A DNA stretch of 64,000 nt from Alkalihalobacillus sp. AL-G (GTDB taxonomy: Bacteria > Bacillota > Bacilli > Bacillales > Fictibacillaceae), in NCBI RefSeq assembly GCF_030643805.1, contig NZ_CP094656.1, positions 2,914,001 through 2,978,000 on the forward strand, in the 5' to 3' direction. Both the position numbers and the translations under genes were made by a program. The notes under the pieces were generated by a model. That model saw only the letters and a program-made list of their open reading frames with translations, did not search any database and was not told the DNA's origin. Positions 1 through 64,000 of the stretch are shown here, piece after piece. Numbering within the stretch: position 1 is the first letter of the stretch; each line of letters starts with the position of its first letter.

Positions 1-194
1 TTAATATCTGCTCCTGCAGAGAAAAATCTACCTTCTCCGCGTATGACAATTGCTTTCACCTTGGGATCCTCTTCAAAATGATCAAGAGCTGAATCGATTT
101 CTTTGATCATCGGAGAGCATAGGGCGTTAGCTGGTGCGTTCTGTAATAAAACAGTCCCCACACGCCCTTCCGTCGAGTACGATAAATATGCCAT
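1..194 (-). CDS. fadB: Enoyl-CoA hydratase, 5' part only
   Basis: Partial gene cut by the left window edge; the first 64 codons are present. It starts at ATG 194 behind an AGGAGG-type ribosome binding site. The translation begins MAYLSYSTEGRVGTVLLQN and continues through an AIVIRGEGRFFSAGADI stretch, the crotonase-fold signature whose backbone amides form the oxyanion hole. Family role: hydration of 2-trans-enoyl-CoA in beta-oxidation. It follows the TetR regulator with 13 bases between them, the lcfA-fadR-fadB order of B. subtilis, which supports the FadB assignment. The rest of the protein lies outside the window, so its length and catalytic Glu cannot be checked. Confidence 0.85.
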   Translation of the reverse strand, partial: MAYLSYSTEGRVGTVLLQNAPANALCSPMIKEIDSALDHFEEDPKVKAIVIRGEGRFFSAGADI

Positions 195-207
195 AACCAA
201 CCTCCTC

Positions 208-804
208 TTAACTTGATCTATTTCGAAAGCCGTCAATCAGTAATTGATGAACCGGCTTTGCAAGCGCTGTCAAATCATACCGATGATCATTCATCACCCA
301 GCTTGTCGTCGTTTCATCGATGGTCCCGAAAATCATTTGGCGGACGATCCGTATATCCAGATCTGAAACAAAGACCTTTTGTTCCATACCGTCAAGGATA
401 ATCTGGTCAACGAGCTCCAGGTACCTTTTCAGAACTTCGCCAATTTTCATGCGGAGAGCCCGATTCGTTTGACGTAGTTCAAGCTGAGTTACAATCGCCA
501 ATTCATGGTCAACGGATAATTGCTTAAAATGCATTTCAATCAGCTTTAGGAGTTTTTCCTCAACCGATTGTATATGTTCGATTTCATCTTGTGTCGTATC
601 AATGAATTTACCCATCTTTTCACGAAATAGTGAGATTAATAAATCCTCTTTGTTTTTGAAATAAAGATAGATCGTCCCGTCAGCTACACCAGCTTCCCTA
701 GCGATCTTCGATATTTGTGACTGATGATAGCCATGTTCAGCAATGACCGCCACCGCAGCGTCAATTATTTTTTCATATTTAGGACCTTTGCGTTTTACGG
801 TCAT
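208..804 (-). CDS. fadR: TetR-family fatty-acid degradation repressor FadR
   Basis: A 198-residue TetR/AcrR regulator. The N-terminal helix-turn-helix lies at roughly residues 28-50 (SQISKIAREAGVADGTIYLY), and the rest is the helical ligand-binding and dimerisation domain. In B. subtilis FadR (YsiA) represses beta-oxidation genes and is released by long-chain acyl-CoA. I chose ATG 804 because GGAGGT sits 6 bases upstream at 811-816; an in-frame upstream start at 843 has no such site and would overlap the operator. Neighbours lcfA and fadB match the known FadR operon, and FadR-box-like palindromes occur just upstream (829-846) and in front of lcfA, so autoregulation is likely. Confidence 0.9.
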   Translation of the reverse strand: MTVKRKGPKYEKIIDAAVAVIAEHGYHQSQISKIAREAGVADGTIYLYFKNKEDLLISLFREKMGKFIDTTQDEIEHIQSVEEKLLKLIEMHFKQLSVDHELAIVTQLELRQTNRALRMKIGEVLKRYLELVDQIILDGMEQKVFVSDLDIRIVRQMIFGTIDETTTSWVMNDHRYDLTALAKPVHQLLIDGFRNRSS

Positions 805-828
805 GACTTTACCTCCAACCGAGAAAAA

Positions 829-846
829 TGAATGAACATTCACTCG
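829..846. promoter_or_regulatory. FadR-box-like operator upstream of fadR
   Basis: The 18 bases TGAATGAACATTCACTCG form an imperfect palindrome whose left half is exactly TGAATGA and whose right half matches TCATTCA at 5 of 7 positions, the arrangement described for B. subtilis FadR sites. It lies 25 bases upstream of the fadR start. Assignment is by motif only. Confidence 0.6.
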
Positions 847-1125
847 GCTTAATTGTACTGTACGATTAGCGGAAGTGTCAATTGATGTTTTATACTTTTC
901 TGAATTTTACTTCTCCTATTAATATTCTTAATCAAAAGCACAAAAATTGCAAGTAACCTTATGGGACGTACTAAAAATCGGAACACACCTAAAGGGGTGG
1001 GGGATGCCCTTCATTGGATTTCTGCAAATCCGGGACCTTTACGACCTCCGATGACATCGGAATTAAACTTTTCATCCATACTTGATACTAGCTTCTCAAC
1101 ATAACTGCTATTTTTTCCAATACAA

Positions 1126-1186
1126 AAATAAAGTGCCTGATTCCGGGAGTAATGAATTTACCCGAAGGAGAACCAGACACTTTTAA
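1126..1186 (-). terminator. Rho-independent terminator behind lcfA
   Basis: Arms AAGTGCCTG (1131-1139) and CAGACACTT (1174-1182) pair around an inner CGGG/CCCG stem. Read on the minus strand the hairpin is followed by TTATTTTTG. It sits immediately after the lcfA stop, so part of the transcript probably ends before fadR. The remainder of the gap between lcfA and fadR (about 850-1125) shows no gene. Confidence 0.65.
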
Positions 1187-1197
1187 ATCAATTCTAA

Positions 1198-2892
1198 TTA
1201 TTTTGCCTGTTGTTCTTGCTCCTGAAGTTTTTTCTTCTCTTCCTCCACTAGGACTCGTCGCAATACTTTACCGACCATCGTTTTTGGAAGTTCTTTTCTA
1301 AACTCATAAATTCGCGGCACTTTAAATGAGGCAAGATGTTTTCTACAATGGGCATCGAGTTCTTCCTCTTCGCAGATGGCACCATCCTTCAATACGACAA
1401 ACGCTTTGACCGTTTCACCACGATAAGGATCCGGAACACCAATGACTGTTGCTTCCATCACTTTTGGATGCTCAAATAAGATTTCTTCTACTTCTCTTGG
1501 ATAAATATTGAACCCACCAGCAATGATCAAATCTTTTTTCCGGTCAACAATGTAGAAGTAGCCTTTTTCATCCATATAGCCCATGTCCCCTGTCAACAGC
1601 CATCCTTCGTGAAAGGTAGCAGCAGTTTCTTCAGGCTGGTTCCAATACCCTTTCATCACCTGTGGACCCCTTACCATCAACTCGCCAATCTCGTTTGTTT
1701 CTGCTATTTTGCCAGTTTCAGCAGAAAGAATGGCGGCCTCCGTATTTGGCCATGGTACACCGATACTTCCTTTAACACGGTTCCCATAGAGAAAATTCGC
1801 ATGGGTTACCGGTGAAGCTTCAGTCAACCCATATCCTTCAACAAGATTTCCTCCAGTAATGGTCTCGAAGTTTTCCTGCACCTCAACTGGGAGTGCTGCT
1901 GAACCACTGATACAGCTTCCAACAGAGGATAAGTTAGATTTCTCGATGTTCGGATGATTCAATAAAGCAATATACATCGTTGGTGCACCTGGAAACATTG
2001 TCGGTTTTTGCTTTTCAATCGTTTTTAATACTTGCTTCGGATCAAACTTAGGGAGGATGATCATCTCAGCAAGATACATAATCGAAAAGTTCATGACACA
2101 CGTCATACCATAAACATGGAAAAACGGCAATGCACCGAGAATTTTCTCTTCACCGTATTTGGCTTTATACAGCCAATATCGACATTGCATCGTATTTCCT
2201 ACGAGGTTATAGTGAGTCAGCATGACGCCCTTCGCAGGTCCAGTCGTGCCACCTGTGTATTGAAGCAGTGCAAGGTCTTCTTTTGGATCGATGTCTAAAG
2301 CGATTTCAGTGGTTGCACCTTCCTTGATCAATTGCTTGAAGGAATGCACTGAATCCGTATATGCCATTTTCACGACAATGTTCGTTTGTTTCTTTTGAAT
2401 AAATGGATAAAGCACATTTTTCGGAAAAGGAAGATAATCTTTGACGCCAGTAACGATGACATGTTGTAATGACGTTTGTTTCTTGACCGCTTCCACTTTT
2501 GGAAACAAGAGATCTAAACAGATGATGGTCTTTGCTCCTGAATCGATCAGCTGATGCTCAAGCTCCCTTTCTGTATAAAGCGGGTTCGTTTGAACAACGA
2601 TTCCTCCAGCAATCAATACACCGTAATAGCTGATCACCGATTGCGCTGAGTTTGGGAGCATGATTGCGACACGGTCTCCTTGATTCACGCCTAACGTTTT
2701 CAACTGGTTCGCCATCTTCAATGCACTTTCATATACTTCTCCATAGGTCATCCGCAGTCCTAAGAAATGCAATGCCGGCTTCGATGGATTCCTCTTTGCT
2801 GCCTCTTGCAAGTAAAATTGTAACGGCTTGTCGTCGATGTCAATTTCATGAGGGATTTCTTCGGGATAAATGTTTAACCATTGCTTCTCCAC
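1198..2892 (-). CDS. lcfA: Long-chain acyl-CoA synthetase
   Basis: A 564-residue ANL-superfamily enzyme that activates fatty acids with ATP and CoA for beta-oxidation. Visible motifs: the AMP/P-loop signature YTGGTTGPAKGVMLTH near residue 215, the GYGLTEASPV block, the adenylate-binding TGDMGYMDEKGYFYIVDRKKD region and a C-terminal Lys motif (KTMVGKVLRR). I prefer GTG 2892, which has AAAGGAGG 8 bases upstream and gives an N-terminus (VEKQWLNIYPEEIPHE) like B. subtilis LcfA; an in-frame ATG at 2925 has no clear ribosome binding site. First gene of the FadR-controlled group, with a FadR-like site over its promoter. Confidence 0.93.
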   Translation of the reverse strand: MEKQWLNIYPEEIPHEIDIDDKPLQFYLQEAAKRNPSKPALHFLGLRMTYGEVYESALKMANQLKTLGVNQGDRVAIMLPNSAQSVISYYGVLIAGGIVVQTNPLYTERELEHQLIDSGAKTIICLDLLFPKVEAVKKQTSLQHVIVTGVKDYLPFPKNVLYPFIQKKQTNIVVKMAYTDSVHSFKQLIKEGATTEIALDIDPKEDLALLQYTGGTTGPAKGVMLTHYNLVGNTMQCRYWLYKAKYGEEKILGALPFFHVYGMTCVMNFSIMYLAEMIILPKFDPKQVLKTIEKQKPTMFPGAPTMYIALLNHPNIEKSNLSSVGSCISGSAALPVEVQENFETITGGNLVEGYGLTEASPVTHANFLYGNRVKGSIGVPWPNTEAAILSAETGKIAETNEIGELMVRGPQVMKGYWNQPEETAATFHEGWLLTGDMGYMDEKGYFYIVDRKKDLIIAGGFNIYPREVEEILFEHPKVMEATVIGVPDPYRGETVKAFVVLKDGAICEEEELDAHCRKHLASFKVPRIYEFRKELPKTMVGKVLRRVLVEEEKKKLQEQEQQAK

Positions 2893-2949
2893 CTTAATCT
2901 CCTCCTTTTGTACCGCTCCTTTCATATGAAAAACTCACTCTCTACTACC

Positions 2950-2970
2950 ATTATAATGAAAACGCATTCA
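2950..2970 (-). promoter_or_regulatory. lcfA promoter -10 with overlapping FadR-box-like site
   Basis: On the minus strand TATAAT (2950-2955) lies about 60 bases upstream of the lcfA start. The 18 bases at 2953-2970 read TGAATGCGTTTTCATTAT, matching the FadR consensus halves TGAATGA and TCATTCA at 6/7 and 5/7 positions. Overlap with the -10 fits repression by blocking RNA polymerase. No good -35 is visible. Confidence 0.6.
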
Positions 2971-3107
2971 ATTTAATATATTTTTAGAATATTTAGATGA
3001 AATATTTTTTTCCAATTAGTGGTGTCTTCAAACTTTCATATCGTTGTAAAGAGTCTCATAAGGTTATAGAGGCTACTTTAATGCTGTAAACCACAAGGAG
3101 GGATAAG

Positions 3108-3170
3108 ATGCGTTACGTTACCCTTTTTATTGTGATGCTGCTGCTTCTGTCCGGTTGTCATTTTCACTGA
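3108..3170 (+). CDS. Tiny putative lipoprotein (20 residues)
   Basis: A 20-codon ORF with a strong ribosome binding site (AAGGAGGG, 5 bases before the ATG). The product has a basic second residue, a hydrophobic core and a lipobox-like LSGC, leaving only HFH after the lipidated Cys. If expressed it would be little more than a signal peptide with a lipidation site and a short His tail. It is divergent from lcfA and followed by a hairpin at 3189-3238. I do not recognise a family. The case rests on the ribosome binding site and the lipobox. Confidence 0.45.
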   Translation: MRYVTLFIVMLLLLSGCHFH

Positions 3171-3182
3171 ATCTTATTTACT

Positions 3183-3238
3183 CATTAAAAAAGCTGAAAT
3201 CTACAAGCACAAAATGAACTTGTTGGATTTCAGCTTAC
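3183..3238 (-). terminator. Terminator of the yshE operon
   Basis: Long near-perfect hairpin: AAGCTGAAATC (3191-3201) pairs with GGATTTCAGCTT (3225-3236), with CAAG/CTTG inside. On the minus strand it is followed by TTTTTTAATG. It would end the polX-mutS2-yshE transcript and may also serve the plus-strand tiny ORF. Confidence 0.75.
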
Positions 3239-3258
3239 TCGATCCTGTTTAATTTCCT

Positions 3259-3336
3259 TTAAAGAACTAGGTATAAAATGCCTGTCAAAATAAACAACCC
3301 ACAACAAACCAATAATACTTTCCATAATGTTTCCAT
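3259..3336 (-). CDS. 25-residue single-pass membrane peptide behind yshE
   Basis: A 25-codon ORF beginning METLWKVLLVCCGLFILTG and ending YLVL, i.e. one hydrophobic transmembrane helix with a single basic residue near its N-terminus. A good ribosome binding site (AGGAG in GGATAGGAGCCGTTTT, about 7 bases before the ATG) overlaps the 3' end of the DUF350 gene; the ATG begins 10 bases after that stop. The operon terminator follows. Too short for routine gene finders and of unknown function; position suggests co-expression with, and possibly membrane partnership to, the DUF350 protein. Confidence 0.5.
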   Translation of the reverse strand: METLWKVLLVCCGLFILTGILYLVL

Positions 3337-3346
3337 AAAACGGCTC

Positions 3347-3754
3347 CTATCCGATTCCACTGCCGATTACAAAGGACAGTCCAATTGAAATGATCATTGA
3401 GATGAGACCGACAGCCCGGTTATCGTTCTGAATTTCCTCATCGATCCGAAATCTTGGTGTTAAAAATTCAAAAATAAAATATCCTATCAGTAAGAGGACG
3501 AACCCATAAACTCCCCATAACATCATAGCGATAATGGAATCATTATGGGTAATTGAGTAACGGAAAATGTTCGCGATTCCGAAAATTTTCCCGCCTGTCG
3601 CCATTGCAACAGATAGATTCCCTTTACTGATCTCTTCCCAATTTTTATATTTCGTCACGATTTCAAAAATAGCTAAAAACACGATTAAACTCAAAACAAC
3701 GACACTATAGTTCGCAAGAGTTTCGATATAAGGGATTGCTAGCCAGCCTTCCAT
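3347..3754 (-). CDS. yshE: DUF350 family membrane protein YshE
   Basis: 135 residues with four predicted membrane segments (about 15-35, 48-68, 75-95 and 112-133), the DUF350 pattern. Position directly after mutS2 and before lcfA matches B. subtilis yshE. Function unknown. Start ATG 3754 has a GGGGAAGGG-type site just upstream. It lies 15 bases behind mutS2 and so is probably in the same transcript, with a 25-residue membrane peptide following. Confidence 0.85.
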   Translation of the reverse strand: MEGWLAIPYIETLANYSVVVLSLIVFLAIFEIVTKYKNWEEISKGNLSVAMATGGKIFGIANIFRYSITHNDSIIAMMLWGVYGFVLLLIGYFIFEFLTPRFRIDEEIQNDNRAVGLISMIISIGLSFVIGSGIG

Positions 3755-3769
3755 ACCCTTCCCCGCTTT

Positions 3770-6127
3770 CTATTTAAGTGAGACAATGGTTACACCGCTA
3801 CCGCCTTCACCCGCAGCACCCATTCTTGTCGATTTCACATTGGGATGTTCCTTTAATAACGTTTGTACCCCTTTTCGAAGTGCACCCGTTCCTTTTCCAT
3901 GAATGATCGATACCTGTGGATATCCTGCAAGCAAAGATTCGTCCAAAAACTTATCGACAGATCGCATTGCATCTTCATACCGTTCTCCTCTTAAATCCAA
4001 TTCCGTTTTCGCTTGGGAGGACCCTTGGACACGGACAACCGGTTTTGTTTCAGTTTGTTTTGTTTTTTTCTCTGGTTGAAGATCATCCGCTTTAACATTC
4101 ATCTTCATGATTCCGATTTGCACCTGGTATTCCTTTTCACTTACCTGGTCAATAATGTGTCCTTTTTGGTTGAGGCTGATGACTTTCACTTCTTCACCAG
4201 GCATTAATTTTCGTAGACCCTCTGCATTTTTCCCTGGTGATTTCTTAGCTTTTGAAGTTAGATTCGGATCCGCGTCTTCTAAACGTTTTTGTGCCTCGAT
4301 GAGTTTATGTTCTTTTACAGTACCGTGTTTCTTCTGATAGTCCCGTAGCTCTTTTATAATCTCATCGGCTTCTTTTCGAGCTTTTTCAACCGCTTTCCGA
4401 GCTTCTTGTTCCGCGTCTGTATAGAGCTTTTCCTTAAATTGCTCAAATTCAGAAAGTCTTTCTTCAAGGTCTTTTTTCAGCTTGTCTGCTTCGTCGTGGA
4501 TGGAAGCGGCATCGATTCGTTCACGTTGTGCCTGTTTCTGGGCATCCTCCAATGAGGCGATCATGTCATCTATTTGATTGTTACCCTCGCTAATATGCGA
4601 CTTTGCACTTTCAATGATTTTCTCACCCAAACCAATACGCCTAGAAATCTCAAATGCATTACTTCTTCCAGGGACACCGAGCAGCAAGCGGTACGTCGGC
4701 CTTAATGTTTCAACGTCAAACTCGACACTCGCGTTCATGACCCCTTCTCGATTGTACGCATACGCTTTCAGTTCGCTGTAGTGGGTCGTCGCAACAATTC
4801 TCGAACCTCTTTCGTTTACATAGTCCAAAATCGAAATTGCAAGTGCCGCACCCTCTGTAGGGTCGGTTCCCGCTCCAAGCTCATCGAATAAGACAAGCGA
4901 TTTAAAGTTAACCTGATCCAATATTTGCACGATGTTCGTCATGTGAGAAGAAAACGTACTCAAGCTTTGTTCGATCGATTGTTCATCACCGATATCTGCA
5001 AATATAGATTCGAATACGGCCACCTCAGAATCATCATCGGCAGGTATCTGCAAACCGGACTGTGCCATCAATGCGACCAATCCGATCGTTTTCAACGTGA
5101 CCGTTTTCCCGCCAGTGTTGGGTCCGGTAATGACGAGAGAATTAAAATCTCCACCTAGCTCCACATCGATTGGAACGACTTCCTCTGCCGCGATAAGCGG
5201 ATGACGGGCTTTTTTCAGCTTCACGTGTTGCTTCTCATTGACCAGCGGTTTCGTCCCTTTGATCGAATGGCCATATCTTGCCTTCGCAAAAATAAAATCA
5301 ATTTCAGCCAGCATTTCTACATTGTGCGATAAAATACCTGCTTCTTCCGCTACACGCTCCGTCAATTGACGTAGAATACGCTGGACCTCTTCATATTCCT
5401 TACTGATCGCTTCTTTTAACTGATTGTTGATAGTCACAACGGATTGCGGTTCAATGAATAACGTCGCACCAGATGCTGATTGGTCGTGAACCATTCCTCC
5501 GAACGCACTTCGATATTCCTGTTTTACCGGGATGACGTATCGATCGTTTCGTATGGTGACAATCGCATCCGAAAGCATTTTTTGTGATTTTGAAGAGCGG
5601 ATGATCGATTCGAGCTTTTCACGAATCCGACTTTCAAACGTACGAAGCTGCTGCCGGATGTTCCTTAACGTCGGACTTGCTGAATCAAGAACCGCCCCAT
5701 TATCATCAATACACAAATTGATTTCCTGTTCCAGTTCATTCAACGGAACAATTTGACCAATTAATTCCTCAAGTATCGGAAGCTGGACTTCATCCTCAAG
5801 CATTCCTTCAATAAACCGTTTAAAACGGCGTCCGCCATAGATTGTCGTCGAAATATCCACTAATTCCTCCGGGTTCAGAATCCCGCTGATTTCTGAGCGC
5901 TTTATCGATGCCCGAATATCGCGTATCCCCCCAAGAGGTACATGTCCTTTTAATCGTAAAACCTGTACGCCCTCATCTGTACTGTTTTGCTGGTGCAGTA
6001 CATCGTCAGTTGATGTCCAAGGTACGAGTTCTTTGATTTTTTCTTTTCCAAGTGAAGAGGAGACATGTCCAAGTAGATGTTCTTTTATTTTCGTATATTC
6101 TAAAACTCTTAGAATCCGTTCATTCAC
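3770..6127 (-). CDS. mutSB: Endonuclease MutS2
   Basis: 785 residues, the usual MutS2 length. Order of parts: core/clamp helices to about residue 300, the ABC-type ATPase with Walker A TGPNTGGKT near residue 335 and the DELGAGTDP Walker B, a long Glu/Lys-rich coiled coil (about 515-630), and a C-terminal Smr nuclease domain with LDLRG and HGKGTGALRKG. MutS2 lacks the mismatch-recognition domain of MutS; family members act in recombination control and, in B. subtilis, in rescue of collided ribosomes. The start is GTG 6127, 9 bases after GGAGG. Downstream of polX with a 27-base gap. Confidence 0.95.
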   Translation of the reverse strand: MNERILRVLEYTKIKEHLLGHVSSSLGKEKIKELVPWTSTDDVLHQQNSTDEGVQVLRLKGHVPLGGIRDIRASIKRSEISGILNPEELVDISTTIYGGRRFKRFIEGMLEDEVQLPILEELIGQIVPLNELEQEINLCIDDNGAVLDSASPTLRNIRQQLRTFESRIREKLESIIRSSKSQKMLSDAIVTIRNDRYVIPVKQEYRSAFGGMVHDQSASGATLFIEPQSVVTINNQLKEAISKEYEEVQRILRQLTERVAEEAGILSHNVEMLAEIDFIFAKARYGHSIKGTKPLVNEKQHVKLKKARHPLIAAEEVVPIDVELGGDFNSLVITGPNTGGKTVTLKTIGLVALMAQSGLQIPADDDSEVAVFESIFADIGDEQSIEQSLSTFSSHMTNIVQILDQVNFKSLVLFDELGAGTDPTEGAALAISILDYVNERGSRIVATTHYSELKAYAYNREGVMNASVEFDVETLRPTYRLLLGVPGRSNAFEISRRIGLGEKIIESAKSHISEGNNQIDDMIASLEDAQKQAQRERIDAASIHDEADKLKKDLEERLSEFEQFKEKLYTDAEQEARKAVEKARKEADEIIKELRDYQKKHGTVKEHKLIEAQKRLEDADPNLTSKAKKSPGKNAEGLRKLMPGEEVKVISLNQKGHIIDQVSEKEYQVQIGIMKMNVKADDLQPEKKTKQTETKPVVRVQGSSQAKTELDLRGERYEDAMRSVDKFLDESLLAGYPQVSIIHGKGTGALRKGVQTLLKEHPNVKSTRMGAAGEGGSGVTIVSLK

Positions 6128-6154
6128 GAGTAAAGCCTCCTGTATCTTATCTGA

Positions 6155-7867
6155 TTACTTATTACGGGCTAAAAATGCTTGAAGTTCCTTTAGGTCGAAC
6201 GTATTCAGAACGTTCTCTTTTCGAAGCAAAGCTTTTTGGCCAATACCCACACCAATATCCATGTGATCGAGCGTATCACGTACATGGGCATCCGTATTGA
6301 TAGAAAGCTTGACGCCTTTTTCCTGAGCTTTTTCCAGCCATTCCGGTGCAAGATCGAGTCGATTTGGGTTCGCATTCAATTCAAGCGCCGTGTTCGTTTC
6401 GGCAGCTAGCTCGATCAATTTGTCCAGGTTAACCGGATAGCCGGTTCTCCGACCGATGATACGACCTGTTGGATGTGCGATCAAATCAACGTGCGGGTTT
6501 CGTAACGCTGTCTCCAGCCGTTTCATGATCGTCGCTTCATCCTGGGAAAACGCCGAATGGATCGAAGCAATGACAAAATCAAGCTCCTCTAACAACGAAT
6601 CGTCATAATCGAGGGAGCCATCAGGTAATATGTCCATTTCGATTCCGGACAGTACCGTAAAATCACCCCACTTTTGATTGACGCGTTCGATTTCATTTCG
6701 CTGCTCACGAATTCGTTCAGGCGTTAATCCGTTAGCTACACGAAGAAACTGGGAGTGGTCGGTGATAACGATGTACGAATACCCCATTGCTCTCGCAGCC
6801 TCGGCCATTTCTTCAATCGAGTTCGCCCCGTCACTCCAGGTAGAGTGCATGTGGAGATCACTTTGAATATCTTTTAAATGTAAATAATCGACTGGTTGTT
6901 GAAAAAGCTCCAGTTCTTCCTTCCCTGCACGAGCCTGGGGTGGAATGAAGTTCAACCCAAAATGAGCGAAAAAATCTTCCTCTGATTCAAATGTTGTGAC
7001 TTCCCCAGTCTCTGTATCCTCAATGCCGTATTCACTGATTTTCTCTGATCGTTGCTTTGCAAGCTGTCGCAGTTTAACATTATGTTCCTTTGATCCTGTA
7101 AAATGATGTAGAGTCGTTGCGAATTCCTCTGGTTTTACGAGGCGAAAATCTACAGAAATATCATACTCATACGTAATTACAACCGATACTTTCGTTTCCC
7201 CTGCCGCAATTACATCCGTTACATTTTCCAGTTGTTCAAGCTTTGCAGCAACTTCCTCTGGAGCTTTCGTGCTGATGATAAAATCGATGTCCTTGATCGT
7301 TTCACTCATCCGGCGGAGACTGCCCGCTCGAGAAAACCGTTCAATGCCCTCAACTTTTTCGAGCTGTGCTTCAATCACTTCTGCAACTGGGAGCATGTAC
7401 GCAATCGGAAGTCGCTCAGGCCGTGAACCATAATCTTCGATTGCAGCTAAGATTTTTTCTTCCGTTTTTTTCCCGAACCCCTGCATGCCTTGAACTTTGT
7501 TTTGCTCGCAAGCGGTTTTTAACGATTCAATATCAGTTACGTTCAGTTCATGGTAGAGTTTCGCAATCTTTTTGCCACCAAGACCAGGTAAATGCAAAAG
7601 AGCAATCAGGCCGTTTGGAAGCTCTTCCTTCAGCTCTTCAAGTAACGAGGATTGACCCGTTTCAAGGGCTTCTTCAATGACCGTCAGTGTGCCTTTTCCG
7701 ATTCCCTTCAATTTTGAAATATCGCCAATTTCATCGATCGTTCTTGAATCTGTTTCGAGTGCCTGGGCAGCACGACGATACGCAGAAACCTTAAAGCTGT
7801 TTTCCCCTTTTATCTCCATGTAAAGAGCAATCTGCTCCAATATTTTAATAATCTGTTTTTTGTTCAT
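6155..7867 (-). CDS. polX: Family X DNA polymerase/3'-5' exonuclease PolX
   Basis: 570 residues. N-terminal helix-hairpin-helix and 8-kDa-like region (1-130), Pol beta palm with the GSLRR...KDIDF nucleotidyltransferase motif near residues 183-197, and a C-terminal PHP domain starting DLHMHSTWSDG near residue 338 with further metal ligands (ITDHSQF, GIEMDI, IAHPTGR, NTDAH). Bacterial PolX fills short gaps in base-excision repair, and the PHP domain supplies Mn-dependent 3'-5' exonuclease activity. ATG 7867 follows GGAGGGTGAG. Same strand and order as in B. subtilis. Confidence 0.95.
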   Translation of the reverse strand: MNKKQIIKILEQIALYMEIKGENSFKVSAYRRAAQALETDSRTIDEIGDISKLKGIGKGTLTVIEEALETGQSSLLEELKEELPNGLIALLHLPGLGGKKIAKLYHELNVTDIESLKTACEQNKVQGMQGFGKKTEEKILAAIEDYGSRPERLPIAYMLPVAEVIEAQLEKVEGIERFSRAGSLRRMSETIKDIDFIISTKAPEEVAAKLEQLENVTDVIAAGETKVSVVITYEYDISVDFRLVKPEEFATTLHHFTGSKEHNVKLRQLAKQRSEKISEYGIEDTETGEVTTFESEEDFFAHFGLNFIPPQARAGKEELELFQQPVDYLHLKDIQSDLHMHSTWSDGANSIEEMAEAARAMGYSYIVITDHSQFLRVANGLTPERIREQRNEIERVNQKWGDFTVLSGIEMDILPDGSLDYDDSLLEELDFVIASIHSAFSQDEATIMKRLETALRNPHVDLIAHPTGRIIGRRTGYPVNLDKLIELAAETNTALELNANPNRLDLAPEWLEKAQEKGVKLSINTDAHVRDTLDHMDIGVGIGQKALLRKENVLNTFDLKELQAFLARNK

Positions 7868-7996
7868 CAGTACTCACCCTCCAGACAGGTATAAATATAA
7901 ACGCAAAGAAAACTTTGGGTCAGCAAAGCCTTGACGCAGGCTGAGCCTTAGTTGCTCTTGTACTATAGAAAAGTATTTTTATGCTTTCTTAACGTG

Positions 7997-8031
7997 CAAA
8001 AAAGGATAAGCGTTACCCTATCCTTTTTCCG
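7997..8031 (-). terminator. Terminator behind cvpA
   Basis: Perfect 10-bp arms AAAAAGGATA (7999-8008) and TATCCTTTTT (8019-8028) ending in a U-run on the minus strand, directly after the cvpA stop. It separates zapA-cvpA from polX. Confidence 0.8.
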
Positions 8032-8032
8032 G

Positions 8033-8581
8033 TCACACTTTCGTATTAATTTCAGTGATCCATATTTCATGGATTTTCTCTGAGAAAACAGGTGTATGCT
8101 CAACCATTGCCTGTGCGATGACAGAATCACCCATTACTTCTTGGACGGATGTAATCGGAACGAGTGCTGCAAAATAAAGCAGTAAAAAGATTACTAAATA
8201 TACTTCAACAAAGCCTAATAAACCACCGAGCCAGCCGTTTATCGTCCGAAGTATCGGTAAGTCCGCAAGAAAATCCAACATCGATCCCAATATTTGAAGT
8301 AGAATCTTTGTCCCGAAAAAGAGTGCCGCAAATGCAATCGCACGGTAGAAGGCATCTTCTAAAAGTGTGGAATTCATAAAAATCGCGAGAGTGTTGCCCT
8401 CAGAAATTTCTGGGTACGGTACCCATAATCGTAACCTTGGTGCCACTTCATCAAAATACATATACGCGATGATGAAAGCAGCAATGAACCCTGTTAAATG
8501 CACGAGTTGCAGAATCAAACCCCTTCTTAACCCCACCAAAAAACCTACAATCAAAACAATGATAAGTATTAAATCAACCAT
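8033..8581 (-). CDS. CvpA family membrane protein (YshB)
   Basis: 182 residues with four hydrophobic segments (about 2-22, 25-45, 78-100 and 112-140) containing the GLRRGL and GWLGGLLGF patterns of the CvpA/colicin V production family. The biochemical role is unknown. It starts 4 bases after the zapA stop, so the two are translationally close. The zapA-cvpA-polX order matches B. subtilis yshA-yshB-yshC. Confidence 0.85.
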   Translation of the reverse strand: MVDLILIIVLIVGFLVGLRRGLILQLVHLTGFIAAFIIAYMYFDEVAPRLRLWVPYPEISEGNTLAIFMNSTLLEDAFYRAIAFAALFFGTKILLQILGSMLDFLADLPILRTINGWLGGLLGFVEVYLVIFLLLYFAALVPITSVQEVMGDSVIAQAMVEHTPVFSEKIHEIWITEINTKV

Positions 8582-8584
8582 CCC

Positions 8585-8833
8585 TTAATCCTCTTTCTTT
8601 TTCTCTAATTGTCGAACACGTTCTTGTAATTTCAAATAATCGTCAACTATGTTTACAGCGGTCAATACCGCAAGCTGTTTTGCATCAAGACTATTACTTT
8701 GCTGACGAATATCTCTCATTTTACGATCAACAATCGATGCAACTTTATGGACATGACCAGGCCCCTCAGCACCGATAATGGTATATTGCTGTCCGTATAT
8801 ATGTACTGTTGTTCGATTTTTTTCGTTAGACAC
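8585..8833 (-). CDS. zapA: Cell division protein ZapA
   Basis: 82 residues. N-terminal ZapA beta-hairpin region (TTVHIYGQQYTIIG...HVHKVASIVDRKM) followed by a C-terminal coiled coil (ISLKLQERVRQLEKKKED type). ZapA bundles FtsZ filaments at the division ring. Divergent from rnhC, the usual Bacillus arrangement. Start ATG 8833 with a GGAGG-like site upstream. Confidence 0.9.
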   Translation of the reverse strand: MSNEKNRTTVHIYGQQYTIIGAEGPGHVHKVASIVDRKMRDIRQQSNSLDAKQLAVLTAVNIVDDYLKLQERVRQLEKKKED

Positions 8834-8989
8834 TAAGTAAGCCTCCTAACTCATAAATACCTAATGTTTATCTTAACATGAACGTACTAGAATGGGAATA
8901 AAGAGACTGATTATTTTACAGAATTTAGTCTATTTATGGTGAAAATGCAAATCATGTTAGGGGAAAAGCTCTTTTCGGCAGAATCATGC

Positions 8990-9018
8990 TGAAAAAAAGC
9001 TTACTCTTAACGTATAAT
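8990..9018 (+). promoter_or_regulatory. Candidate rnhC promoter
   Basis: TATAAT at 9013-9018 with CTGAAA at 8990-8995 as a weak -35, spacing 17, about 40 bases before the rnhC start. Motif-based only. Confidence 0.5.
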
Positions 9019-9058
9019 AAAAAGTAGTTTCTCAATGGACCAGAAAGGGGTAATAACC

Positions 9059-10009
9059 ATGGCGCATTCCGTCCTAAAACTGACAAAAGATCAAATCTCC
9101 AGATTAGAAGATACATATAAATCTTTTTTGCAAGATACGGTTCCTCAAGGTGGCCAGTTTGTTGCAAAGGTCGATGGATGTACGATTACAGCTTATCGTT
9201 CCGGAAAGGTTCTTTTCCAAGGGGCTACAGCCGAGCAAGAATCCGCCAAATGGAGCGGGGAGCAGGTTCAATCCAGACCGGCTTCTGAAAAACGGAAAAG
9301 AAAAACTCATAACCATTTACCTCCAGAAACGATCTCCTCGATGTCGATCATCGGCTCAGATGAAGTCGGAACAGGGGACTTTTTCGGCCCGATCACCGTT
9401 GTTTCTGCCTATGTATCGAAACAGCAGATTCCGCTCGTACAAGAACTTGGCGTCAAGGATTCAAAGTTATTAAAGGACCCTCAGATCATCGAAATCGCCA
9501 AGGATCTTCTTAAAGTGATTCCATTCAGTCTTATGGTGTTACATAACGAAAAATACAATGAACTACAAAGCAAGGGGATGACACAAGGAAAAATGAAAGC
9601 GATGCTCCATCGCCGAGCCATCGAGAATGTCATGACGAAACTTCCTGAAGGGTCAGTTGTAGATGGTGTCCTGATTGACCAGTTTTGTGAACCTGGCGTC
9701 TATTTCCGCCATACGAAAACGAATGCAAAAGCTTCTCCCGTCCCTTACTTTTTTGAAACAAAGGCGGAAACCATTCACGTATCAGTTGCTGCAGCATCGA
9801 TCATTGCGCGCTATGCCTTTTTAAAAAAGATGGATGAACTATCGAAGAAAACTGGAGTCATCATTCCAAAAGGAGCAGGACAGCAAGTAGATGAAGCGGC
9901 GGCAAAAATCATTTTAAAGCAAGGAAAAACGTATTTAAACAATATCACAAAAGCCCATTTCGCCAACACAACAAAGGCCCTCAAGCTAGCCGAAAAGAAA
10001 AGGAAATAA
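9059..10009 (+). CDS. rnhC: Ribonuclease HIII
   Basis: 316 residues. The N-terminal substrate-binding TBP-like domain (about 1-85) is followed by the RNase H fold with the GSDEVGTGDFFGP metal-binding block near residue 105, ELGVKDSK, and an ILIDQF-type Asp motif; the C-terminal HxSVAAASIIAR block is present. It cleaves RNA in RNA-DNA hybrids. ATG 9059 is chosen over an in-frame start at 9035: AAAGGGG lies about 8 bases upstream and the resulting MAHSVLKL matches B. subtilis RnhC. In B. subtilis rnhC neighbours pheT; here the accessory island intervenes. Confidence 0.95.
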   Translation: MAHSVLKLTKDQISRLEDTYKSFLQDTVPQGGQFVAKVDGCTITAYRSGKVLFQGATAEQESAKWSGEQVQSRPASEKRKRKTHNHLPPETISSMSIIGSDEVGTGDFFGPITVVSAYVSKQQIPLVQELGVKDSKLLKDPQIIEIAKDLLKVIPFSLMVLHNEKYNELQSKGMTQGKMKAMLHRRAIENVMTKLPEGSVVDGVLIDQFCEPGVYFRHTKTNAKASPVPYFFETKAETIHVSVAAASIIARYAFLKKMDELSKKTGVIIPKGAGQQVDEAAAKIILKQGKTYLNNITKAHFANTTKALKLAEKKRK

Positions 10010-10727
10010 AAAAGCGTAAGTCAAAAAAGCTTGGAGAAATTCGCCAAGCTTTTTTATATGCGACTATTTTATTTACTTTATCAATGAATAATGGAAGCTC
10101 TGACAAATCATTCAATATGAAATCTGCTTCTACACAGCCCCAATGTTCATCTCTTTTCCAAACGGCCTTCATTCCTACATTTTTGGCGGCTTTTACATCG
10201 TTTATTGGATGATCTCCAACAAATATACATTCGTCAGGTTCGACATTTAGTTGCTTCAAGCTTTTTATAAAAAGTTGTGGATCAGGTTTTTTTATACCCT
10301 CCCATTCAGAGACAAGAATCGTATTAAAATAGGGCTCGATTCCTAATGCTATAATATTGTCCATTTGGAATTGCCCGTTCCCATTCGTTATCATTCCCAT
10401 TTCTATGGACGTGCTTTTTAACCTCTCTAACATAGGTATCAGATTGACAAAAGGGACACAATGATTCTTAAACTGTACAACATAATCTCGAAGTAAAACT
10501 TCCCATAAAAGATCTATGTTATAATCATCGATCAGTTGTTGATACACTTTATCTTTCCAAACGTATCCTTGACAATCTAATTCAATAAACCTTGACGTGT
10601 ACTCTTTTTTGGGGACATGACCAACCCATTTAATGTACCTATCGTATTGATCATCAATGAATTTTCGTACGGAAGCATCACGATTTAACAAAGTGCCGTC
10701 TAGATCAAATATCACTGCTTTAATCAT
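9981..10727 (-). CDS. HAD-superfamily hydrolase
   Basis: 248 residues. HAD motif I (FDLDGTLL, residues 7-14), a helical cap, motif II (MITNGNG), the motif III Lys region (KKPDPQLF) and motif IV (GDHPINDVKAA) are all intact, so it is probably an active phosphatase of the HAD-IA group; the substrate is unknown. Start ATG 10727 overlaps the preceding small ORF by 8 bases and has GGAGAGG upstream. Oddity: the last ~27 residues (from about VAYKKAW) are encoded by the rnhC terminator hairpin and the rnhC 3' end; the normal HAD fold is complete before this, so the tail looks like read-through after loss of an earlier stop. Confidence 0.8.
   Translation of the reverse strand: MIKAVIFDLDGTLLNRDASVRKFIDDQYDRYIKWVGHVPKKEYTSRFIELDCQGYVWKDKVYQQLIDDYNIDLLWEVLLRDYVVQFKNHCVPFVNLIPMLERLKSTSIEMGMITNGNGQFQMDNIIALGIEPYFNTILVSEWEGIKKPDPQLFIKSLKQLNVEPDECIFVGDHPINDVKAAKNVGMKAVWKRDEHWGCVEADFILNDLSELPLFIDKVNKIVAYKKAWRISPSFFDLRFFISFSFRLA
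10022..10058. terminator. rnhC terminator
   Basis: AAAAAAGCTTGG (10024-10035) and CCAAGCTTTTTT (10045-10056) form a perfect stem with terminal A/T runs on both strands. It ends rnhC. It also falls inside the 3' coding end of the convergent HAD gene. Confidence 0.85.
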
Positions 10728-10890
10728 TTTGAGCCTCTCCTAAAAAGTCTTGCTGGAAATGAGAACCATCATAAGTAATAAAAACGTTTTCAACTTTATT
10801 TTTACTAAATTGAACAAAGCCTGGACTGTTGTCGGATAAAAATGCTACAACTCTTAGATTGTTGAAATCTTTTACATCTAGAATTTTCAA
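10720..10890 (-). CDS. Small hypothetical protein (56 residues)
   Basis: A short ORF overlapping the HAD start by 8 bases. I prefer TTG 10890, which has AAGGGG 7 bases upstream; a longer version from TTG 10947 would begin inside a terminator-like hairpin. The product (MKILDVKDFNNLRVVAFLSD...) has no motif I recognise. It may be translationally coupled to the HAD gene, or it may be a truncated remnant. Confidence 0.4.
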   Translation of the reverse strand: MKILDVKDFNNLRVVAFLSDNSPGFVQFSKNKVENVFITYDGSHFQQDFLGEAQND

Positions 10891-10914
10891 CTCAAGTCCC
10901 CTTAACGGAATAAA

Positions 10915-10946
10915 AGAAGAACGACTTTGATACTGTCGTTCTCTCA
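10915..10946 (-). terminator. Terminator-like hairpin behind the GyrI-like gene
   Basis: AGAACGAC (10919-10926) and GTCGTTCT (10936-10943) pair around a 9-base loop. On the minus strand the tail is T-rich (TTCTTTTATT). It lies right after the GyrI-like stop at 10953. Confidence 0.6.
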
Positions 10947-10952
10947 ACTGGA

Positions 10953-11429
10953 TTACAAAATGTAGTTGAATAATTCTACTCGAAGATTTTCAGGATCGTT
11001 TTCTTTTTGATATAATTCCAAGTTCCAACTCGTATTGGAACGTATATACCCTTTCTCTTCAATCCATTGATGCAATTGAGCATAACTATTTCTCATTAGG
11101 TTATTTGGTCCTATATGTAAAATGGTAGCATATCTTTGCGCTGGAATTGTCAAAGTAGTCATATTTTCTGGTATGTCTTTATATTCACTTACTTGAACAC
11201 CAATCCAATAACCATCTTGCTCTGGTGATGATTCTTCTACCACAAAAGCTCCTATCTGTTGACCTGAGTTTGTGACATTCTCAATTTCTACCGTTCTCTC
11301 TTTTAATACCTTTGCAGCTTTTGGTATTTCTTCAATATACCTTTCATCTGCACAAACTACTCTAAACCCGACTATTTTTACTTCGCCTAATTCTTTAACA
11401 GATTTTTCACTTATAACTTCCTGATTCAT
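10953..11429 (-). CDS. GyrI-like effector-binding domain protein
   Basis: 158 residues with the SOUL/GyrI-like small-molecule binding fold found at the C-terminus of AraC-type regulators and as stand-alone proteins: conserved-looking stretches are KIVGFRVVC, GYWIGVQVSEYKDIPENMTTLTIPAQRYA and a C-terminal LELY. No DNA-binding domain is present, so it is a single-domain member; ligand and role unknown. ATG 11429 follows AAGGAG at proper distance; an in-frame GTG at 11438 lies directly against that site. First gene of the accessory island on this side. Confidence 0.75.
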   Translation of the reverse strand: MNQEVISEKSVKELGEVKIVGFRVVCADERYIEEIPKAAKVLKERTVEIENVTNSGQQIGAFVVEESSPEQDGYWIGVQVSEYKDIPENMTTLTIPAQRYATILHIGPNNLMRNSYAQLHQWIEEKGYIRSNTSWNLELYQKENDPENLRVELFNYIL

Positions 11430-11523
11430 GTATTTCACTCCTTAAATCGATTCTATCTTACATAATTGCTCTTCTACATCATATGTAAGATTCCTCCATT
11501 TCTTTGTTAGGAGTATAAGTTTG

Positions 11524-11553
11524 CCCGTTACCTTATGTGGTCTTCGATTTAAC
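11524..11553 (+). repeat. Island repeat, degraded copy
   Basis: CGTTACCTTATGTGG followed by TCTTCGATTTAAC resembles the stem and loop of the full copy at 15390, but the second arm is eroded. Confidence 0.4.
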
Positions 11554-11574
11554 TGGCCCAAGTCCTCAGTAACA

Positions 11575-11616
11575 GGCAATCACCCTGCACAGGAATTGCC
11601 CCTTATATGGAATAAG
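11575..11616 (+). repeat. Island hairpin repeat, copy 1
   Basis: GGCAAT (11575-11580) pairs with ATTGCC (11595-11600), followed by the tail CCTTATATGGAATAAG, identical to the tail of the 15390 copy. Located 66 bases 3' of the stop of the 47-residue ORF. Confidence 0.7.
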
Positions 11617-11681
11617 TAGATATCCACTATTAGCACGTATAGTGAAAAAGAGATTTTAAACAATCGTACCTGTTAGTCGAA

Positions 11682-11825
11682 TTACCCCAAAATAAACCCT
11701 ACGATTGTTAAAGAAAAAATTATTGGTATCATACAACCAATACCCAAACAACCTTCAAATAAGTTATCGAGAAATGAACGGAATTTATCTTTCTTAGTCT
11801 CCTTGTTATTAAACAATTGAGACAT
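11682..11825 (-). CDS. Small membrane protein (47 residues)
   Basis: Polar N-terminus (MSQLFNNKETKKDKFRSFLD) followed by one hydrophobic helix (GCLGIGCMIPIIFSLTIVGF) and an immediate stop. The ribosome binding site is weak (GGTGGG). No family recognised. It sits in the island with the same orientation as its neighbours and has a repeat copy 3' of its stop. Confidence 0.5.
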   Translation of the reverse strand: MSQLFNNKETKKDKFRSFLDNLFEGCLGIGCMIPIIFSLTIVGFILG

Positions 11826-12128
11826 ATTTCCCACCAACCTCAGAAATTCATATGATTAAACTTCTTTCCATACTTCTTTCCAAATCCTATTAAAAATAAG
11901 TTCCACTTTTTCTCCAACAATACTTTCAACTTTCTGGAACGGAGTACGCAAAAGAACATTCATTAAAAATAAAAAATATATTCAAATCGCTTATTATGTG
12001 AAATCATAGAAATTTTGCACATGCAACTATCACTAGGATTAAGTAAAATGCTACTGCAATGAATATTTTAAACTTTATACCTTCTATATCCTTAGTTTAA
12101 GATTTAAGGGAAAAACCAACCCATTAAC
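11826..12128. other. Gap without a convincing gene
   Basis: AT-rich sequence. A 35-codon minus-strand ORF (11856-11963) lacks a ribosome binding site. A hydrophobic frame ending at 12004 reads IEGIKFKIFIAVAFYLILVI but has no usable start codon, so it may be the remains of a small membrane-protein gene. Confidence 0.5.
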
Positions 12129-12422
12129 TCACTTCTTTCGTTTCAAATCATGCTTTTGAGCACTTGTAATAATGAAGGTTAAAATGGACAAAATAATTAG
12201 CCCAAATAAAATAAATGCACCAATAATTATCATACTATTTATAATATCCAATTTAAATGAGATCGATATAATTAGTCCCAATGTTCCACCTATTAAAGCT
12301 CCAACTGTCAAAAATACTTTTGTTTGATTAAATCCTTTTATTTTTATGAGGTATAAGCCGATAGCTATATATAAAATTGGAATAATGATTGGTATAACGT
12401 TATTTAATAAGTCATTATTCAA
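12129..12422 (-). CDS. Small integral membrane protein (97 residues)
   Basis: Three hydrophobic segments (about 10-25, 38-55 and 62-88) and a basic C-terminal tail (KHDLKRKK), which predicts the C-terminus inside. Start is TTG 12422, 8 bases after AAGGGGAG. Function unknown; an island gene. Confidence 0.6.
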   Translation of the reverse strand: MNNDLLNNVIPIIIPILYIAIGLYLIKIKGFNQTKVFLTVGALIGGTLGLIISISFKLDIINSMIIIGAFILFGLIILSILTFIITSAQKHDLKRKK

Positions 12423-12827
12423 AGCGGAACTCCCCTTCGTAAAAAACTATTAACAATTAGTATTTTCGCGATTGAAATCAACAATGCCTTATCATTCACA
12501 TAATTGCCCGGTTAGAAAAAAAAGCCTTTCCACTAGAAACACCACCTAAATTCAATAAGGAGAGAGTATCCCTATTAAAGAAAAGCCCCCTTTGAAGAAA
12601 AGCGTACCTTTCAGCAAAAAGCCAAATGGTACACTTTTATGAGCAGTATTTTTCTTTTCCAGCTGGTAATGCATACCTGTTACACGGTAGTTTGCTTATA
12701 CTCTACGAATCACTTTTTTGTTTTCTTCCCTTTTAAATTATTTGATTGAGTGTTACCTGCGCCCAAAAAGGAGTTCCAATGTACGCAAAGTGAGGTAATA
12801 CCTTAATTTAATTTCTCACCGAATATA
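12423..12827. other. Gap with a repeat copy only
   Basis: No gene supported. It contains one island repeat copy (12553-12605) and an imperfect hairpin GTACC/GGTAC at 12604-12632. A 41-codon frame starting near 12673 has no ribosome binding site. Confidence 0.5.
12553..12605 (+). repeat. Island hairpin repeat, copy 2 (diverged)
   Basis: CCCTATTAAAGAAAAGCCCC then CTTTGAAGAA matches the loop, second arm and tail of the copies at 18275 and 23693; the first arm is eroded. Confidence 0.5.
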
Positions 12828-13415
12828 CTAATCATTTAATCCCTTTCCATTGAGAATTTTCTGCATATACTTTTCAACCCTTGACTCTCGAGTTTTGGAT
12901 TGTTTGGCTTTAGAAAAATAAAGAATGTATGCTCTTTGCCGTCCCGGCGTCAATGCTTCAAAAGCCGTTTTCAAGGTAGGGACTTCATCGAATTTATTTT
13001 GAAGTTCTTCAGGAATTGTAAGTTCTGTTTTCATTTTCACTTCCAAACCGGCTTTTTCAACTTCAATGGCTTCATTAATATAGGCTTTCAAGATGGGTTC
13101 CATTTCAACTATTTCTTGAACATTGGTGAACCGAATCTGGCGCGCAGCCTGTACATTCTCTGTTTGTTGGATTAAAATCCCATGGGGATCCTTAAACAAG
13201 GCACCTTTGTGAAACAGAAGCGCACAATATTCTTTAAATCCATGTATTAAAACGATGTTTTTATTCTCAAACGTGTAACAAGGATGCATCCACTTAAATT
13301 CTTCGGTCAGCTCACAGTCAAGAACGATATTTCTTAACGTCTCAAATTCTCCCTTCCACTTTTTGGCTTTTCGTAAAAATCCATCAACCTTACGATTCAT
13401 TTTACTATTTGTCAT
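12828..13415 (-). CDS. ydeI: YdeI/OmdA family protein (DUF1801 plus C-terminal OmdA helix)
   Basis: 195 residues closely resembling B. subtilis YdeI: N-terminal DUF1801 fold (KVDGFLRKAKKWKGEFETLR, LTEEFKWMHPCYTFENKN, KEYCALLFHKGALFKD) and a C-terminal OmdA-type region (PEELQNKFDEVPTLKTAFEALTPGRQRAYI). These proteins are annotated as bacteriocin-protection or frataxin-like, with no firm function. ATG 13415 has GAGGGGT upstream; TTG 13418 is an alternative. A mutated duplicate of its 5' end lies directly upstream at 13448-13545. Confidence 0.85.
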   Translation of the reverse strand: MTNSKMNRKVDGFLRKAKKWKGEFETLRNIVLDCELTEEFKWMHPCYTFENKNIVLIHGFKEYCALLFHKGALFKDPHGILIQQTENVQAARQIRFTNVQEIVEMEPILKAYINEAIEVEKAGLEVKMKTELTIPEELQNKFDEVPTLKTAFEALTPGRQRAYILYFSKAKQSKTRESRVEKYMQKILNGKGLND

Positions 13416-13447
13416 CAAGGAACACCCCTCTTCAATTTTTCGATCAA

Positions 13448-13680
13448 CTGACAGTCAAGAATGGATCATTCTCAATTTCTCCAATTCTTTCTGTCACTTT
13501 TTGGCTTTACTTGAATATTCATCAACCTTGACTCGTTTTCCATAACCCACTTGGCAGCTTGCTTGGATTGGTTAAGGCGGACCAAACCTTCTCGATATAG
13601 AGGCGAAATCCTTATTAGATCAACGCCCCCGATTCTTGCTTCTGAGTAATCTTCGAATGATGTATTGAGCTCTCGATCCC
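13448..13680 (-). pseudogene. Decayed ydeI 5' duplicate fused to an unknown gene remnant
   Basis: Bases 13448-13545 align along their length with 13311-13402 inside ydeI. Translated in the matching frame they give RVKVDEYSSKAKK, then a stop in place of Trp, then QKELEKLR. Upstream (to about 13680) a frame reads DRELNTSFEDYSEARIGGVD and LIRISPLYREGLVRLNQSK without a start codon, the 3' end of a gene I do not recognise. Together they look like a duplication or deletion scar. Confidence 0.6.
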
Positions 13681-13707
13681 GTTAGCGTAGCTACACTACA
13701 AACTAAG

Positions 13708-14415
13708 CTAACACCTTACATTTTTGCGTTTGAAACCAAGCTGCCCCCTATCTAAATCCTTTTGAATATTTTCGGAAGCAAGCAGGATACTGCTTTTTTT
13801 CTTGCCCCGCCTGACTTCGACTGGGCCTACTACCTTGGCGGTTTCAACCGCCTTTTCATGGAGTGGCAAATATGAAATCCCGACTGTGTAGATAAAATTA
13901 TTCATAGCAGATTTCGTTCGATCAGGTGAATCGTGAATCGTACTTTCCACCTTATCAAGCATACTGGAAATCTTGCTTGTGCTAAATTCACCGTCCGGGC
14001 GATTACCCAAAAGCCAACAGTAACAACTCCAGCCTGCCGACATCCTAAGTTCTTCACCATTTGCAATCCATTTATCGGCAACATCTTGCGCAATATCGTT
14101 TTCTGCCAAAGTTACTGCAACCACATAATCGGACAGCATATAAAAATACGCCGCATCCATCCAACGTTCAAAATCCGCCTCAGTCATTGTCATTGGGTCC
14201 GCAATGATGCCGGCAAAATACATGGCATCGTAGTTCCCGGTAGCGTAAAGCTGCTCGGCTAAAGGCTGATTTCTCTTGATATTCTTTGCGAGCGGCTTCA
14301 TTTTGCCTGTAGCCACACCAAAAAGCGGCTCGTGTGCACCATTGCTTATGTAAGTCTTTTTAATTCGATCCTTGCCGAGCGCTTCTAGTTCCTGCATAAC
14401 CATTTCTAAATCCAT
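13708..14415 (-). CDS. DNA alkylation repair (AlkD-like HEAT repeat) protein
   Basis: 235 residues, mostly helical, with the AlkD-type opening (MDLEMVMQELEALG...KKTYISNGAHEPLFGVATGKMKPLAK) and HEAT-like repeats. The AlkD family excises N3- and N7-alkylpurines without base flipping; this subgroup (COG4912-like) is less characterised, and I cannot confirm the catalytic Asp/Trp set by eye. ATG 14415 is preferred, with AAGGAAGG upstream; GTG 14424 is the alternative. Island gene, minus strand like its neighbours. Confidence 0.7.
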   Translation of the reverse strand: MDLEMVMQELEALGKDRIKKTYISNGAHEPLFGVATGKMKPLAKNIKRNQPLAEQLYATGNYDAMYFAGIIADPMTMTEADFERWMDAAYFYMLSDYVVAVTLAENDIAQDVADKWIANGEELRMSAGWSCYCWLLGNRPDGEFSTSKISSMLDKVESTIHDSPDRTKSAMNNFIYTVGISYLPLHEKAVETAKVVGPVEVRRGKKKSSILLASENIQKDLDRGQLGFKRKNVRC

Positions 14416-14591
14416 GTATTGCACTTCCTTCCTTTATAATCCCACCTCATTGTATCCATCTAGCTTAGATTCTTTCCTAAGCAATGCTTTAACTTAATGT
14501 AAAAAATCAAAAGTGAAACACAAAGGTTATCCCATATTTTCACTACCTTTTCCCAATATTTTCCATCTGCATAAATTCTTGAGTATAAAAA

Positions 14592-14629
14592 GGTCATCAC
14601 GTTGTTAGGCAATCGCACCCGTTCGTTTA
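14592..14629 (+). repeat. Island hairpin repeat, copy 3
   Basis: GGTCATCACGTTGTTAGGCA then ATCGCACCCGTTCGTTTAA. It overlaps the stop codon of the S51 peptidase gene, so the gene's stop is contributed by the repeat. Confidence 0.55.
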
Positions 14630-15325
14630 ATAATCACCTAAAAATTTTGTCTCCAATTCAATCTCTTTTACTGTCTTATCAAAATAAACCTTATAAGCCT
14701 TGGCATTAGGTCTTGAACTAACGATTTTACTTACATCTTGGTCCATATAGTGTAGAGCAACACCATCAGCAGCAGCAATACCCGACTTTATTTTACCTTT
14801 AGCTACAAATTCCTGATAGGAAGGTCTTCTATTTGATTCTCCATCATAAAGAGGGCAATTACTACCTTTTAGCAAACCTAAACACTCTAATGGTTCAAGT
14901 GCATCCCCAAATGAATCAGTAACTCCTTCTTCAAACCAACAAATGGAACCTGCACTGATGCCAACTAATACTACCCCTTGTTCCCAAGCCTTTTTTAATA
15001 TAATATCTAGTCCCCATTCTTTCCATAAAATCAGTAAATTTTTGGTGTTACCACCGCCAACATAAATTATATCTTTATTTAATAGAAAGCTCTCCAATTC
15101 TCTGGTTTGAGGTTTGAATAATGAAAGATGTGATGGTTTACAATTTTGCTTTTCAAAGAAGTTATAAAACCTTGAAATGTAGTTATCTGAATCTCCACTT
15201 GCAGTAGGAACGAAACAAATCTTGGGCTTTATTTTGCTTGATTGATTAAGTACGTACAAATCCAGCAACGGATTTTCTGGTTCCATAGAGAATCCACCGC
15301 CACCAAGAGCAATCACTTGCCTCAT
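14627..15325 (-). CDS. Peptidase S51 family protein (dipeptidase E-like, YgaJ type)
   Basis: 232 residues of the class-I glutamine amidotransferase-like fold. IYVGGGNTKNLL precedes the nucleophile elbow GISAGSICWF (Ser near residue 125), and ESNRRPSYQEF supplies the region of the His partner. S51 enzymes cleave Asp-X dipeptides or related substrates; the resemblance is to B. subtilis YgaJ rather than PepE of enterics. ATG 15325 has AAAGGATG upstream. A repeat copy overlaps the stop. Confidence 0.8.
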   Translation of the reverse strand: MRQVIALGGGGFSMEPENPLLDLYVLNQSSKIKPKICFVPTASGDSDNYISRFYNFFEKQNCKPSHLSLFKPQTRELESFLLNKDIIYVGGGNTKNLLILWKEWGLDIILKKAWEQGVVLVGISAGSICWFEEGVTDSFGDALEPLECLGLLKGSNCPLYDGESNRRPSYQEFVAKGKIKSGIAAADGVALHYMDQDVSKIVSSRPNAKAYKVYFDKTVKEIELETKFLGDY

Positions 15326-15389
15326 CTGTTTACATCCTTTCCGTTTTTTATGTCTTATTCAACTCTTCAACCCTTTTGTTAGCAATGAG

Positions 15390-15433
15390 GACGATTACCT
15401 TATGCAGCAATCGTCCCCTTATATGGAATAAGG
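15390..15433 (+). repeat. Island hairpin repeat, copy 4 (best-formed)
   Basis: GACGATT (15390-15396) pairs with AATCGTC (15409-15415); the loop region is ACCTTATGCAGC and the tail is CCCTTATATGGAATAAGG. Located 97 bases 3' of the GNAT gene stop. Confidence 0.75.
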
Positions 15434-15529
15434 AAAATTGATTTTAAAAGACCTTTCGGATTTTATGCTGTGGGTAGAGGTTTTCTGGTTTTCTGCTCGT
15501 TAGTTCAAACCAACCTTTTACATTTTGAA

Positions 15530-16414
15530 TTAGGCTTGGGAGGTAAGAGGATGTTTAACTTGGAACAATGGAAACTCATTGTTCCCACTTATTTTTACAA
15601 ATAACACATCATCCCCATTAAAGATATAACGTTGAGTTTTAATCCCTTGATAGTCAGGAGTATAATGGAAGACAATTTTATTAATATCGTAATGAGAAAT
15701 CTTTGAAAGGATTTTATCAATGTTAACCGCTTTTTTACTCACCATATCAAAAATATCTACTTGCCCGTCCTCTTGTTCAAAAATTACAATTGCCTCTTCA
15801 TCCTCAAGGTAATAAATATCATTGTTAAATACATATATACAATAAAACATCAGTAACCCTTGAGTGTTATCCGTCCCAAAGCGTTTTGAAACTGGAACTC
15901 TTTCTAATGCAAGTTCATAAATGAACTTAAGATCATCAATATTACTTCCATCTAATTTACGAATACCTGTTACACCATTTTGACTCGTTGAATACTCCAT
16001 TGAAAACTGATATTCTTTTACTGGCTTAAATCCGAATTTAGGATAAAATTCTAAAACACTTTGATTAGCAAACAAGTACATAAAGTCATATTTATTTTCG
16101 TATTCTTCTAAAACCTTGTTCATTAGACTTGCTGAAAGTCCTCGATCTCGATAATCAGGGTGTGTCATAACTGTCCCTATTTGTATAGCTCTTTTTTTCT
16201 CACCATTTATCACGAATTCCAATAGGTTTACCGAAACATTTGCTATCACTTTATCCCCATCAGTATAAGAAAAGGGAATATAACGGTTATTCCAATATCC
16301 TTTTTGATACCAATCTTCAAAATTTATACCAAATATCAACGTAGCAAGTTCATTGAAACTTTTTCTTAATTTCTCATTATTTTTGTAATCCTTATAAAAA
16401 GTTAATCCTGTCAT
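15530..16414 (-). CDS. GNAT family N-acetyltransferase
   Basis: About 294 residues. The N-terminal GNAT domain has IQIGTVMTHPDYRDRGLSASLMNKVLEEY, i.e. the acetyl-CoA-binding R-x-x-G-x-S/A loop, followed by NQSVLEFYPKFGF typical of the fold; a second, less conserved half (residues 150-294) resembles Eis-like two-domain acetyltransferases. Substrate unknown. Start choice is uncertain: ATG 16414 has GGAG 6 bases upstream, ATG 16426 has AGGTGG 8 bases upstream. Island gene. Confidence 0.75.
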   Translation of the reverse strand: MTGLTFYKDYKNNEKLRKSFNELATLIFGINFEDWYQKGYWNNRYIPFSYTDGDKVIANVSVNLLEFVINGEKKRAIQIGTVMTHPDYRDRGLSASLMNKVLEEYENKYDFMYLFANQSVLEFYPKFGFKPVKEYQFSMEYSTSQNGVTGIRKLDGSNIDDLKFIYELALERVPVSKRFGTDNTQGLLMFYCIYVFNNDIYYLEDEEAIVIFEQEDGQVDIFDMVSKKAVNIDKILSKISHYDINKIVFHYTPDYQGIKTQRYIFNGDDVLFVKISGNNEFPLFQVKHPLTSQA

Positions 16415-16537
16415 CTTCCTCTCCATCCCAATAACCACCTAGTCTAAGTACATTTCTTCATATTCCCAAACCAATATTAACATAAATATCCAGGTTTTGT
16501 TTGGCAGCCTTACTCCATTAATTGAATAATCCAAAAA

Positions 16538-16578
16538 GACGCACTTAATCAAGAAGTGCACCCGATTGTTGAAGATCC
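16538..16578 (+). repeat. Island hairpin repeat, copy 5
   Basis: GCACTT (16541-16546) pairs with AAGTGC (16554-16559), followed by the tail CCCGATTGTTGAAGATCC. A partial tail (CTCCATTAATTGAATAATCC) also occurs at 16513-16532. Confidence 0.7.
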
Positions 16579-16596
16579 TTCTTAAACTGATCTGTA

Positions 16597-16635
16597 TCAG
16601 CTTTATTGCAGAAAAACCCCCGATTATTGAGCAAG
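16597..16635 (+). repeat. Island hairpin repeat, copy 6
   Basis: CAGCTTTATTGCAGAAAAA followed by CCCCCGATTATTGAGCAAG, 19 bases after copy 5. It contains the stop codon of the decayed ORF at 16624. Confidence 0.6.
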
Positions 16636-16894
16636 TATTTTAATCAAACGATATGAAACCATCATTTTTATAATAATAAATGCTTCTAACAGTTGCGACT
16701 CTGAGTATTGGGAAAGTTGCTGTTTTGCATCATTAACTATATCTTGAACAGTTGCTATATTGAACATAAAAATAGTTTGTTATCAATAGCAATTTAGGAG
16801 TATCTCCATTCTTTTTGTTCGTCGCCTGAATATAAGCCAATTTAACTGATTTAGTTTATGAAATTTGGAAAGTAAATCATTTATTTTCATCATC
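16624..16894 (-). pseudogene. Decayed small gene
   Basis: An ATG at 16894 with AGGGGT upstream opens MMKINDLLSKFHKLNQLNWL but stops after 36 codons. A second frame (16624-16767, no ribosome binding site) reads MFNIATVQDIVNDAKQQLSQ, then SESQLLEAFIIIKMM, ending in a repeat copy. Composition and position suggest one ~90-residue cassette-like gene broken by at least one frameshift. No family recognised. The surrounding gap 16415-16977 otherwise holds only repeats. Confidence 0.4.
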
Positions 16895-16977
16895 AATACC
16901 CCTAATTATATTATCACTTCAAAAAGTGCGTGCGATTTTTTTTAACAGAAACGTATCCGTTGGTTGAATTTAGAGTA

Positions 16978-17226
16978 TTATACGCCACCATTGCGAAGAA
17001 CAATTAAATTTATAAGGATTATAATACCAATTGGAAAAATGATAAAAAGAAAAATCATTTTCCACAAGGTTCTTATTGTACTTTTAATAAATAAGATTAT
17101 TGACATTACTATTGTTAATAATATAAATACAATAAAAACCCCTCCTGCCCACAACGGAGGCAGAACAAAATAATAGGAAATAAAAAATAATAAGTAAACA
17201 ATCGCAAAAAATATTAAGTATTTCAA
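16978..17226 (-). CDS. Small integral membrane protein (82 residues)
   Basis: Three closely spaced hydrophobic helices (about 3-22, 28-48 and 58-76) rich in Ile, Leu and Phe. ATG 17226 follows GGGAGGT by about 10 bases, a good site. No family recognised; island gene. Confidence 0.55.
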   Translation of the reverse strand: MKYLIFFAIVYLLFFISYYFVLPPLWAGGVFIVFILLTIVMSIILFIKSTIRTLWKMIFLFIIFPIGIIILINLIVLRNGGV

Positions 17227-17303
17227 AGCTTACCTCCCATGGAAAAATTTTTCTTGGTGATAAACTCTCTTTTAAAAAATATTACCTGAACATAGGGAAG
17301 GTT

Positions 17304-17392
17304 CTTCAATTAAAGCCGCCCCTATAATGGAATACCACCTTCTCACTTAATTTCTTTGTTATCGTAGTATTGCGTCCAATATTTGAAGAATG
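17304..17392 (+). repeat. Island repeat, partial copies 7
   Basis: Two tails without complete stems: GCCCCTATAATGGAATACC ending at 17337, and TGCGTCCAATATTTGAAGAA at 17371-17390, between the DUF4256 gene and the membrane-protein gene. Confidence 0.45.
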
Positions 17393-17447
17393 AAATTAAA
17401 ACTTTTCCCTAGGTGGGTCCGTTCTCAATTTCAAATTTAGCGTAAAT

Positions 17448-18044
<597 letters not shown>

Positions 18045-18217
18045 AAATGGTTTAAGGACTAAACTGCTCCGTTAGCTTTAGAACATTTCTTCACAATCTC
18101 CTCAGTATAGTTTAACATAAATATCCAATTTTCTTTTTGAGTGTTATTCAAGAAATTTGCCCTTATGTACAACAACTATCGAATCGTTTTATTCCGTTAT
18201 CCTGCCGTGGATTGCTT

Positions 18218-18316
18218 AATACCAATTATTTCAAAATTTATGATTTTATCACAAGCCTTTATTTCAAAAAGAAAGACGCTTTCCTTGTTACAGAAAAGCC
18301 CCCCTATGGAATAAGC
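18218..18316 (+). repeat. Island repeat, long form (copy 8)
   Basis: Begins with the box AATACCAATTATTTCAAA (18218-18235). About 40 bases later comes the hairpin GACGCTTTCC-TTGTTACA-GAAAAGC (18275-18299) and the tail CCCCCTATGGAATAAGC. Located about 100 bases 3' of the lipoprotein gene stop. Confidence 0.7.
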
Positions 18317-18418
18317 ATAACAAATAATATTTGGATATTTTTATGTACTGTCCTCTATTTTTTGTTATCGATATAATTGCTCCATGGATAAGCCTCTTTG
18401 CTGAAAGAAAGAACTCTT

Positions 18419-18799
18419 TTATTCAACCTTGCTTAATTTGATAATTTCTTGTTCCTCAACAGAATTAGGATAAATAATTACTTCAACCTCAATCTCGTCC
18501 TTTATATCAACTTCAATAGAATTTGCATCCTTTGCTTTGTAAACACCTTCATCTGTCTTTTGTGCTAATGTTTTAGTTTCTACAATATCTTCAAAACTAA
18601 CAACCATTGGCACTTCATCCTTAGAAAAACCACCTTTAGAAATAGCAGTTATTTCGAGTGATCGCACTTCCCCTTTTACTGATACAACGTCTTGAATTTC
18701 CCAATTTTCATTATGGCCTTCATATGTTCCTGAAATTTCTTTACTTAAACAACCAGTAACTAATATTAAAATTATTATGAAACAAAATAAAACTCTAAT
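18419..18799 (-). CDS. Putative lipoprotein (about 126 residues), unusual start codon
   Basis: A signal peptide (RVLFCFIIILILVTG) with the lipobox VTGC is followed by a soluble, acidic domain of about 105 residues (SGTYEGHNENWEIQDVVSV...). Likely exported and anchored by a lipid; function unknown. The start is odd: AAGGAG lies 9 bases before an ATT codon at 18799, while the only conventional in-frame start, TTG 18808, abuts that site with no spacer. No ATG precedes the signal peptide. It may initiate at ATT or TTG, or carry a start-codon mutation. Confidence 0.55.
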   Translation of the reverse strand: MRVLFCFIIILILVTGCLSKEISGTYEGHNENWEIQDVVSVKGEVRSLEITAISKGGFSKDEVPMVVSFEDIVETKTLAQKTDEGVYKAKDANSIEVDIKDEIEVEVIIYPNSVEEQEIIKLSKVE

Positions 18800-18852
18800 T
18801 TGTACCAACTCCTTATCTAACTATCCCACCACTTTACCTTTAATAATGTTAT

Positions 18853-18880
18853 GGTACAATCTCCTTATTGAATAAACGGA
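18853..18880 (+). repeat. Island repeat, tail only (copy 9)
   Basis: GGTACAATCTCCTTATTGAA followed by TAAACGG matches the tail region of the family. Located 47 bases 3' of the next gene's stop. Confidence 0.4.
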
Positions 18881-18926
18881 ACAATACAACTACTCCACAT
18901 ACCAATAGTGAAGTAACATCTTAGTT

Positions 18927-19241
18927 TTAATTTTTTATATAAGATTTTAGGATTATATTAATAAGCCTATAAATTAAATACAACAAAATAAATATTACAC
19001 TAACAGATAAAACGTAATTGATAATATTAAATTCTCGAAACTCCCAAAAACTATATCCAAAATGCCACGGTATAGGTGGATCAATTTCGGGTACTCCTTG
19101 TTTATAAAAAGGGAATGGAAACCCTAAAACTATCTCCTCTGTTGATTTTATTTCTTCACGAGTATTAAACCTTACCCTTGTAACGAAAACAGTAAATAAT
19201 GTAATTACTAACGAAATAATTATTAGTATTATTTTTTTCAC
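18927..19241 (-). CDS. Two-pass membrane protein (104 residues)
   Basis: N-terminal helix (KKIILIIISLVITLFTVFV), a ~50-residue extracytoplasmic loop with Pro- and aromatic-rich sequence (FPFPFYKQGVPEIDPPIPW), then a second helix (about 75-98). Start is GTG 19241 behind GGGGAG. No family recognised. Island gene. Confidence 0.55.
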   Translation of the reverse strand: MKKIILIIISLVITLFTVFVTRVRFNTREEIKSTEEIVLGFPFPFYKQGVPEIDPPIPWHFGYSFWEFREFNIINYVLSVSVIFILLYLIYRLINIILKSYIKN

Positions 19242-19261
19242 TCAAAAACTCCCCTTTGTTC

Positions 19262-19355
19262 AATACCAATTATTTCAAATAAACAAATTTTACTCAAGGA
19301 TTATTTCCCATCAAAAAAGAGGCATATCTTATTTCAGATACCCCCGTTCAATATG
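19262..19355 (+). repeat. Island repeat, long form (copy 10)
   Basis: Box AATACCAATTATTTCAAA (19262-19279), then GAGGCATATCTTATTTCAGA followed by TACCCCCGTTCAATATG (19319-19355). It supplies the stop codon of the HAD gene ending at 19329. Confidence 0.65.
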
Positions 19356-20015
19356 CTTTGTATTTAATTCAGCTAAAATTGCTTTTAATTCAATTAAATT
19401 ATCAATTATCATATCAGCTTGAGAAAGTTCATCTTCTCGAGCAAAATCAAAATTGCATCCTATTGAAACTAAACGATTATCTTTAGCTGCATTTATATCC
19501 GATAGGCGATCTCCTACTACTGCTGCATTGGTAATATCATATTTTTTTATAATACTCTGAACTAAGTCTGATTTATTCAAAGATTCAATTTGTTGGATAC
19601 TAAATGTTTCAGTAACCCAATTATCCAAATTATAATAACTCACAATTGCTTTTAAATATTCCGTTAAACCATTGCTTGCTATGTAAATTGAACAATTATT
19701 CTCTTTCAAATAACTGAAAACTTCCTTTAGATTAGGATATAAAACACCTTTCCCACTTCTTATATTTTCAACTAATCTTTCCAGAAAATAAGCATTAGTT
19801 TGTTCTCTTACTTCATTGGAATGATTAGGTAACAAAGCTTCCCATACTTTTGGTAAAGGTACACCCATAATTTCACGGTATTTATCAATAGGGGTTACTG
19901 TATCCCATTTATTTAGTGACCGTAAATGGTTAAAAGTATCATCAAGTGACAATTCTAATATCTTATCTGTTTGAAATAGTGTTCCATCCATATCAAAGAT
20001 GAGTGATTGAGACAT
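19329..20015 (-). CDS. HAD-IA family hydrolase
   Basis: 228 residues with all HAD motifs: FDMDGTLF (residues 6-13), SNG in IYIASNGLTEYL, a Lys near SLNKSDLV and GDRLSDINAAKDN. The helical cap between motifs I and II is of the C1 type, as in phosphoglycolate phosphatase-like enzymes. Substrate unknown. ATG 20015 is chosen for AAAGGGAG upstream; an in-frame start at 20054 lacks one. The second HAD gene of the island, not close in sequence to the one at 9981. Confidence 0.8.
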   Translation of the reverse strand: MSQSLIFDMDGTLFQTDKILELSLDDTFNHLRSLNKWDTVTPIDKYREIMGVPLPKVWEALLPNHSNEVREQTNAYFLERLVENIRSGKGVLYPNLKEVFSYLKENNCSIYIASNGLTEYLKAIVSYYNLDNWVTETFSIQQIESLNKSDLVQSIIKKYDITNAAVVGDRLSDINAAKDNRLVSIGCNFDFAREDELSQADMIIDNLIELKAILAELNTKHIERGYLK

Positions 20016-20126
20016 TACTTTTCTCTCCCTTTTAAAATAACAAATTACCTTCAAAGGTTTAGCAAAGAAAGTATGATAATTTAACCAATACTTCTTAAAC
20101 TAAACTGCTGCCTTCAGTAAGAGAAA

Positions 20127-20170
20127 GGCGATCACCTTGTGCGGCAATTGCCCCCGATAATTGAAGACGG
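20127..20170 (+). repeat. Island hairpin repeat, copy 11
   Basis: GGCGATCACC-TTGTGC-GGCAATTGCC then the tail CCCGATAATTGAAGACGG. Located 26 bases 3' of the following membrane-protein gene's stop. Confidence 0.7.
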
Positions 20171-20195
20171 AAATCAACTTAACAACAGGGTCTTT

Positions 20196-20402
20196 TTATT
20201 TCTGTATAGACTTTCTTATCGATTTAACACTGTTATACAATCCAATAAATAATAAAACACTTGTAATAAAATATGGAGCTACATATTGAAAAGTACTTCT
20301 TCCCATATCTGGACCACCGCTACTCCACAAAACTTCATGCCACCAGAATAATCCGAATGCTCCAAGTAAGGTTAAAAGTAAACCTAATATATCTTTTATC
20401 AT
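20196..20402 (-). CDS. Small two-pass membrane protein (68 residues)
   Basis: Two hydrophobic helices (about 5-22 and 42-60) flanking WWHEVLWSSGGPDMGRS. ATG 20402 follows AAGGAGGAA by 7-8 bases and is clearly better than the upstream in-frame ATG at 20450. Function unknown. Confidence 0.6.
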   Translation of the reverse strand: MIKDILGLLLTLLGAFGLFWWHEVLWSSGGPDMGRSTFQYVAPYFITSVLLFIGLYNSVKSIRKSIQK

Positions 20403-20561
20403 TTTTAGTTCCTCCTTTTTCGTTATCAATATTTCACCATAAAAACCCATTTAAAAGAGTCATATTTAAAATGGACAATATAGCCGGATAAAAATATACA
20501 ATATCGTCGCCTTAAATTTCGACAAGCTTCATAATTATATTGATTCCTAGTAGGAGTGTTT

Positions 20562-20662
20562 AATACCAATTATTTCAAAACCAGACGACTAACTCAATCC
20601 TTAATTTTCATAAATAAAGACACTTACCTTATTACAGATAAGCGCGCGATTCTGGAAGAATA
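20562..20662 (+). repeat. Island repeat, long form (copy 12)
   Basis: Box AATACCAATTATTTCAAA (20562-20579), then the hairpin CTTACC-TTATTACA-GATAAG (20623-20642) and the tail CGCGATTCTGGAAGAATAA. Located about 90 bases 3' of the kinase-like gene. The rest of the gap 20403-20751 shows no gene. Confidence 0.7.
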
Positions 20663-20751
20663 ATATTCATTTAAATAAAGCCGTTTTAATTCCGTTAAAC
20701 TCAAAAGAACCGATTGTTTAACAATAGTTCAATTCGATAAAGCAACCAATT

Positions 20752-21339
20752 TTATATATTTTCCATTACTACCTTCGAATTTGTTCTCACATCTTCTAAC
20801 CCATTGACCGTAAGGTCTGCTATTTTACCCACATTACCACAAATATATTTGTATCCATTACCCAATCCTTGAATGTATGATGTAAGAAATCCCTCCACTA
20901 TTTTCAATCTTTCTGAACTATCGACAGTTTTATACTCTACTTGTAAATCCCTTAAGATTCGCCGTGCCAAACAAATGTCGGGCGGCGTATCGACAAATAC
21001 AACAAAGTCCAAGACATCACTTATTCCCTTCCTAAGCCTTCCGAAGGGCTCTTCAACGATTATATACTCAGATGGGATAAGTTCTCGCCCCCAAGGATCG
21101 GTAATTTTTTTGCCATTCCTTAATTGAGTAATGTCTTGATCAAAATTCGGGCTCGTGATCTCACATGGGTCAATCTCATCACCGAGGGATAGTCTCGACT
21201 TCATGTCGTGGGGATAATGTGTGGTTGCTTGATAGGCATCAAAGTAAAGCGCAGCGGCATTCAACTGTTTGGATAGTTCATTGACAAGCGTTGATTTCCC
21301 AGAGCCTGAGGTTCCTGATATTGCGATAATATTCCCCAA
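20752..21339 (-). CDS. P-loop nucleoside/nucleotide kinase-like protein
   Basis: 195 residues starting MGNIIAISGTSGSGKSTLVN, a Walker A motif at the very N-terminus, followed by YFDAYQATTHYP (an Asp-rich substrate loop as in uridine kinase-like enzymes), EEPFGR (Walker B-like) and FVDTPPDICLARRILRD (the LID Arg region). Likely phosphorylates a small molecule; the substrate is not evident. TTG 21339 is preferred because GGAGGAG lies 7 bases upstream and Walker A then falls at the normal distance from the start; GTG 21369 is the alternative. Confidence 0.7.
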   Translation of the reverse strand: MGNIIAISGTSGSGKSTLVNELSKQLNAAALYFDAYQATTHYPHDMKSRLSLGDEIDPCEITSPNFDQDITQLRNGKKITDPWGRELIPSEYIIVEEPFGRLRKGISDVLDFVVFVDTPPDICLARRILRDLQVEYKTVDSSERLKIVEGFLTSYIQGLGNGYKYICGNVGKIADLTVNGLEDVRTNSKVVMENI

Positions 21340-21447
21340 AATAATTCTCCTCCATCCAATGGATAACACCTCGGTTATAATAACTACTTCTGTTCCCTTT
21401 CAAAATTTCCTGCTTTGTTCCACAATCTTGCCTGATGAACAAAGAAA

Positions 21448-21489
21448 GGACGCAATTTTATTCCGGATTGCGCCCTATTCTGGAATACC
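21448..21489 (+). repeat. Island hairpin repeat, copy 13
   Basis: CGCAAT (21451-21456) pairs with ATTGCG (21467-21472), followed by CCCTATTCTGGAATACC. Located 27 bases 3' of the DUF1643 gene stop. Confidence 0.7.
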
Positions 21490-21515
21490 TTAAATCTGGC
21501 TCATTCTTAAAGTAC

Positions 21516-22007
21516 TTAAAATGTTGGACTAAATTCTTTTAAATAAATGCCATTGGCTAATCGTGAAGTATGAACAGGTGGTGTTCGAGAGGAATTATCT
21601 TCAAAATAATACACCATCCTATTATTTAAGAATCTATTCCAGACCTCTTTTTTTCTAGTTCTATATTCCTTATCGCTGCCCCAAGCAACAATAATAGTAT
21701 CAGCACTTTTAACAGCAGTTTGTAAATAGAAATCGTTTTCAATACCAATAAATTCAGGTTTTGCAGACAGTTTCTTTGAGTCAGTTTCAATATAAGCAAA
21801 TAGGTTCACGACTTCTATTGAACCGTAATTCTTATCGATACAAAAATTAAGACAACGATTAATAGATAAATCGTTTTTTAACACATTTGCTATGCTGGGA
21901 TTAAGCATAATTATTGTTGCTTTTTTTAACCTTCTATCCCAAATCCTCGTCAGCGAGTATCTAAAAATAGGGTTTTTAGCATTATCAAAAGTTGCATCAA
22001 ACTCCAT
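21516..22007 (-). CDS. DUF1643 family protein
   Basis: 163 residues. Family pattern visible: IIMLNPSIANVLKNDLSINR then CLNFCIDKNYGSIEVVNLFA, and later IIVAWGSDKEYRTR. DUF1643 proteins are small soluble proteins of unknown function, often carried on mobile DNA. ATG 22007 follows GGGAGGAG; an in-frame start at 22022 would fall before that site. Confidence 0.8.
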   Translation of the reverse strand: MEFDATFDNAKNPIFRYSLTRIWDRRLKKATIIMLNPSIANVLKNDLSINRCLNFCIDKNYGSIEVVNLFAYIETDSKKLSAKPEFIGIENDFYLQTAVKSADTIIVAWGSDKEYRTRKKEVWNRFLNNRMVYYFEDNSSRTPPVHTSRLANGIYLKEFSPTF

Positions 22008-22038
22008 TAGTACTCCTCCCATATATCACACTCCTCTA

Positions 22039-22082
22039 CCGAATCACCTTGTGCAGCAGTCGCTCCCTATTTTTGAATAACG
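22039..22082 (+). repeat. Island hairpin repeat, copy 14
   Basis: CCGAATCACCTTGTGCAGCA then GTCGCTCCCTATTTTTGAAT: same loop (CACCTTGTGCAGCA) as copies 4 and 11. Confidence 0.65.
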
Positions 22083-22098
22083 AACACATTCCAATACT

Positions 22099-22128
22099 TT
22101 TGAATTGCCCCCGACTGTTGAAGACTGA
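22099..22128 (+). repeat. Island repeat, partial copy 15
   Basis: GAATTGCCCCCGACTGTTGA followed by AGACTG, abutting the stop codon of the deaminase gene at 22129. Confidence 0.6.
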
Positions 22129-22548
22129 TTACTTCTCAAATAAGTTATCGCCATCATATGCTGTAGACCAATGATAAGGCTGCACCTCAGATAGTTTTTT
22201 GTAAACAATATTTTCACCTGGTACACTAATTGCAACCTTGACGTTTGGCCCCCAATAAAAGAGTCTTTCTTGGCATATTCCGCACGGCGACAAAACTTTG
22301 TATTCAGAGTGTTCATCATCACGAACTACACATATGGAGTGAGTAACCCGTTTATTTAATTTATGAGCCTCTAAAATAGAACCTGTTTCCATACAAAGAT
22401 TAGTTGAGTCATTAATCACTTCTGGTGCTATACTTGTTAAGACGGTGCCATCTTCTAACCCTATAGCCGCAGCACCCCCCCAACCAATTGGATATCTTCG
22501 TTCTATTAGTTCAATTACTGCTTCATATAATTGTTGTTCAATACTCAT
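22129..22548 (-). CDS. Cytidine/blasticidin S deaminase-like protein
   Basis: 139 residues of the CDA fold. Zinc site: CMETGSILEAHK carries Cys-x-Glu in place of the usual His-Ala-Glu, and SPCGICQERL provides the two remaining Cys ligands. Three Cys ligands with a catalytic Glu is the arrangement of cytidine and blasticidin S deaminases. The protein has an unusual WGGAAAIGLEDGTVLTSIAP substrate loop. It may deaminate cytidine or a cytosine nucleoside antibiotic; substrate not determinable here. ATG 22548 is preferred for GGGAGGC upstream. Confidence 0.75.
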   Translation of the reverse strand: MSIEQQLYEAVIELIERRYPIGWGGAAAIGLEDGTVLTSIAPEVINDSTNLCMETGSILEAHKLNKRVTHSICVVRDDEHSEYKVLSPCGICQERLFYWGPNVKVAISVPGENIVYKKLSEVQPYHWSTAYDGDNLFEK

Positions 22549-22564
22549 TTTTTGCCTCCCTCTC

Positions 22565-22666
22565 AATACATACAAATTATTTCAAATTATTAGATCTAAC
22601 TCAATCATTAATTTCATAATACAGGGGCTTATCCTATTTCGGATAAGCCCCTTATAATGGTATAAC
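22565..22666 (+). repeat. Island repeat, long form with perfect stem (copy 16)
   Basis: A variant of the AATACC...TTATTTCAAA box (22565-22586) precedes an 11-bp perfect stem GGGGCTTATCC (22624-22634) and GGATAAGCCCC (22641-22651) and the tail TTATAATGGTATAAC. Located 22 bases 3' of the DinB gene stop. No U-run follows on the gene strand, which argues against a simple terminator. Confidence 0.7.
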
Positions 22667-22687
22667 TGTAAAGCTAATGAAGCTTTA

Positions 22688-23182
22688 TTAAAAGCTGCGT
22701 TTCCCTGGCCAAGCTCCTTGCATTTTACTAAGGAATACAATTTGCCCAATATGATATGCGTCGTGCATTGCTAAACTCTTCAGTTCAAGCACTAATGAAT
22801 TATCTTCTCCTGGGATCTGTCTATACAAATCTTCATGTTCTGATCTTGCTAGTATTTTTCCAAGTTCACGATGAACATAAAAGTATTCTTGTTTTGTTTC
22901 CTTCCACTTTTCTAACGTCTTAGTTGGTAATCGAAATGTAGAGTCATTATTTTCTGCCTGTTGTTCATTCGCTGTTTCACCAAGAAATCGCATCAGAAAT
23001 CTCTTTTCATAGAAAAGTAAATGACAAACTAATTCCCAAATTGAATTCATTTCCCCATCAGCTGGTTTCCAAATTGCCTGTTCAAAAGTAATATCCTCTA
23101 GCACTTTTTCAAGTGGTGGAAACCAGTCTTCTTCATCTAAGCAGCTTGCCCATTGTTGTAACAAAAGTGTCTTTATATCCAT
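22688..23182 (-). CDS. DinB family protein
   Basis: 164 residues, four-helix bundle type. Candidate metal-binding His residues: one in WELVCHLLFYEKRF and the closing pair in HDAYHIGQI, the usual DinB triad. DinB/YfiT-like proteins include bacillithiol- or mycothiol-dependent thiol transferases (BstA type), a plausible role in stress resistance. ATG 23182 has GAAGGGAA upstream. Confidence 0.8.
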   Translation of the reverse strand: MDIKTLLLQQWASCLDEEDWFPPLEKVLEDITFEQAIWKPADGEMNSIWELVCHLLFYEKRFLMRFLGETANEQQAENNDSTFRLPTKTLEKWKETKQEYFYVHRELGKILARSEHEDLYRQIPGEDNSLVLELKSLAMHDAYHIGQIVFLSKMQGAWPGKRSF

Positions 23183-23286
23183 TTTCTATTCCCTCCAATT
23201 TCATCCCTTTAATAGATAATCCCTTTGGTCAAAATTCACTTGCGGCATGTTGTAGATAGCTCACTAATTAAGGTGTCATGCCAATT

Positions 23287-23324
23287 CCTTGTTCAATTAA
23301 ACCCCGATTGTTGAAGATCTTAAG
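23287..23324 (+). repeat. Island repeat, partial copy 17
   Basis: TTGTTCAATTAAACCCCGAT followed by TGTTGAAGATCTTAAG, the tail form seen at 16561. Confidence 0.5.
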
Positions 23325-23401
23325 TACTATGTCTTTTTGAATTAACGTACCCAATAGTTGAATACATCTGCAGTAGCATTTGATTGGATCACTTATGCTT
23401 C

Positions 23402-23585
23402 TTACGGACAACAGATCCGTTATTTCCATAAAACACACTATTTCAAGAGATGTTACGGACAGAGAATCCGCTATTTGCATAAATAGGCTTCAAAATAGCC
23501 GTTTTTTCATGCATTAGCGGATCGAGTGTCCGTTAGTTCCCCAAAATGACCGATTTTTCAAGAATAGCGGAACCTCAGTCCGTTA
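23402..23585. repeat. Array of four 21-bp dyads at 50-62 bp spacing
   Basis: Dyads at 23402-23422, 23453-23473, 23515-23535 and 23565-23585 share the form TTACGGA or TAGCGGA, about 7 bases, then TCCGTTA or TCCGCTA. The intervening stretches are related A/T-rich sequence (CATAAAA..., TTTTTCAAGAA). The first two units carry ACGG on the left arm, the last two GCGG. Confidence 0.65.
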
Positions 23586-23606
23586 GTAGGAAAATAACGA
23601 ACATCC

Positions 23607-23640
23607 GCCTTGTTCCACAATCGGCTTTTCTGGAATTACC
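23607..23640 (+). repeat. Island repeat, partial copy 18
   Basis: CCTTGTTCCACAATCGGC followed by TTTTCTGGAATTACC; the same TTGTTCCACAATC string occurs at 21415. Confidence 0.45.
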
Positions 23641-23692
23641 TAGAAATCCGATTTTAGACCCTTTAAACTCTTCTGTGTTTGTTATCATTAAA

Positions 23693-23734
23693 GGCGCTTT
23701 CCTTATGAAGAAAAGCGCATTATTTTTTCATAAC
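23693..23734 (+). repeat. Island hairpin repeat, copy 19
   Basis: GGCGCTTTCC-TTATGAA-GAAAAGCGC, then ATTATTTTTTCATAAC. Located 59 bases 3' of the second DinB gene. Confidence 0.7.
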
Positions 23735-23792
23735 AAGTAGTCTTATATAAGTTACGGTGCTTGTTTGATTGATCCAAATAAACTATTTATTG

Positions 23793-24326
23793 TCATTGGT
23801 GTTTTTTCAGCATTTGTTGGAGGAATTCTTCGGATTTTCCTTTTGGAATACTGAGGCTTTTCCAATTCTCACCTTTTAATTGTTTACCGATATAGACGAT
23901 TTGCCCTATATGAGAAGCATAATGAGCCATTTGTCTCTCGATTGCATCCAGAGCGGTATGTCCTTCGCCACGAATATAAATGGTTTTCATTAAATCCGTC
24001 CCTCGTAACTCATCCATTTCTTTAAACAGAACTTTCCAGCCCTTTTCCCAAATTTCCATCAATTCTTGCTTGGAGGAAATCGTATTTTGAAATTCATGAT
24101 CACGGTTTCTGGAAATTTTTTCTCCATCTGTTGTTAAAAAATCCGTCCATCTCGATACCATGTTTCCACTTAAATGTTTTACGATGACTGCAACACTATT
24201 GGAAGCGTCATTCAATACCCAATGGATATCGTCTTCAGATAATTGATGTATCGCTTTTTCTCCTTGATTTTTTGTGCTTCGGAACCTTTCTTTTACAACC
24301 CTCAAATACTCTTTTTCAAACGTCAT
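23793..24326 (-). CDS. DUF1572 (DinB superfamily) protein
   Basis: 177 residues. DinB-like bundle with His residues in VIVKHLSGNM and in the closing MAHYASHIGQIVYIGKQLKG, the DUF1572 signature. Possibly a metal-dependent thiol transferase; function unproven. ATG 24326 follows AAAGGAGG. It is the last island gene before pheT; the neighbouring DinB gene at 22688 is only distantly similar. Confidence 0.8.
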   Translation of the reverse strand: MTFEKEYLRVVKERFRSTKNQGEKAIHQLSEDDIHWVLNDASNSVAVIVKHLSGNMVSRWTDFLTTDGEKISRNRDHEFQNTISSKQELMEIWEKGWKVLFKEMDELRGTDLMKTIYIRGEGHTALDAIERQMAHYASHIGQIVYIGKQLKGENWKSLSIPKGKSEEFLQQMLKKHQ

Positions 24327-24431
24327 ACTTTTCCTCCTTTAAATCTCTGAATAGAATCTATTTTTATAACTTCGATTTAGTCAGAGTAATCCCTTTTTAT
24401 TCGGGTCAGGATCGAGCACTCTATTAATATA

Positions 24432-24476
24432 GAAAAAAGCATGTGCTCTCAATATATGTGAGAGCACATGCTTTCG
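24432..24476 (-). terminator. Terminator of pheST
   Basis: Perfect 16-bp arms AAAGCATGTGCTCTCA (24436-24451) and TGAGAGCACATGCTTT (24459-24474), followed by TTTTTTCT on the minus strand, directly after the pheT stop. Confidence 0.85.
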
Positions 24477-24481
24477 ATGAT

Positions 24482-26914
24482 TCAGCCGCGCATTACGGCG
24501 TTGAATTTGTCTTTTACAAAGTCGAGGACTTTGTCGTGTGCTTTCGTGACATCCTCATCTGTGAGTGTTCGTTCTGGGTCGAAATACGTCAACGAATAGG
24601 CGATTGATTTTTTCCCTTCTTCTAATCGGTCTCCTTCGTAAAGGTCGAAAATCGAGACATTCTTCAACAACTTTCCGCCTGCAGCCTTAATCCCGCTTTT
24701 TACTTCTCCAGCTTGGATATCCTGATCGAGTACGAGTGCAATATCCCGTGTAATTGATGGGAATCTTGGTAATGCCTCGAACAATACAGGATCAACATCC
24801 GTGTCAAACAATAGGTCTAGCTCAAGCTCGAACACGAATGTTTCTTTAATGTCCCATTCCTTCTGATCTGCCGGGTGAAGCTGACCGACAACTCCCACTT
24901 GTTTCCCGTCAAGCATAATGATCGCTGTACGTCCTGGATGGAATCCGTTTCGCTTTGCTTGTTCGTATTCAACTCGATCCTCTACTCCTAAAAGCTGAAA
25001 CAGTCCATCAAGGATCCCTTTTACGACATAAAAGTCAACAGCCTTCTTCTCTCGTTGCCAAGGATGCGCATGCCATAACCCGGAAATCGCCCCGGCAAGC
25101 TTCTGATGTTCGTTCGGAAGCTCGTTCATTCCAGAGTCCTTTGCAAGATATGTGGATCCGACTTCATAGACAGCGACATCGTTCATTTGGCGATTTTGAT
25201 TGTATTCCACGACCTCTAACAGCTGTGGAATGATTGTTCTGCGTAATACCGCACGCTCTTCGCTCATCGGCATTGAAACCGAAACATAATCCGGTTCTCC
25301 ATCCGTTTCAAATCCATTATATTGGTTGGCTTTTCTTTCCGTCGTCAATGAGTACGTAATTGCTTGAAAAAGTCCTTCACTTTCAAGGTATCGGCGTACG
25401 TTTCGGCGCTTTTTCTGACCATCCGTCAACGCACCTTGGGTTGTAGACCCTTCTGGAAGTGTTGTCGGAATCGTATCATAGCCGTAAATTCTCCCGATTT
25501 CCTCGATCAAGTCTTCCTCTAGTGTTATGTCCGGTCGTCTTGTTGGAACTTCAACCTGAAAGCTGTCTTCCTCTATTCCATAGTTGAAATCAAGACGTTG
25601 GAAAATCTCCTGGACCTCCTCTGTTGCAATCGATGTTCCGAGAACTTTATTCGCTCGAGTGACCGATACGGAAACCTCATCGCAATCCACATAACGCGGT
25701 CCGGACTCGACAATCCCTTCCAGCACTTCACCGCCTGCAAGCTCCACTAACAATTCGGCGGCACGATTGGCTGCTTCATATACCCGGTTGCGGTCGAGGC
25801 CTTTTTCAAACCGTGTCGATGATTCACTTCGCAGTCCTAAATCCTTTGATGCTAGACGTACGAGTGACGGATTGAAATAAGCTGCTTCCAATAAAATCGT
25901 TGTTGTTGAATCGGTTACTTCAGAATCCGCACCACCCATCACACCCGCAACTGCAACAGGGTTTGTTCCATTCGTGATTACGAGATGGCCCGCTTTCAAC
26001 GTTCTCATTTCATCATCCAGTGTCTTGATCTGCTCACCATCTTTCGCGCGACGGATGAGGATTTCCTTTGATCCAAATTGGTCGTAATCAAAGGCGTGCA
26101 GCGGCTGACCATATTCCAATAAGACATAGTTCGTTATATCGACGACATTGCTGATCGGTCGAATGCCCGCAGCAATCAAACGGTTTTGTAACCATAATGG
26201 AGATGGCCCGACCTGAATGTTACGGATCACTTTTGCACCGTAATACGGATTATCTTCATGATTTTCAATGTTGACGGAGATATAATCCGATGCTGTCTCG
26301 GTTTGCTCCTTGAATGAGGGCTTAGGGAATTGGACCTTTTTGTTTAGAACCGCAGCGACTTCATATGCGACGCCCATCATATTCAAGCAATCGGCTCGGT
26401 TCGGTGTCAACCCGAGCTCTAATATGGAATCATCCAAGTTTAAATAGCCGAGTGCATCGCTCCCGACAATCGCTTCATCTGAGAGGACATGAATGCCGTC
26501 CGCAAACTCCTTCGGAACCATTTTCGCATCGACGCCAAGCTCTTCGAGTGAACAGATCATTCCATGAGAGGCCTCTCCTCGCAGTTTCGCCTTTTTGATT
26601 TTAAAATTACCAGGCAATACCGCTCCGACGGTCGCAACCGCAACTTTCTGTCCAGCTGCGACGTTCGGAGCACCGCAAATGATTTGTGCTGGTTCAGCCT
26701 CTCCGATGTTCACTTTGCAAAGGTTCAGCTTATCTGCATTAGGATGCTGTTCACACGTCTCGACATAGCCGACAACAACACCTCTCATCCCCTCGTTTAG
26801 GACTTCAACCCCTTCAACCTCGATACCGCTTTTCGTGATCAGGTCAGCAAGCTCGTGCGGATTGACGCCTTCAAGGTCCACATATTGTTTTAACCAATTA
26901 TAAGAAACTAACAT
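24482..26914 (-). CDS. pheT: Phenylalanine-tRNA ligase, beta subunit
   Basis: 810 residues, the normal long bacterial form. Order: N-terminal tRNA-binding EMAP/OB domain ([20 protein letters not shown], about 40-155), B3/B4 editing region, B5 domain with [19 protein letters not shown], and a C-terminal anticodon-binding (FDX-ACB) domain beginning [15 protein letters not shown]. It forms the alpha2-beta2 enzyme with PheS, 28 bases upstream. ATG 26914 follows AGGAGTG. Expression is controlled with pheS by the T-box leader. Confidence 0.96.
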
Positions 26915-26941
26915 TTATTTTCACTCCTCAACTACCGAGAT

Positions 26942-27976
26942 TTATGCACGCTTGAATTGTTCTAAGAAACGAAGGTCATTAGCGTAAAAATGGCGAATGT
27001 CCTCAATGCCATATTTCAACATCGCAATCCGTTCCGGTCCCATACCGAAAGCGAAACCTGTGTATTTCTTTGGATCGAACCCTGCCATCTCAAGGACATT
27101 CGGGTGTACCATTCCAGATCCGAGAATTTCGATCCAGCCTGTTCGTTTACATATCGAGCATCCACTTCCATTACATTTGAAACACGATACATCGACCTCA
27201 ACGGATGGTTCCGTGAACGGGAAAAAACTTGGACGAAGACGGATTTCCCGCTCCTCTCCGAACATTTTTTGGGCAAACGTAGTCAATACCCCTTTCAAAT
27301 CACTCATTCGGACATTCTCATCGACCAAAAGCCCTTCGATTTGCATGAATTGATGGGAGTGGGTCGCATCATCCGTATCCCGGCGGTACACTTTCCCCGG
27401 ACTGATGATCTTAACGGGGCCTTTTCCTTTATGTCGCTCCATTGTACGTGCTTGGACCGGTGAAGTTTGCGTACGCAATAGGAAATCCTCGGTAATGAAA
27501 AAGGAATCCTGCATGTCTCTTGCCGGATGGTTTTTCGGAAGGTTCAACGCTTCGAAGTTGTAGTAGTCGGTTTCTACTTCAGGACCTTCCGCCACAGAGA
27601 AGCCCATTCCGATGAACAAATCCTCAATCTCTTCGATGACTGCTGTCAACGGGTGTGCGTTTCCACGACGAACGGGGCGACCTGGAAGTGTCACATCGAT
27701 CGTTTCGTTAGCGAGCTGTTCATCGAGCTTAGCTTCCTCAAGTTTTTTTACCTTGTCGTCGATTTTTGAGGTGACGGCTTCCCGTACCTCGTTCGCAAGC
27801 TGCCCCATTTTGGGACGCTCTTCAGCAGGTAGCTTCCCCATCCCTTTTAAAACTTCAGTAATCGGTCCTTTTTTTCCTAAGTATTCAACACGGATGTCCT
27901 GCAACTCTTTTAAAGATGAAGCCTGTTCGACTTTTCCAATCGCTTCAGTTTGCAGTGTTATCAAACGGTCTTGCAT
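26942..27976 (-). CDS. pheS: Phenylalanine-tRNA ligase, alpha subunit
   Basis: 344 residues. N-terminal coiled coil (1-85) that contacts tRNA, then the class II catalytic core: motif 2 ([20 protein letters not shown]) and motif 3 ([18 protein letters not shown]). Makes Phe-tRNA(Phe) with PheT. ATG 27976 follows GAGGAGG. Preceded by a Phe-specific T-box leader. Confidence 0.97.
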
Positions 27977-28002
27977 AATCGGTTCCTCCTCAATGGTTTT
28001 TC

Positions 28003-28350
28003 GTGCAAATAAAAAAATCTCCTCCCCTTAAAGGGACGAAGATTCGCGTTACCACCCTAATTAATGACCAACAATATCGAGGTCATTCACTTCATTCATG
28101 TAACGGTTTCCCGGCACGATCTTGGGCTCACACGACGTTAGTCAGTTCGACGTTGCAACAAGGCGTCAGAAATATTTGCTTCAGTGCAATTTTGCGCCGA
28201 GTAATCGCAGGCGCAGGATGTTGCGTAATTAGTCGAACTTCATTATACATAATAATGATGAGCTTTCGAAAGGCAACTCCAGAGTGAATTCCACTATTAC
28301 GTCCATAAGCGTGCTTCCAGTCTCTGGCACACTCTCCCTAGATGGCGTTT
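28003..28350 (-). promoter_or_regulatory. T-box leader (Phe) of pheST, carrying an inserted repeat
   Basis: On the minus strand: a stem I region (28270-28345) with a UUC specifier candidate at 28286-28288 in the context GGAATTCACTC, then stem III (TGACC...GGTCA, around 28055-28085), the T-box core GGGTGGTAACGCG (28045-28057), and a terminator CTTCGTCCC...GGGGAGGAG followed by seven T. Uncharged tRNA-Phe would stabilise the antiterminator. Between stem I and the CCGTTA element lies a 120-base block (28124-28243) homologous to dispersed repeats elsewhere in the window, so the leader is longer than usual. Confidence 0.85.
28124..28243 (-). repeat. Dispersed repeat inside the pheS leader
   Basis: Minus strand: ATGAAGTTCGACTAATTACG ... 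about 63 bases ... GTCGAACTGACTAACGTCGT then GTGAGCCC. Both ends match the core of the 32881-33085 element (ATGAAGTTCAACTAATTACG and TTGAACTGACTCACATCCTG then TGAGCCC). Confidence 0.7.
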
Positions 28351-28428
28351 CCATAATGTACTATTTTCCTTCATCGTTATTCTTACTATTTTATTTTCCT
28401 AAGTATGATACGTGCTAAACTTCTTCCT

Positions 28429-28460
28429 ATTATATAAGATTTGAATACAACCCTGCAACT
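28429..28460 (-). promoter_or_regulatory. Candidate pheS promoter
   Basis: On the minus strand TTGCAG, 18 bases, TATAAT, about 450 bases before pheS and upstream of the T-box leader. Motif-based. Confidence 0.45.
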
Positions 28461-29229
28461 ATTGATTGACACGATTTTGTTTCATGCCGTATAAAAGAAT
28501 CCCTGCTGCAACTGCGACGTTCAATGACTCTGCTTTTCCGTAAATCGGGACGAATAGATTCTGATCCGTTTTCTCCAAAAGATCTGGGGAAACTCCATTC
28601 GCTTCGTTTCCTAAAAGAAGGGCATAACCTCCTGGATCAGATTCCTTCGTATAGGCAACGCCGTCTTGAAGGGCTGTTCCGTAAACCTTGATACCGCCTT
28701 TTTTAAAACGATCAATCCATTCGTTCAAATTCCCCTTGGTCACTTCAATATGAAATAAAGAGCCCTGGGTAGAGCGCAACACCTTACTGTTGAATAAGTC
28801 GACCGTACCTGAACCTAGAATTACTCCATCGACTCCTGCACTGTCCGCCGTACGGATTATCGTACCTAGGTTTCCCGGATCTTGTATTCCGTCAATCAAT
28901 ACGTATGTACCTTCCGGGTTCAATTCTATCGGTTTGGTTTCATTTTCAACGATTGCAATGACCCCTTGAGGTGATTCAGTATCCGATAGCTCATTGATGA
29001 CAGAACTGGCAACAACCCACGTCGTCACATTCCCAGTATGCCACTTTGCAGGAATTTGAAACGATTCATCGATGATTAAATCTGAAACGGGGGCATGGCA
29101 TAACAAGGCTTCCTCAACAAGATGAGGTCCTTCTATTATAAAACAACCTGCTTTATCTCTTCCCTTTTTACTATTTAGCTTTTTCCATTCCTTCACGCGA
29201 TTGTTTTTTGGAGAGGCAATTCGATTCAT
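28459..29229 (-). CDS. ysgA: TrmH/SpoU-family RNA 2'-O-methyltransferase (YsgA)
   Basis: 256 residues. N-terminal substrate-binding domain (about 1-95) and a C-terminal SPOUT knot with the three family motifs: IQDPGNLGTIIRTADSAG, LLGNEANGV and VPIYGKAESLNVAVAAGILLY. Methylates a ribose 2'-OH in rRNA or tRNA; the exact target is not known from sequence. ATG 29229 (MNRIASPKNNRVKEW) is favoured: AAGGA lies 9 bases upstream, and the N-terminus fits B. subtilis YsgA better than the in-frame start at 29283. Confidence 0.9.
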   Translation of the reverse strand: MNRIASPKNNRVKEWKKLNSKKGRDKAGCFIIEGPHLVEEALLCHAPVSDLIIDESFQIPAKWHTGNVTTWVVASSVINELSDTESPQGVIAIVENETKPIELNPEGTYVLIDGIQDPGNLGTIIRTADSAGVDGVILGSGTVDLFNSKVLRSTQGSLFHIEVTKGNLNEWIDRFKKGGIKVYGTALQDGVAYTKESDPGGYALLLGNEANGVSPDLLEKTDQNLFVPIYGKAESLNVAVAAGILLYGMKQNRVNQ

Positions 29230-29271
29230 GCGTTCCATTCCTTCTATATATATTTTCAATGAATTGGGATG

Positions 29272-29287
29272 CTTTTTGAACAACCTC
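29272..29287. repeat. Solo end of the TTCAAAAAG repeat
   Basis: CTTTTTGAACAACCTC, the same 16-mer (one base different) as the right end of the 32881-33085 element and as 39037-39052. Confidence 0.5.
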
Positions 29288-29394
29288 TATTATAAGTGAA
29301 TTTGATACATAATCCAATCAAGTCGGATGAAAACTATAAAGGCTGCAAACACTAAGTAAAACATTCCATTATCATTAAAAATGAGGTGACAACC

Positions 29395-29601
29395 ATGGAT
29401 TTAAACTTAAGGAAAGCGATTTTGGCAAACGTATCTGGGAACAGTCGAGAAGAGCTAGAAAGTACAATTTTAGAAGCTATTCAAAGTGGTGAAGAGAAAA
29501 TGTTACCCGGCCTTGGTGTGCTTTTTGAAATTATCTGGCAGCAGTCTGACGAAAAAGACAAAGATGAAATGTTAGAAGCCCTGTCATCCGGCCTTGAGTA
29601 A
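29395..29601 (+). CDS. sspI: Small acid-soluble spore protein SspI
   Basis: 68 residues: [40 protein letters not shown] and a GVLFEIIWQ end, the SspI pattern. A minor SASP made in the forespore; it shows that the organism forms endospores. ATG 29395 follows GAGGTG; a GTG at 29386 is less likely. Next to ysgA, as in B. subtilis. Confidence 0.93.
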
Positions 29602-29614
29602 TTCATACTTACGA

Positions 29615-29668
29615 CTTTGAAAAAAAGAATGGATCTGATTTTTTAATCAGCCCCATTCTTTTTTATAT
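29615..29668. terminator. Shared terminator of sspI and ysdC
   Basis: AAAAAAGAATGG (29619-29630) pairs with CCATTCTTTTTT (29652-29663), with CTGATT/AATCAG inside. A/T runs on both sides suit both convergent genes. Confidence 0.8.
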
Positions 29669-29677
29669 TGTCTCATC

Positions 29678-30763
29678 TTAAGGCTTAATAATTTCCTTTA
29701 CTTTTTTCTCATCCAAACCTTTAATGATTTCAACGACTAACTTCACTGTATTTTCATAATCGTCCCGGTGAATCATCGATGCATGTGTATGGAGGTAACG
29801 TGTCGCCATCGTTATTGATAGAGATGGAACCCCCTCATGGCTGATATGGATCGTTCCTGCATCTGTTCCGCCACCCGCTGTCGTATCCAACTGATAAGGG
29901 ATTTTGTTTTTATTTGCAACCTCCAGCACGTATTTACGCAACCCTCGATGAGCTAAAGTTCGTGCATCGTATAAAATAATTTGAGGACCTTTACCTAAAC
30001 TCGATAAAGCATCCCTGTCCGTTACCCCAGGAGTGTCCCCAGGGATTCCAGTATCAATTGCAAATGCAATGTCTGGTTCGATGAGATGAGATGCTGTTTT
30101 TGCTCCTCTAAGTCCTACTTCCTCTTGTACAGTTCCTACACCATAAACGGTATTCGGATGTTTACCGTCCTTCAGCTGACGGAATGCATCAATGACGATT
30201 GCACAACCGATCCTGTTATCAAATGCTTTTGCAAGCAACATTTTCGGATTGCTCATTACTGTGAATTCAGAATAAGGAACAATTGAATTACCCGGCTCAA
30301 CACCGAATTCCATTGCCTCTTCACGATCTGTGGCACCGATATCAATGTACATATCTTTCAGCGGAAACGGCTTTTTCCTTGCTTCAGGTGAAAGAATGTG
30401 AGGTGGTTTCGACCCGACAATCCCAGTTATGTTTCCTTTATCAGTCATAACCGTTACGCGCTGAGCTAACAAGACCTGTCCCCACCAACCTCCTACCGGC
30501 TGAAATCGTATAAATCCTTTGTCATCAATACGAGTGACCATAAACCCGACTTCATCGAGGTGGCCCGCCATCATGATCTTCGGTCCATCCTGCGATCCAG
30601 TTTTCTTCGCGATCAAGCTCCCTAAATTATCATAAGTAATTTCATCACAGTATGGTTCAATGTATGTTTTCATTACTTCACGCGGTTCCGCTTCGTCCCC
30701 CGGTATCCCTTTTGCATCCGTCAACGCTTTCAACATCGACAACGTTTCATCCAGCTTCGTCAT
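29678..30763 (-). CDS. ysdC: M42 family metallopeptidase (YsdC)
   Basis: 361 residues. Co-catalytic metal ligands of the M42 family are visible: [12 protein letters not shown] (His, Asp), AFDNRIGC (Asp), [10 protein letters not shown] (Glu-Glu), [11 protein letters not shown] (Asp) and the C-terminal RYLHTHASM (His). Aminopeptidase or endoglucanase-like member of the PepA/tetrahedral peptidase group. ATG 30763 follows GGAGGTAC. Not adjacent to rplT here as in B. subtilis, but in the same block. Confidence 0.93.
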
Positions 30764-30793
30764 GTTGTACCTCCTGATGTCTATCGTGATGTA

Positions 30794-31291
30794 TTAGTAC
30801 CCTTGATCCTGTCGCGAATGGTTCACCTCATTTTTAGATAAATAAGCATCCTGTATATCATCGGCGGTAAAACCGAGAATTCGCCCGATCATTAGATAGT
30901 CTTCCAATAATCGCTCATATTTATTGACATCATGTTCGTTCATTTTTAAGAGCTGAATGTCCTCATAAACAGCTAAAAAGGCTTGTACAATCTCCTTTTC
31001 CGGCTGTTCAATAGGTATTGCTTCAGGCAGATTATAGGATTTTGTCAGTCCGATCGATAAGACGAAATGCAAACCATCTACGAACTCCTCAAGAATCACG
31101 GCTTTACTTGAAGGAGGCTTCGAACTCCAAAATTTAAAACAGCGTGTCTCGTTTGCGAGCTCCCCGACTTCAACAAGTAAGGCGAGAATTTTTTCGGAAA
31201 AGAGGTCTTTGCTTTCAAGCTGGTGCTCTTTTTCAATTCGACGGTCTAATTCGTCCTGCATTTTATAAAAAGGCATAAGGTTCAGTTCCAT
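30794..31291 (-). CDS. Dimeric dUTPase (all-alpha NTP pyrophosphatase)
   Basis: 165 residues of the dUTPase_2 family. Metal-binding helices: LLVEVGELANETRCFKFW (the E-x-x-E pair) and VILEEFVDGLHFVLSIGL (the E-x-x-D pair). Hydrolyses dUTP to dUMP and PPi, keeping uracil out of DNA. ATG 31291 follows GAGGAG. It lies just upstream of ysdC, 30 bases apart, probably co-transcribed. Confidence 0.85.
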   Translation of the reverse strand: MELNLMPFYKMQDELDRRIEKEHQLESKDLFSEKILALLVEVGELANETRCFKFWSSKPPSSKAVILEEFVDGLHFVLSIGLTKSYNLPEAIPIEQPEKEIVQAFLAVYEDIQLLKMNEHDVNKYERLLEDYLMIGRILGFTADDIQDAYLSKNEVNHSRQDQGY

Positions 31292-31477
31292 TGATATATG
31301 TATCTCCTCTCAATCATGCTTTTTTAGCAAGGTTGTCCAAAAGGTCCAGTCCCTTTTTAAACACGCATAAACAGTATAACACTTGAAAGAGAAGTCCAAA
31401 AAGAAAGACTGATCGTATATAGGGAGGGGCTGACTCGCCCTCCACATTGCACATCAGTCGATTGATCGTTGTACCAT

Positions 31478-32056
31478 TCAATTTGCATTAGCGAAGAAAT
31501 CCTGCCACTTAATGACCCATTCTTTTCGACGTAATGTGTAAAACAAAACAGCCATTGTCAGTAGAATCATCATCATCCATTGAAGTGATAAATCATTCAA
31601 CCAATTTCCAAATGAAGTATAAACTAGTGCAAGCGGAACATTTGTAAAAAGAGAAATTTTCGTATATTCCTTAAAATTCCTTGCAATTTCGATAATGCAT
31701 AAAGAAATAAGATGAAAATGAAGAAACGGAACCAGTCTGAGGATTGTAATTTGCCCTAATGAGAGTGTCGATTGTTTCCCGAGCCACTTTTCCTTTAAAC
31801 CGATAACTTTTTTGTACGATTTCGGTAAGGATTTAACGAGACCGTAAAAATAAAGGCTGACTAGAGTGACTCCAATCAAAGAATAAATCGTTCCAAATAC
31901 GACACCGAAGATGACTCCGCCGATAATACAAATAAAGCCGACAGGTATAAATAGAAATTGTCTTAAAATATGCAGAAAGATAAACAATATCGGGGCCAAT
32001 ATACCAGTATCACCAATCCATTGGATGAGTTGCAAGACAAGATGTTCCAGCTTCAT
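31478..32056 (-). CDS. TVP38/TMEM64 (DedA-like) membrane protein
   Basis: About 192 residues with five to six hydrophobic segments. The VTT-domain pattern is visible: FIPVGFICIIGGVIFGVVFG then TIYSLIGVTLVS, and later LRLVPFLHFHLISLC. Members are thought to be lipid transporters or scramblases; no specific substrate. The first codons read GTG ATG AAG, so start 32056 or 32059. Confidence 0.8.
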   Translation of the reverse strand: MKLEHLVLQLIQWIGDTGILAPILFIFLHILRQFLFIPVGFICIIGGVIFGVVFGTIYSLIGVTLVSLYFYGLVKSLPKSYKKVIGLKEKWLGKQSTLSLGQITILRLVPFLHFHLISLCIIEIARNFKEYTKISLFTNVPLALVYTSFGNWLNDLSLQWMMMILLTMAVLFYTLRRKEWVIKWQDFFANAN

Positions 32057-32093
32057 CACCCCCGTTTCCTATATTATGCGGGGGAGTCCGACA

Positions 32094-32363
32094 CTAGACC
32101 ACATTGAATGTGAACCAGATGCAGAGTGTGAAATGTACAAGAATAAGCATAGGTACACCAAATCGAAAGGAACGGTGCTGCGTTTTATGTCTGAACATGG
32201 ACATACCTGCCCAAATTCCAAGTGCTCCGCCGAGAAGAGTAACGGTCCACAAATGCACTTCTGAAATTCTCCATTTTTGTTTTCTTGCTTTCTGTTTATC
32301 GATATACATGATGGTGAATCCGTAAACATTCAGTAATGCGAGCATGAGGATGAGTATTTTCAT
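32094..32363 (-). CDS. ysdA: DUF1294 family membrane protein YsdA
   Basis: 89 residues. Starts MKILILMLALLNVYGFTIMY, then DKQKARKQKWRISE and LLGGALGIWAGMSMFRHKT, the DUF1294 signature (small integral membrane protein). ATG 32363 follows AAAGGAA. ysdA downstream of rplT is the B. subtilis arrangement. Function unknown. Confidence 0.88.
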   Translation of the reverse strand: MKILILMLALLNVYGFTIMYIDKQKARKQKWRISEVHLWTVTLLGGALGIWAGMSMFRHKTQHRSFRFGVPMLILVHFTLCIWFTFNVV

Positions 32364-32444
32364 GATTTTTCCTTTCTTGACACTGTGTTCGAGTGGAGTC
32401 AAGCCTCTTCATCGGCAATTTACCATAATATGTATTTTTTCTAG

Positions 32445-32485
32445 CAAAAAAGGGATGACTCGTTAACTTGGAGTCGATCCCTTCC
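32445..32485 (-). terminator. Terminator of the infC operon
   Basis: AAGGGATGACTC (32450-32461) pairs with GAGTCGATCCCTT (32471-32483), followed by TTTTTTG on the minus strand, directly after rplT. Confidence 0.8.
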
Positions 32486-32494
32486 TTTGTTTGT

Positions 32495-32854
32495 TTACGC
32501 CTTTAGGCTTTCTTTCGCTTTGCTTGCAAGTTCAGCAAATGCTTTTTCATCCTGTACAGCTAAGTCAGCAAGCATCTTACGGTTAACGTCGATACCAGCT
32601 TCCTTCAAGCCGTGCATTAAACGGCTGTAAGAGATTCCGTTCACGCGAGCTGCCGCATTAATACGAGTGATCCATAGTTTACGGAAATCACGCTTCTTTT
32701 GACGACGGTCACGATACGCATAACGTAGTGATTTGAATACTTGTTGCTGAGCTACTTTAAATAATTTATGTTTTGCGCCAAAATAACCTTTTGCAAGTTT
32801 TAAGACGCGTTTACGACGACGACGTGTTACATAGCCACCTTTTACTCTTGGCAT
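32495..32854 (-). CDS. rplT: Ribosomal protein L20
   Basis: 119 residues, normal length: [60 protein letters not shown]. Builds the 50S subunit and, in Bacilli, represses its own operon by binding the leader RNA. Normally about 30 bases behind rpmI; here separated from it by 256 bases containing a repeat element. Confidence 0.97.
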
Positions 32855-32880
32855 TGTAATCCCTCCTAAATTTTATGTGT

Positions 32881-33085
32881 GTTCAAAAAGGAGGATAAAA
32901 AGAGCCGAATTTTATGAAGTTCAACTAATTACGTTACGTCCTGTAACAACATTGAACTGACTCACATCCTGTGAGCCCGAGGCGCGACATTCTCGAGGAC
33001 CGGAACGTATACTATTAATACGTGAGGACCGGAGAGACCGAGCAACGAAGAAATTCGACAGGTATTTTTACCGGACTTTTTGAAC
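32881..33085. repeat. 205-bp MITE-like element between rpmI and rplT
   Basis: Bounded by inverted ends GTTCAAAAAG (32881-32890) and CTTTTTGAAC (33076-33085). Inside: the core ATGAAGTTCAACTAATTACG...TGTGAGCCC (32914-32978) shared with the pheS leader and with 53158-53220, and a GGACCGGA-rich part with AACGAAGAAATTCGAC. No ORF. It lies within an essential ribosomal operon, so it must permit read-through transcription. Confidence 0.75.
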
Positions 33086-33110
33086 TACCTCTTTATATGA
33101 AAATATCGTA

Positions 33111-33299
33111 TTAGATCATATCTTTGATACGCTTATAATCTCCGCTGGATACAAGTGCAGACTTACGAAGCTTACGCTTTTGCTTTTGAGACTTGTTACG
33201 GAACATATGACTTGTAAATGCATGGGAACGCTTCAATTTACCAGATCCGGTCTTTTTGAATCGTTTTGCAGTCCCTTTATGAGTTTTCATTTTAGGCAT
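33111..33299 (-). CDS. rpmI: Ribosomal protein L35
   Basis: 62 residues (B. subtilis has 66): [20 protein letters not shown]...[13 protein letters not shown]. The C-terminus is four residues shorter than usual, ending KRIKDMI, possibly connected with the insertion downstream. Between infC and rplT as expected. Confidence 0.96.
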
Positions 33300-33332
33300 A
33301 GAAATATCCTCCTTTGATTGCTAGTAAAAATG

Positions 33333-33851
33333 TTACTGCTTTTCGTTGATTGGTGCGAGGATTAGAAACATACTGCGACCTTCCATCTTCGGTCTTGATT
33401 CAATCGTTCCAAGGTCCTCACATTCTTTTGCCATTCGCATGAGCACTTCTCGCCCTAATTCGGAGTGTGTGATTGCACGTCCCCGAAAACGGATCGAAGC
33501 TTTCAGTTTATCCCCTTTTTCGAGGAATTTTCTCGCATTACGAAGCTTGGTGTTAAAATCATGCTCGTCAATATTCGGGCTAAGCCGAACTTCCTTCGTC
33601 GTAATAATCTTTTGATTTTTACGAGCTTCCTTTTCCTTTTTCTGTTGCTCATAACGATATTTACCGTAGTCCATAATTCGGCATACCGGTGGTTTTGCGT
33701 TAGGGGCAACAAGAACAAGATCCAGGTTTGCATTTTGAGCAATCTCAAGTGCTTCTTGACGAGTTTTTACGCCAATTTGATCTCCATTGGCACCAATTAG
33801 GCGAACTTCGCGAGCGCGAATGCCATCGTTGACCATCATGTCTTTACTAAT
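33333..33851 (-). CDS. infC: Translation initiation factor IF-3
   Basis: 172 residues. N-domain ([20 protein letters not shown]) , linker helix ([14 protein letters not shown]) and C-domain ([30 protein letters not shown]). Start: GGAGGT at 33860-33865 lies 8 bases before ATT 33851, giving (M)[11 protein letters not shown], which matches the known non-canonical AUU start and N-terminus of Geobacillus IF-3. The first ATG, 33839, is too far from the binding site. An AUU start lets IF-3 control its own translation. Confidence 0.92.
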
Positions 33852-33894
33852 AATCAGCCACCTCCATAGGATTTTGCATCAAAGCTCTCTTGTA

Positions 33895-34076
33895 AAACGC
33901 ATTTAGAAATATAAAAAAGCGTCGGCGCATACGACACCCACACTGATACATTAATCGATTCTGAATCGATATCTAGATCATTATTACCTGCCAACTGCAC
34001 TTAGGTGCGTCAATCAGGTGAGAAGCGGGTGCTTCTGCTTATTACAAGATTATTCGATTATCACCTTAAAAGCATA
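33895..34076 (-). promoter_or_regulatory. L20-type leader of the infC-rpmI-rplT operon
   Basis: Upstream of infC the minus strand shows several stems: GAAGCACCCGCTTCTCACC..., GATTGACGCACCTAAGTGC, GGCAGGTAATAATGATC, a long ATCGATTC/GAATCGAT hairpin, and a terminator-like end with GGTGTCGTATGCGCCGACGC followed by TTTTTTA. This fits the L20 autoregulatory leader of Bacilli, in which L20 binding causes premature termination. Assigned by position and layout. Confidence 0.7.
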
Positions 34077-34100
34077 TCATCGATGGTACACCGATGTCAA
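34071..34100 (-). promoter_or_regulatory. infC operon promoter
   Basis: TTGACA (34095-34100, minus strand), 18-base spacer, TATGCT (34071-34076). A good sigma-A match just upstream of the L20-type leader. Confidence 0.65.
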
Positions 34101-34263
34101 GTAAACACATGTGTGCTTTGATTCAACTTTTATAGCTTATCTGATTTTACGTTCAAAATCAAGTATGTTTTCAACCTATCGAATAAAGCATGGCTAAAAA
34201 AAGTATTTATACTTTTCTGTTAAAATGGATATAGAAATTAAGTGAATCTTTTGGGGGGATAAA

Positions 34264-34671
34264 ATGAAACAGTTTCTGTTTAATCTGGTATATACTTTTG
34301 TGATGATTTTATTGGTGATTGAAGGATATGAGTTTCAGCGAAAATTAGTCCATGAAGGGTCGGCCATGTTCAATATGTATCCTTCATTATTGTTTTTAAG
34401 TGTTTATCCAATTGTCCTCGGTATGCTTTTCCGACTACCATTATTGTTCAAAGAGGTGAAAGACGGTAATAAATGGAAGGTTGGCTGGGTCAAAATTATT
34501 TCAATAGGACTGCCAGCTTTTTATATCGCTTCATTTCCAGCACTATATTTTTCACCTATCACTGACATAGTAAACCTTTATCCGATGAACCTTAACCTGG
34601 ATGAAGGTCCGATCATCTCGATAGCCGGTGTCGTATTCGGGTATGTCCTTCTAGATAGTATAAAAGAATAA
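34264..34671 (+). CDS. Four-pass membrane protein of unknown function
   Basis: 135 residues; hydrophobic segments at about 5-20, 42-60, 77-95 and 112-130, with a basic loop KEVKDGNKWKVGWVK between the second and third. GGGGGG lies about 7 bases before ATG 34264. On the plus strand, unlike its neighbours, between infC and thrS. No family recognised. Confidence 0.65.
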   Translation: MKQFLFNLVYTFVMILLVIEGYEFQRKLVHEGSAMFNMYPSLLFLSVYPIVLGMLFRLPLLFKEVKDGNKWKVGWVKIISIGLPAFYIASFPALYFSPITDIVNLYPMNLNLDEGPIISIAGVVFGYVLLDSIKE

Positions 34672-34769
34672 TGGGATTATGTTTTTTTGGCTTAGAAGAT
34701 AATATTTAACGCGTATTTCTTTACCTCTGACACGGAAACCCTGACTTTTTGACGCGCAAATCCTTTTCA

Positions 34770-34814
34770 AAACAAAAGGCCGATCCAACAACACTTATGT
34801 TGGGTCAGCCCGCG
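34770..34814 (-). terminator. Terminator behind the tandem thrS genes
   Basis: GGCCGATCCAAC (34778-34789) pairs with GTTGGGTCAGCC (34799-34810) with one or two mismatches; TTTTGTTTT follows on the minus strand. Confidence 0.75.
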
Positions 34815-34819
34815 TTTCT

Positions 34820-36754
34820 TTAGCTTCTTTCAATTTCAGCTATGAGATTATCTCTGAAGCTTTCAAATGAAACAGTTTCTGATTTCTGTTCTCCGTATTT
34901 TCTTACGTTTACTGCATTGTCTTCGATTTCCTGATCACCAACAACAAGCATGTAAGGTGTCTTCATCATTTGAGCCTCTCGAATTTTATAGCCTATTTTC
35001 TCCTCTCGGCTATCGACTTCTACACGGATGCCGTTTGCTTTAAGCTCATCACGCACTTTATACGCATAATCCATATGCACCGACGAAACGGGTATTACCA
35101 TCGCTTGAACAGGTGCGAGCCAAGTAGGTAATGCACCCTTATACTCCTCGATCAAGAAGGCTACGAAACGTTCCATCGTTGAAACGACACCACGGTGGAT
35201 AACAACCGGACGGTGATCCTGCCCGTCACTACCTTTATAAGTTAGGTCAAATCGCTCCGGTAAGTGGAAATCGAGCTGTACAGTCGAAAGTGTCTCTTCT
35301 TTTCCGAGTGCTGTCTTAACCTGTACATCCAACTTTGGACCGTAGAATGCCGCTTCTCCTTCCGCTTCAACATAGTTCAGGTCCATATCTTCCATTGTTT
35401 CTTTTAACAATGCTTGAGCCTTTTCCCACATTTCATCATTATCGACATACTTTTCCTTATCTTCAGGATCACGATACGATAAGCGGAATTTGTAATCAGA
35501 AATACCAAAGTCCTTATAAACCTTTTGAACAAGCTGAACAACACGTATGAATTCATCCTTCAACTGATCCGGACGTACAAAAATGTGTGCATCATTTAAC
35601 GTCATTGAGCGAACACGTTGCAATCCAGCGAGCGCCCCAGACATTTCATGGCGATGCATCGTTCCGAGCTCCGCAATACGAACCGGTAAATCACGATAGC
35701 TGTGCATCGCATTCTTATAAATCATCATGTGGTGCGGACAGTTCATCGGTCTTAACACGAGCTGTTCGTTATCCATTTCTATCGCCGGATACATATCATC
35801 TTTATAATGATCCCAGTGGCCAGACGTTTTATATAACTCCACACTCCCGAGGTGAGGGGTGTACACATGGTCATAGCCGAGCTTGATCTCTGTATCAACA
35901 ATATAACGTTCAATGACACGGCGAATCGTCGCACCCTTCGGCAGCCAGATCGGAAGCCCTTGACCAACCGTTTGGGAAATTGTAAAAATATCAAGTTCTT
36001 TCCCTAGCTTACGATGGTCACGCTCTTTCGCCTCTTCAAGGTAATGCAAGTGCTCTTCAAGCTCTGATTTCTTGTTAAAAGCTGTGCCATAAACGCGCTG
36101 CAGCATTTGGTTGTCACTATCCCCGCGCCAGTATGCTCCTGACAGGTTCATCAGCTTGAAAACTTTAAGCTTGCTCGTTTGTGGAACGTGCGGACCCCGG
36201 CAAAGATCAGAAAATTCACCTTGATGATAAAGGGTAATCGGTTCTCCTTCTGGAATCGCACCAATCAATTCAACTTTCAGCTCATCTCCAATTTCTTCGT
36301 AACGACGAAGCGCTTCGTCTCGTGATACTTCCTCCCGAGTAATCTCTAGATTTTCATCGACAATTCGTTTCATCTCTTTTTCAATTTTTGGGAAGTCTTC
36401 CTCCGTCAATCGGTGTTCCATATCAATATCGTAGTAAAACCCGTTTTCAATAACAGGGCCGACACCAAGCTTGATTTTTTCATCAGAGAAGACCCTCTTG
36501 ATCGCCTGTGCCATTAGGTGGGCTGAGCTGTGACGGATGATTTCCAAGCCTTCTTCAGAATCTGGTGTAACGATGGTGATCACACCGTCTTGTTCGATTG
36601 GACGACGTAAATCGATAACCTGATCGTCAAGCTTTCCAGCGATCGCTTTCTTTCTTAAACCAGGACTGATCGATGATGCAATCTCTTCTGTCGTGACTCC
36701 TCGTTCAAATTCTTTGACGTTTCCATCTGGGAACGTAATTTTAACCTGTGACAT
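34820..36754 (-). CDS. thrS: Threonyl-tRNA synthetase, ThrS-type catalytic domain
   Basis: 644 residues. TGS domain (1-62), editing domain with HSSAH and LCRGPH (about 63-225), class II core with [28 protein letters not shown] and [14 protein letters not shown], and an anticodon domain (from about 535). Zinc ligands Cys, His, His are intact, so it should be active. The core and C-terminus match B. subtilis ThrS, while the first 226 residues are almost the same as those of the adjacent paralogue. ATG 36754 is 6 bases behind the upstream gene's stop, its GGAG lying in that gene's last codons, so the two are one transcript. Confidence 0.95.
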
Positions 36755-36760
36755 AGCGGT

Positions 36761-38689
36761 TCACACTCCTGTATTATTTCTAGACTTAATTTCCTGTTCA
36801 AGCATTTCCTTAATACGTTCTACTGACATAGATTCAGATTTATTTTCACTATATTTTCTGACGTTTACCGTATTCGAGCTCACTTCATCATCACCAACGA
36901 CAATCATGTAAGGTGCTTTTTCCATTTGGGCTGCTCGTATTTTATATCCGAGCTTTTCCTCTCTTGTATCCAATTCTGTCCTTATCCCAAGTTCTTTAAG
37001 CTGATCGGCAACATGAACACAATATTCCTGATGCACGCTTGAAACAGGCAAAACTTTCACTTGGACCGGTGCGAGCCACGTTGGGAACGCTCCCCCATAA
37101 TGCTCCACCAATATACCGAAAAAGCGGTCGATCGAACCGAAAATGGCACGGTGGATGATGACAGGTCTTTCCTTCTCATTCCGTTCATCGATATAAGATA
37201 GATTGAATTTCTCTGGCATTTGGAAGTCAACTTGAATCGTCGCACATTGATGACTTCGGTTCAATGCATCACGGATATGGAAATCAATCTTTGGTCCGTA
37301 AAACGCGCCATCCCCCTCATTAATCGTAAAATCAAGGTTTAAATTATTGAGCACATTTTCAAGCGCACCTTCTGCTTTTTCCCATAATGCATTCTCACCC
37401 ATCGAATCATCGGGACGTGTGGAAAGTTCAATCGTAAACTCGAACCCGAACGTCGAATAAATCTCATCGATTAAATGAATAACTGCCTTTATTTCACCTT
37501 CAATTTGATCTGGAGTGACGAAAATATGAGCATCATCCTGACAAAATGTTCGAACTCGGATCATTCCATTTAATGCACCACTGTATTCGTGTCGATGAAC
37601 TTGACCGAATTCAGCCATTCGAATCGGTAAGTCTCGATAGGAATGGAGTTTATCCTTATAGATAAGCATGTGGCCAGGACAGTTCATCGGTTTTAACGCG
37701 AACCTGGTATTATCGATCTCTGTAAAATACATATTTTCACGGTAGTGCTCCCAGTGGCCGGACGTTTCCCATAACCGCTGATTCATCATCAGAGGGGTAC
37801 GAACCTCTTCATAACCAAACCTCTGCTGCAATTCTCGGGAAAACGCCTCAAGCTCGTTTCGCACGACCTGGCCCTTTGGTAAGTAAAACGGCATCCCCGG
37901 TGCTTCCTCTGAAAACATGAAAAGCTCTAGCTCTTTCCCAAGCTTCCGGTGATCCCTCTTTTTGGCTTCCTCGATAAAATGAAGATAATCGTTCAACTCA
38001 GTCGGTTCGGCAAATGCTGTACCATAGACACGTTGCAGCATTTGGTTATCACTATCGCCTCGCCAGTATGCTCCTGATAAATTCATCAGCTTGAATACTT
38101 TAAGCTTGCTCGTTTGTGGGACATGAGGACCACGGCAGAGATCGGAAAATTCCCCTTGATGATAAAACGTAATCGGCTCTCCTTCAGGAATTGCACCAAT
38201 CAATTCAACCTTCAGCTCATCTCCAAGCTCCTCGTAGCGTCGCACCGCTTCCTCCCGAGTCACTTCCTCCCGTGTTATCCCAAGGTTTTCATCAACAATC
38301 CGTGTCATCTCTTTCTCGATTTTCGGGAAGTCATCCTCAGTGAGTCGATGCTCCATATCGATATCATAGTAAAACCCATTTTCAATGACAGGACCGACAC
38401 CAAGCTTCAGCTTCTCATCAGGGAAAACCCGTTTTATCGCTTGTGCCATAAGATGGGCTGAGCTGTGACGGATGATTTCCAAGCCTTCCTTAGAACCCGA
38501 TGTTACGATTGTAATCGACCCATTCCGTTCGATCGGACGTCGTAAATCAATGAGTTGATCGTCGAGCTTTCCGGCGATTGCCTTCTTTTTCAGACCGGGA
38601 CTGATTGAAGCTGCAATGTCTTCTGTTGTGGTCCCACGCTCAAACTCTTTCACTGTGCCATCTGGAAACGTAATTCTTAATTGGGACAT
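36761..38689 (-). CDS. thrZ: Threonyl-tRNA synthetase, ThrZ-type catalytic domain
   Basis: 642 residues with complete TGS, editing (HSSAH, LCRGPH), catalytic and anticodon domains. The core (LFMFSEEAPGMPFYLPKGQV, MNCPGHMLIYKD, HRHEYSGALNGMIRVRTFCQ, VIIHRAIFGSIDRF) matches B. subtilis ThrZ, the threonine-limitation-induced isozyme. The N-terminal 226 residues differ at only about 24 positions from the neighbouring ThrS. ATG 38689 is used (AGGAG 10 bases upstream); the frame is open to 38743. First gene after the Thr T-box leader, so both synthetases are probably induced by uncharged tRNA-Thr. Confidence 0.93.
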   Translation of the reverse strand: MSQLRITFPDGTVKEFERGTTTEDIAASISPGLKKKAIAGKLDDQLIDLRRPIERNGSITIVTSGSKEGLEIIRHSSAHLMAQAIKRVFPDEKLKLGVGPVIENGFYYDIDMEHRLTEDDFPKIEKEMTRIVDENLGITREEVTREEAVRRYEELGDELKVELIGAIPEGEPITFYHQGEFSDLCRGPHVPQTSKLKVFKLMNLSGAYWRGDSDNQMLQRVYGTAFAEPTELNDYLHFIEEAKKRDHRKLGKELELFMFSEEAPGMPFYLPKGQVVRNELEAFSRELQQRFGYEEVRTPLMMNQRLWETSGHWEHYRENMYFTEIDNTRFALKPMNCPGHMLIYKDKLHSYRDLPIRMAEFGQVHRHEYSGALNGMIRVRTFCQDDAHIFVTPDQIEGEIKAVIHLIDEIYSTFGFEFTIELSTRPDDSMGENALWEKAEGALENVLNNLNLDFTINEGDGAFYGPKIDFHIRDALNRSHQCATIQVDFQMPEKFNLSYIDERNEKERPVIIHRAIFGSIDRFFGILVEHYGGAFPTWLAPVQVKVLPVSSVHQEYCVHVADQLKELGIRTELDTREEKLGYKIRAAQMEKAPYMIVVGDDEVSSNTVNVRKYSENKSESMSVERIKEMLEQEIKSRNNTGV

Positions 38690-38763
38690 ATCCTTCACTC
38701 TCCTGTTTTGAAATTTTGACATTGCATAGATTGATTTGATCAAGCGGCCTCATCCACTTATTT

Positions 38764-39025
38764 CTCGAACAACAAAAAAACACCCATCCCTATAGAAGGG
38801 ACGAGTGTTCTGCTCGCGGTTCCACCCTCGTTCCGAAGGGATATTCCCAAACGGCACTTAAGGTTGAATAACGGTCAATTTACCGTCAACGGATACTGGT
38901 TTTCCCCGTTGAAGTTCAGAGGTGGTAAGGTCTTTCGCGTTGTGAAAAGCTTTCAGCCATGGCTTTTCTCTCTAGCAACCCGTTTGAAAGATCTCTAGTC
39001 CTCATCAAAACTTGTACTTGATATG
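38764..39025 (-). promoter_or_regulatory. T-box leader (Thr) of the tandem threonyl-tRNA synthetase genes
   Basis: Minus strand: stem I from GATGAGGACTAGAGATCTTT with a specifier candidate ACC at 38934-38936 (context CTTACCACCTCTGAAC), the CCGTTGACGG and CCGTTATTCAACC elements, the T-box core GAGGGTGGAACCGCGAGCAG (38811-38830) and a terminator ACACTCGTCCCTTC...GGGATGGGTG then TTTTTTT. ACC is a Thr codon, in agreement with the genes controlled. Confidence 0.92.
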
Positions 39026-39036
39026 TGTGAAAAAGG

Positions 39037-39052
39037 CTTTTTGAACAACCTC
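39037..39052. repeat. Solo end of the TTCAAAAAG repeat
   Basis: CTTTTTGAACAACCTC between the Thr T-box leader and ytxC; identical to 29272-29287. Confidence 0.5.
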
Positions 39053-39081
39053 ATATTGTGTTATGTAGTATTATATGCAGT

Positions 39082-39981
39082 TTAACGTCGAAAATCAAGA
39101 CCTATTGAATGACCATTTTTACAAAGTCTTTTTTGTATGTCAAATTTAGATCGCGGCAAGATATGTACCCGTTCCTGAAACACGTTGAAAATCGTCTGGT
39201 TCATAGATGCATCCTCATTATCGGTGTACAAAAACAACTTGCTAGGAGCAAGATTGATCAATAGCTTTAATAATTTAGATGCAATCGGATACGGATCACT
39301 GTGATGATGGCTAATCAAATGGTTGATATCATCAGGAGTAAGCTCATAAAAATGCTCGTTAAGTAATTTGTAGCTACTCTCTTCATTTACAAGATGGACC
39401 GTAGTAAATAGAGAAACCCGTTCTTTAATAAGCTGACGAAGCGTATGGACAAACTCCTGATATTCTTGTTCCAGCTTGTACTCATCTATAGCACACTCAA
39501 TATAATTGGACAACAATTCATGATATCGTTTCAATCGGAATTGCAGAAACGATTCGTAGGAAAACATCATATGGTTCGTGAAAAAATCATCTAATGATTC
39601 AATTATCACTTCTTCCCTTGCAGGAAAATCGTTTACAGAGGGGATATCTTTGTCGTCCCCTTCAAGCAAGGATTGGACAATTGTAAGTATTTGTTGTTGC
39701 TCATCTTCATCCGTATAGTAAAAGTCTTGCTCCAGCTTGCAAAGAATCCAATCGTCTTCGTTCGACTCAATAATGTGACGTGCAATTAAGCGCAAAATCG
39801 AAGGCTTTACCATGTCTGAAAAAGGATCATCTTTTTTTAAATCGATGACCAACGCGTTCGCATCTGAAAACTGAATGTTCACCTGCTTAGTGCGTGAATA
39901 GCCTTTATTACCGAGTAGGTTCTGCAATTGCATATACAAATATAAGCCCTCATGTTCATCATAAAAATACATTGTTACCAA
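39082..39981 (-). CDS. ytxC: Sporulation protein YtxC family
   Basis: About 300 residues, mainly helical, no transmembrane segment. Recognisable pieces: DEKEL-type helix RLKRYHELLSNYIECAIDEY followed by KLEQEYQEFVHTLRQ, and a C-terminal DASMNQTIFNVFQERVHILP. Located between dnaI and thrS, the position of ytxC in B. subtilis. Precise role in sporulation unknown. Start uncertain: TTG 39981 has AAGGAGG 7 bases upstream; ATG 39972 is the alternative. Confidence 0.85.
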   Translation of the reverse strand: MVTMYFYDEHEGLYLYMQLQNLLGNKGYSRTKQVNIQFSDANALVIDLKKDDPFSDMVKPSILRLIARHIIESNEDDWILCKLEQDFYYTDEDEQQQILTIVQSLLEGDDKDIPSVNDFPAREEVIIESLDDFFTNHMMFSYESFLQFRLKRYHELLSNYIECAIDEYKLEQEYQEFVHTLRQLIKERVSLFTTVHLVNEESSYKLLNEHFYELTPDDINHLISHHHSDPYPIASKLLKLLINLAPSKLFLYTDNEDASMNQTIFNVFQERVHILPRSKFDIQKRLCKNGHSIGLDFRR

Positions 39982-40056
39982 CCCAAATCCTCCTTGTACA
40001 CCCCTCATTGCTACAATATATGAAGGATAAGGAAGATTATTCAACGAACTGGTACA

Positions 40057-41001
40057 TCAATTCTCTCGGCGATTTGCCCCTCCGATATAGACCGGTGTCG
40101 TAAAATGTTTAATCCGTTCCATGATTCGTTTTGCTTTCAATTGTTCAACCCCGCCTTTTTGAGAATAAGAGAGATGTTCTTCTAGCTCAGCATAATCATA
40201 ATTAGACGTATAAAGGGTTGGCAGTTTTTCCATCATACGGTACTGTAAAATCGAACCAAGCACCTCATCTCTTACCCAGCTTGACATAGATTCAGCGCCA
40301 ATATCATCAAGTACAAGTACAGGTGCCTTCTTAATGATTTCAAGCTTTTCATCAACCGTTTGATCACCGATCGATGTTTTCATTTCACGAAAGAAATCCG
40401 GGGTGTAAACGAGCATCGTCTGGATCTTTTTCTTCGCAAGAGCGTTCGCGATCGCCCCCATCAAAAAGGTCTTGCCTACACCAAAGTCGCCATACACAAA
40501 CAGACCTTTTGCAGATTCCGGATCATCTTTCATCGTTTTAACAAACTCTCCCGCAAGGTGAACCGCATTGAAACGGTCACGTTCATTCTGGGTAAACTGT
40601 TCAAAGGTAGCAGAAAGAATGTCCTTCGGGATGAAATAACTTTTGATCAACGATTGGAGCTTTTTGAAATCGTCAGCTGCAACCTTATTCGGGCATCGGT
40701 TGTAACTAACATCAATTGCTTGTCCGTTAACGAAAAGGTCTGGTTGATATCCTTGAATCATATTTTGACAATCAGCCAGGCAGGTGCACCCTTCACAATT
40801 CTTTGTTCCATCCAGGTATTCCAATAGCTTTGGAAGGCTACGGTCAATCATCTGATCCGTAATTTCAGGATGTTGGTGATGAAACGTCTTCCAATCCGGA
40901 TGAACGAGCACTTTGTTTTTAAGAATCGTAAACTGTTTTTGGATCGCTGTCTTTTCCGGTAGATTTTGTATTGCTTCGGAAATTGATTTCAAATTGTTCA
41001 C
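40057..41001 (-). CDS. dnaI: Primosomal protein DnaI (helicase loader)
   Basis: 314 residues. N-terminal regulatory domain with a zinc-binding Cys cluster (NCEGCTCLADC) and a C-terminal AAA+ ATPase: Walker A VYGDFGVGKTFLMGAIAN, Walker B VLVLDDIGAESMSSW, and sensor YTSNYD. Loads replicative helicase DnaC with DnaB and DnaD. Starts 4 bases behind dnaB at GTG 41001 (TTG 40992 is possible). Confidence 0.95.
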   Translation of the reverse strand: MNNLKSISEAIQNLPEKTAIQKQFTILKNKVLVHPDWKTFHHQHPEITDQMIDRSLPKLLEYLDGTKNCEGCTCLADCQNMIQGYQPDLFVNGQAIDVSYNRCPNKVAADDFKKLQSLIKSYFIPKDILSATFEQFTQNERDRFNAVHLAGEFVKTMKDDPESAKGLFVYGDFGVGKTFLMGAIANALAKKKIQTMLVYTPDFFREMKTSIGDQTVDEKLEIIKKAPVLVLDDIGAESMSSWVRDEVLGSILQYRMMEKLPTLYTSNYDYAELEEHLSYSQKGGVEQLKAKRIMERIKHFTTPVYIGGANRREN

Positions 41002-41004
41002 CCC

Positions 41005-42399
41005 CTATAACCCTTTCAAGTATTCTTCAAGCCATTTTTTTTCGTTGTCAGTCACCAGCTGCTCTTGTTTTTGAGAGGTTCCGTCGGATTTTTTAGATTC
41101 TCTCATCCACTTCGGCAAAGTATCTTTCCGAACGTCTTTTCGTTTTTGGCGATATCCTGATGGTTTTGATTTTTGCTGTTTGTAGGATTGATAGTTCTGA
41201 TGCTCTGCTTTTGCAAGTGCCATCGCTTCACGAACGGTCGTGATTTTCTTACGCTTCCACTGGCTAGCGATTTTTTCTACATGACCATGAACCAGTTTCA
41301 TATCATTCGTATTTAACACATAATCAATCAGCACATTGACAACACCGGGTGAAAGCTTTTGTTCAAACATGACGGTTTCAACAAGCTTCAAATCTGAAGA
41401 TGCTGCCCTGCCCCCTTCACCATACTTTTCCAATAAAGTGCGTGGAGAAATCGTTTCAAATGTCCGGATCATCATTTCTTCTGGTGTCTGTTCGGATGAA
41501 TCCTTGGATGAGGGAGCCGGTGCTTGATTGCGTTCGCTCAATTTCGGGAGCTGTCCAGGCTTTTCGACTTTATACCAACGCTGCGTCTCTTTTCTCAATT
41601 TTGATGCTGTAAGTTCCTCATCACGAAAATAAGCTTGTTGTACAACGCTACTCATATCTAATGGGGATATCTGATAAATAAACGCAAGTCTTTTAATAGC
41701 GTCCTTCAGTTCCCCGGTTAGAACTTCCGACGGAATGATAAAGCTGCTTAAATCCCGAACAAGCGTATCAAAGTCAAAATCTCCATTCGAAAAATCCGGA
41801 CTGGTTCCTTCGTTATGTTTGTAATATTTCGTGTTTTGATTGTCATTCGTTCCATGGATTTCCGAATTAACGCCTGATCGAATTTCAGACGCATGAAGTG
41901 ATGAAAAAACATCATTGAAGCTTGCAGTAACTTCCTTATAATCGGACACCTCGTGATGTGTGTACGTGAATCTCTTTTTCACTTCAACATACCTCTGTTT
42001 CCCTAGCCGACCATATAAATAAATACTTAATACGTCATCTTGAAAAAACTTTTCCGGGTCTAAGGCTGGCTGGATTTCATATATAAAGATACGTTCATCC
42101 TCTGTATTTTGTTGGTAAGTTTTTAAAAGTCCAATCGCTTCAAGTTTTTTACGTTCTTCATAAATGGACTGTAAATTCATTTGTGTATGGTTCATCAGAC
42201 TGTGATGGGTTGATGGTATACTTGTGACTTCCTCCGCACCAAGCTCACCGTACAGAGTCATGTATAAACTGTAGGCTCCAGCTCCAATCAACGGTTGATA
42301 CAACATCGTAATTACCCGTAGGTCATCAGGACGAATGATACCATTGCTGTGCACTGTATATCGATCAACTGGGAGCAGTTCTTTCCAATGATTCCCCAT
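41005..42399 (-). CDS. dnaB: Replication initiation and membrane attachment protein DnaB
   Basis: 464 residues. Two DnaB/DnaD winged-helix (DDBH1, about 15-150) and DDBH2-type (about 310-420; EEMMIRTFETISPRTLLEKY, VNVLIDYVLNTND) domains separated by an acidic, variable linker (about 165-205), and a basic C-terminal tail. Part of the Bacillus primosome with DnaD and DnaI at oriC and stalled forks. ATG 42399 is 8 bases from AAAGGTG; ATG 42405 is too close. Forms a unit with dnaI. Confidence 0.93.
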   Translation of the reverse strand: MGNHWKELLPVDRYTVHSNGIIRPDDLRVITMLYQPLIGAGAYSLYMTLYGELGAEEVTSIPSTHHSLMNHTQMNLQSIYEERKKLEAIGLLKTYQQNTEDERIFIYEIQPALDPEKFFQDDVLSIYLYGRLGKQRYVEVKKRFTYTHHEVSDYKEVTASFNDVFSSLHASEIRSGVNSEIHGTNDNQNTKYYKHNEGTSPDFSNGDFDFDTLVRDLSSFIIPSEVLTGELKDAIKRLAFIYQISPLDMSSVVQQAYFRDEELTASKLRKETQRWYKVEKPGQLPKLSERNQAPAPSSKDSSEQTPEEMMIRTFETISPRTLLEKYGEGGRAASSDLKLVETVMFEQKLSPGVVNVLIDYVLNTNDMKLVHGHVEKIASQWKRKKITTVREAMALAKAEHQNYQSYKQQKSKPSGYRQKRKDVRKDTLPKWMRESKKSDGTSQKQEQLVTDNEKKWLEEYLKGL

Positions 42400-42477
42400 A
42401 TCCATTCACCTTTTATCCAATCGTTATAGTTAGAAACCTAATCCGGGACAGTGGCCCTTTTACCATTTTGATAAAGA

Positions 42478-42506
42478 AAAGAGCTTAACAAAAATCATAA
42501 GCTCCC
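42478..42506 (-). terminator. Terminator behind nrdR
   Basis: GAGCTTA (42482-42488) pairs with TAAGCTC (42499-42505); TTTTCTTT follows on the minus strand. Confidence 0.6.
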
Positions 42507-42968
42507 TTAGTCGTTCTCGCGTTTTATTAAATCCTTCAGCTCATCAATAAATACATTAATGTCCTTGAATTGTCGATATACAGACGCAAACCGGACATAC
42601 GCAACTTCATCGATCGTTGCCAAATGATCCATCACCATCTCGCCGATATCCTTACTTTGCACCTCTGAAACCCCATTGTTCCGCAAGTCCTTCTCAACAT
42701 TGTTAACAACGTTTTCCAGCACTTCTAACGGGACAGGTCTTTTTTCACAAGACTTAATCAATCCTCTAAGAAGCTTTTCCCGGTTGAATTCTTCCCGAGT
42801 ACCTTCTTTTTTCACGACAATCAGCGGAATTTCTTCTACTGTTTCAAAGGTTGTAAAGCGATAATTACACTCTTCACATTCCCTCCGTCGTCGGATTGAA
42901 CGCCCGTTATGTACAGGTCGAGAATCCAACACTCTTGAACCATTATATTGACAATTTGGACACCGCAT
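42507..42968 (-). CDS. nrdR: Transcriptional repressor NrdR
   Basis: 153 residues: zinc ribbon ([20 protein letters not shown]...[16 protein letters not shown], 1-45) followed by an ATP-cone (residues 49-139, [20 protein letters not shown]). Represses ribonucleotide reductase operons when the ATP-cone is loaded with dATP and ATP. Upstream of dnaB as in B. subtilis. Confidence 0.96.
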
Positions 42969-43161
42969 TTAACCAACCCCATCATGCGAAAGAATTAAAC
43001 TCATTTATGAACAACTGAGCCAATGCAAGTTCTAGGTAAAATGAATTATTTTGTAAAAATAGTCTTCTACCTTAATGATAGTAGAAAGGGCTGTTTATGA
43101 CAAGATGTTTTCGATGGTAATCGCCAATATTCGATATCCAGATGAATTTTCCAGGCAATAT

Positions 43162-43190
43162 AAAAAAGGTGTGCATCACGCACACCTTAT
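43162..43190 (-). terminator. Terminator behind speD
   Basis: AAGGTGTGC (43166-43174) and GCACACCTT (43180-43188), perfect 9-bp arms, then TTTTATA on the minus strand. Confidence 0.85.
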
Positions 43191-43219
43191 GTGTCCTAAT
43201 TTATAACGTCCTATAGATA

Positions 43220-43600
43220 TTACATTGCAGTTACTTTTTTTTGTCCGATTTTAACTGGACCCATACCACGTGGAACTTCTAAATTCTCTTTGGAAGTTGC
43301 CCCTAATGCATCTGCAATATAATCGGCAGCGACACTTGGGTCAAGATCTCCACATGTGTATACATCAATACTTGCATAACCATGCTCAGGAAAACTGTGT
43401 ATTGTTAGATGTGATTCAGAAATAATGACCACACCGCTTACACCGTGGGGGGCAAACTTATGAAAAGCTACCTCACGAACTTCAGCACCTGATTTCAGTG
43501 CCGCTTCAACAAAAAGTTGTTCGATATAAGGCATATTATTCAGCTTTTCAGAATCACATCCCCAAAGCTCTGCAATAACGTGACGTCCCATTGTATCCAT
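43220..43600 (-). CDS. speD: S-adenosylmethionine decarboxylase proenzyme
   Basis: 126 residues of the short bacterial/archaeal type. The autocatalytic cleavage site is in [20 protein letters not shown]: the Ser after Glu becomes the pyruvoyl group. Supplies decarboxylated SAM for spermidine synthesis. ATG 43600 (MDTMGRHVI, 9 bases from GGGGG) matches B. subtilis SpeD; ATG 43606 is too near the binding site. Confidence 0.95.
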
Positions 43601-43876
43601 ATGCATAGTCCCCCTTTGTTTAAAGATCATGCCTTCAAAAGCATGCGGAAATGAACATCCACCACGGGGGAAAGTTAGTCCAAAGAGGTCCTAACCCTTT
43701 AAGTGGCATCCAGTTCCTAGATTTGCTTATAACTGAAGTTCACGAAGAATAGTATACTGCTTTTGTGTCTATTTTGCAATATCAATTTTTAATTTTGCCA
43801 AAGTCGACAACTCATGTGATCCTTTGGAGACGCCATCAGCCGATTCCTACCAAAAATTGTCCGCACAAAGTATTTA

Positions 43877-44016
43877 TAGCGATGATTTTACGTGGTTTCT
43901 GCCTCAAACCATCCGTATGGTCGCTTCATAGCGATGGTTTCACGGGGTTTCTGCCTCAAACTATCCGTATGGCTACTTCATAGGGATTCCGCCTCACGAT
44001 CCTTATGAACGCTACA
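43877..44016. repeat. 52-bp tandem repeat, 2.7 units, between speD and gapB
   Basis: Units 43877-43928 and 43929-43980 have the form TAGCGATGATTTTACGTGGT...TTTCTGCCTCAAAC...ATCCGTATGG and are nearly identical; a third, shortened unit (TAGGGATTCCGCCTCACGAT...) follows at 43981-44016. No gene in 43601-44097. Confidence 0.75.
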
Positions 44017-44044
44017 TGAGCACAATCAACCGTTCTTTTTTACA

Positions 44045-44078
44045 TCAAAAGAGAGTCCCCGACAGATGGAGACCCTCA
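44045..44078 (-). terminator. Terminator behind gapB
   Basis: GAGAGTCC (44050-44057) pairs imperfectly with GGAGACCCTC (44068-44077); TTTTGATG follows on the minus strand. Confidence 0.5.
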
Positions 44079-44097
44079 TTACTTTCTATTCCCCTCG

Positions 44098-45144
44098 TTA
44101 CGCAGATCCAACAGAATAATGCTGCTCTGAACTTACTTTATTCAGCTGATCGGCGACCATACCTGCTAGATCAACCACTCGGCAAGAATAGCCCCATTCG
44201 TTATCATACCAAGCAAGGACTTTCACTTTGCGATCTTCAATTACCATTGTTGATAGTCCATCGATGATCGAAGAATTTTCGTTGCCATTATAGTCGATTG
44301 AAACGAGCGGGTCATTGTTGAAACCAAGAACTCCTCGCATCGATCCTTGTGATGCTGCTTCAAAAGCATCGTTAATCTGTTCAACTGTTACGTCTTTTTT
44401 CACATCAACAACAAGATCTACAAGAGATACATTCGGTGTTGGTACGCGAAGAGCCATACCGTGTAGTTTTCCTGCCATCTGTGGAAGAACCTTTGAGATC
44501 GCCTTTGCGGCTCCTGTTGATGTTGGAATGATCGATTGTCCACAAGCTCTCGCACGACGAAGATCCTTATGCGGGTTATCTATATTTTTTTGGTCATTAG
44601 TGTATGCATGTACTGTCGTCATGACACCATTTTCAATTCCAAACTGCTCATCCAATACCTTTACGACTGGAGCCAGGCAGTTCGTTGTGCATGATGCATT
44701 GGAAATAACATCGTGCTTACCAGTATTGTAAGCGTCATCATTTACGCCCATTACAATTGTAATGTCTTCTTCTTTTCCAGGTGCGGTGATAATGACTTTT
44801 TTAGCTCCCGCCTCAATGTGATAACCGGCAGTTTCTTTGGATGTGAATTTACCCGTCGCTTCGATTACGATATCGATGCCCATTTCTGCCCAAGGAAGTT
44901 GTTTCGGATCACGGTTACTCAAAAGCTTTACTGCTTTTCCATCAACGATAAGTGAGTTTTCTCCAGCTTCAACTTCAAGGTCATACGTCCCATGAATACT
45001 ATCGTATTTCACCATATGCGCTAGTGTTTCTGATGGGTAGCTTGCATTTATCGCAACAACATCTAAATGTTGATCTTTCATTGCTTTTCGAAAAACCATT
45101 CTCCCGATACGACCAAACCCATTAATAGCTACTCTTGCTTTCAT
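44098..45144 (-). CDS. gapB: Gluconeogenic glyceraldehyde-3-phosphate dehydrogenase
   Basis: 348 residues. Rossmann start INGFGRIGRMVFRKA, active-site SNASCTTNCLAPVVKVLDE (Cys near 154), and WYDNEWGYSCRVVDLA. After the second strand it reads VAINASYPSETLAHM rather than the Asp-containing form of NAD-specific GapA, which fits the NADP-preferring GapB used in gluconeogenesis. Located between speD and coaE as in B. subtilis. Two CcpN-like boxes lie in its upstream region. Confidence 0.94.
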   Translation of the reverse strand: MKARVAINGFGRIGRMVFRKAMKDQHLDVVAINASYPSETLAHMVKYDSIHGTYDLEVEAGENSLIVDGKAVKLLSNRDPKQLPWAEMGIDIVIEATGKFTSKETAGYHIEAGAKKVIITAPGKEEDITIVMGVNDDAYNTGKHDVISNASCTTNCLAPVVKVLDEQFGIENGVMTTVHAYTNDQKNIDNPHKDLRRARACGQSIIPTSTGAAKAISKVLPQMAGKLHGMALRVPTPNVSLVDLVVDVKKDVTVEQINDAFEAASQGSMRGVLGFNNDPLVSIDYNGNENSSIIDGLSTMVIEDRKVKVLAWYDNEWGYSCRVVDLAGMVADQLNKVSSEQHYSVGSA

Positions 45145-45165
45145 GTTGGTATCCCTCCACTATAA

Positions 45166-45208
45166 AGTGCTATACTTTATTCTCTAAATCTAAAAATAGT
45201 ATAACATA
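45166..45208 (-). promoter_or_regulatory. Two CcpN-like operators upstream of gapB
   Basis: Minus-strand TATGTTATACT (45198-45208) matches the CcpN consensus TRTGHYATAYW perfectly; plus-strand AGTGCTATACT (45166-45176) matches with one mismatch in opposite orientation. CcpN represses gapB and pckA during glycolytic growth in B. subtilis. Confidence 0.6.
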
Positions 45209-45244
45209 TTTTATGCGAATGGGAACATTAATTTATCGAAAAGC

Positions 45245-45276
45245 TAAAAAAAGGCCGTTGCCCGACCTTTTATGAT
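45245..45276 (-). terminator. Terminator behind coaE
   Basis: AAAAAAAGGCCG (45247-45258) and CGACCTTTT (45263-45271) form a short GC stem with a T-run on the minus strand. Confidence 0.65.
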
Positions 45277-45330
45277 GTATTTTTAATTATATTGAATCGA
45301 CAAATTCGCCGACTTTCAGTTTGCGTACTT

Positions 45331-45921
45331 TTAAAGAACGCCCCACTCTTTTAAAAGACCCAAAAGCTGGCCCTTGCTTTGTTCGATAGAGCCGTTGTTA
45401 TCAATAATTGCATCTGCCCACTCCCGCTTTTCGTCAAGAGATAGTTGGGATCGGATTCTTGAAAGAGCCTCTTCCTCAGTGAAGCCATCTCTATTGACCA
45501 ACCGTCTGAGCTGGGTATCAGAGGTTACATATACAAGCAACGTCCTATCAACAAAATGGGTAAGCTTACTTTCGAAGAGTAATGGGATATCCAATACGAC
45601 CGACTCATTGTCCAAAAGATAGGCGTCTTTGCGATCAAGCATCCTTTTTCGAACAGCCGGATGAACGATTCCATTAAGAAGTTGCCGTTTATCTCGATCA
45701 TTAAAGACTATTGCACCTAACTTCTTCCGGTCAATCGTTTGGTCCGCCAACAGAAGATCATCCCCGAAGGCTTCAACGATCTTTTTATAGGATTCTTCAC
45801 CCGGTTCTACAACTTCCCGCGCAATCATATCAGCATCGACAACGGGGATATCCAAACTTTTGAAAATGGAAGAAATCGTACTTTTTCCGCTCGCGATCCC
45901 TCCTGTTAAACCAATAATCAC
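45331..45921 (-). CDS. coaE: Dephospho-CoA kinase
   Basis: 196 residues: Walker A GLTGGIASGKST (4-15), VVDADMIAREVV, VLDIPLLFES and the LID Arg region (RLVNRDGFTEEEALSRIRSQ). Last step of CoA synthesis. Start GTG 45921 after GAGGTG. 10 bases behind ytaF. Confidence 0.95.
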   Translation of the reverse strand: MIIGLTGGIASGKSTISSIFKSLDIPVVDADMIAREVVEPGEESYKKIVEAFGDDLLLADQTIDRKKLGAIVFNDRDKRQLLNGIVHPAVRKRMLDRKDAYLLDNESVVLDIPLLFESKLTHFVDRTLLVYVTSDTQLRRLVNRDGFTEEEALSRIRSQLSLDEKREWADAIIDNNGSIEQSKGQLLGLLKEWGVL

Positions 45922-45931
45922 AGGTCACACC

Positions 45932-46579
45932 TCACAATTTCAATACCCCCAGGATAATTAGGATTACTCCTGGTAAAAAATTAATTAACCGTACAAATGA
46001 AAAGCTTGAAAATATTTTTCCGAGTTTCATTCCAGCTACGAGAAAAAATGAACTCATCGTTGCTACAATCAATGCCGTTTGTAAATGTGGAAAGCCGAGT
46101 AACGAAGCACCAATTCCGGCTGCAAATGAATCGAGAGAAAGTGCCAACCCAAGCAACAGTGCCTCTAATCCAGTGATTGTCCCGGAACGGTCGATATCTG
46201 CTACATCCGGTGATCTAAGGATTTGAATTACGATGCCTAGTGATTTGATCTCCATATTCCATACATGATCCGTTGACGTTTCGGTTTGTTCATGCGGTTC
46301 TGATTTCGATCTGAATAATTGCCACAGGACATATATACCGAGAAAGATGAGCATTACCCCACCGATAGCCTCTGCAAATTCTTCAGAAATAAACGTACTT
46401 ACTATAGTACCAACGTTCAATGCTGCGAGAAGCACCATGGCTGAACATAAAGCAATGAGGATAATTGAGAAATACGTTATTTTCATCTTTCGTACGCCGT
46501 AAGTGACTCCTACACCAAAACTGTCCATACTGACAGCAAAGGTCAAGGTTAATAAGGAAACCCAACCGGTCACGTCCAT
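45932..46579 (-). CDS. ytaF: Sporulation membrane protein YtaF (MntP-like)
   Basis: 215 residues, about six membrane segments arranged as two related halves, each with an acidic membrane motif: AVSMDSFGVGVTYGVRKM and LALSLDSFAAGIGASLLG. This is the LysE/MntP-like pattern of YtaF. Between mutM and coaE as in B. subtilis. Transport substrate unknown. Confidence 0.9.
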   Translation of the reverse strand: MDVTGWVSLLTLTFAVSMDSFGVGVTYGVRKMKITYFSIILIALCSAMVLLAALNVGTIVSTFISEEFAEAIGGVMLIFLGIYVLWQLFRSKSEPHEQTETSTDHVWNMEIKSLGIVIQILRSPDVADIDRSGTITGLEALLLGLALSLDSFAAGIGASLLGFPHLQTALIVATMSSFFLVAGMKLGKIFSSFSFVRLINFLPGVILIILGVLKL

Positions 46580-46687
46580 AAACCCTCCCTGCGTTAATGC
46601 TAGGATAGTATATGGAAGGTGCCCATCCGATGTACGACATTTTTTCTGCTTATGTGTGTTTATAAAGGAGGATTTTTAACACCCTCT

Positions 46688-47521
46688 TTATCTAATCTTT
46701 GTCTGACAGTTTGTACAGATATGGGTTCCTCGCCCTCCGACGACGATTCGAACGATTTCGTTCCCGCACGAATAACAGGATTCCCCTTTACGTGCATATA
46801 CCGCAAGCTGCTGCTGAAACATTCCCATCTCACCTTGTGAATTAACATATGAACGAATCGTGCTGCCACCTTGATTCACTGCTTTGTCAAGGGTTTCGAC
46901 AATGGATTGATGCAATTTTCCGACCTGCTTTTTGCTCAATGATTTCGCTGAGCTTTCCGGGTGAATGCCAGCTTTAAATAGGGCTTCATCGACATAAATA
47001 TTCCCGAGTCCAACAACAATGGTTTGATCTAACAAAACCTGTTTAACGTTTCGACTGGTTTGCTGAAACATCCCCAATAAGTCTTCGGCTGCAAACGAAT
47101 CCGATAGTGGCTCTGGTCCGAGTTGGGACAACGGGAGGTAGTTCTCTTCCTCTCCACGTTCGAATACATGCATCGTCCCGAATTTCCGAACATCTCGATA
47201 CCTAAGTTCGGTACCGTCCGTAAACGAAAACCTGACGTGGGTGTGTTTATCCACCTCGTCCTGTTTATCAGCCACGACATAACGTCCTTCCATTCGGAGG
47301 TGGGAGATTAATACAACATCATCCATGACGATTTTCAGAAACTTCCCTCTACGTCCAATTGACGTGATCGTTTGACCGATTAAAAGAAAACGAAATTGTT
47401 CTATATCATCTGGCCGCTTAATGATTTTCGACCAGCTGACCTTCACATCTTCAATCTGTTTTCCCAAGATTAATGTTTCAAGTGTTCTTCTTACAGTTTC
47501 TACTTCTGGCAATTCCGGCAT
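46688..47521 (-). CDS. mutM: Formamidopyrimidine-DNA glycosylase
   Basis: 277 residues. Catalytic Pro2-Glu3 at the start (MPELPEVETVRRTL), requiring ATG 47521 rather than 47530; helix-two-turn-helix (DQTIVVGLGNIYVDEALFKA) and a C-terminal zinc finger with Cys pairs (GESCYSCGNEIVR...GTHICTNCQ). Excises 8-oxoG and Fapy lesions. 18 bases behind polA, probably co-transcribed. Confidence 0.96.
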   Translation of the reverse strand: MPELPEVETVRRTLETLILGKQIEDVKVSWSKIIKRPDDIEQFRFLLIGQTITSIGRRGKFLKIVMDDVVLISHLRMEGRYVVADKQDEVDKHTHVRFSFTDGTELRYRDVRKFGTMHVFERGEEENYLPLSQLGPEPLSDSFAAEDLLGMFQQTSRNVKQVLLDQTIVVGLGNIYVDEALFKAGIHPESSAKSLSKKQVGKLHQSIVETLDKAVNQGGSTIRSYVNSQGEMGMFQQQLAVYARKGESCYSCGNEIVRIVVGGRGTHICTNCQTKIR

Positions 47522-47539
47522 TCCACTCACCTACATTTT

Positions 47540-50176
47540 TTACTTAGCATCGTACCATGTGTCGCCATAGGAATAATCCACTTTTAATGGAACATCTATC
47601 TGTATTGCTTGCTCCATGACATCTGGAACGATCCTCTCCAGTATCTCGATCTCTTCCTTAGGTGCTTCGAAAATCAATTCATCGTGTACTTGTAAAAGCA
47701 TCCTCGTCTGTAAACCCTCTGCCTTTAAACGTTCAGCCATACTGACCATCGCTTTTTTGATGATATCAGCGGCAGAACCTTGAATCGGTGTATTCATAGC
47801 GGTTCGTTCCGCGAAGCTTCTTAAATTGAAATTCCGGCTCGTAATTTCCGGGAGATATCTTCTGCGGTTCAACATCGTTGTGACATAGCCATCTTGCTTC
47901 GCCTGCTGTACAATATCGTCCATATATTGCTTTACACCCGGGAAGCTTTCAAAATAACGCTGAATAAATTGGCCTGCCTCTTTTCGGGTAATACCAAGAC
48001 TTTGAGAAAGACCATAATCACTGATCCCATAAACGATACCGAAATTAACGGCCTTTGCTTGTCGACGCATGTCAGAAGTAACCTCATCCTCTGAAACATG
48101 AAAAACGTCCATTGCCGTTTTCGTGTGGATATCTAATTCATTGTTAAAGGCATCAATCAATTTTTCGTCCTGAGCAATATGCGCTAAAACTCTTAACTCG
48201 ATCTGCGAGTAATCTGATGCAAACATGACCCAATCTTTTTCTGAAGGTACGAATGCTTGTCTTATTTTTCTGCCCGCCTCTAAGCGAATTGGGATGTTTT
48301 GAAGGTTGGGATCAATCGAACTTAGACGGCCAGTTTGCGCTAGCGCCTGATTGAACCGCGTATGAATCTTTTCGGTTTCACGGTTCACAACCTTCAACAA
48401 GCCCTCGATATAGGTAGAATTCAATTTACCTAGCTGACGGAAAAAAAGAATTTCTTCGACCACCTCATGTTTGTCCTTCAGCTTTTCAAGCACATCCGCT
48501 GAGGTTGAGTATCCAGTTTTTGTTTTCTTGATAGCTGGAAGCTGCAATTTTTCAAACAGAATCTCTCCAAGCTGTTTTGGTGAATTGATATTGAACTCTG
48601 TACCGACTAGCTCATAAATTTTAGTTTCTATTTTCTTAAGCTGTTCTTCGAGTTCAGTACCCATATCCTCAAGTCGTTTCACATCGACCTGTACACCCTG
48701 CTGCTCCATCTTGCCAAGCACTAACGATAAAGGCATCTCGAGGTTATAAAACAAGTCATCCTGTTCGTTTTTCTTTATGCTTTCCTGCAATTTAGGAACA
48801 ACTGCTTGAAGCATACTTGCCTTCCGTACGATATGTTCGCTTAGCATATCCTGATCCGGAACCTTTTGTTTGGCTCCTTTTCCATACACGGCTTCATCAC
48901 TGGACACAGCGTTCAGGCCGAGACGTGATGCAATAGAAGGAATATCATGAGAAGATTCAGATGGGTTTAACAGATAAGAGGCAATGAGTGCATCAAATGT
49001 GACCCCTCTCAAATGTATCCCCTTCCAGGCTAATGAAACGATTGCTTGTTTAGCATCAGAAGTATATTTTTCAATTTCTCCATCCTCAAGCCACGCGATT
49101 AACGTATCTGATTTTAACGCGATGTCCGTAGGTATAAAATAATTCCCTTTTTCATTTACAACTCCGAATCCTAAAATATCACCATTATGATAGTTTTCTT
49201 CTAAACACTCTATGACAATTGCTCCGTTTGAACCGAGTTCCTCTTCCGTAATTTCATCAAGGATGTCATACTTGATTTCTTCTGCAGGTTTTTCCGCCTC
49301 TTCAGCAGCTTCACTATCATACTTTGCGAGTAAAGAATTGAACCCAAGCTCCTTGAACAACTTGATTACATCTTCTGAGAACTCTTGATGGAAATCACAG
49401 TGATCCAGCTTCACGTCGATCGGAGCATCCTGATCGATCGTCGCAAGCTTTTTACTCATTTCGGCCAATTCTTTATGTTCTTCAAGCTTCTCTTTAAGCT
49501 TTTTCCCGGAAATCTTTTCAATCGATTCAAGTACGTTTTCAACGGTCCCGTACTCTTTTAGGAGCTTGATAGCCGTCTTCTCTCCAACACCCGGAACCCC
49601 AGGAATGTTATCAGAGCTATCACCCATTAGCCCCTTCATATCGATAATCTGTTCAGGAGTCAGCCCATATCGTTCTTCTACATGTTGAAGATCGTATGTA
49701 TCAACGTCTGTAATTCCTTTTCTAGTAAGAGCGACGGTCACATTATCACCAACAAGCTGCAATAAATCCTTATCACCTGTAATGACCTTGACATCCCATT
49801 CATCAGAATTGGATTGTTTCGATAATGTTCCGATAATGTCATCTGCTTCGTATTGTTCAAGCTCATACCGTTTGATTTTAAACGCATCTAAAAGCTCACG
49901 AATCAATGGGAACTGTTCCGAAAGTTCTGGTGGTGTCTTTTGTCTTCCGCCCTTATATTCATTAAACGTCTTATGGCGGAAAGTTGTTTTCCCTGCATCA
50001 AATGCAACAACCATATGAGTTGGTGCTTCTTCTTCAATTACCTTTAAAAGCATGGTAGTAAATCCATAAACTGCATTCGTATAAACCCCTTTATCATTAT
50101 TTAAAAGGGGCAATGCAAAAAACGCTCGGTAAGCAATACTATTTCCATCGATCAATACGAGTTTATTTTTACTCAT
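47540..50176 (-). CDS. polA: DNA polymerase I
   Basis: 878 residues. 5' nuclease domain (1-290; LIDGNSIAYRAFFAL, GLMGDSSDNIPGVPGVGEKT), a 3'-5' exonuclease-like domain (about 310-460) in which the DxE metal motif is replaced (IVIECLEEN), so proofreading is probably absent as in other Bacillus Pol I, and the polymerase domain with motif A (DYSQIELRVLAH), B (RRQAKAVNFGIVYG) and C (QVHDELIFE). Functions in Okazaki fragment and gap repair. ATG 50176 after AGGAGGG. Confidence 0.97.
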   Translation of the reverse strand: MSKNKLVLIDGNSIAYRAFFALPLLNNDKGVYTNAVYGFTTMLLKVIEEEAPTHMVVAFDAGKTTFRHKTFNEYKGGRQKTPPELSEQFPLIRELLDAFKIKRYELEQYEADDIIGTLSKQSNSDEWDVKVITGDKDLLQLVGDNVTVALTRKGITDVDTYDLQHVEERYGLTPEQIIDMKGLMGDSSDNIPGVPGVGEKTAIKLLKEYGTVENVLESIEKISGKKLKEKLEEHKELAEMSKKLATIDQDAPIDVKLDHCDFHQEFSEDVIKLFKELGFNSLLAKYDSEAAEEAEKPAEEIKYDILDEITEEELGSNGAIVIECLEENYHNGDILGFGVVNEKGNYFIPTDIALKSDTLIAWLEDGEIEKYTSDAKQAIVSLAWKGIHLRGVTFDALIASYLLNPSESSHDIPSIASRLGLNAVSSDEAVYGKGAKQKVPDQDMLSEHIVRKASMLQAVVPKLQESIKKNEQDDLFYNLEMPLSLVLGKMEQQGVQVDVKRLEDMGTELEEQLKKIETKIYELVGTEFNINSPKQLGEILFEKLQLPAIKKTKTGYSTSADVLEKLKDKHEVVEEILFFRQLGKLNSTYIEGLLKVVNRETEKIHTRFNQALAQTGRLSSIDPNLQNIPIRLEAGRKIRQAFVPSEKDWVMFASDYSQIELRVLAHIAQDEKLIDAFNNELDIHTKTAMDVFHVSEDEVTSDMRRQAKAVNFGIVYGISDYGLSQSLGITRKEAGQFIQRYFESFPGVKQYMDDIVQQAKQDGYVTTMLNRRRYLPEITSRNFNLRSFAERTAMNTPIQGSAADIIKKAMVSMAERLKAEGLQTRMLLQVHDELIFEAPKEEIEILERIVPDVMEQAIQIDVPLKVDYSYGDTWYDAK

Positions 50177-50239
50177 CCGAATCCCTCCTCGTCCAATAAC
50201 ACTCTAGCTTTAGTTTACCATGTTTATTTTAATAAAGAA

Positions 50240-50502
50240 AAAAGGATTCATCCTCCCACGACTAAAGCATTGATCTTTGTAAACGAGGTGACGATCGACA
50301 TATCGCCTGCCGGTGTTGTTCGCTTTTCCTTCTAGGCTCATCATCTCGCATTTCGAATCAATCGGACTTTGGTTGATTTCCCGAACAGTTTCTGACGAAA
50401 AGTGAGCCACGCACGGGAAGCCATTTTTTTGGCAACCGAGGCATTGACTTCATTCCCAAAGTGTTGGCGGATGGGTTTGACCCACTGATGGGCATAGGTA
50501 AA
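50240..50502 (-). pseudogene. Decayed TnpB-like (IS200/IS605 family) transposase fragment
   Basis: No start or intact frame. One frame reads TYAHQWVKPIRQHFGNEVNA then SVAKKMASRAWLTFRQKLFG and KSTKVRLIRNA; after a frameshift another reads CEMMSLEGKANNTGRRYVDR then HLVYKD. The ..SLEGKxNxTGxR.. pattern is typical of the N-terminal half of TnpB-like proteins; the catalytic RuvC half and zinc ribbon are missing. It lies in the polA-phoR gap. The family call is from memory of the pattern and should be checked. Confidence 0.45.
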
Positions 50503-50569
50503 TGACAATTAATTATTTAAGTTACACGAGAAATCAATTTCACCACGCACACGTCCGAATCTCACTTGA

Positions 50570-52288
50570 TTATTTTTTGATTTTAGGAAATGACAGGAGA
50601 AATGTCGTACCTGCATCGTTTGCACTTTTCACCTGAATCGAGCCTTTATGTGCTTCGACTAAATGTTTGACGATTGCGAGTCCAAGTCCTGTTCCACCAG
50701 AATTTCTACTTCGTGCTTTATCAATTCGATAGAACCTTTCAAATATGCGTGGGATTTCCTCATCATCCATTCCAATTCCGGTATCCTTTACAGTCACATT
50801 TACAGCCCCTGGCTCTTCACTGCCGATTAACTGAACAGTACCTCCAGAAGGGGTATAGCTTATTGCATTATTAACAAGGTTGATCAAAATTTGCTTGATC
50901 CTCAAGGCATCCCCTTCAATCTGGAGATCATCGCATGTTGAAACAACGAAATGTATATCTTTTTCATTCGCTCGTGTTTCAAGTAAGTTTTTGACATCAT
51001 TAATAATCAGCCCAACATCAATTCTTTGCAATTCCAGCTGAAAATTCGCCTGTTCCATTTTCGTAAAATCGAGCAAATCATTGATCAGTCTTTGAAGACG
51101 GTCACTTTCCTTCCAAATTATCGTTAAGAACTTTGTTCGAAGTTCTTTGTTATCCATCGCACCATCCAGCAGAGTTTCAGCAAAGCCTTTCAGTGACGTA
51201 ACAGGTGTCCGAAGTTCGTGGGAAACATTCGCAACAAAATCTTTTCGTACTTGTTCGAGGTTTTTCAGTTCTGTAATGTCATGAAACACAAGAACGATTC
51301 CCTTTAAGTTTTCATACTGACCTAAAATCGGTACACAAGTAACATCAAAGTGCTTTCGTGTGATTCCAACCGATAAAAGAACCTGCTTACGAACAATTTT
51401 TTCTGTGAGGAAAGTTTCCTTCACGAGCTCAACTACATCTTCATGCGGCATTATTTCATGGTACATTTTATCGTTCAAGACGTTCCCATCCACTAAAAAC
51501 GTTTCTTTATAAAAGCGGTTCATCAGATTTATATATCCTTTAGAATCGATCAAGAGAAGTCCGCTTCCCATATTTTCAATCACAGTCTTCATCCGCTCTT
51601 GCTCCGCTTCCCTTGAACGTGTTATTTGCTCAAGATTACGTGCAAGGACATTAAGGGAATGGTTAAGTTCGCCCGATTCCCTTAGCTGATACTCATGGCT
51701 TCTAGCTTTGTAATTTCCACGTGCAAGCTCACTTGCAACTCTCACGGCATCATCAACTGGATTAGCAAGCTTGTTCGTAAGTCGGAAGGTTAAATAGATT
51801 AAAATACAATACCCAAAAAATAGTGAAAACAATATGGGAAACCATATTTTCCGTACATCATTTTTAAAGGTTTGATCTGAAATTGTTAGGACAAGGAATC
51901 CATCCAATGAATCTCCTTCTGTCAGAGCAATTACAAAGTCGGTGTACCCTTCACGCTTCAATTGTTGAACATTATTTGTCACCTTTTTAAAACGGTCAGA
52001 ATCAACCAATTCCCTACCGGATATCGTTGATTCAATAACATCACCGTCTCCGGAATAATACGTGAGCCCGCCATCTAATTCTTCTGCTAAATGCTCCAGC
52101 GGTTCTTCGATATCCCTATTGTCCTGAACAGACTTTGCGACCAGCCGTAATTGGGTTTCATAAGCTTCAACCTTCTGACGTTCAATACCTCCGATTGAAA
52201 GGTTTGCAATTAAAAAGCCTAGTAAGAGAAAGATGATGCTTGTGAAAACGACAAAGGCATTTAAAATTCGCCCGCGAAAGTTGCTCAT
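50570..52288 (-). CDS. phoR: Phosphate-sensing histidine kinase PhoR
   Basis: 572 residues. TM1 (about 8-30), an extracytoplasmic sensor domain (about 31-147), TM2 (148-168), HAMP (about 169-222), PAS (about 235-340), HisKA with H-box FVANVSHELRTPVTSLKGFA, and HATPase_c with N box NLVNNAISYTPSG, DTGIGMDDEEIPRIFERFYR and GGTGLGLAIV. Phosphorylates PhoP under phosphate limitation. It begins directly behind the phoP stop with GGAGGG inside phoP. Confidence 0.95.
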   Translation of the reverse strand: MSNFRGRILNAFVVFTSIIFLLLGFLIANLSIGGIERQKVEAYETQLRLVAKSVQDNRDIEEPLEHLAEELDGGLTYYSGDGDVIESTISGRELVDSDRFKKVTNNVQQLKREGYTDFVIALTEGDSLDGFLVLTISDQTFKNDVRKIWFPILFSLFFGYCILIYLTFRLTNKLANPVDDAVRVASELARGNYKARSHEYQLRESGELNHSLNVLARNLEQITRSREAEQERMKTVIENMGSGLLLIDSKGYINLMNRFYKETFLVDGNVLNDKMYHEIMPHEDVVELVKETFLTEKIVRKQVLLSVGITRKHFDVTCVPILGQYENLKGIVLVFHDITELKNLEQVRKDFVANVSHELRTPVTSLKGFAETLLDGAMDNKELRTKFLTIIWKESDRLQRLINDLLDFTKMEQANFQLELQRIDVGLIINDVKNLLETRANEKDIHFVVSTCDDLQIEGDALRIKQILINLVNNAISYTPSGGTVQLIGSEEPGAVNVTVKDTGIGMDDEEIPRIFERFYRIDKARSRNSGGTGLGLAIVKHLVEAHKGSIQVKSANDAGTTFLLSFPKIKK

Positions 52289-52996
52289 CTATTGAGGGCC
52301 CTCCAGTTTATACCCTAATCCCCGAATCGTCTTTATATAGATCGGTTTCCGTGTATTTTGTTCAATTTTTTCCCGAAGATGGCTAATATGTACATCGACG
52401 ATCCTCGTATCCCCCACAAAATCATAATTCCAAATTGCACTGAGTAATTGCTCTCTTGAGAGGACACGGCTTTTATTTTTGACAAGATAAACGAGTAGTT
52501 CGAATTCCTTCGGTGTCAATTCAAGTGCGCGCTCTTGAAAGAAGGCTTCATAGTTTTCAGGAAAGACCTTTAAATCACCGATTTCAAGAAATTCTGTATT
52601 AGAATCAGCACGATCTGATGACGTAGTTATTTGACTTCTTCTTAAAATTGCTTTAACACGTGCAACGACTTCTCTTGGACTAAAGGGTTTTGTCATATAA
52701 TCATCTGCACCAAGCTCAAGACCTAACACTTTATCAAACTCATCATCCTTTGCTGTCAGCATCAAGATTGGAATCATGTGTTGAGTTTGACGGAGATTCT
52801 TACATATGTCTAATCCATCCATACCTGGCAGCATCAAGTCAAGAACAAGCAAATCGGGTGTTTCAGCTTTTGCTAGTTCTAACCCCTTTATCCCATCCAA
52901 AGCAGTGATCACTTCAAAACCAGCCTGCTCTAAATTGAATTGAAGCAGTGTGTTAATCGATTCTTCATCTTCAACAACCAATATTTTCTCGTTCAT
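52289..52996 (-). CDS. phoP: Phosphate-response regulator PhoP
   Basis: 235 residues, OmpR family. Receiver: acidic pair EDEE (9-12), phospho-Asp in LLVLDLMLPGMDG (near residue 53), Lys in DYMTKPFSPRE; C-terminal winged helix (about 130-232, LTPKEFELLVYLVKNKSRVL, VDVHISHLREKIE). Activates phosphate-starvation genes. Cotranscribed with phoR. Confidence 0.96.
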   Translation of the reverse strand: MNEKILVVEDEESINTLLQFNLEQAGFEVITALDGIKGLELAKAETPDLLVLDLMLPGMDGLDICKNLRQTQHMIPILMLTAKDDEFDKVLGLELGADDYMTKPFSPREVVARVKAILRRSQITTSSDRADSNTEFLEIGDLKVFPENYEAFFQERALELTPKEFELLVYLVKNKSRVLSREQLLSAIWNYDFVGDTRIVDVHISHLREKIEQNTRKPIYIKTIRGLGYKLEGPQ

Positions 52997-53061
52997 GGGC
53001 TTCCCCCAACCTAATAGGATTCATCTTTTGCCTTTATTCTTACACATAAGAACCTAAAAAA

Positions 53062-53092
53062 AAACAAAAAAGCCGAAAACGACTTTTTTGTT
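53062..53092 (-). terminator. Terminator upstream of phoP (behind the MaoC-like gene)
   Basis: AAAAAAGCCG (53066-53075) pairs with CGACTTTTTTG (53080-53090) around AAAA; T-run on the minus strand. Confidence 0.7.
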
Positions 53093-53157
53093 AACGAATA
53101 TTTACATTAGCTTAAAAAAAATAACGTTCAATGCGTGAGGACTTTTCAAGGAACGAA

Positions 53158-53220
53158 GAAGTTGGACTGAATCCATCACGTTGTGAGATCACGTCGAACT
53201 GACTCACCTCCTGTGAGCCC
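53158..53220 (+). repeat. Dispersed repeat core, third copy
   Basis: GAAGTTGGACTGAATCCATC ... ACGTCGAACTGACTCACCTC then CTGTGAGCCC, with AACGAAGAA just before; aligns with 32916-32978. Its last base is the first base of the MaoC-like gene's stop codon complement. Confidence 0.65.
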
Positions 53221-53696
53221 TAAAAATTATCGAACGTTCTAGCAGTAATCGAACGCGGTGGATACGGTGGACATACATCGATATCCCCGTCGATAATGAC
53301 CTCCTGTGATTCATCGAATCCTTTGATTCCGATGGTCACAAGATGGTTCTCTGAATCTACCCCTGTCACTTCAAACTTTAATACAATCGTTGCATAGTGG
53401 TGGACAGGATTTGGAAACGAAATGTTCTGTCTAATAATACAACTCCCTGGACCAGGAAGGAATTTGCTGATTGATGACGTAACAAAACCTAGCAACATTA
53501 TCTGTGGAACAACTGGTTTCTTAAACGGAGTCAATGATGCATAATCATGTTGGATGAAAAGCGGATTATTGTCGTCCGTTAACCCTAAATAAAGAAGAAT
53601 ATCTTTATCCTCAATGGTTTCAGTAATTTCTAATTTCTCCCCAATATTGATTTCTTCGATTTTTCGTCCGATTTTTCGTTTTTTCCCTAGTAACAT
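53220..53696 (-). CDS. MaoC-like hotdog-fold hydratase domain protein
   Basis: 158 residues. Matches the single-domain MaoC/R-hydratase pattern: TETIEDKDILLYLGLTDDNN then PLFIQHDYASLTPFKKPVVP (the hydratase D...H region), LLGFVTSSISKFLPGPGSCI and NISFPNPVHHYATIVL. Possibly an enoyl-CoA hydratase; not verified. Monocistronic between phoP and mdh. A repeat abuts its stop. Confidence 0.75.
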   Translation of the reverse strand: MLLGKKRKIGRKIEEINIGEKLEITETIEDKDILLYLGLTDDNNPLFIQHDYASLTPFKKPVVPQIMLLGFVTSSISKFLPGPGSCIIRQNISFPNPVHHYATIVLKFEVTGVDSENHLVTIGIKGFDESQEVIIDGDIDVCPPYPPRSITARTFDNF

Positions 53697-53835
53697 GCTG
53701 TTCCCTCCTCTGAAGTAAGCGATTACATTTTTCTATAAAGAAATCTTGGTAAAGTCAAGCCTTAGCTAAACTAAATACTATAGAAAGCATTATGCTGTAG
53801 TGAAAAATAAAAACATTCTGACATAAGTATGTAAA

Positions 53836-53868
53836 GAAAGAATTCGAGAAAAACTCTCGAATTCCTCC
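53836..53868 (-). terminator. Terminator of citZ-icd-mdh
   Basis: GAATTCGAG (53840-53848) and CTCGAATTC (53856-53864) perfect arms, then TTTCTTT on the minus strand, 20 bases behind mdh. Confidence 0.75.
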
Positions 53869-53886
53869 TTTTTCATTGTTCCATTT

Positions 53887-54825
53887 TTACGATAAAACAT
53901 TCATGACATTGCGTACGGAGTCAGCAGACTTATCAAGCTCAGCTTTTTCTTCATCTGTAAGATCAAGCTCGATGATTTCTTCAAGTCCATTTCCACCAAG
54001 GATGGTCGGTACTCCTAGACAAATACCATCGTACCCATATTCTCCTTCAAGGTAAGCAATGGCTGGAAGTACACGGCGTTGATCCTTCAGAATCGCTTCA
54101 ACCATCTCGACTAGTGAAGCCGCTGGTGCATAATAAGCACTGCCGTTACCTAATAGTTGAACGATTTCACCGCCGCCTTTTCGGGTACGCTCAACAATAG
54201 CATCCAGTCGGTCCTTGTCGATTAACTTATCTAGTGGAATCCCTCCAGCATTCGAGTAACGGATCAATGGAACCATATCGTCCCCATGTCCACCAAGAAC
54301 AAAGCCGCGGATGTCCTTAACTGACAGATTCAACTCTTCAGCAACGAATGTACAGAAACGTGCTGTATCGAGAATACCGGATTGACCGATCACTCGATTT
54401 TTAGGGAAACCGGATTCTTTCAGTACGGTATATGACATTGCATCCACAGGATTCGTTAAGACAATGATTGTACAATCCGGAGAATATTTTACGATTTCCT
54501 GAGTGACACTTTTCATGATTTTAGCATTTGTATTTACGAGGTCATCACGGCTCATCCCAGGCTTACGTGCAATACCTGCAGTAATGACAACGATGTCAGA
54601 ATCTGCTGTATCTTCATAGTTGGCCGTACCAGTAATCTTTGAATCAAATCCTTGAACAGGACTTGCCTCTAGCATATCAAGCGCTTTACCTTTTGTAGGG
54701 TCTTCCATATTTGGAATATCTACAAGAACGACATCTCCAAGTTCTTTTTGTCCAGCGATAAATGCAGTAGTAGCACCAGTAAAGCCGCCACCGATTACAG
54801 AGATTTTGTTTCGCCTGTTTGCCAT
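53887..54825 (-). CDS. mdh: Malate dehydrogenase
   Basis: 312 residues of the LDH-like MDH group: dinucleotide motif [21 protein letters not shown]-binding Asp in [29 protein letters not shown] (substrate loop), [17 protein letters not shown] and the catalytic His in [20 protein letters not shown] cycle. 12 bases behind icd. Confidence 0.97.
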
Positions 54826-54837
54826 TACTGTTTCCCC

Positions 54838-56109
54838 CTACTCCATATTTTTGATGAGTTCGTCACCGAACTCAGAACATTTAACTTCCGTTGCGCCTTC
54901 CATTAAACGAGCGAAGTCATACGTTACAACCTTGCTTGCGATTGTTTTTTCCATAGACTTGATGATCATGTCGGCAGCTTCGTTCCAACCGATGTGCTCA
55001 AGCATTAATACTCCAGAAAGAATAACGGAAGACGGATTAACTTTATCCATACCAGCATACTTTGGTGCTGTACCATGAGTTGCTTCAAAAATAGCATGTC
55101 CTGTTTCGTAGTTGATGTTTGCTCCTGGCGCAATTCCGATACCACCAACCTGTGCGGCTAAAGCATCAGAAACGTAATCACCATTCAGGTTCATTGTTGC
55201 AACGACATCGAACTCTGCAGGACGAGTCAAAATTTGTTGTAGGAAAATGTCCGCAATGGAATCCTTGATGATGATTTTCCCTGCTGCTTCTGCTTCGGAT
55301 TGTGCTTTGTTTGCAGCGTCCTTACCGTCTTTTTCAACGATACGGTCATATTCAGCCCATGTGAACACTTTATCTCCAAATTCTTGTTCAGCAACCTCAT
55401 AACCCCAGTTCTTAAAGGCACCTTCAGTGAACTTCATAATGTTCCCTTTGTGCACAAGGGTTACGCTCTTACGGCCTTCGTTAAGTGCATACTCAATCGC
55501 CGCTCGAACAAGACGTTTCGTACCTTCCTCAGAAACCGGCTTGATTCCGATTCCAGATGTCTCAGGGAAACGAATCTTGTTTGCCCCCATTTCCTCTTGA
55601 AGGAATTGGATCACTTTCTTCACTTCGTCGGATCCTTTTGCATACTCAATACCAGCATAGATATCTTCAGTATTTTCACGGAAAATGACCATATCTGTAT
55701 CTTCAGGCTTTTTAACAGGTGATGGTACACCAGTGAAATAACGTACAGGACGCAAGCATGTAAAAAGGTCTAGTTCCTGACGCAGCGCTACGTTCAAGGA
55801 GCGGATACCGCCGCCGACTGGTGTAGTCAATGGTCCCTTGATAGCCAATATGTATTCATTGATTACATCAAGCGTTTCTGAAGGTAACCATTCCCCTGTT
55901 TTGTCATATGCCTTTTGACCAGCAAGGACCTCTTTCCAAACAATCTCTTTCTCGCCATTGTATGCTTTCTTAACCGCACCTTCTAAAACCTTTGATGCTG
56001 CCGCCCAAATATCTGGACCCGTTCCATCTCCTTCAATAAATGGGATAATCGGGTTGTTCGGTACGTTTAAAACACCATTATCTACTGTAATACGTTCTCC
56101 GTTTGACAA
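54838..56109 (-). CDS. icd: NADP-dependent isocitrate dehydrogenase
   Basis: 423 residues; matches B. subtilis Icd throughout: [80 protein letters not shown]. Start: GGAGGT lies 8 bases before TTG 56109, giving (M)[11 protein letters not shown], parallel to MAQGEKITVSNG of B. subtilis; ATG 56115 is only 2 bases from that site. Confidence 0.95.
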
Positions 56110-56267
56110 AATCATTACCTCCTGGTTGATAAATGTTTTACATCCCTATCGTCACAAATTCGATATGAATTAATCAAGTTTGATGGTGATGCACAGAAAA
56201 CAGACACTACCGAGCGAGCAATCAGTCGTCGATCGCCTGTTCCCTATTTTGACCATCCCATCGGTTT

Positions 56268-57383
56268 TTATCGATTTTCAATTGATACAAATTGTTGCAT
56301 TGAAGGTCCAGTATATTCTGCACGTGGACGAATCAATCGATTATTATCATATTGTTCAAGAATATGAGCTAACCAGCCTGATAATCTGCTCATTGCAAAG
56401 ATTGGAGTGAATAGATCGTGCTTAAGACCGAGGCTGTGGTATACAGATGCCGAGTAGAAATCGACATTCGGCAGCAATCCTTTTTCCTTTGTCATCAACT
56501 CATCAAGCTTAACAGACATTTCATACCATTTTGTCTCACCGGTAATGCTTGTTAATTGCTTGGACATTTCACGAAGATGTTTTGCTCGTGGATCTCCGTC
56601 CTTGTAAACACGATGTCCGAATCCCATGATTTTCTCTTTTCGTTCAAGAGCATCCTTGAGGTAAGGTTCAACATTTTCTACTTCCCCAACATCAGATAGC
56701 ATCTTCATAACACGCTCGTTTGCTCCACCGTGTAACGGCCCTTTTAAAGCACCAATCGCAGCGGTCACCCCAGAGTAAACATCAGATAATGTTGCAACAC
56801 ATACGCGTGCTGTAAATGTCGATGCATTCAATTCGTGATCAGCGTGCAATACCAATGCTTTATTAATCGCGTTTACTGATATCTCGTCCGGTTCTTTTCC
56901 GTTCAGCATGTAAAGGAAGTTTGCCGCATAGCTTAGGTCTTCTTTCGGCTCAATTACTTCTTTACCATCACGTAATCGTGAGAACGCTGCAACGATTGTG
57001 GATAGTTTAGCTAACAAGCTGATTGATTTGTTAAGGTTTGCCTCTTCACTCATATTATCCGCGTTCTCATCATATAACCCTAATGAGGAAACGGCTGTAC
57101 GAACTCCTGCCATCGGATGAATTTCACCGAGTGGATACTGTTTAAGCATGTCCATAACCTGTGAAGGAACTGCATACTGTGAAGACAGTTTCCCCTTGAA
57201 TTCATTCAATTCTTTTTCCGTTGGTAGCTTCCCGTACCATAGTAAGTATACGACCTCTTCAAAGCTAGCATGATCTGCAAGATCGTCAATATTATAGCCT
57301 CGATATGTTAGTACACCATCAATAATGGAACTTACTGAGGATGTTGTGGCTACAATGCCTTCTAAACCTCTAGTTGTTGTCAT
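56268..57383 (-). CDS. citZ: Citrate synthase
   Basis: 371 residues, type II-like small bacterial form. Active-site motifs: LHADHELNASTFTARV (His), GPLHGGANERVMKML (His) and FYSASVYHSLGL (Asp equivalent region), with GFGHRVYKDGDPRA. First gene of the citZ-icd-mdh operon. ATG 57383 has AAAGGAGAG upstream; the frame is open to 57470. Confidence 0.96.
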   Translation of the reverse strand: MTTTRGLEGIVATTSSVSSIIDGVLTYRGYNIDDLADHASFEEVVYLLWYGKLPTEKELNEFKGKLSSQYAVPSQVMDMLKQYPLGEIHPMAGVRTAVSSLGLYDENADNMSEEANLNKSISLLAKLSTIVAAFSRLRDGKEVIEPKEDLSYAANFLYMLNGKEPDEISVNAINKALVLHADHELNASTFTARVCVATLSDVYSGVTAAIGALKGPLHGGANERVMKMLSDVGEVENVEPYLKDALERKEKIMGFGHRVYKDGDPRAKHLREMSKQLTSITGETKWYEMSVKLDELMTKEKGLLPNVDFYSASVYHSLGLKHDLFTPIFAMSRLSGWLAHILEQYDNNRLIRPRAEYTGPSMQQFVSIENR

Positions 57384-57431
57384 GGCTCTCTCTCCTTTTA
57401 AATTAGTTTTCTCTGTCTTATTAAAAAGACG

Positions 57432-57460
57432 TAGATAATAAAGAAAATGCTTACAAGCAA
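57432..57460 (-). promoter_or_regulatory. citZ promoter with cre-like site
   Basis: TTGCTT (57455-57460), 17 bases, TATCTA (57432-57437) on the minus strand. TGTAAGCATTTTCT (57442-57455, minus) matches the CcpA cre consensus except for one base of the central CG. Catabolite control of citZ is known in B. subtilis. Confidence 0.5.
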
Positions 57461-57606
57461 AGGGTATCAAAATAATTTGAACCCAAAATATTAGGTAAAC
57501 ATATTAAGGAAGGATAAAACACATACAGTACAATTATAAACAATTCTCTGACTTTTGTGAACGCCCAAGGCTTGAAAACCTTATTTCCATAACGAATTTT
57601 CGATTC

Positions 57607-58071
57607 TCATCCCGTGATCAATTGAACGATGCGTATCGCCAGATAAGCTATACCCGCTCCTATCAAAGGACCTACTGCGATTCCATTGAAAAGGCTTACT
57701 GCTAAAATCGTACCTATAACTAATGTAGTGGTAATATGTGGATCTTCGGTCAAAAGCTTAATACCGCTTGCAGCAATCAGAGCAACTGCAATCCCTGATC
57801 CAAGAGCGATCCACCCGTAATAGGACTTCATTGCTTCGCCTAATTGTTTAAATCCTATTTCCCCGGTTGCAATTGGAATTAGAACAGCGACTGTAATTAT
57901 TATGACTCCCCATTCGATCCCTCTTTTTTGTATTAACGGAAAGAACCGGTCACCTAAACCGACCCATTTAATTATGAGAAGAAAGGCAACTGCTATGATC
58001 AATGATTTATTTTTTGCCATTAAAGCAATAGCCAGAAGAACAACGAGGAATAGGGATGCTTGGTCAAGCAT
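57607..58071 (-). CDS. ytwI: DUF441 family membrane protein (YtwI)
   Basis: 154 residues, four hydrophobic segments; DUF441 pattern (IKWVGLGDRFFPLIQKRGIE then WGVIIITVAVLIPIA, and SLFNGIAVGPLIGAGIAYLA). Function unknown. ATG 58071 has GGAAGGAAG upstream; the longer frame from 58092 lacks a site. Divergent from ytvI. Confidence 0.85.
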   Translation of the reverse strand: MLDQASLFLVVLLAIALMAKNKSLIIAVAFLLIIKWVGLGDRFFPLIQKRGIEWGVIIITVAVLIPIATGEIGFKQLGEAMKSYYGWIALGSGIAVALIAASGIKLLTEDPHITTTLVIGTILAVSLFNGIAVGPLIGAGIAYLAIRIVQLITG

Positions 58072-58246
58072 TTGACACTTCCTTCCATACACTGCAATTT
58101 CTGGATTGAAACTTGATGCAAGTAAATGTAAAATAATACTATTCCTAAGGGGCTGGCAAAATAGCGGAGCAAAGTTCCAATTGTTGAATTAAGAGAAATG
58201 GTTTGTCCGCAGACGACCATACCCCAAAAGAAAGGATAAGATGTAG

Positions 58247-59365
58247 TTGAATCTTCAATATGTTTATAGTTTTATCCGGTTTCTACTTATAATTGCCATT
58301 TTATTGTTTTCACTCGTTGCACTCTATTATGTTGCACATGTAACCTACCCTTTTATTATTGCGTTAATTCTTGCATTTATGATTAACCCGATCGTCAATC
58401 TACTTGAACGGAAAGGGAAAATGCCGAGAGGACTTGCCGTCTTTGTCGTAATTCTGATTTTGATCGGGTTGATTGTCGGCTTTGTAACTCTCATAATCAG
58501 TGAAATGATTTCAGGGTTCGGCTATTTGGCTGAAGTTATTCCCGAGCATACAAAAACGCTCGTCCAGTTTGCCCAAACGTATTTTACCCAGCAAATCCTG
58601 CCGATCTATTATGATCTCGCAGCAATGTTCCAACAGCTTGATCCTGCCCAGCAGGAAACGATTACGAATAACATCGAATCAGTCGGTAAAAATATTACAA
58701 CCAACGTAAGGGAGTTCGTTCAATCATTTTTGACAGGCTTGCAAAATTTCCTATTAAACTTGCCGAATGTTGTAACAGTGCTGATTTTCTCTTTATTAGC
58801 GACATTTTTCATAAGTAAAGACTGGTACCGATTTCAGGGATGGATAGCAAAACGGACACCTAAGCGTACTGTTGAAAGTGGACAAAGTGTATACCGTGAG
58901 CTACGAAAGGCACTCTTTGGATTCATGAAAGCTCAGTTGACATTAATATCAATTACGGCAGCTATCGTGCTTGTCGGCCTTTTGATCTTGCAGGTGGATT
59001 ATGCAATCACGATTGCGATCCTGACCGGTGTAGTTGACTTACTCCCATACCTTGGGACTGGTGCGGTATTTATTCCGTGGATCATTTATTCATTCATTAT
59101 TGAAGACTTTACCCTGTCTATCGGCCTGTCGATTCTATACGGTGTCGTGATTATCCAACGACAGATCATGGAACCGAAAATACTATCTTCAAGTATTGGA
59201 CTCGATCCCCTGGCAACATTAATTTCACTTTTCGTAGGATTTAAGTTATTCGGGTTCCTCGGTTTGATAATCGGGCCAGTTATACTCGTGATCATACGCG
59301 CATTAAACCAAGCAGACGTATTTCAGGATTTATGGAGTTTCATTATCGGAAAAAAAGCATCGTAA
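58247..59365 (+). CDS. ytvI: Sporulation membrane protein YtvI (AI-2E transporter family)
   Basis: 372 residues, about eight membrane segments: two N-terminal pairs, a ~120-residue loop (130-230), then a hydrophobic C-terminal half with GVVDLLPYLGTGAVFIPWII and the family motif PKILSSSIGLDPLATLISLF. Located between citZ and pyk like B. subtilis ytvI. Function in sporulation not defined. One of few plus-strand genes. GAAAGGA precedes the start region. Confidence 0.9.
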   Translation: MNLQYVYSFIRFLLIIAILLFSLVALYYVAHVTYPFIIALILAFMINPIVNLLERKGKMPRGLAVFVVILILIGLIVGFVTLIISEMISGFGYLAEVIPEHTKTLVQFAQTYFTQQILPIYYDLAAMFQQLDPAQQETITNNIESVGKNITTNVREFVQSFLTGLQNFLLNLPNVVTVLIFSLLATFFISKDWYRFQGWIAKRTPKRTVESGQSVYRELRKALFGFMKAQLTLISITAAIVLVGLLILQVDYAITIAILTGVVDLLPYLGTGAVFIPWIIYSFIIEDFTLSIGLSILYGVVIIQRQIMEPKILSSSIGLDPLATLISLFVGFKLFGFLGLIIGPVILVIIRALNQADVFQDLWSFIIGKKAS

Positions 59366-59516
59366 CAAGAAAAGCGAAAATCCCTTTGGCAACCACGAAG
59401 GTTACTGAAAGACTATTTAGGAGGATGTTGCCCTACGATGCCCTCTAACCGTCACTCTCTGCACGTTGAGGCCATCAGACGACCTCTTGTTCACTTTGAG
59501 CGTTTGACATAACTTA

Positions 59517-59577
59517 GTAAGGACCTTATCGAATTCGAATCCTTTTTATCGATAAGGTCCTTCTTCGTTTAGGGAAA
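59517..59577 (+). terminator. Terminator behind ytvI
   Basis: AAGGACCTTATCG (59519-59531) pairs with CGATAAGGTCCTT (59550-59562), then CTTCGTTT. The gap 59366-59518 contains no gene. Confidence 0.7.
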
Positions 59578-59587
59578 TATGACTTAC

Positions 59588-59983
59588 CTACGATCGAAAC
59601 GTAAAAGTAAACTGTCCGCTTTCGATCTTCTTCTGAATGAAACGCCTCATCCACATCTTAATTACTGACCGCGTAAACGGAAACAGTAATAGAAAACCCG
59701 TCGCATCCGTTATAAATCCCGGGGTAAGCAACAAGCTTCCTCCGATAAGAATGCAAATTCCGTCTAGAAGGACATCACTCGGCACATCCCCGTTTTGCAA
59801 TTGGACTTGTGCAAGCCTTAATGCTTCCATACCCTCACGTTTAGCCAACCATGCCCCAGTAACTCCAGTTGCTATGATTACTAAAATCGTAAATGGAATT
59901 CCAAATGTTTTGCCAGACCAAATCAGTATACCAATTTCCAATGCAGGAACAATGATCAGTATCAATAATAGAATTCGAAACAT
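59588..59983 (-). CDS. fxsA: FxsA family membrane protein
   Basis: 131 residues. FxsA pattern: MFRILLLILIIVPALEIGIL, KTFGIPFTILVIIATGVTGA, WLAKREGMEALRLAQVQLQN and ILIGGSLLLTPGFITDATGF. E. coli FxsA relieves phage T7 exclusion by the F plasmid; the role in Bacillus is unknown. ATG 59983 follows GGAGCGG. Confidence 0.9.
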   Translation of the reverse strand: MFRILLLILIIVPALEIGILIWSGKTFGIPFTILVIIATGVTGAWLAKREGMEALRLAQVQLQNGDVPSDVLLDGICILIGGSLLLTPGFITDATGFLLLFPFTRSVIKMWMRRFIQKKIESGQFTFTFRS

Positions 59984-60051
59984 ATAATCCGCTCCTAACT
60001 TAAAGGACGTGATCAATTAAAGGACTAATTAGCCAACAATAATGCGGACGA

Positions 60052-61806
60052 TTATAATACGCTCGTATGCCCGCTATAAACAACCCCTCTTGACCCATCT
60101 ACAGTAATCGCTTGACCATCCTTGAAAAGCTTTGTAGCATTATCAACACCGACGATAACCGGAATACCGAGGCTTAATCCGACTACAGCAGCATGACTTG
60201 TTAAACCGCCTTCCTCTGTAATAATCGCTGAAGCGTTCTTAAGCGCGGGAATCATATCACGATCTGTACCAAGGGTAACGAGGATATCACCTTCCTCGAC
60301 TTTTTCAATTGCATCCTCGGCGTTGTTTGCAACGGCAACTTTTCCCGCAACTGATTTTTGACCGATTCCTTGTCCTTTTGCAATGACGTCTCCAACAACA
60401 TGTACTTTCATCAGGTTGGTCGTGCCTGTTTCACCTACAGGAACGCCTGCTGTTATTAATACGAGATTTCCATGACGAACAATTCCTGATTTTAAGGATG
60501 CATTAACAGCAATGTCCAACAGTTCATCAGTAGAAGTTGCTTCTTCACTTAGTTGCGGTACAACTCCCCATACGAGAGACATACGTCTGCAAACCGCTTC
60601 TGAACTAGTTACAGCGATAATAGAAGCCTCAGGACGATATTTAGAAATCATCCGTGCTGTATGACCACTTTCGGTAGGAGCAATAATCGCAGAGATATTC
60701 AGATTATATGCTGTATGTGATACAGATTGACTAATTGCATCTGTTACAGTAAGCTTGCTCGATTTACTTCGTGAATGTAGAATCTCTTCATGATTTAATG
60801 CACTTTCAGCTTTTCGTGCAATTTTATCCATCGTTTGAACAGCTTCTACAGGGTATGAGCCTGCAGCCGTTTCTCCTGATAGCATTATCGCATCTGTACC
60901 ATCAAAAATGGCATTCGCTACATCACTCGCTTCTGCACGGGTCGGACGTGGGTTGCGTTGCATCGAATCCAGCATTTGTGTAGCAGTTATGACTGGTTTA
61001 CCCATGTCATTGCATTTACGAATCAATTTTTTCTGAACAAGTGGAACTTCCTCAGCCGGAATTTCAACCCCTAAATCACCCCGAGCAACCATCAAGCCAT
61101 CGGAAACCTCTAAAATCTCCTCGATGTTATCGACACCCTCTTGGTTTTCAATTTTAGGGATGATATTGATATGTTCAGCATTATGACGTTCTAGGATCTC
61201 ACGAATTTCCAACACATCGGAAGCACGTCGAACGAAGGATGCAGCAATAAAGTCAACACCCTGTTGAATCCCGAATTCAATATCCTTTGCATCTTTCTTA
61301 GTGATTCCTGGCAGGTTTACTGAAACATTCGGAACATTAACGCCTTTTTTATTCTTTAAAACGCCACTGTTCAGAACTCGTGTGATTAATTGCCGTTCTT
61401 CAATTCCGGTTACCTCAAGCTCGATCAATCCATCATCAAGCAGAATTTTTGAACCGACCTGTACATCCTTGACTAGACCCGGATAAGTGATGGAAATTTT
61501 TGATTCGTTTCCAGTCAGCTCGTCCATCGAAACGATTAAATCTTGTCCAGCTCTCAGATTCACTTCACTGTTTTCAAGTGTACCAGTACGAATTTCAGGA
61601 CCTTTGGTGTCGAGCAAAATCGCAATGGTTTGCTTTGTTTGCTTTGATGCTTCGCGAATATTTACGATTCGCGCTCCATGTTCTTCGTAATCCCCATGGG
61701 AAAAGTTTAACCGGGATACATTCATCCCAGAGTCAATCAGTTTCTTTAACGTTTCGACTGTTTCGCTGGCAGGACCAATCGTACAGACAATTTTGGTTTT
61801 TCTCAT
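60052..61806 (-). CDS. pyk: Pyruvate kinase
   Basis: 584 residues. Barrel motifs [10 protein letters not shown] and [44 protein letters not shown]; then the allosteric C domain, and the extra C-terminal PEP-utiliser-like domain (about 490-584; [20 protein letters not shown]) typical of Bacillus pyruvate kinases. 24 bases behind pfkA, forming the pfkA-pyk operon. ATG 61806 follows AAGGAGG. Confidence 0.97.
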
Positions 61807-61830
61807 CGTGTTCCTCCTTGAATTTCTCTA

Positions 61831-62802
<972 letters not shown>

Positions 62803-62838
62803 TCATCATCGTATATGTTGTGTACTTAAAATATCATT

Positions 62839-62921
62839 TTCCAAAATGGAAGACAATAAACAAGTCTGAACATGAAAAAAAGAGGTGCTCAGCAGGAATC
62901 AGGATAGTTTCCAAAATGGAA
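62839..62921. repeat. Pair of identical palindromes upstream of pfkA
   Basis: TTCCAAAATGGAA occurs at 62839-62851 and 62909-62921, about 49 and 119 bases before the pfkA start. The second lies in the loop of the accA terminator. Confidence 0.5.
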
Positions 62922-62955
62922 TTTATCTATTCCCCGTCTGAGTCAACCTCTTTCG
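62875..62955 (-). terminator. Terminator behind accA
   Basis: AAAGAGGTGCTCAG (62879-62892) pairs with CTGAGTCAACCTCTTT (62938-62953) around a long loop; TTTTTTTC follows on the minus strand. Confidence 0.7.
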
Positions 62956-63933
62956 CTAATTGACACCAATGGAATCGCTTTCAAACGTATACTTTCCAAT
63001 TTTTTTATACTTTTCGTATCGGTGTTCGACAAGTTCATCGCTGCTCATTTTTCCAAGCTCATCCAAGGAAGTCTGCAGTGTTTCCTCAATCAAGGAAGCC
63101 TGAGTATGCGGATCCTTATGAGCTCCACCCTTTACTTCGGGAATCATTGTATCAATAATCCCCATTTCTAAAAGGTCAGGAGCAGTAATCTTCATTGATT
63201 CAGCTGCCCGTTTCGCCTGCGAAGCATCTTTCCATAGTAAAGCCGCAGCCCCTTCAGGCGAAATAACAGAGTACCAGGAGTTTTCGAGCATGTGGACATG
63301 GTTACCTACACCGATTGCAAGTGCACCACCGCTTGCACCTTCACCAATAACGATACAAATAACAGGGACCTTCAAGCCCGCCATCTCGATTAAATTACGA
63401 GCAATCGCTTCACTTTGTCCCCGTTCTTCAGCAGACATACCTGGATAAGCCCCTTTTGTATCGAGGAGGCATATAATCGGACGATTGAACTTTTCAGCTT
63501 GTTTCATCAACCTTAGTGCTTTCCGGTAGCCTTCCGGGTGTGGCATTCCGAAATTACGACGTAGGTTTTCCTTCGTATCTTTTCCCCTTTGGTGTCCGAT
63601 GACCGTAACGGATTTACCGTGGAACTTGGCAATCCCTCCGACAATCGCTTCATCATCACCGTAAAGACGATCTCCGTGAAGCTCCAGAAAATCAGTGAAA
63701 AGCATATGGATATAATCTAAAGTCGTCGGGCGTTCATGATGACGAGCGATTTGGACACGGTCCCATGGAGTCATTTTCCCATATACTTCTTTCTCTACGA
63801 TTACAAGACGTTCCTCTAGACTATCTACTTCGTCAGATAGGTCGATCCCTTTTTCATCCATAAACGTTTTAAGCTCTTTGATTTTATTTCTCAATTCAAC
63901 GACTGGTCGTTCAAATTCCAATTCACCAACCAC
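62956..63933 (-). CDS. accA: Acetyl-CoA carboxylase carboxyltransferase, alpha subunit
   Basis: 325 residues. Carboxyltransferase motifs: [60 protein letters not shown] and [20 protein letters not shown]. With AccD forms the transferase that makes malonyl-CoA. Start GTG 63933 is 9 bases from GGAGG and overlaps the accD stop by one base. Confidence 0.97.
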
Positions 63934-64000
63934 TACTCTTCACCTCCTGTCCTATGAATATCTAATACCGTTGCTAATGTGGATTTTAACTTTGAACGAT
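63933..64000 (-). CDS. accD: Acetyl-CoA carboxylase carboxyltransferase beta subunit, 3' end only
   Basis: The last ~22 codons ([20 protein letters not shown]) ending in TAG at 63933-63935. The call rests mainly on the invariable accD-accA order and the one-base overlap, plus the KLKxTLAxxLxxH pattern common at AccD C-termini. The zinc finger and catalytic parts are outside the window. Confidence 0.7.

What the first reader, a model, noticed from the sequence alone, without database searches (positions are those of the whole stretch)
11520..23740. One hairpin repeat family sits just 3' of nearly every gene in the accessory island
At least 12 recognisable copies plus 6 or more partial ones occur between 11.5 and 23.7 kb, all in the same orientation. 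A typical copy has an arm such as GACGATT or GGCGATC, a loop ACCTTATGCAGC or ACCTTGTGCGGC, the complementary arm, and a tail CCxxATxxxTGGAATAAG or CCCGATTGTTGAAGATC. Copies lie 0-100 bases downstream of stop codons on the gene strand, and three supply the stop codon itself (14627, 19329, 16624). All genes share one strand and are unrelated in function (GNAT, HAD, kinase, deaminase, DinB, AlkD-like). This is the layout of an integron-type cassette array (ORF plus recombination site). The arms vary by compensating changes, so structure rather than sequence seems conserved. Alternatives are mobile terminators or a MITE family preferring gene ends. No integrase is in the window. I found no functional evidence.
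Basis: partly seen in the sequence, partly recalled or inferred. Interest (0 to 1): 0.75.

Follow-up and report, generated by a model that had tools for sequence, protein, structure and literature searches.

The report
Integron-like gene cassette system in Bacillaceae
The repeat behind the genes looks like a recombination site that lets single genes move as interchangeable cassettes between Bacillus-type chromosomes and plasmids, and a matching enzyme gene sits elsewhere in the same genome; it works like an integron in a group of bacteria where integrons are almost unknown.

Summary
Eighteen repeat copies in the window score 12 or more; all lie at 11.65-23.37 kb on the gene strand, none inside a gene. 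From 785 distinct sites in 89 stretches the repeat resolves into a 34-bp palindrome, 14-bp inverted arms round a 6-bp GGGNGC spacer, the anatomy of a tyrosine-recombinase site. The covarying hairpin is real but overlaps the right half of the site and looks like a terminator in a subset. The 14.5-kb pheT-rnhC island is absent from 12 of 12 relatives examined. Units recur at 87-97% identity in other arrays and on plasmids of other genera; a minority of homology ends, far above chance, fall at the core. One natural empty/occupied pair maps a crossover to the 6 bp. The genome carries a 282-aa tyrosine recombinase inside another array; 58 of 58 relative loci scored hold a core, 55 at least three. 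It is not IntI. Ten literature searches listed no description. No experiment shows activity.

The parts
11652..11685 (-). core site (score 18.7)
11569..11613 (-). hairpin-bearing copy 'a' (R1 41.5 bits; training row of R1; not scored by the core matrix)
12571..12604 (-). core site (16.6)
13611..13644 (-). core site (16.0); plasmid homology of the AlkD-like cassette stops at its spacer
14601..14634 (-). core site (27.4), overlaps the stop codon of ORF 14627-15325
15399..15432 (-). core site (28.1)
16544..16577 (-). core site (30.5), second of a double core 58 bp apart
16602..16635 (-). core site (26.8)
16939..16972 (-). core site (13.6)
17358..17391 (-). core site (15.2)
18143..18176 (-). core site (25.2)
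18270..18314 (-). degenerate copy with terminator-like hairpin, missed by the core matrix; start of a ~107-bp gene-less unit shared with the 3.12-Mb array
19314..19358 (-). degenerate copy, missed by the core matrix; leader ends in TTTGAAATAATTGGTATT
20136..20169 (-). core site (29.5), 5' boundary of the HAD unit
20628..20661 (-). core site (30.1)
21414..21447 (-). core site (15.7), pair with 21456 (42 bp apart)
21456..21489 (-). core site (18.2)
22048..22081 (-). core site (21.6), pair with 22093 (45 bp apart)
22093..22126 (-). core site (15.3)
22633..22666 (-). core site (19.0), 3' boundary of the DinB unit
23303..23315 (-). TTCAACAATCGGG, left arm and spacer start at the 5' boundary of the DinB unit; not scored as a core
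23333..23366 (-). core site (26.2)
23687..23731 (-). hairpin copy nearest pheT, core score only 8.2
19256..20165 (-). HAD unit; copy at own genome 1.225 Mb (L050 8741-9650), 97.4% over 910 bp; its shared 3' end includes the next leader
22642..23315 (-). DinB unit; copy at L050 11792-12467, 95.9%; plasmid homologs in Peribacillus and Priestia
13625..14514 (-). AlkD-like unit; 87.5% homolog on a Metabacillus plasmid, 3' end at the spacer of the window core
12129..12422 (-). cassette ORF, no Pfam
12828..13418 (-). cassette ORF, DUF1801/OmdA
13708..14424 (-). cassette ORF, DNA alkylation repair
14627..15325 (-). cassette ORF, peptidase S51
15530..16438 (-). cassette ORF, GNAT
16978..17226 (-). cassette ORF, no Pfam
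17448..18044 (-). cassette ORF, DUF4256
18419..18808 (-). cassette ORF, no Pfam
18927..19241 (-). cassette ORF, only a sub-threshold Pfam match (RTA1)
19329..20054 (-). cassette ORF, HAD hydrolase
20196..20450 (-). cassette ORF, no Pfam
20752..21369 (-). cassette ORF, PRK/uridine kinase-like
21516..22022 (-). cassette ORF, DUF1643
22688..23182 (-). cassette ORF, DinB_2

Best explanation
The island is a gene-cassette array of a site-specific recombination system. Each repeat holds a 34-bp recombination core: left arm (about CTTATTCAACAATC), 6-bp spacer GGGNGC, right arm (about ATTGTTGAATAAG, an inverted copy of the left arm). A dedicated 282-aa tyrosine recombinase, encoded in another array of the same chromosome at 1.383 Mb, binds the arms, cuts at the spacer and recombines two cores. 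That excises the stretch between them, probably as a circle, or inserts it at another core. A unit therefore runs from one spacer to the next and holds one short gene, sometimes several, or none. Gene-less units are mostly about 41-46 bp with a terminator-like hairpin, or about 100 bp with a hairpin and a promoter-like stretch. The spacer is asymmetric, so units join in one direction. Shown: the core, its orientation, unit boundaries at the core, recurrence of units across arrays, plasmids and genera, one empty/occupied pair, and the recombinase gene inside such arrays. Inferred: that this recombinase is the enzyme, the circular intermediate, and that the hairpin ends transcription.
For: Core: the matrix iterated from 785 distinct sites in 89 stretches matches its own reverse complement (mean column correlation 0.885 at the spacer centre; next best 0.11); 864 plus-strand hits at score 11 or more against 13 in base-shuffled sequence (697 on the minus strand, as a palindrome gives). 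Orientation: 109 of 112 cores in nine array stretches of the own genome point the same way. Boundaries, own genome: of the units shared by two arrays, a 0.52-kb unit has both ends at cores in both copies, the HAD unit its 5' end, the DinB unit its 3' end. Boundaries, 146 non-integrase matches (200 bp or more, 75% or more), ends counted within -20 to +22 bp of a spacer: 31 of 138 3' ends and 11 of 129 5' ends lie at a core in both partners, against shifted-control means of 0.24 (maximum 2) and 0.76 (maximum 4). Empty/occupied pair: Rossellomorea sp. AcN35-11 carries a 3,587-bp block with six inner cores between two cores; Bacillus sp. RO3, with about 98% identical flanks, has the single joined core there, and the switch falls within GGGGGC. 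Lineage-specific island: pheT and rnhC are 47-3,337 bp apart with no core of score 12 in 12 of 12 relatives examined, against 14,479 bp and 18 cores here. Plasmid homologs: the P. asahii LURP unit has both ends at cores in both copies, the Peribacillus DinB homolog its 3' end. Recombinase: gene at 1.383 Mb next to a core; catalytic R, H, R, H and Y invariant and K nearly so in 22 aligned sequences; of 79 loci 58 with a nearly full match were scored, all 58 have a core of score 12 and 55 have three or more. Co-occurrence: repeat hits in 30 of 31 genomes with the recombinase (whole or broken) and 71 of 118 without, p 2.6e-5, not corrected for kinship.
Against: No experiment. Only one clean empty/occupied pair was found, and three other length differences between those two loci are not at cores. 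Most match ends, 107 of 138 (3') and 118 of 129 (5'), are not at a core in both partners; part of these are ordinary genes or introns. Of six plasmid pairs examined, only one has both ends at scored cores; the Metabacillus AlkD match stops at the window core but the plasmid has no scored core there, the HAD match begins in core-like sequence 47 and 62 bp from the nearest scored cores, the Priestia DinB copy ends at a left arm without a right arm, and the peptidase-S51 pair does not end at cores. Several genomes, for example G031 with 34 repeat hits and G006 with 20, have no recombinase at E<=1e-60. In 22 of 58 loci no core lies 100-260 bp upstream of the recombinase gene. In the 60-65% identical plasmid relatives the sites are weak (18 hits at E<=1 in four loci, one in L070). 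Five of 15 island ORFs lack a core within 100 bp of the stop. An IS200-like (HUH) transposase gene lies at the edge of the 1.22-Mb array (L050 2949-3413). The role of XerC/XerD or another enzyme at these cores was not excluded.
Confidence: 0.86

Rival explanations
1. The repeats are only transcription terminators, or terminators spread by homologous recombination, and gene shuffling follows from homology between them.
For: A subset has a strong hairpin: 291 of 786 cores have a stem of 9 or more pairs (188 in a half-swapped control), followed by a T tract (4.87 of 9 bases against 2.77). The hairpin covaries. A plain terminator scan of the island gave 11 sites against 7.8 (sd 2.6) in shuffles, three of them at repeat copies, so the scan alone gives no strong support.
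Against: The shared part is a palindrome that exceeds the hairpin; by the same stem measure most cores have a shorter stem. The crossover maps to 6 bp within a region where the two parents share only short homology. A terminator family would not need a linked recombinase or a fixed asymmetric spacer.
Confidence: 0.06
2. The repeat is a MITE, REP or IS-derived element that inserts behind genes, and the recombinase (or an HUH enzyme) is the transposase of a larger relative.
For: Inverted-repeat character, gene-end preference, the ~107-bp gene-less unit recurs, and an IS200-like Y1 transposase gene lies at the edge of one array.
Against: What moves is the DNA between two sites, of widely varying length (742 core-core intervals, median 695 bp), including genes; an element inserted by transposition would have constant ends round a constant body. 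HUH/RAYT genes were not searched for in the other arrays.
Confidence: 0.04
3. It is a true integron remnant (CALIN): attC arrays whose IntI was lost or lies elsewhere.
For: Same layout: tandem single-gene units, one orientation, varied functions; double cores mostly 41-46 bp apart resemble attC in size and in having outer arms round a hairpin. The model that P0001 just passes (NF040815, 220.9 of 220 bits) bears the product name 'site-specific tyrosine recombinase/integron integrase'.
Against: No protein of this genome reaches the IntI cut-off (7 stretches, best 96.5 bits against 265), and the array recombinase skips IntI profile positions 180-236 as XerC and XerD do. The crossover lies in GGGNGC, not in the GTTRRRY core recalled for attC. 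A published survey found one complete integron in all Firmicutes (PMC9024848, passages).
Confidence: 0.03
4. The cassettes move by the host XerC/XerD proteins, like Acinetobacter dif modules, and the 282-aa recombinase is only a passenger.
For: The site has the same general build as dif sites (recalled); arrays occur without the recombinase in many genomes.
Against: The recombinase family is separate from XerC/XerD (29-33% identity; own branch, 100/100) and 55 of 58 loci scored have three or more cores near it. Whether the core resembles this genome's dif site was not tested.
Confidence: 0.07

Closest known systems
Integrons (IntI, attI, attC; chromosomal cassette arrays)
   Same: Tandem arrays of mostly single-gene units with varied accessory functions, one orientation, a tyrosine recombinase encoded in some arrays and absent from others, units shared between chromosomes and plasmids, group II introns at the sites (the last recalled for integrons).
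   Different: No IntI; core is a 34-bp palindrome with a GGGNGC spacer; the recombinase gene seems to be itself a unit of the array; gene-less units carry terminator-like (and promoter-like) stretches; hosts are Bacillus-like genera.
dif modules (pdif sites, XerC/XerD) of Acinetobacter plasmids
   Same: Genes between short tyrosine-recombinase sites that move as modules between plasmids and chromosomes (PMC6449649, passages).
   Different: Dedicated recombinase instead of host XerC/XerD (as argued here), long chromosomal arrays with sites in one direction; likeness of the site to dif was not tested.
XerA / XerC / XerD simple tyrosine recombinases
   Same: Length, domains, catalytic residues; best NCBIfam model is XerA_Arch (220.9 bits, cut-off 220), PDB best match 4a8e.
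   Different: Separate branch from the host's own XerD and XerC (32.7% and 29.3%), several copies in some genomes, patchy distribution.
Cre-loxP
   Same: 34-bp site of two inverted arms round an asymmetric spacer (loxP anatomy recalled, no call).
   Different: 14-6-14 instead of 13-8-13; natural role is array building.

Membership tests
Integron | IntI integrase with its specific insertion in the catalytic domain | tested here: not met
   TIGR02249: P0001 103.2 bits in the protein scan, cut-off 265; in the six-frame scan profile positions 180-236 are skipped. Insertion described in PMC8138268 (passages).
Integron | attC sites with GTTRRRY-type crossover box (recalled) | tested here: not met
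   In the one mapped case the crossover lies in GGGGGC; core consensus. No attC covariance model was at hand.
Integron | attI primary insertion site next to the integrase | tested here: inconclusive
   A core lies 100-260 bp upstream of the recombinase gene in 36 of 58 loci, but it looks like any other core and arrays lie on both sides in many loci.
Integron | Array of mobile, mostly single-ORF cassettes in one orientation | tested here: met
   109 of 112 cores one way; 84 of the 113 array ORFs listed were scanned and matched 69 Pfam families; units shared between arrays.
Integron | Recombination of a folded single strand | not testable with these tools
   Double cores could fold so, but boundaries at single cores also occur.
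dif modules | Sites similar to the chromosomal dif site and recombined by XerC/XerD | not tested
   The dif site of this genome was not located.
dif modules | Genes flanked by short tyrosine-recombinase sites that move between replicons | tested here: met
   (sequence evidence only).
Tyrosine recombinase | Catalytic residues R-K-H-R-H-Y | tested here: met
   R140, H231, R234, H257, Y266 invariant and K164 nearly so in 22 sequences; assignment of the residues to their roles is from general knowledge.
Intrinsic terminator | G+C-rich hairpin followed by a T tract on the gene strand | tested here: met
   In a subset: 291 of 786 cores with a stem of 9 or more pairs, with T enrichment; the plain scan of the island gave only 11 against 7.8; transcription not tested.

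The most novel reading that the evidence does not exclude
Bacillales possess their own, independently evolved counterpart of the integron: a dedicated Xer-derived integrase and 34-bp cores that capture, order and spread single-gene cassettes, each able to carry its own terminator and promoter, across chromosomes and plasmids of many genera. The double-core sites may even have converged on attC-like folding.
Probability: 0.7. Interest if true: 0.93.

Novelty: new variant of a known kind. Interest (0 to 1): 0.88.

Why it matters
Integrons explain much of the gene turnover of many Gram-negative bacteria but were found to be extremely rare in Firmicutes (PMC9024848, passages). A widespread cassette system with its own recombinase in Bacillus-like genera would give that group a comparable route for acquiring single genes, could explain many small accessory genes (GNAT, NUDIX, DinB, glyoxalase, HAD) in its islands, let annotators mark cassette boundaries to the base, and give a second, independent case for asking how cassettes arise and are expressed. 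It may also be a usable site-specific recombination tool.

Tried and rejected
A DNA search with one copy over 60 genomes gave mostly chance-level matches. A 16-bp half-site matrix gave boundary statistics on HSPs dominated by the recombinase itself; the full 34-bp core replaced it. An exact 30-base core pattern had no match in viral contigs. Comparing the pheT-rnhC gap of the nearest relative with the island showed no homology beyond chance-level pieces, so the exact insertion point of the island is unknown. A tree with wrongly extracted Xer reading frames was discarded and redone. REP/RAYT, MITE and CALIN readings were considered and rejected as given under rivals; HUH genes were not searched for, but one IS200-like gene turned up at an array edge. 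PADLOC models of the array proteins (25 of 67 models shown) were largely reverse-transcriptase and homing-endonuclease models, all but one hit by a single protein; not taken as a defence island. A possible leading-strand orientation of all arrays was noticed, but the origin was not located, so nothing is claimed.

Literature: (all ten allowed, open PMC text only). I read the listings, and passages of PMC9024848, PMC6449649, PMC8138268 and PMC8618304. None of the listed titles or abstract starts describes this system; most papers were not opened and most subscription journals are not held.

Full report
What was checked. The window is part of a 4.16-Mb single-contig genome (2,914,001-2,978,000). 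The genes at 11-24 kb lie on the - strand between pheT (24482-26914) and rnhC (9035-10009). The proteins are unrelated: DUF1801/OmdA, AlkD-like, peptidase S51, GNAT, DUF4256, HAD, uridine-kinase-like, DUF1643, DinB.

From hairpin to core. Six copies in a hand-chosen register gave a first covariance model. It found 48 matches at E<=10 in the whole genome; by position 41 of the 48 fall into seven clusters (near 1.22, 1.37, 2.30, 2.93, 3.12, 3.19 and 3.50 Mb). In eight stretches 56 matches at E<=0.5 all lay on the array strand, two of them the same site in overlapping loci and one (window 8267) outside the island. The contexts then showed that the conserved part extends to the left of the hairpin. 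Iterating a 34-bp matrix over 89 stretches (1.587 Mb) gave 785 distinct sites and the consensus GTTCTTCAACAATC GGGCGC GTTTGTGGAATAAG. The matrix correlates with its own reverse complement at 0.885 when centred on the spacer and at most 0.11 elsewhere; 864 plus-strand hits at score 11 compare with 13 in base-shuffled sequence. This is the anatomy of a tyrosine-recombinase core: two inverted 14-bp arms and a 6-bp asymmetric spacer.

In the window 18 cores score 12 or more, all at 11652-23366 and all on the - strand; outside the island the best is 10.5. Some copies seen by eye are degenerate and missed by the matrix (18270-18314, 19314-19358, the TTCAACAATCGGG at 23303-23315). Ten of 15 ORFs have a core within 100 bp behind the stop, against 2.56 in rotations, and no core is inside an ORF. 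In nine array stretches of the genome 109 of 112 cores point the same way.

The hairpin. Covariation of the stem is strong (0.503 against 0.195), with the caveat that the alignment was fitted to the structure. Of 786 cores 291 have a stem of 9 or more pairs (188 when 3' halves are swapped), and these are followed by more T (4.87 of 9) than cores with short stems (2.77). A plain terminator scan of the island found 11 sites against 7.8 (sd 2.6) in shuffles; three are repeat copies. The hairpin is best read as a terminator present in a subset, overlapping the right arm. Of 742 intervals between neighbouring cores 131 are 30-60 bp; 84 of 118 listed double cores are 41-46 bp apart. Longer gene-less units of about 100 bp end in TTTGAAATAATTGGTATT; three of them in the window contain TTGAGT-17-AATAAT, a promoter-like stretch, although promoter-like matches as a whole are no more frequent than in shuffles there (51 against 53.1).

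Units move as units. Inside the genome the HAD unit (window 19256-20165) recurs at 1.225 Mb with 97.4% identity, the DinB unit (22642-23315) with 95.9%, and a 0.52-kb unit of the 1.23-Mb array recurs in the 3.5-Mb array with 93.7%. The last has both ends at cores in both copies. The DinB unit has its 3' end at a core; its 5' end is at a core in the 1.22-Mb array and at an unscored TTCAACAATCGGG in the window. The HAD unit begins at a core, but its shared 3' end includes the next leader. Over 146 non-integrase matches of 200 bp and 75% or more between stretches, 31 of 138 3' ends and 11 of 129 5' ends lie within -20 to +22 bp of a spacer in both partners; shifted controls give 0.24 (maximum 2 of 200 rounds) and 0.76 (maximum 4). 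Pairs are not independent: grouped into 88 families, 16 of 84 have such a 3' end and 8 of 82 such a 5' end. The rest includes ordinary chromosomal genes and group II introns.

Across genera, plasmids carry relatives of these units (30 record rows; the cyanobacterial, Lactiplantibacillus and B. velezensis rows among them lie on phosphoenolpyruvate-synthase or transposase genes). Six of the rows were examined at their ends. The LURP unit of the 3.5-Mb array matches a Peribacillus asahii plasmid with both ends at cores in both. The DinB homolog on a Peribacillus plasmid (95.9%) has its 3' end at a core in both. The AlkD-like match to a Metabacillus plasmid (87.5%) stops at the spacer of the window core, but the plasmid (GATCGGTGGC there) has no scored core. 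The HAD match to a P. frigoritolerans plasmid begins in core-like sequence (CAACTATCGGGGCAGGTTAGTTGAAG), 47 and 62 bp from the nearest scored cores. A Priestia DinB homolog stops at the same left arm, where no right arm follows. A peptidase-S51 homolog does not end at cores. A Peribacillus array gave matches in 8 plasmid records; three were examined: one lies between cores on both sides (ends within 28 bp of the spacers), one has its 5' end at a core, one its 3' end at a weak core.

Empty and occupied site. Rossellomorea sp. AcN35-11 and Bacillus sp. RO3 share about 98% identical flanks. The first has a 3,587-bp block between two cores, with six inner cores and five ORFs of 60 aa or more on the array strand (one more on the other); the second has one joined core there, followed in both by the partner of a double core. 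Left of the spacer the empty site follows the left core, right of it the right core; the switch falls within GGGGGC. Three other length differences between the two loci are not at cores.

The island is new in this lineage. PheT was located in 33 relatives; the gap to rnhC was examined in 12, all 7 of the genus and 5 of 13 others of the family. It is 47-3,337 bp with no core at score 12.

The recombinase. Six matches to the tyrosine-recombinase family exist in the genome at E<=0.001. One (1.383 Mb, 282 aa, P0001) starts about 170 bp behind a core in the 1.37-Mb array. It is closest to a XerA-type model whose NCBI name also says 'integron integrase', 32.7% and 29.3% identical to the host's XerD and XerC, and on a separate branch. 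The catalytic residues are conserved in 22 chosen sequences. A scan of the genome collection gave 79 loci of relatives, named for Bacillus-like genera apart from a few MAGs; the 58 with a nearly full match were scored: all have a core of score 12 or more and 55 at least three (L099, L103 and L116 have one or two); 524 cores lie on the recombinase strand and 68 on the other. Of 38 upstream flanks of these loci printed, 26 hold a core within 300 bp; by eye the flanks before it are unrelated and homology starts at about GGGCGC, so the gene seems to be itself a unit (statistics: 61 of 474 5' ends and 73 of 473 3' ends at a core in both, controls 5.4 and 1.2). In 149 genomes the gene, whole or broken, was found in 31 and repeat hits in 101; hits are more frequent with the gene (30 of 31 against 71 of 118; mean 7.1 against 2.7), uncorrected for kinship. 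Identity runs against vertical descent: in the same-genus genome G004 it is 64% (a partial match) while PheT is 76%, in G013 and G019 of another genus 84% while PheT is 63%. Plasmid relatives at 60-65% identity have weak sites nearby.

Comparison. It works like an integron or like dif modules. It is not filed as an integron: no IntI reaches the cut-off, the IntI-specific stretch is absent, and the crossover box differs. It differs from dif modules by a recombinase gene of its own in the arrays. I therefore call it a new variant of a known kind; if the recombinase is shown to act at the cores, it is an independent cassette system of Bacillales.

Limits. No activity was shown. Covariance-model E-values are rough. 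Only one empty/occupied pair was found. Arrays without the recombinase are common. An IS200-like transposase gene at the edge of one array was not followed up. On checking, confidence was set from 0.87 to 0.86 because fewer plasmid ends than first written lie at scored cores.

Noticed in passing
L059 2704-2890 and 9002-9177, L105 1786-1961, L130 6673-6848, L115 5069-5253: Group II introns (RF02004, RF00029) begin directly behind the left arm and spacer of a core, so that no full core is scored there (ends); group IIC introns are known to insert at terminators and attC sites (recalled).
   Followed up: partly
L050 2949-3413: An IS200-like Y1 (HUH) transposase gene lies at the edge of the 1.22-Mb array.
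   Followed up: partly
L052 16866-17202: The large 3.5-Mb array lies just 3' of the tmRNA gene.
   Followed up: no
window 10953-11438: A protein of the Cass2 family ('integron-associated effector binding protein') and GyrI-like fold borders the island.
   Followed up: no
double cores, e.g. window 21414/21456 and 22048/22093: Cores often come in pairs, 84 of 118 of them 41-46 bp apart with a hairpin between; the outer arms could pair in a single strand as in attC (mean 9.1 of 14 positions against 8.3 with the own right arm).
   Followed up: partly
L173 1515-2059: A Priestia plasmid DinB gene ends in a left arm without a right arm, a half-site.
   Followed up: no
L071 8001-8843: A 62% relative of the recombinase, with small genes beside it, is on a plasmid recorded as Arthrobacter citreus, an actinobacterium (CP053689.1); the label or a distant transfer would need checking.
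   Followed up: no
window 38794-39017, 33907-34046, 32909-32975, 28127-28248, 53151-53217: T-box leader, L20 leader and three Bacillaceae-1 RNAs.
   Followed up: no
own genome arrays at 1.2-2.3 Mb (+) and 2.9-3.5 Mb (-): Arrays in the first half of the numbering run on +, those in the second half on -, which may follow replication direction; the origin was not located.
   Followed up: no
G031 and G006: Genomes with many repeat hits (34 and 20) but no recombinase at E<=1e-60: arrays that may have lost it or use a diverged one.
   Followed up: no
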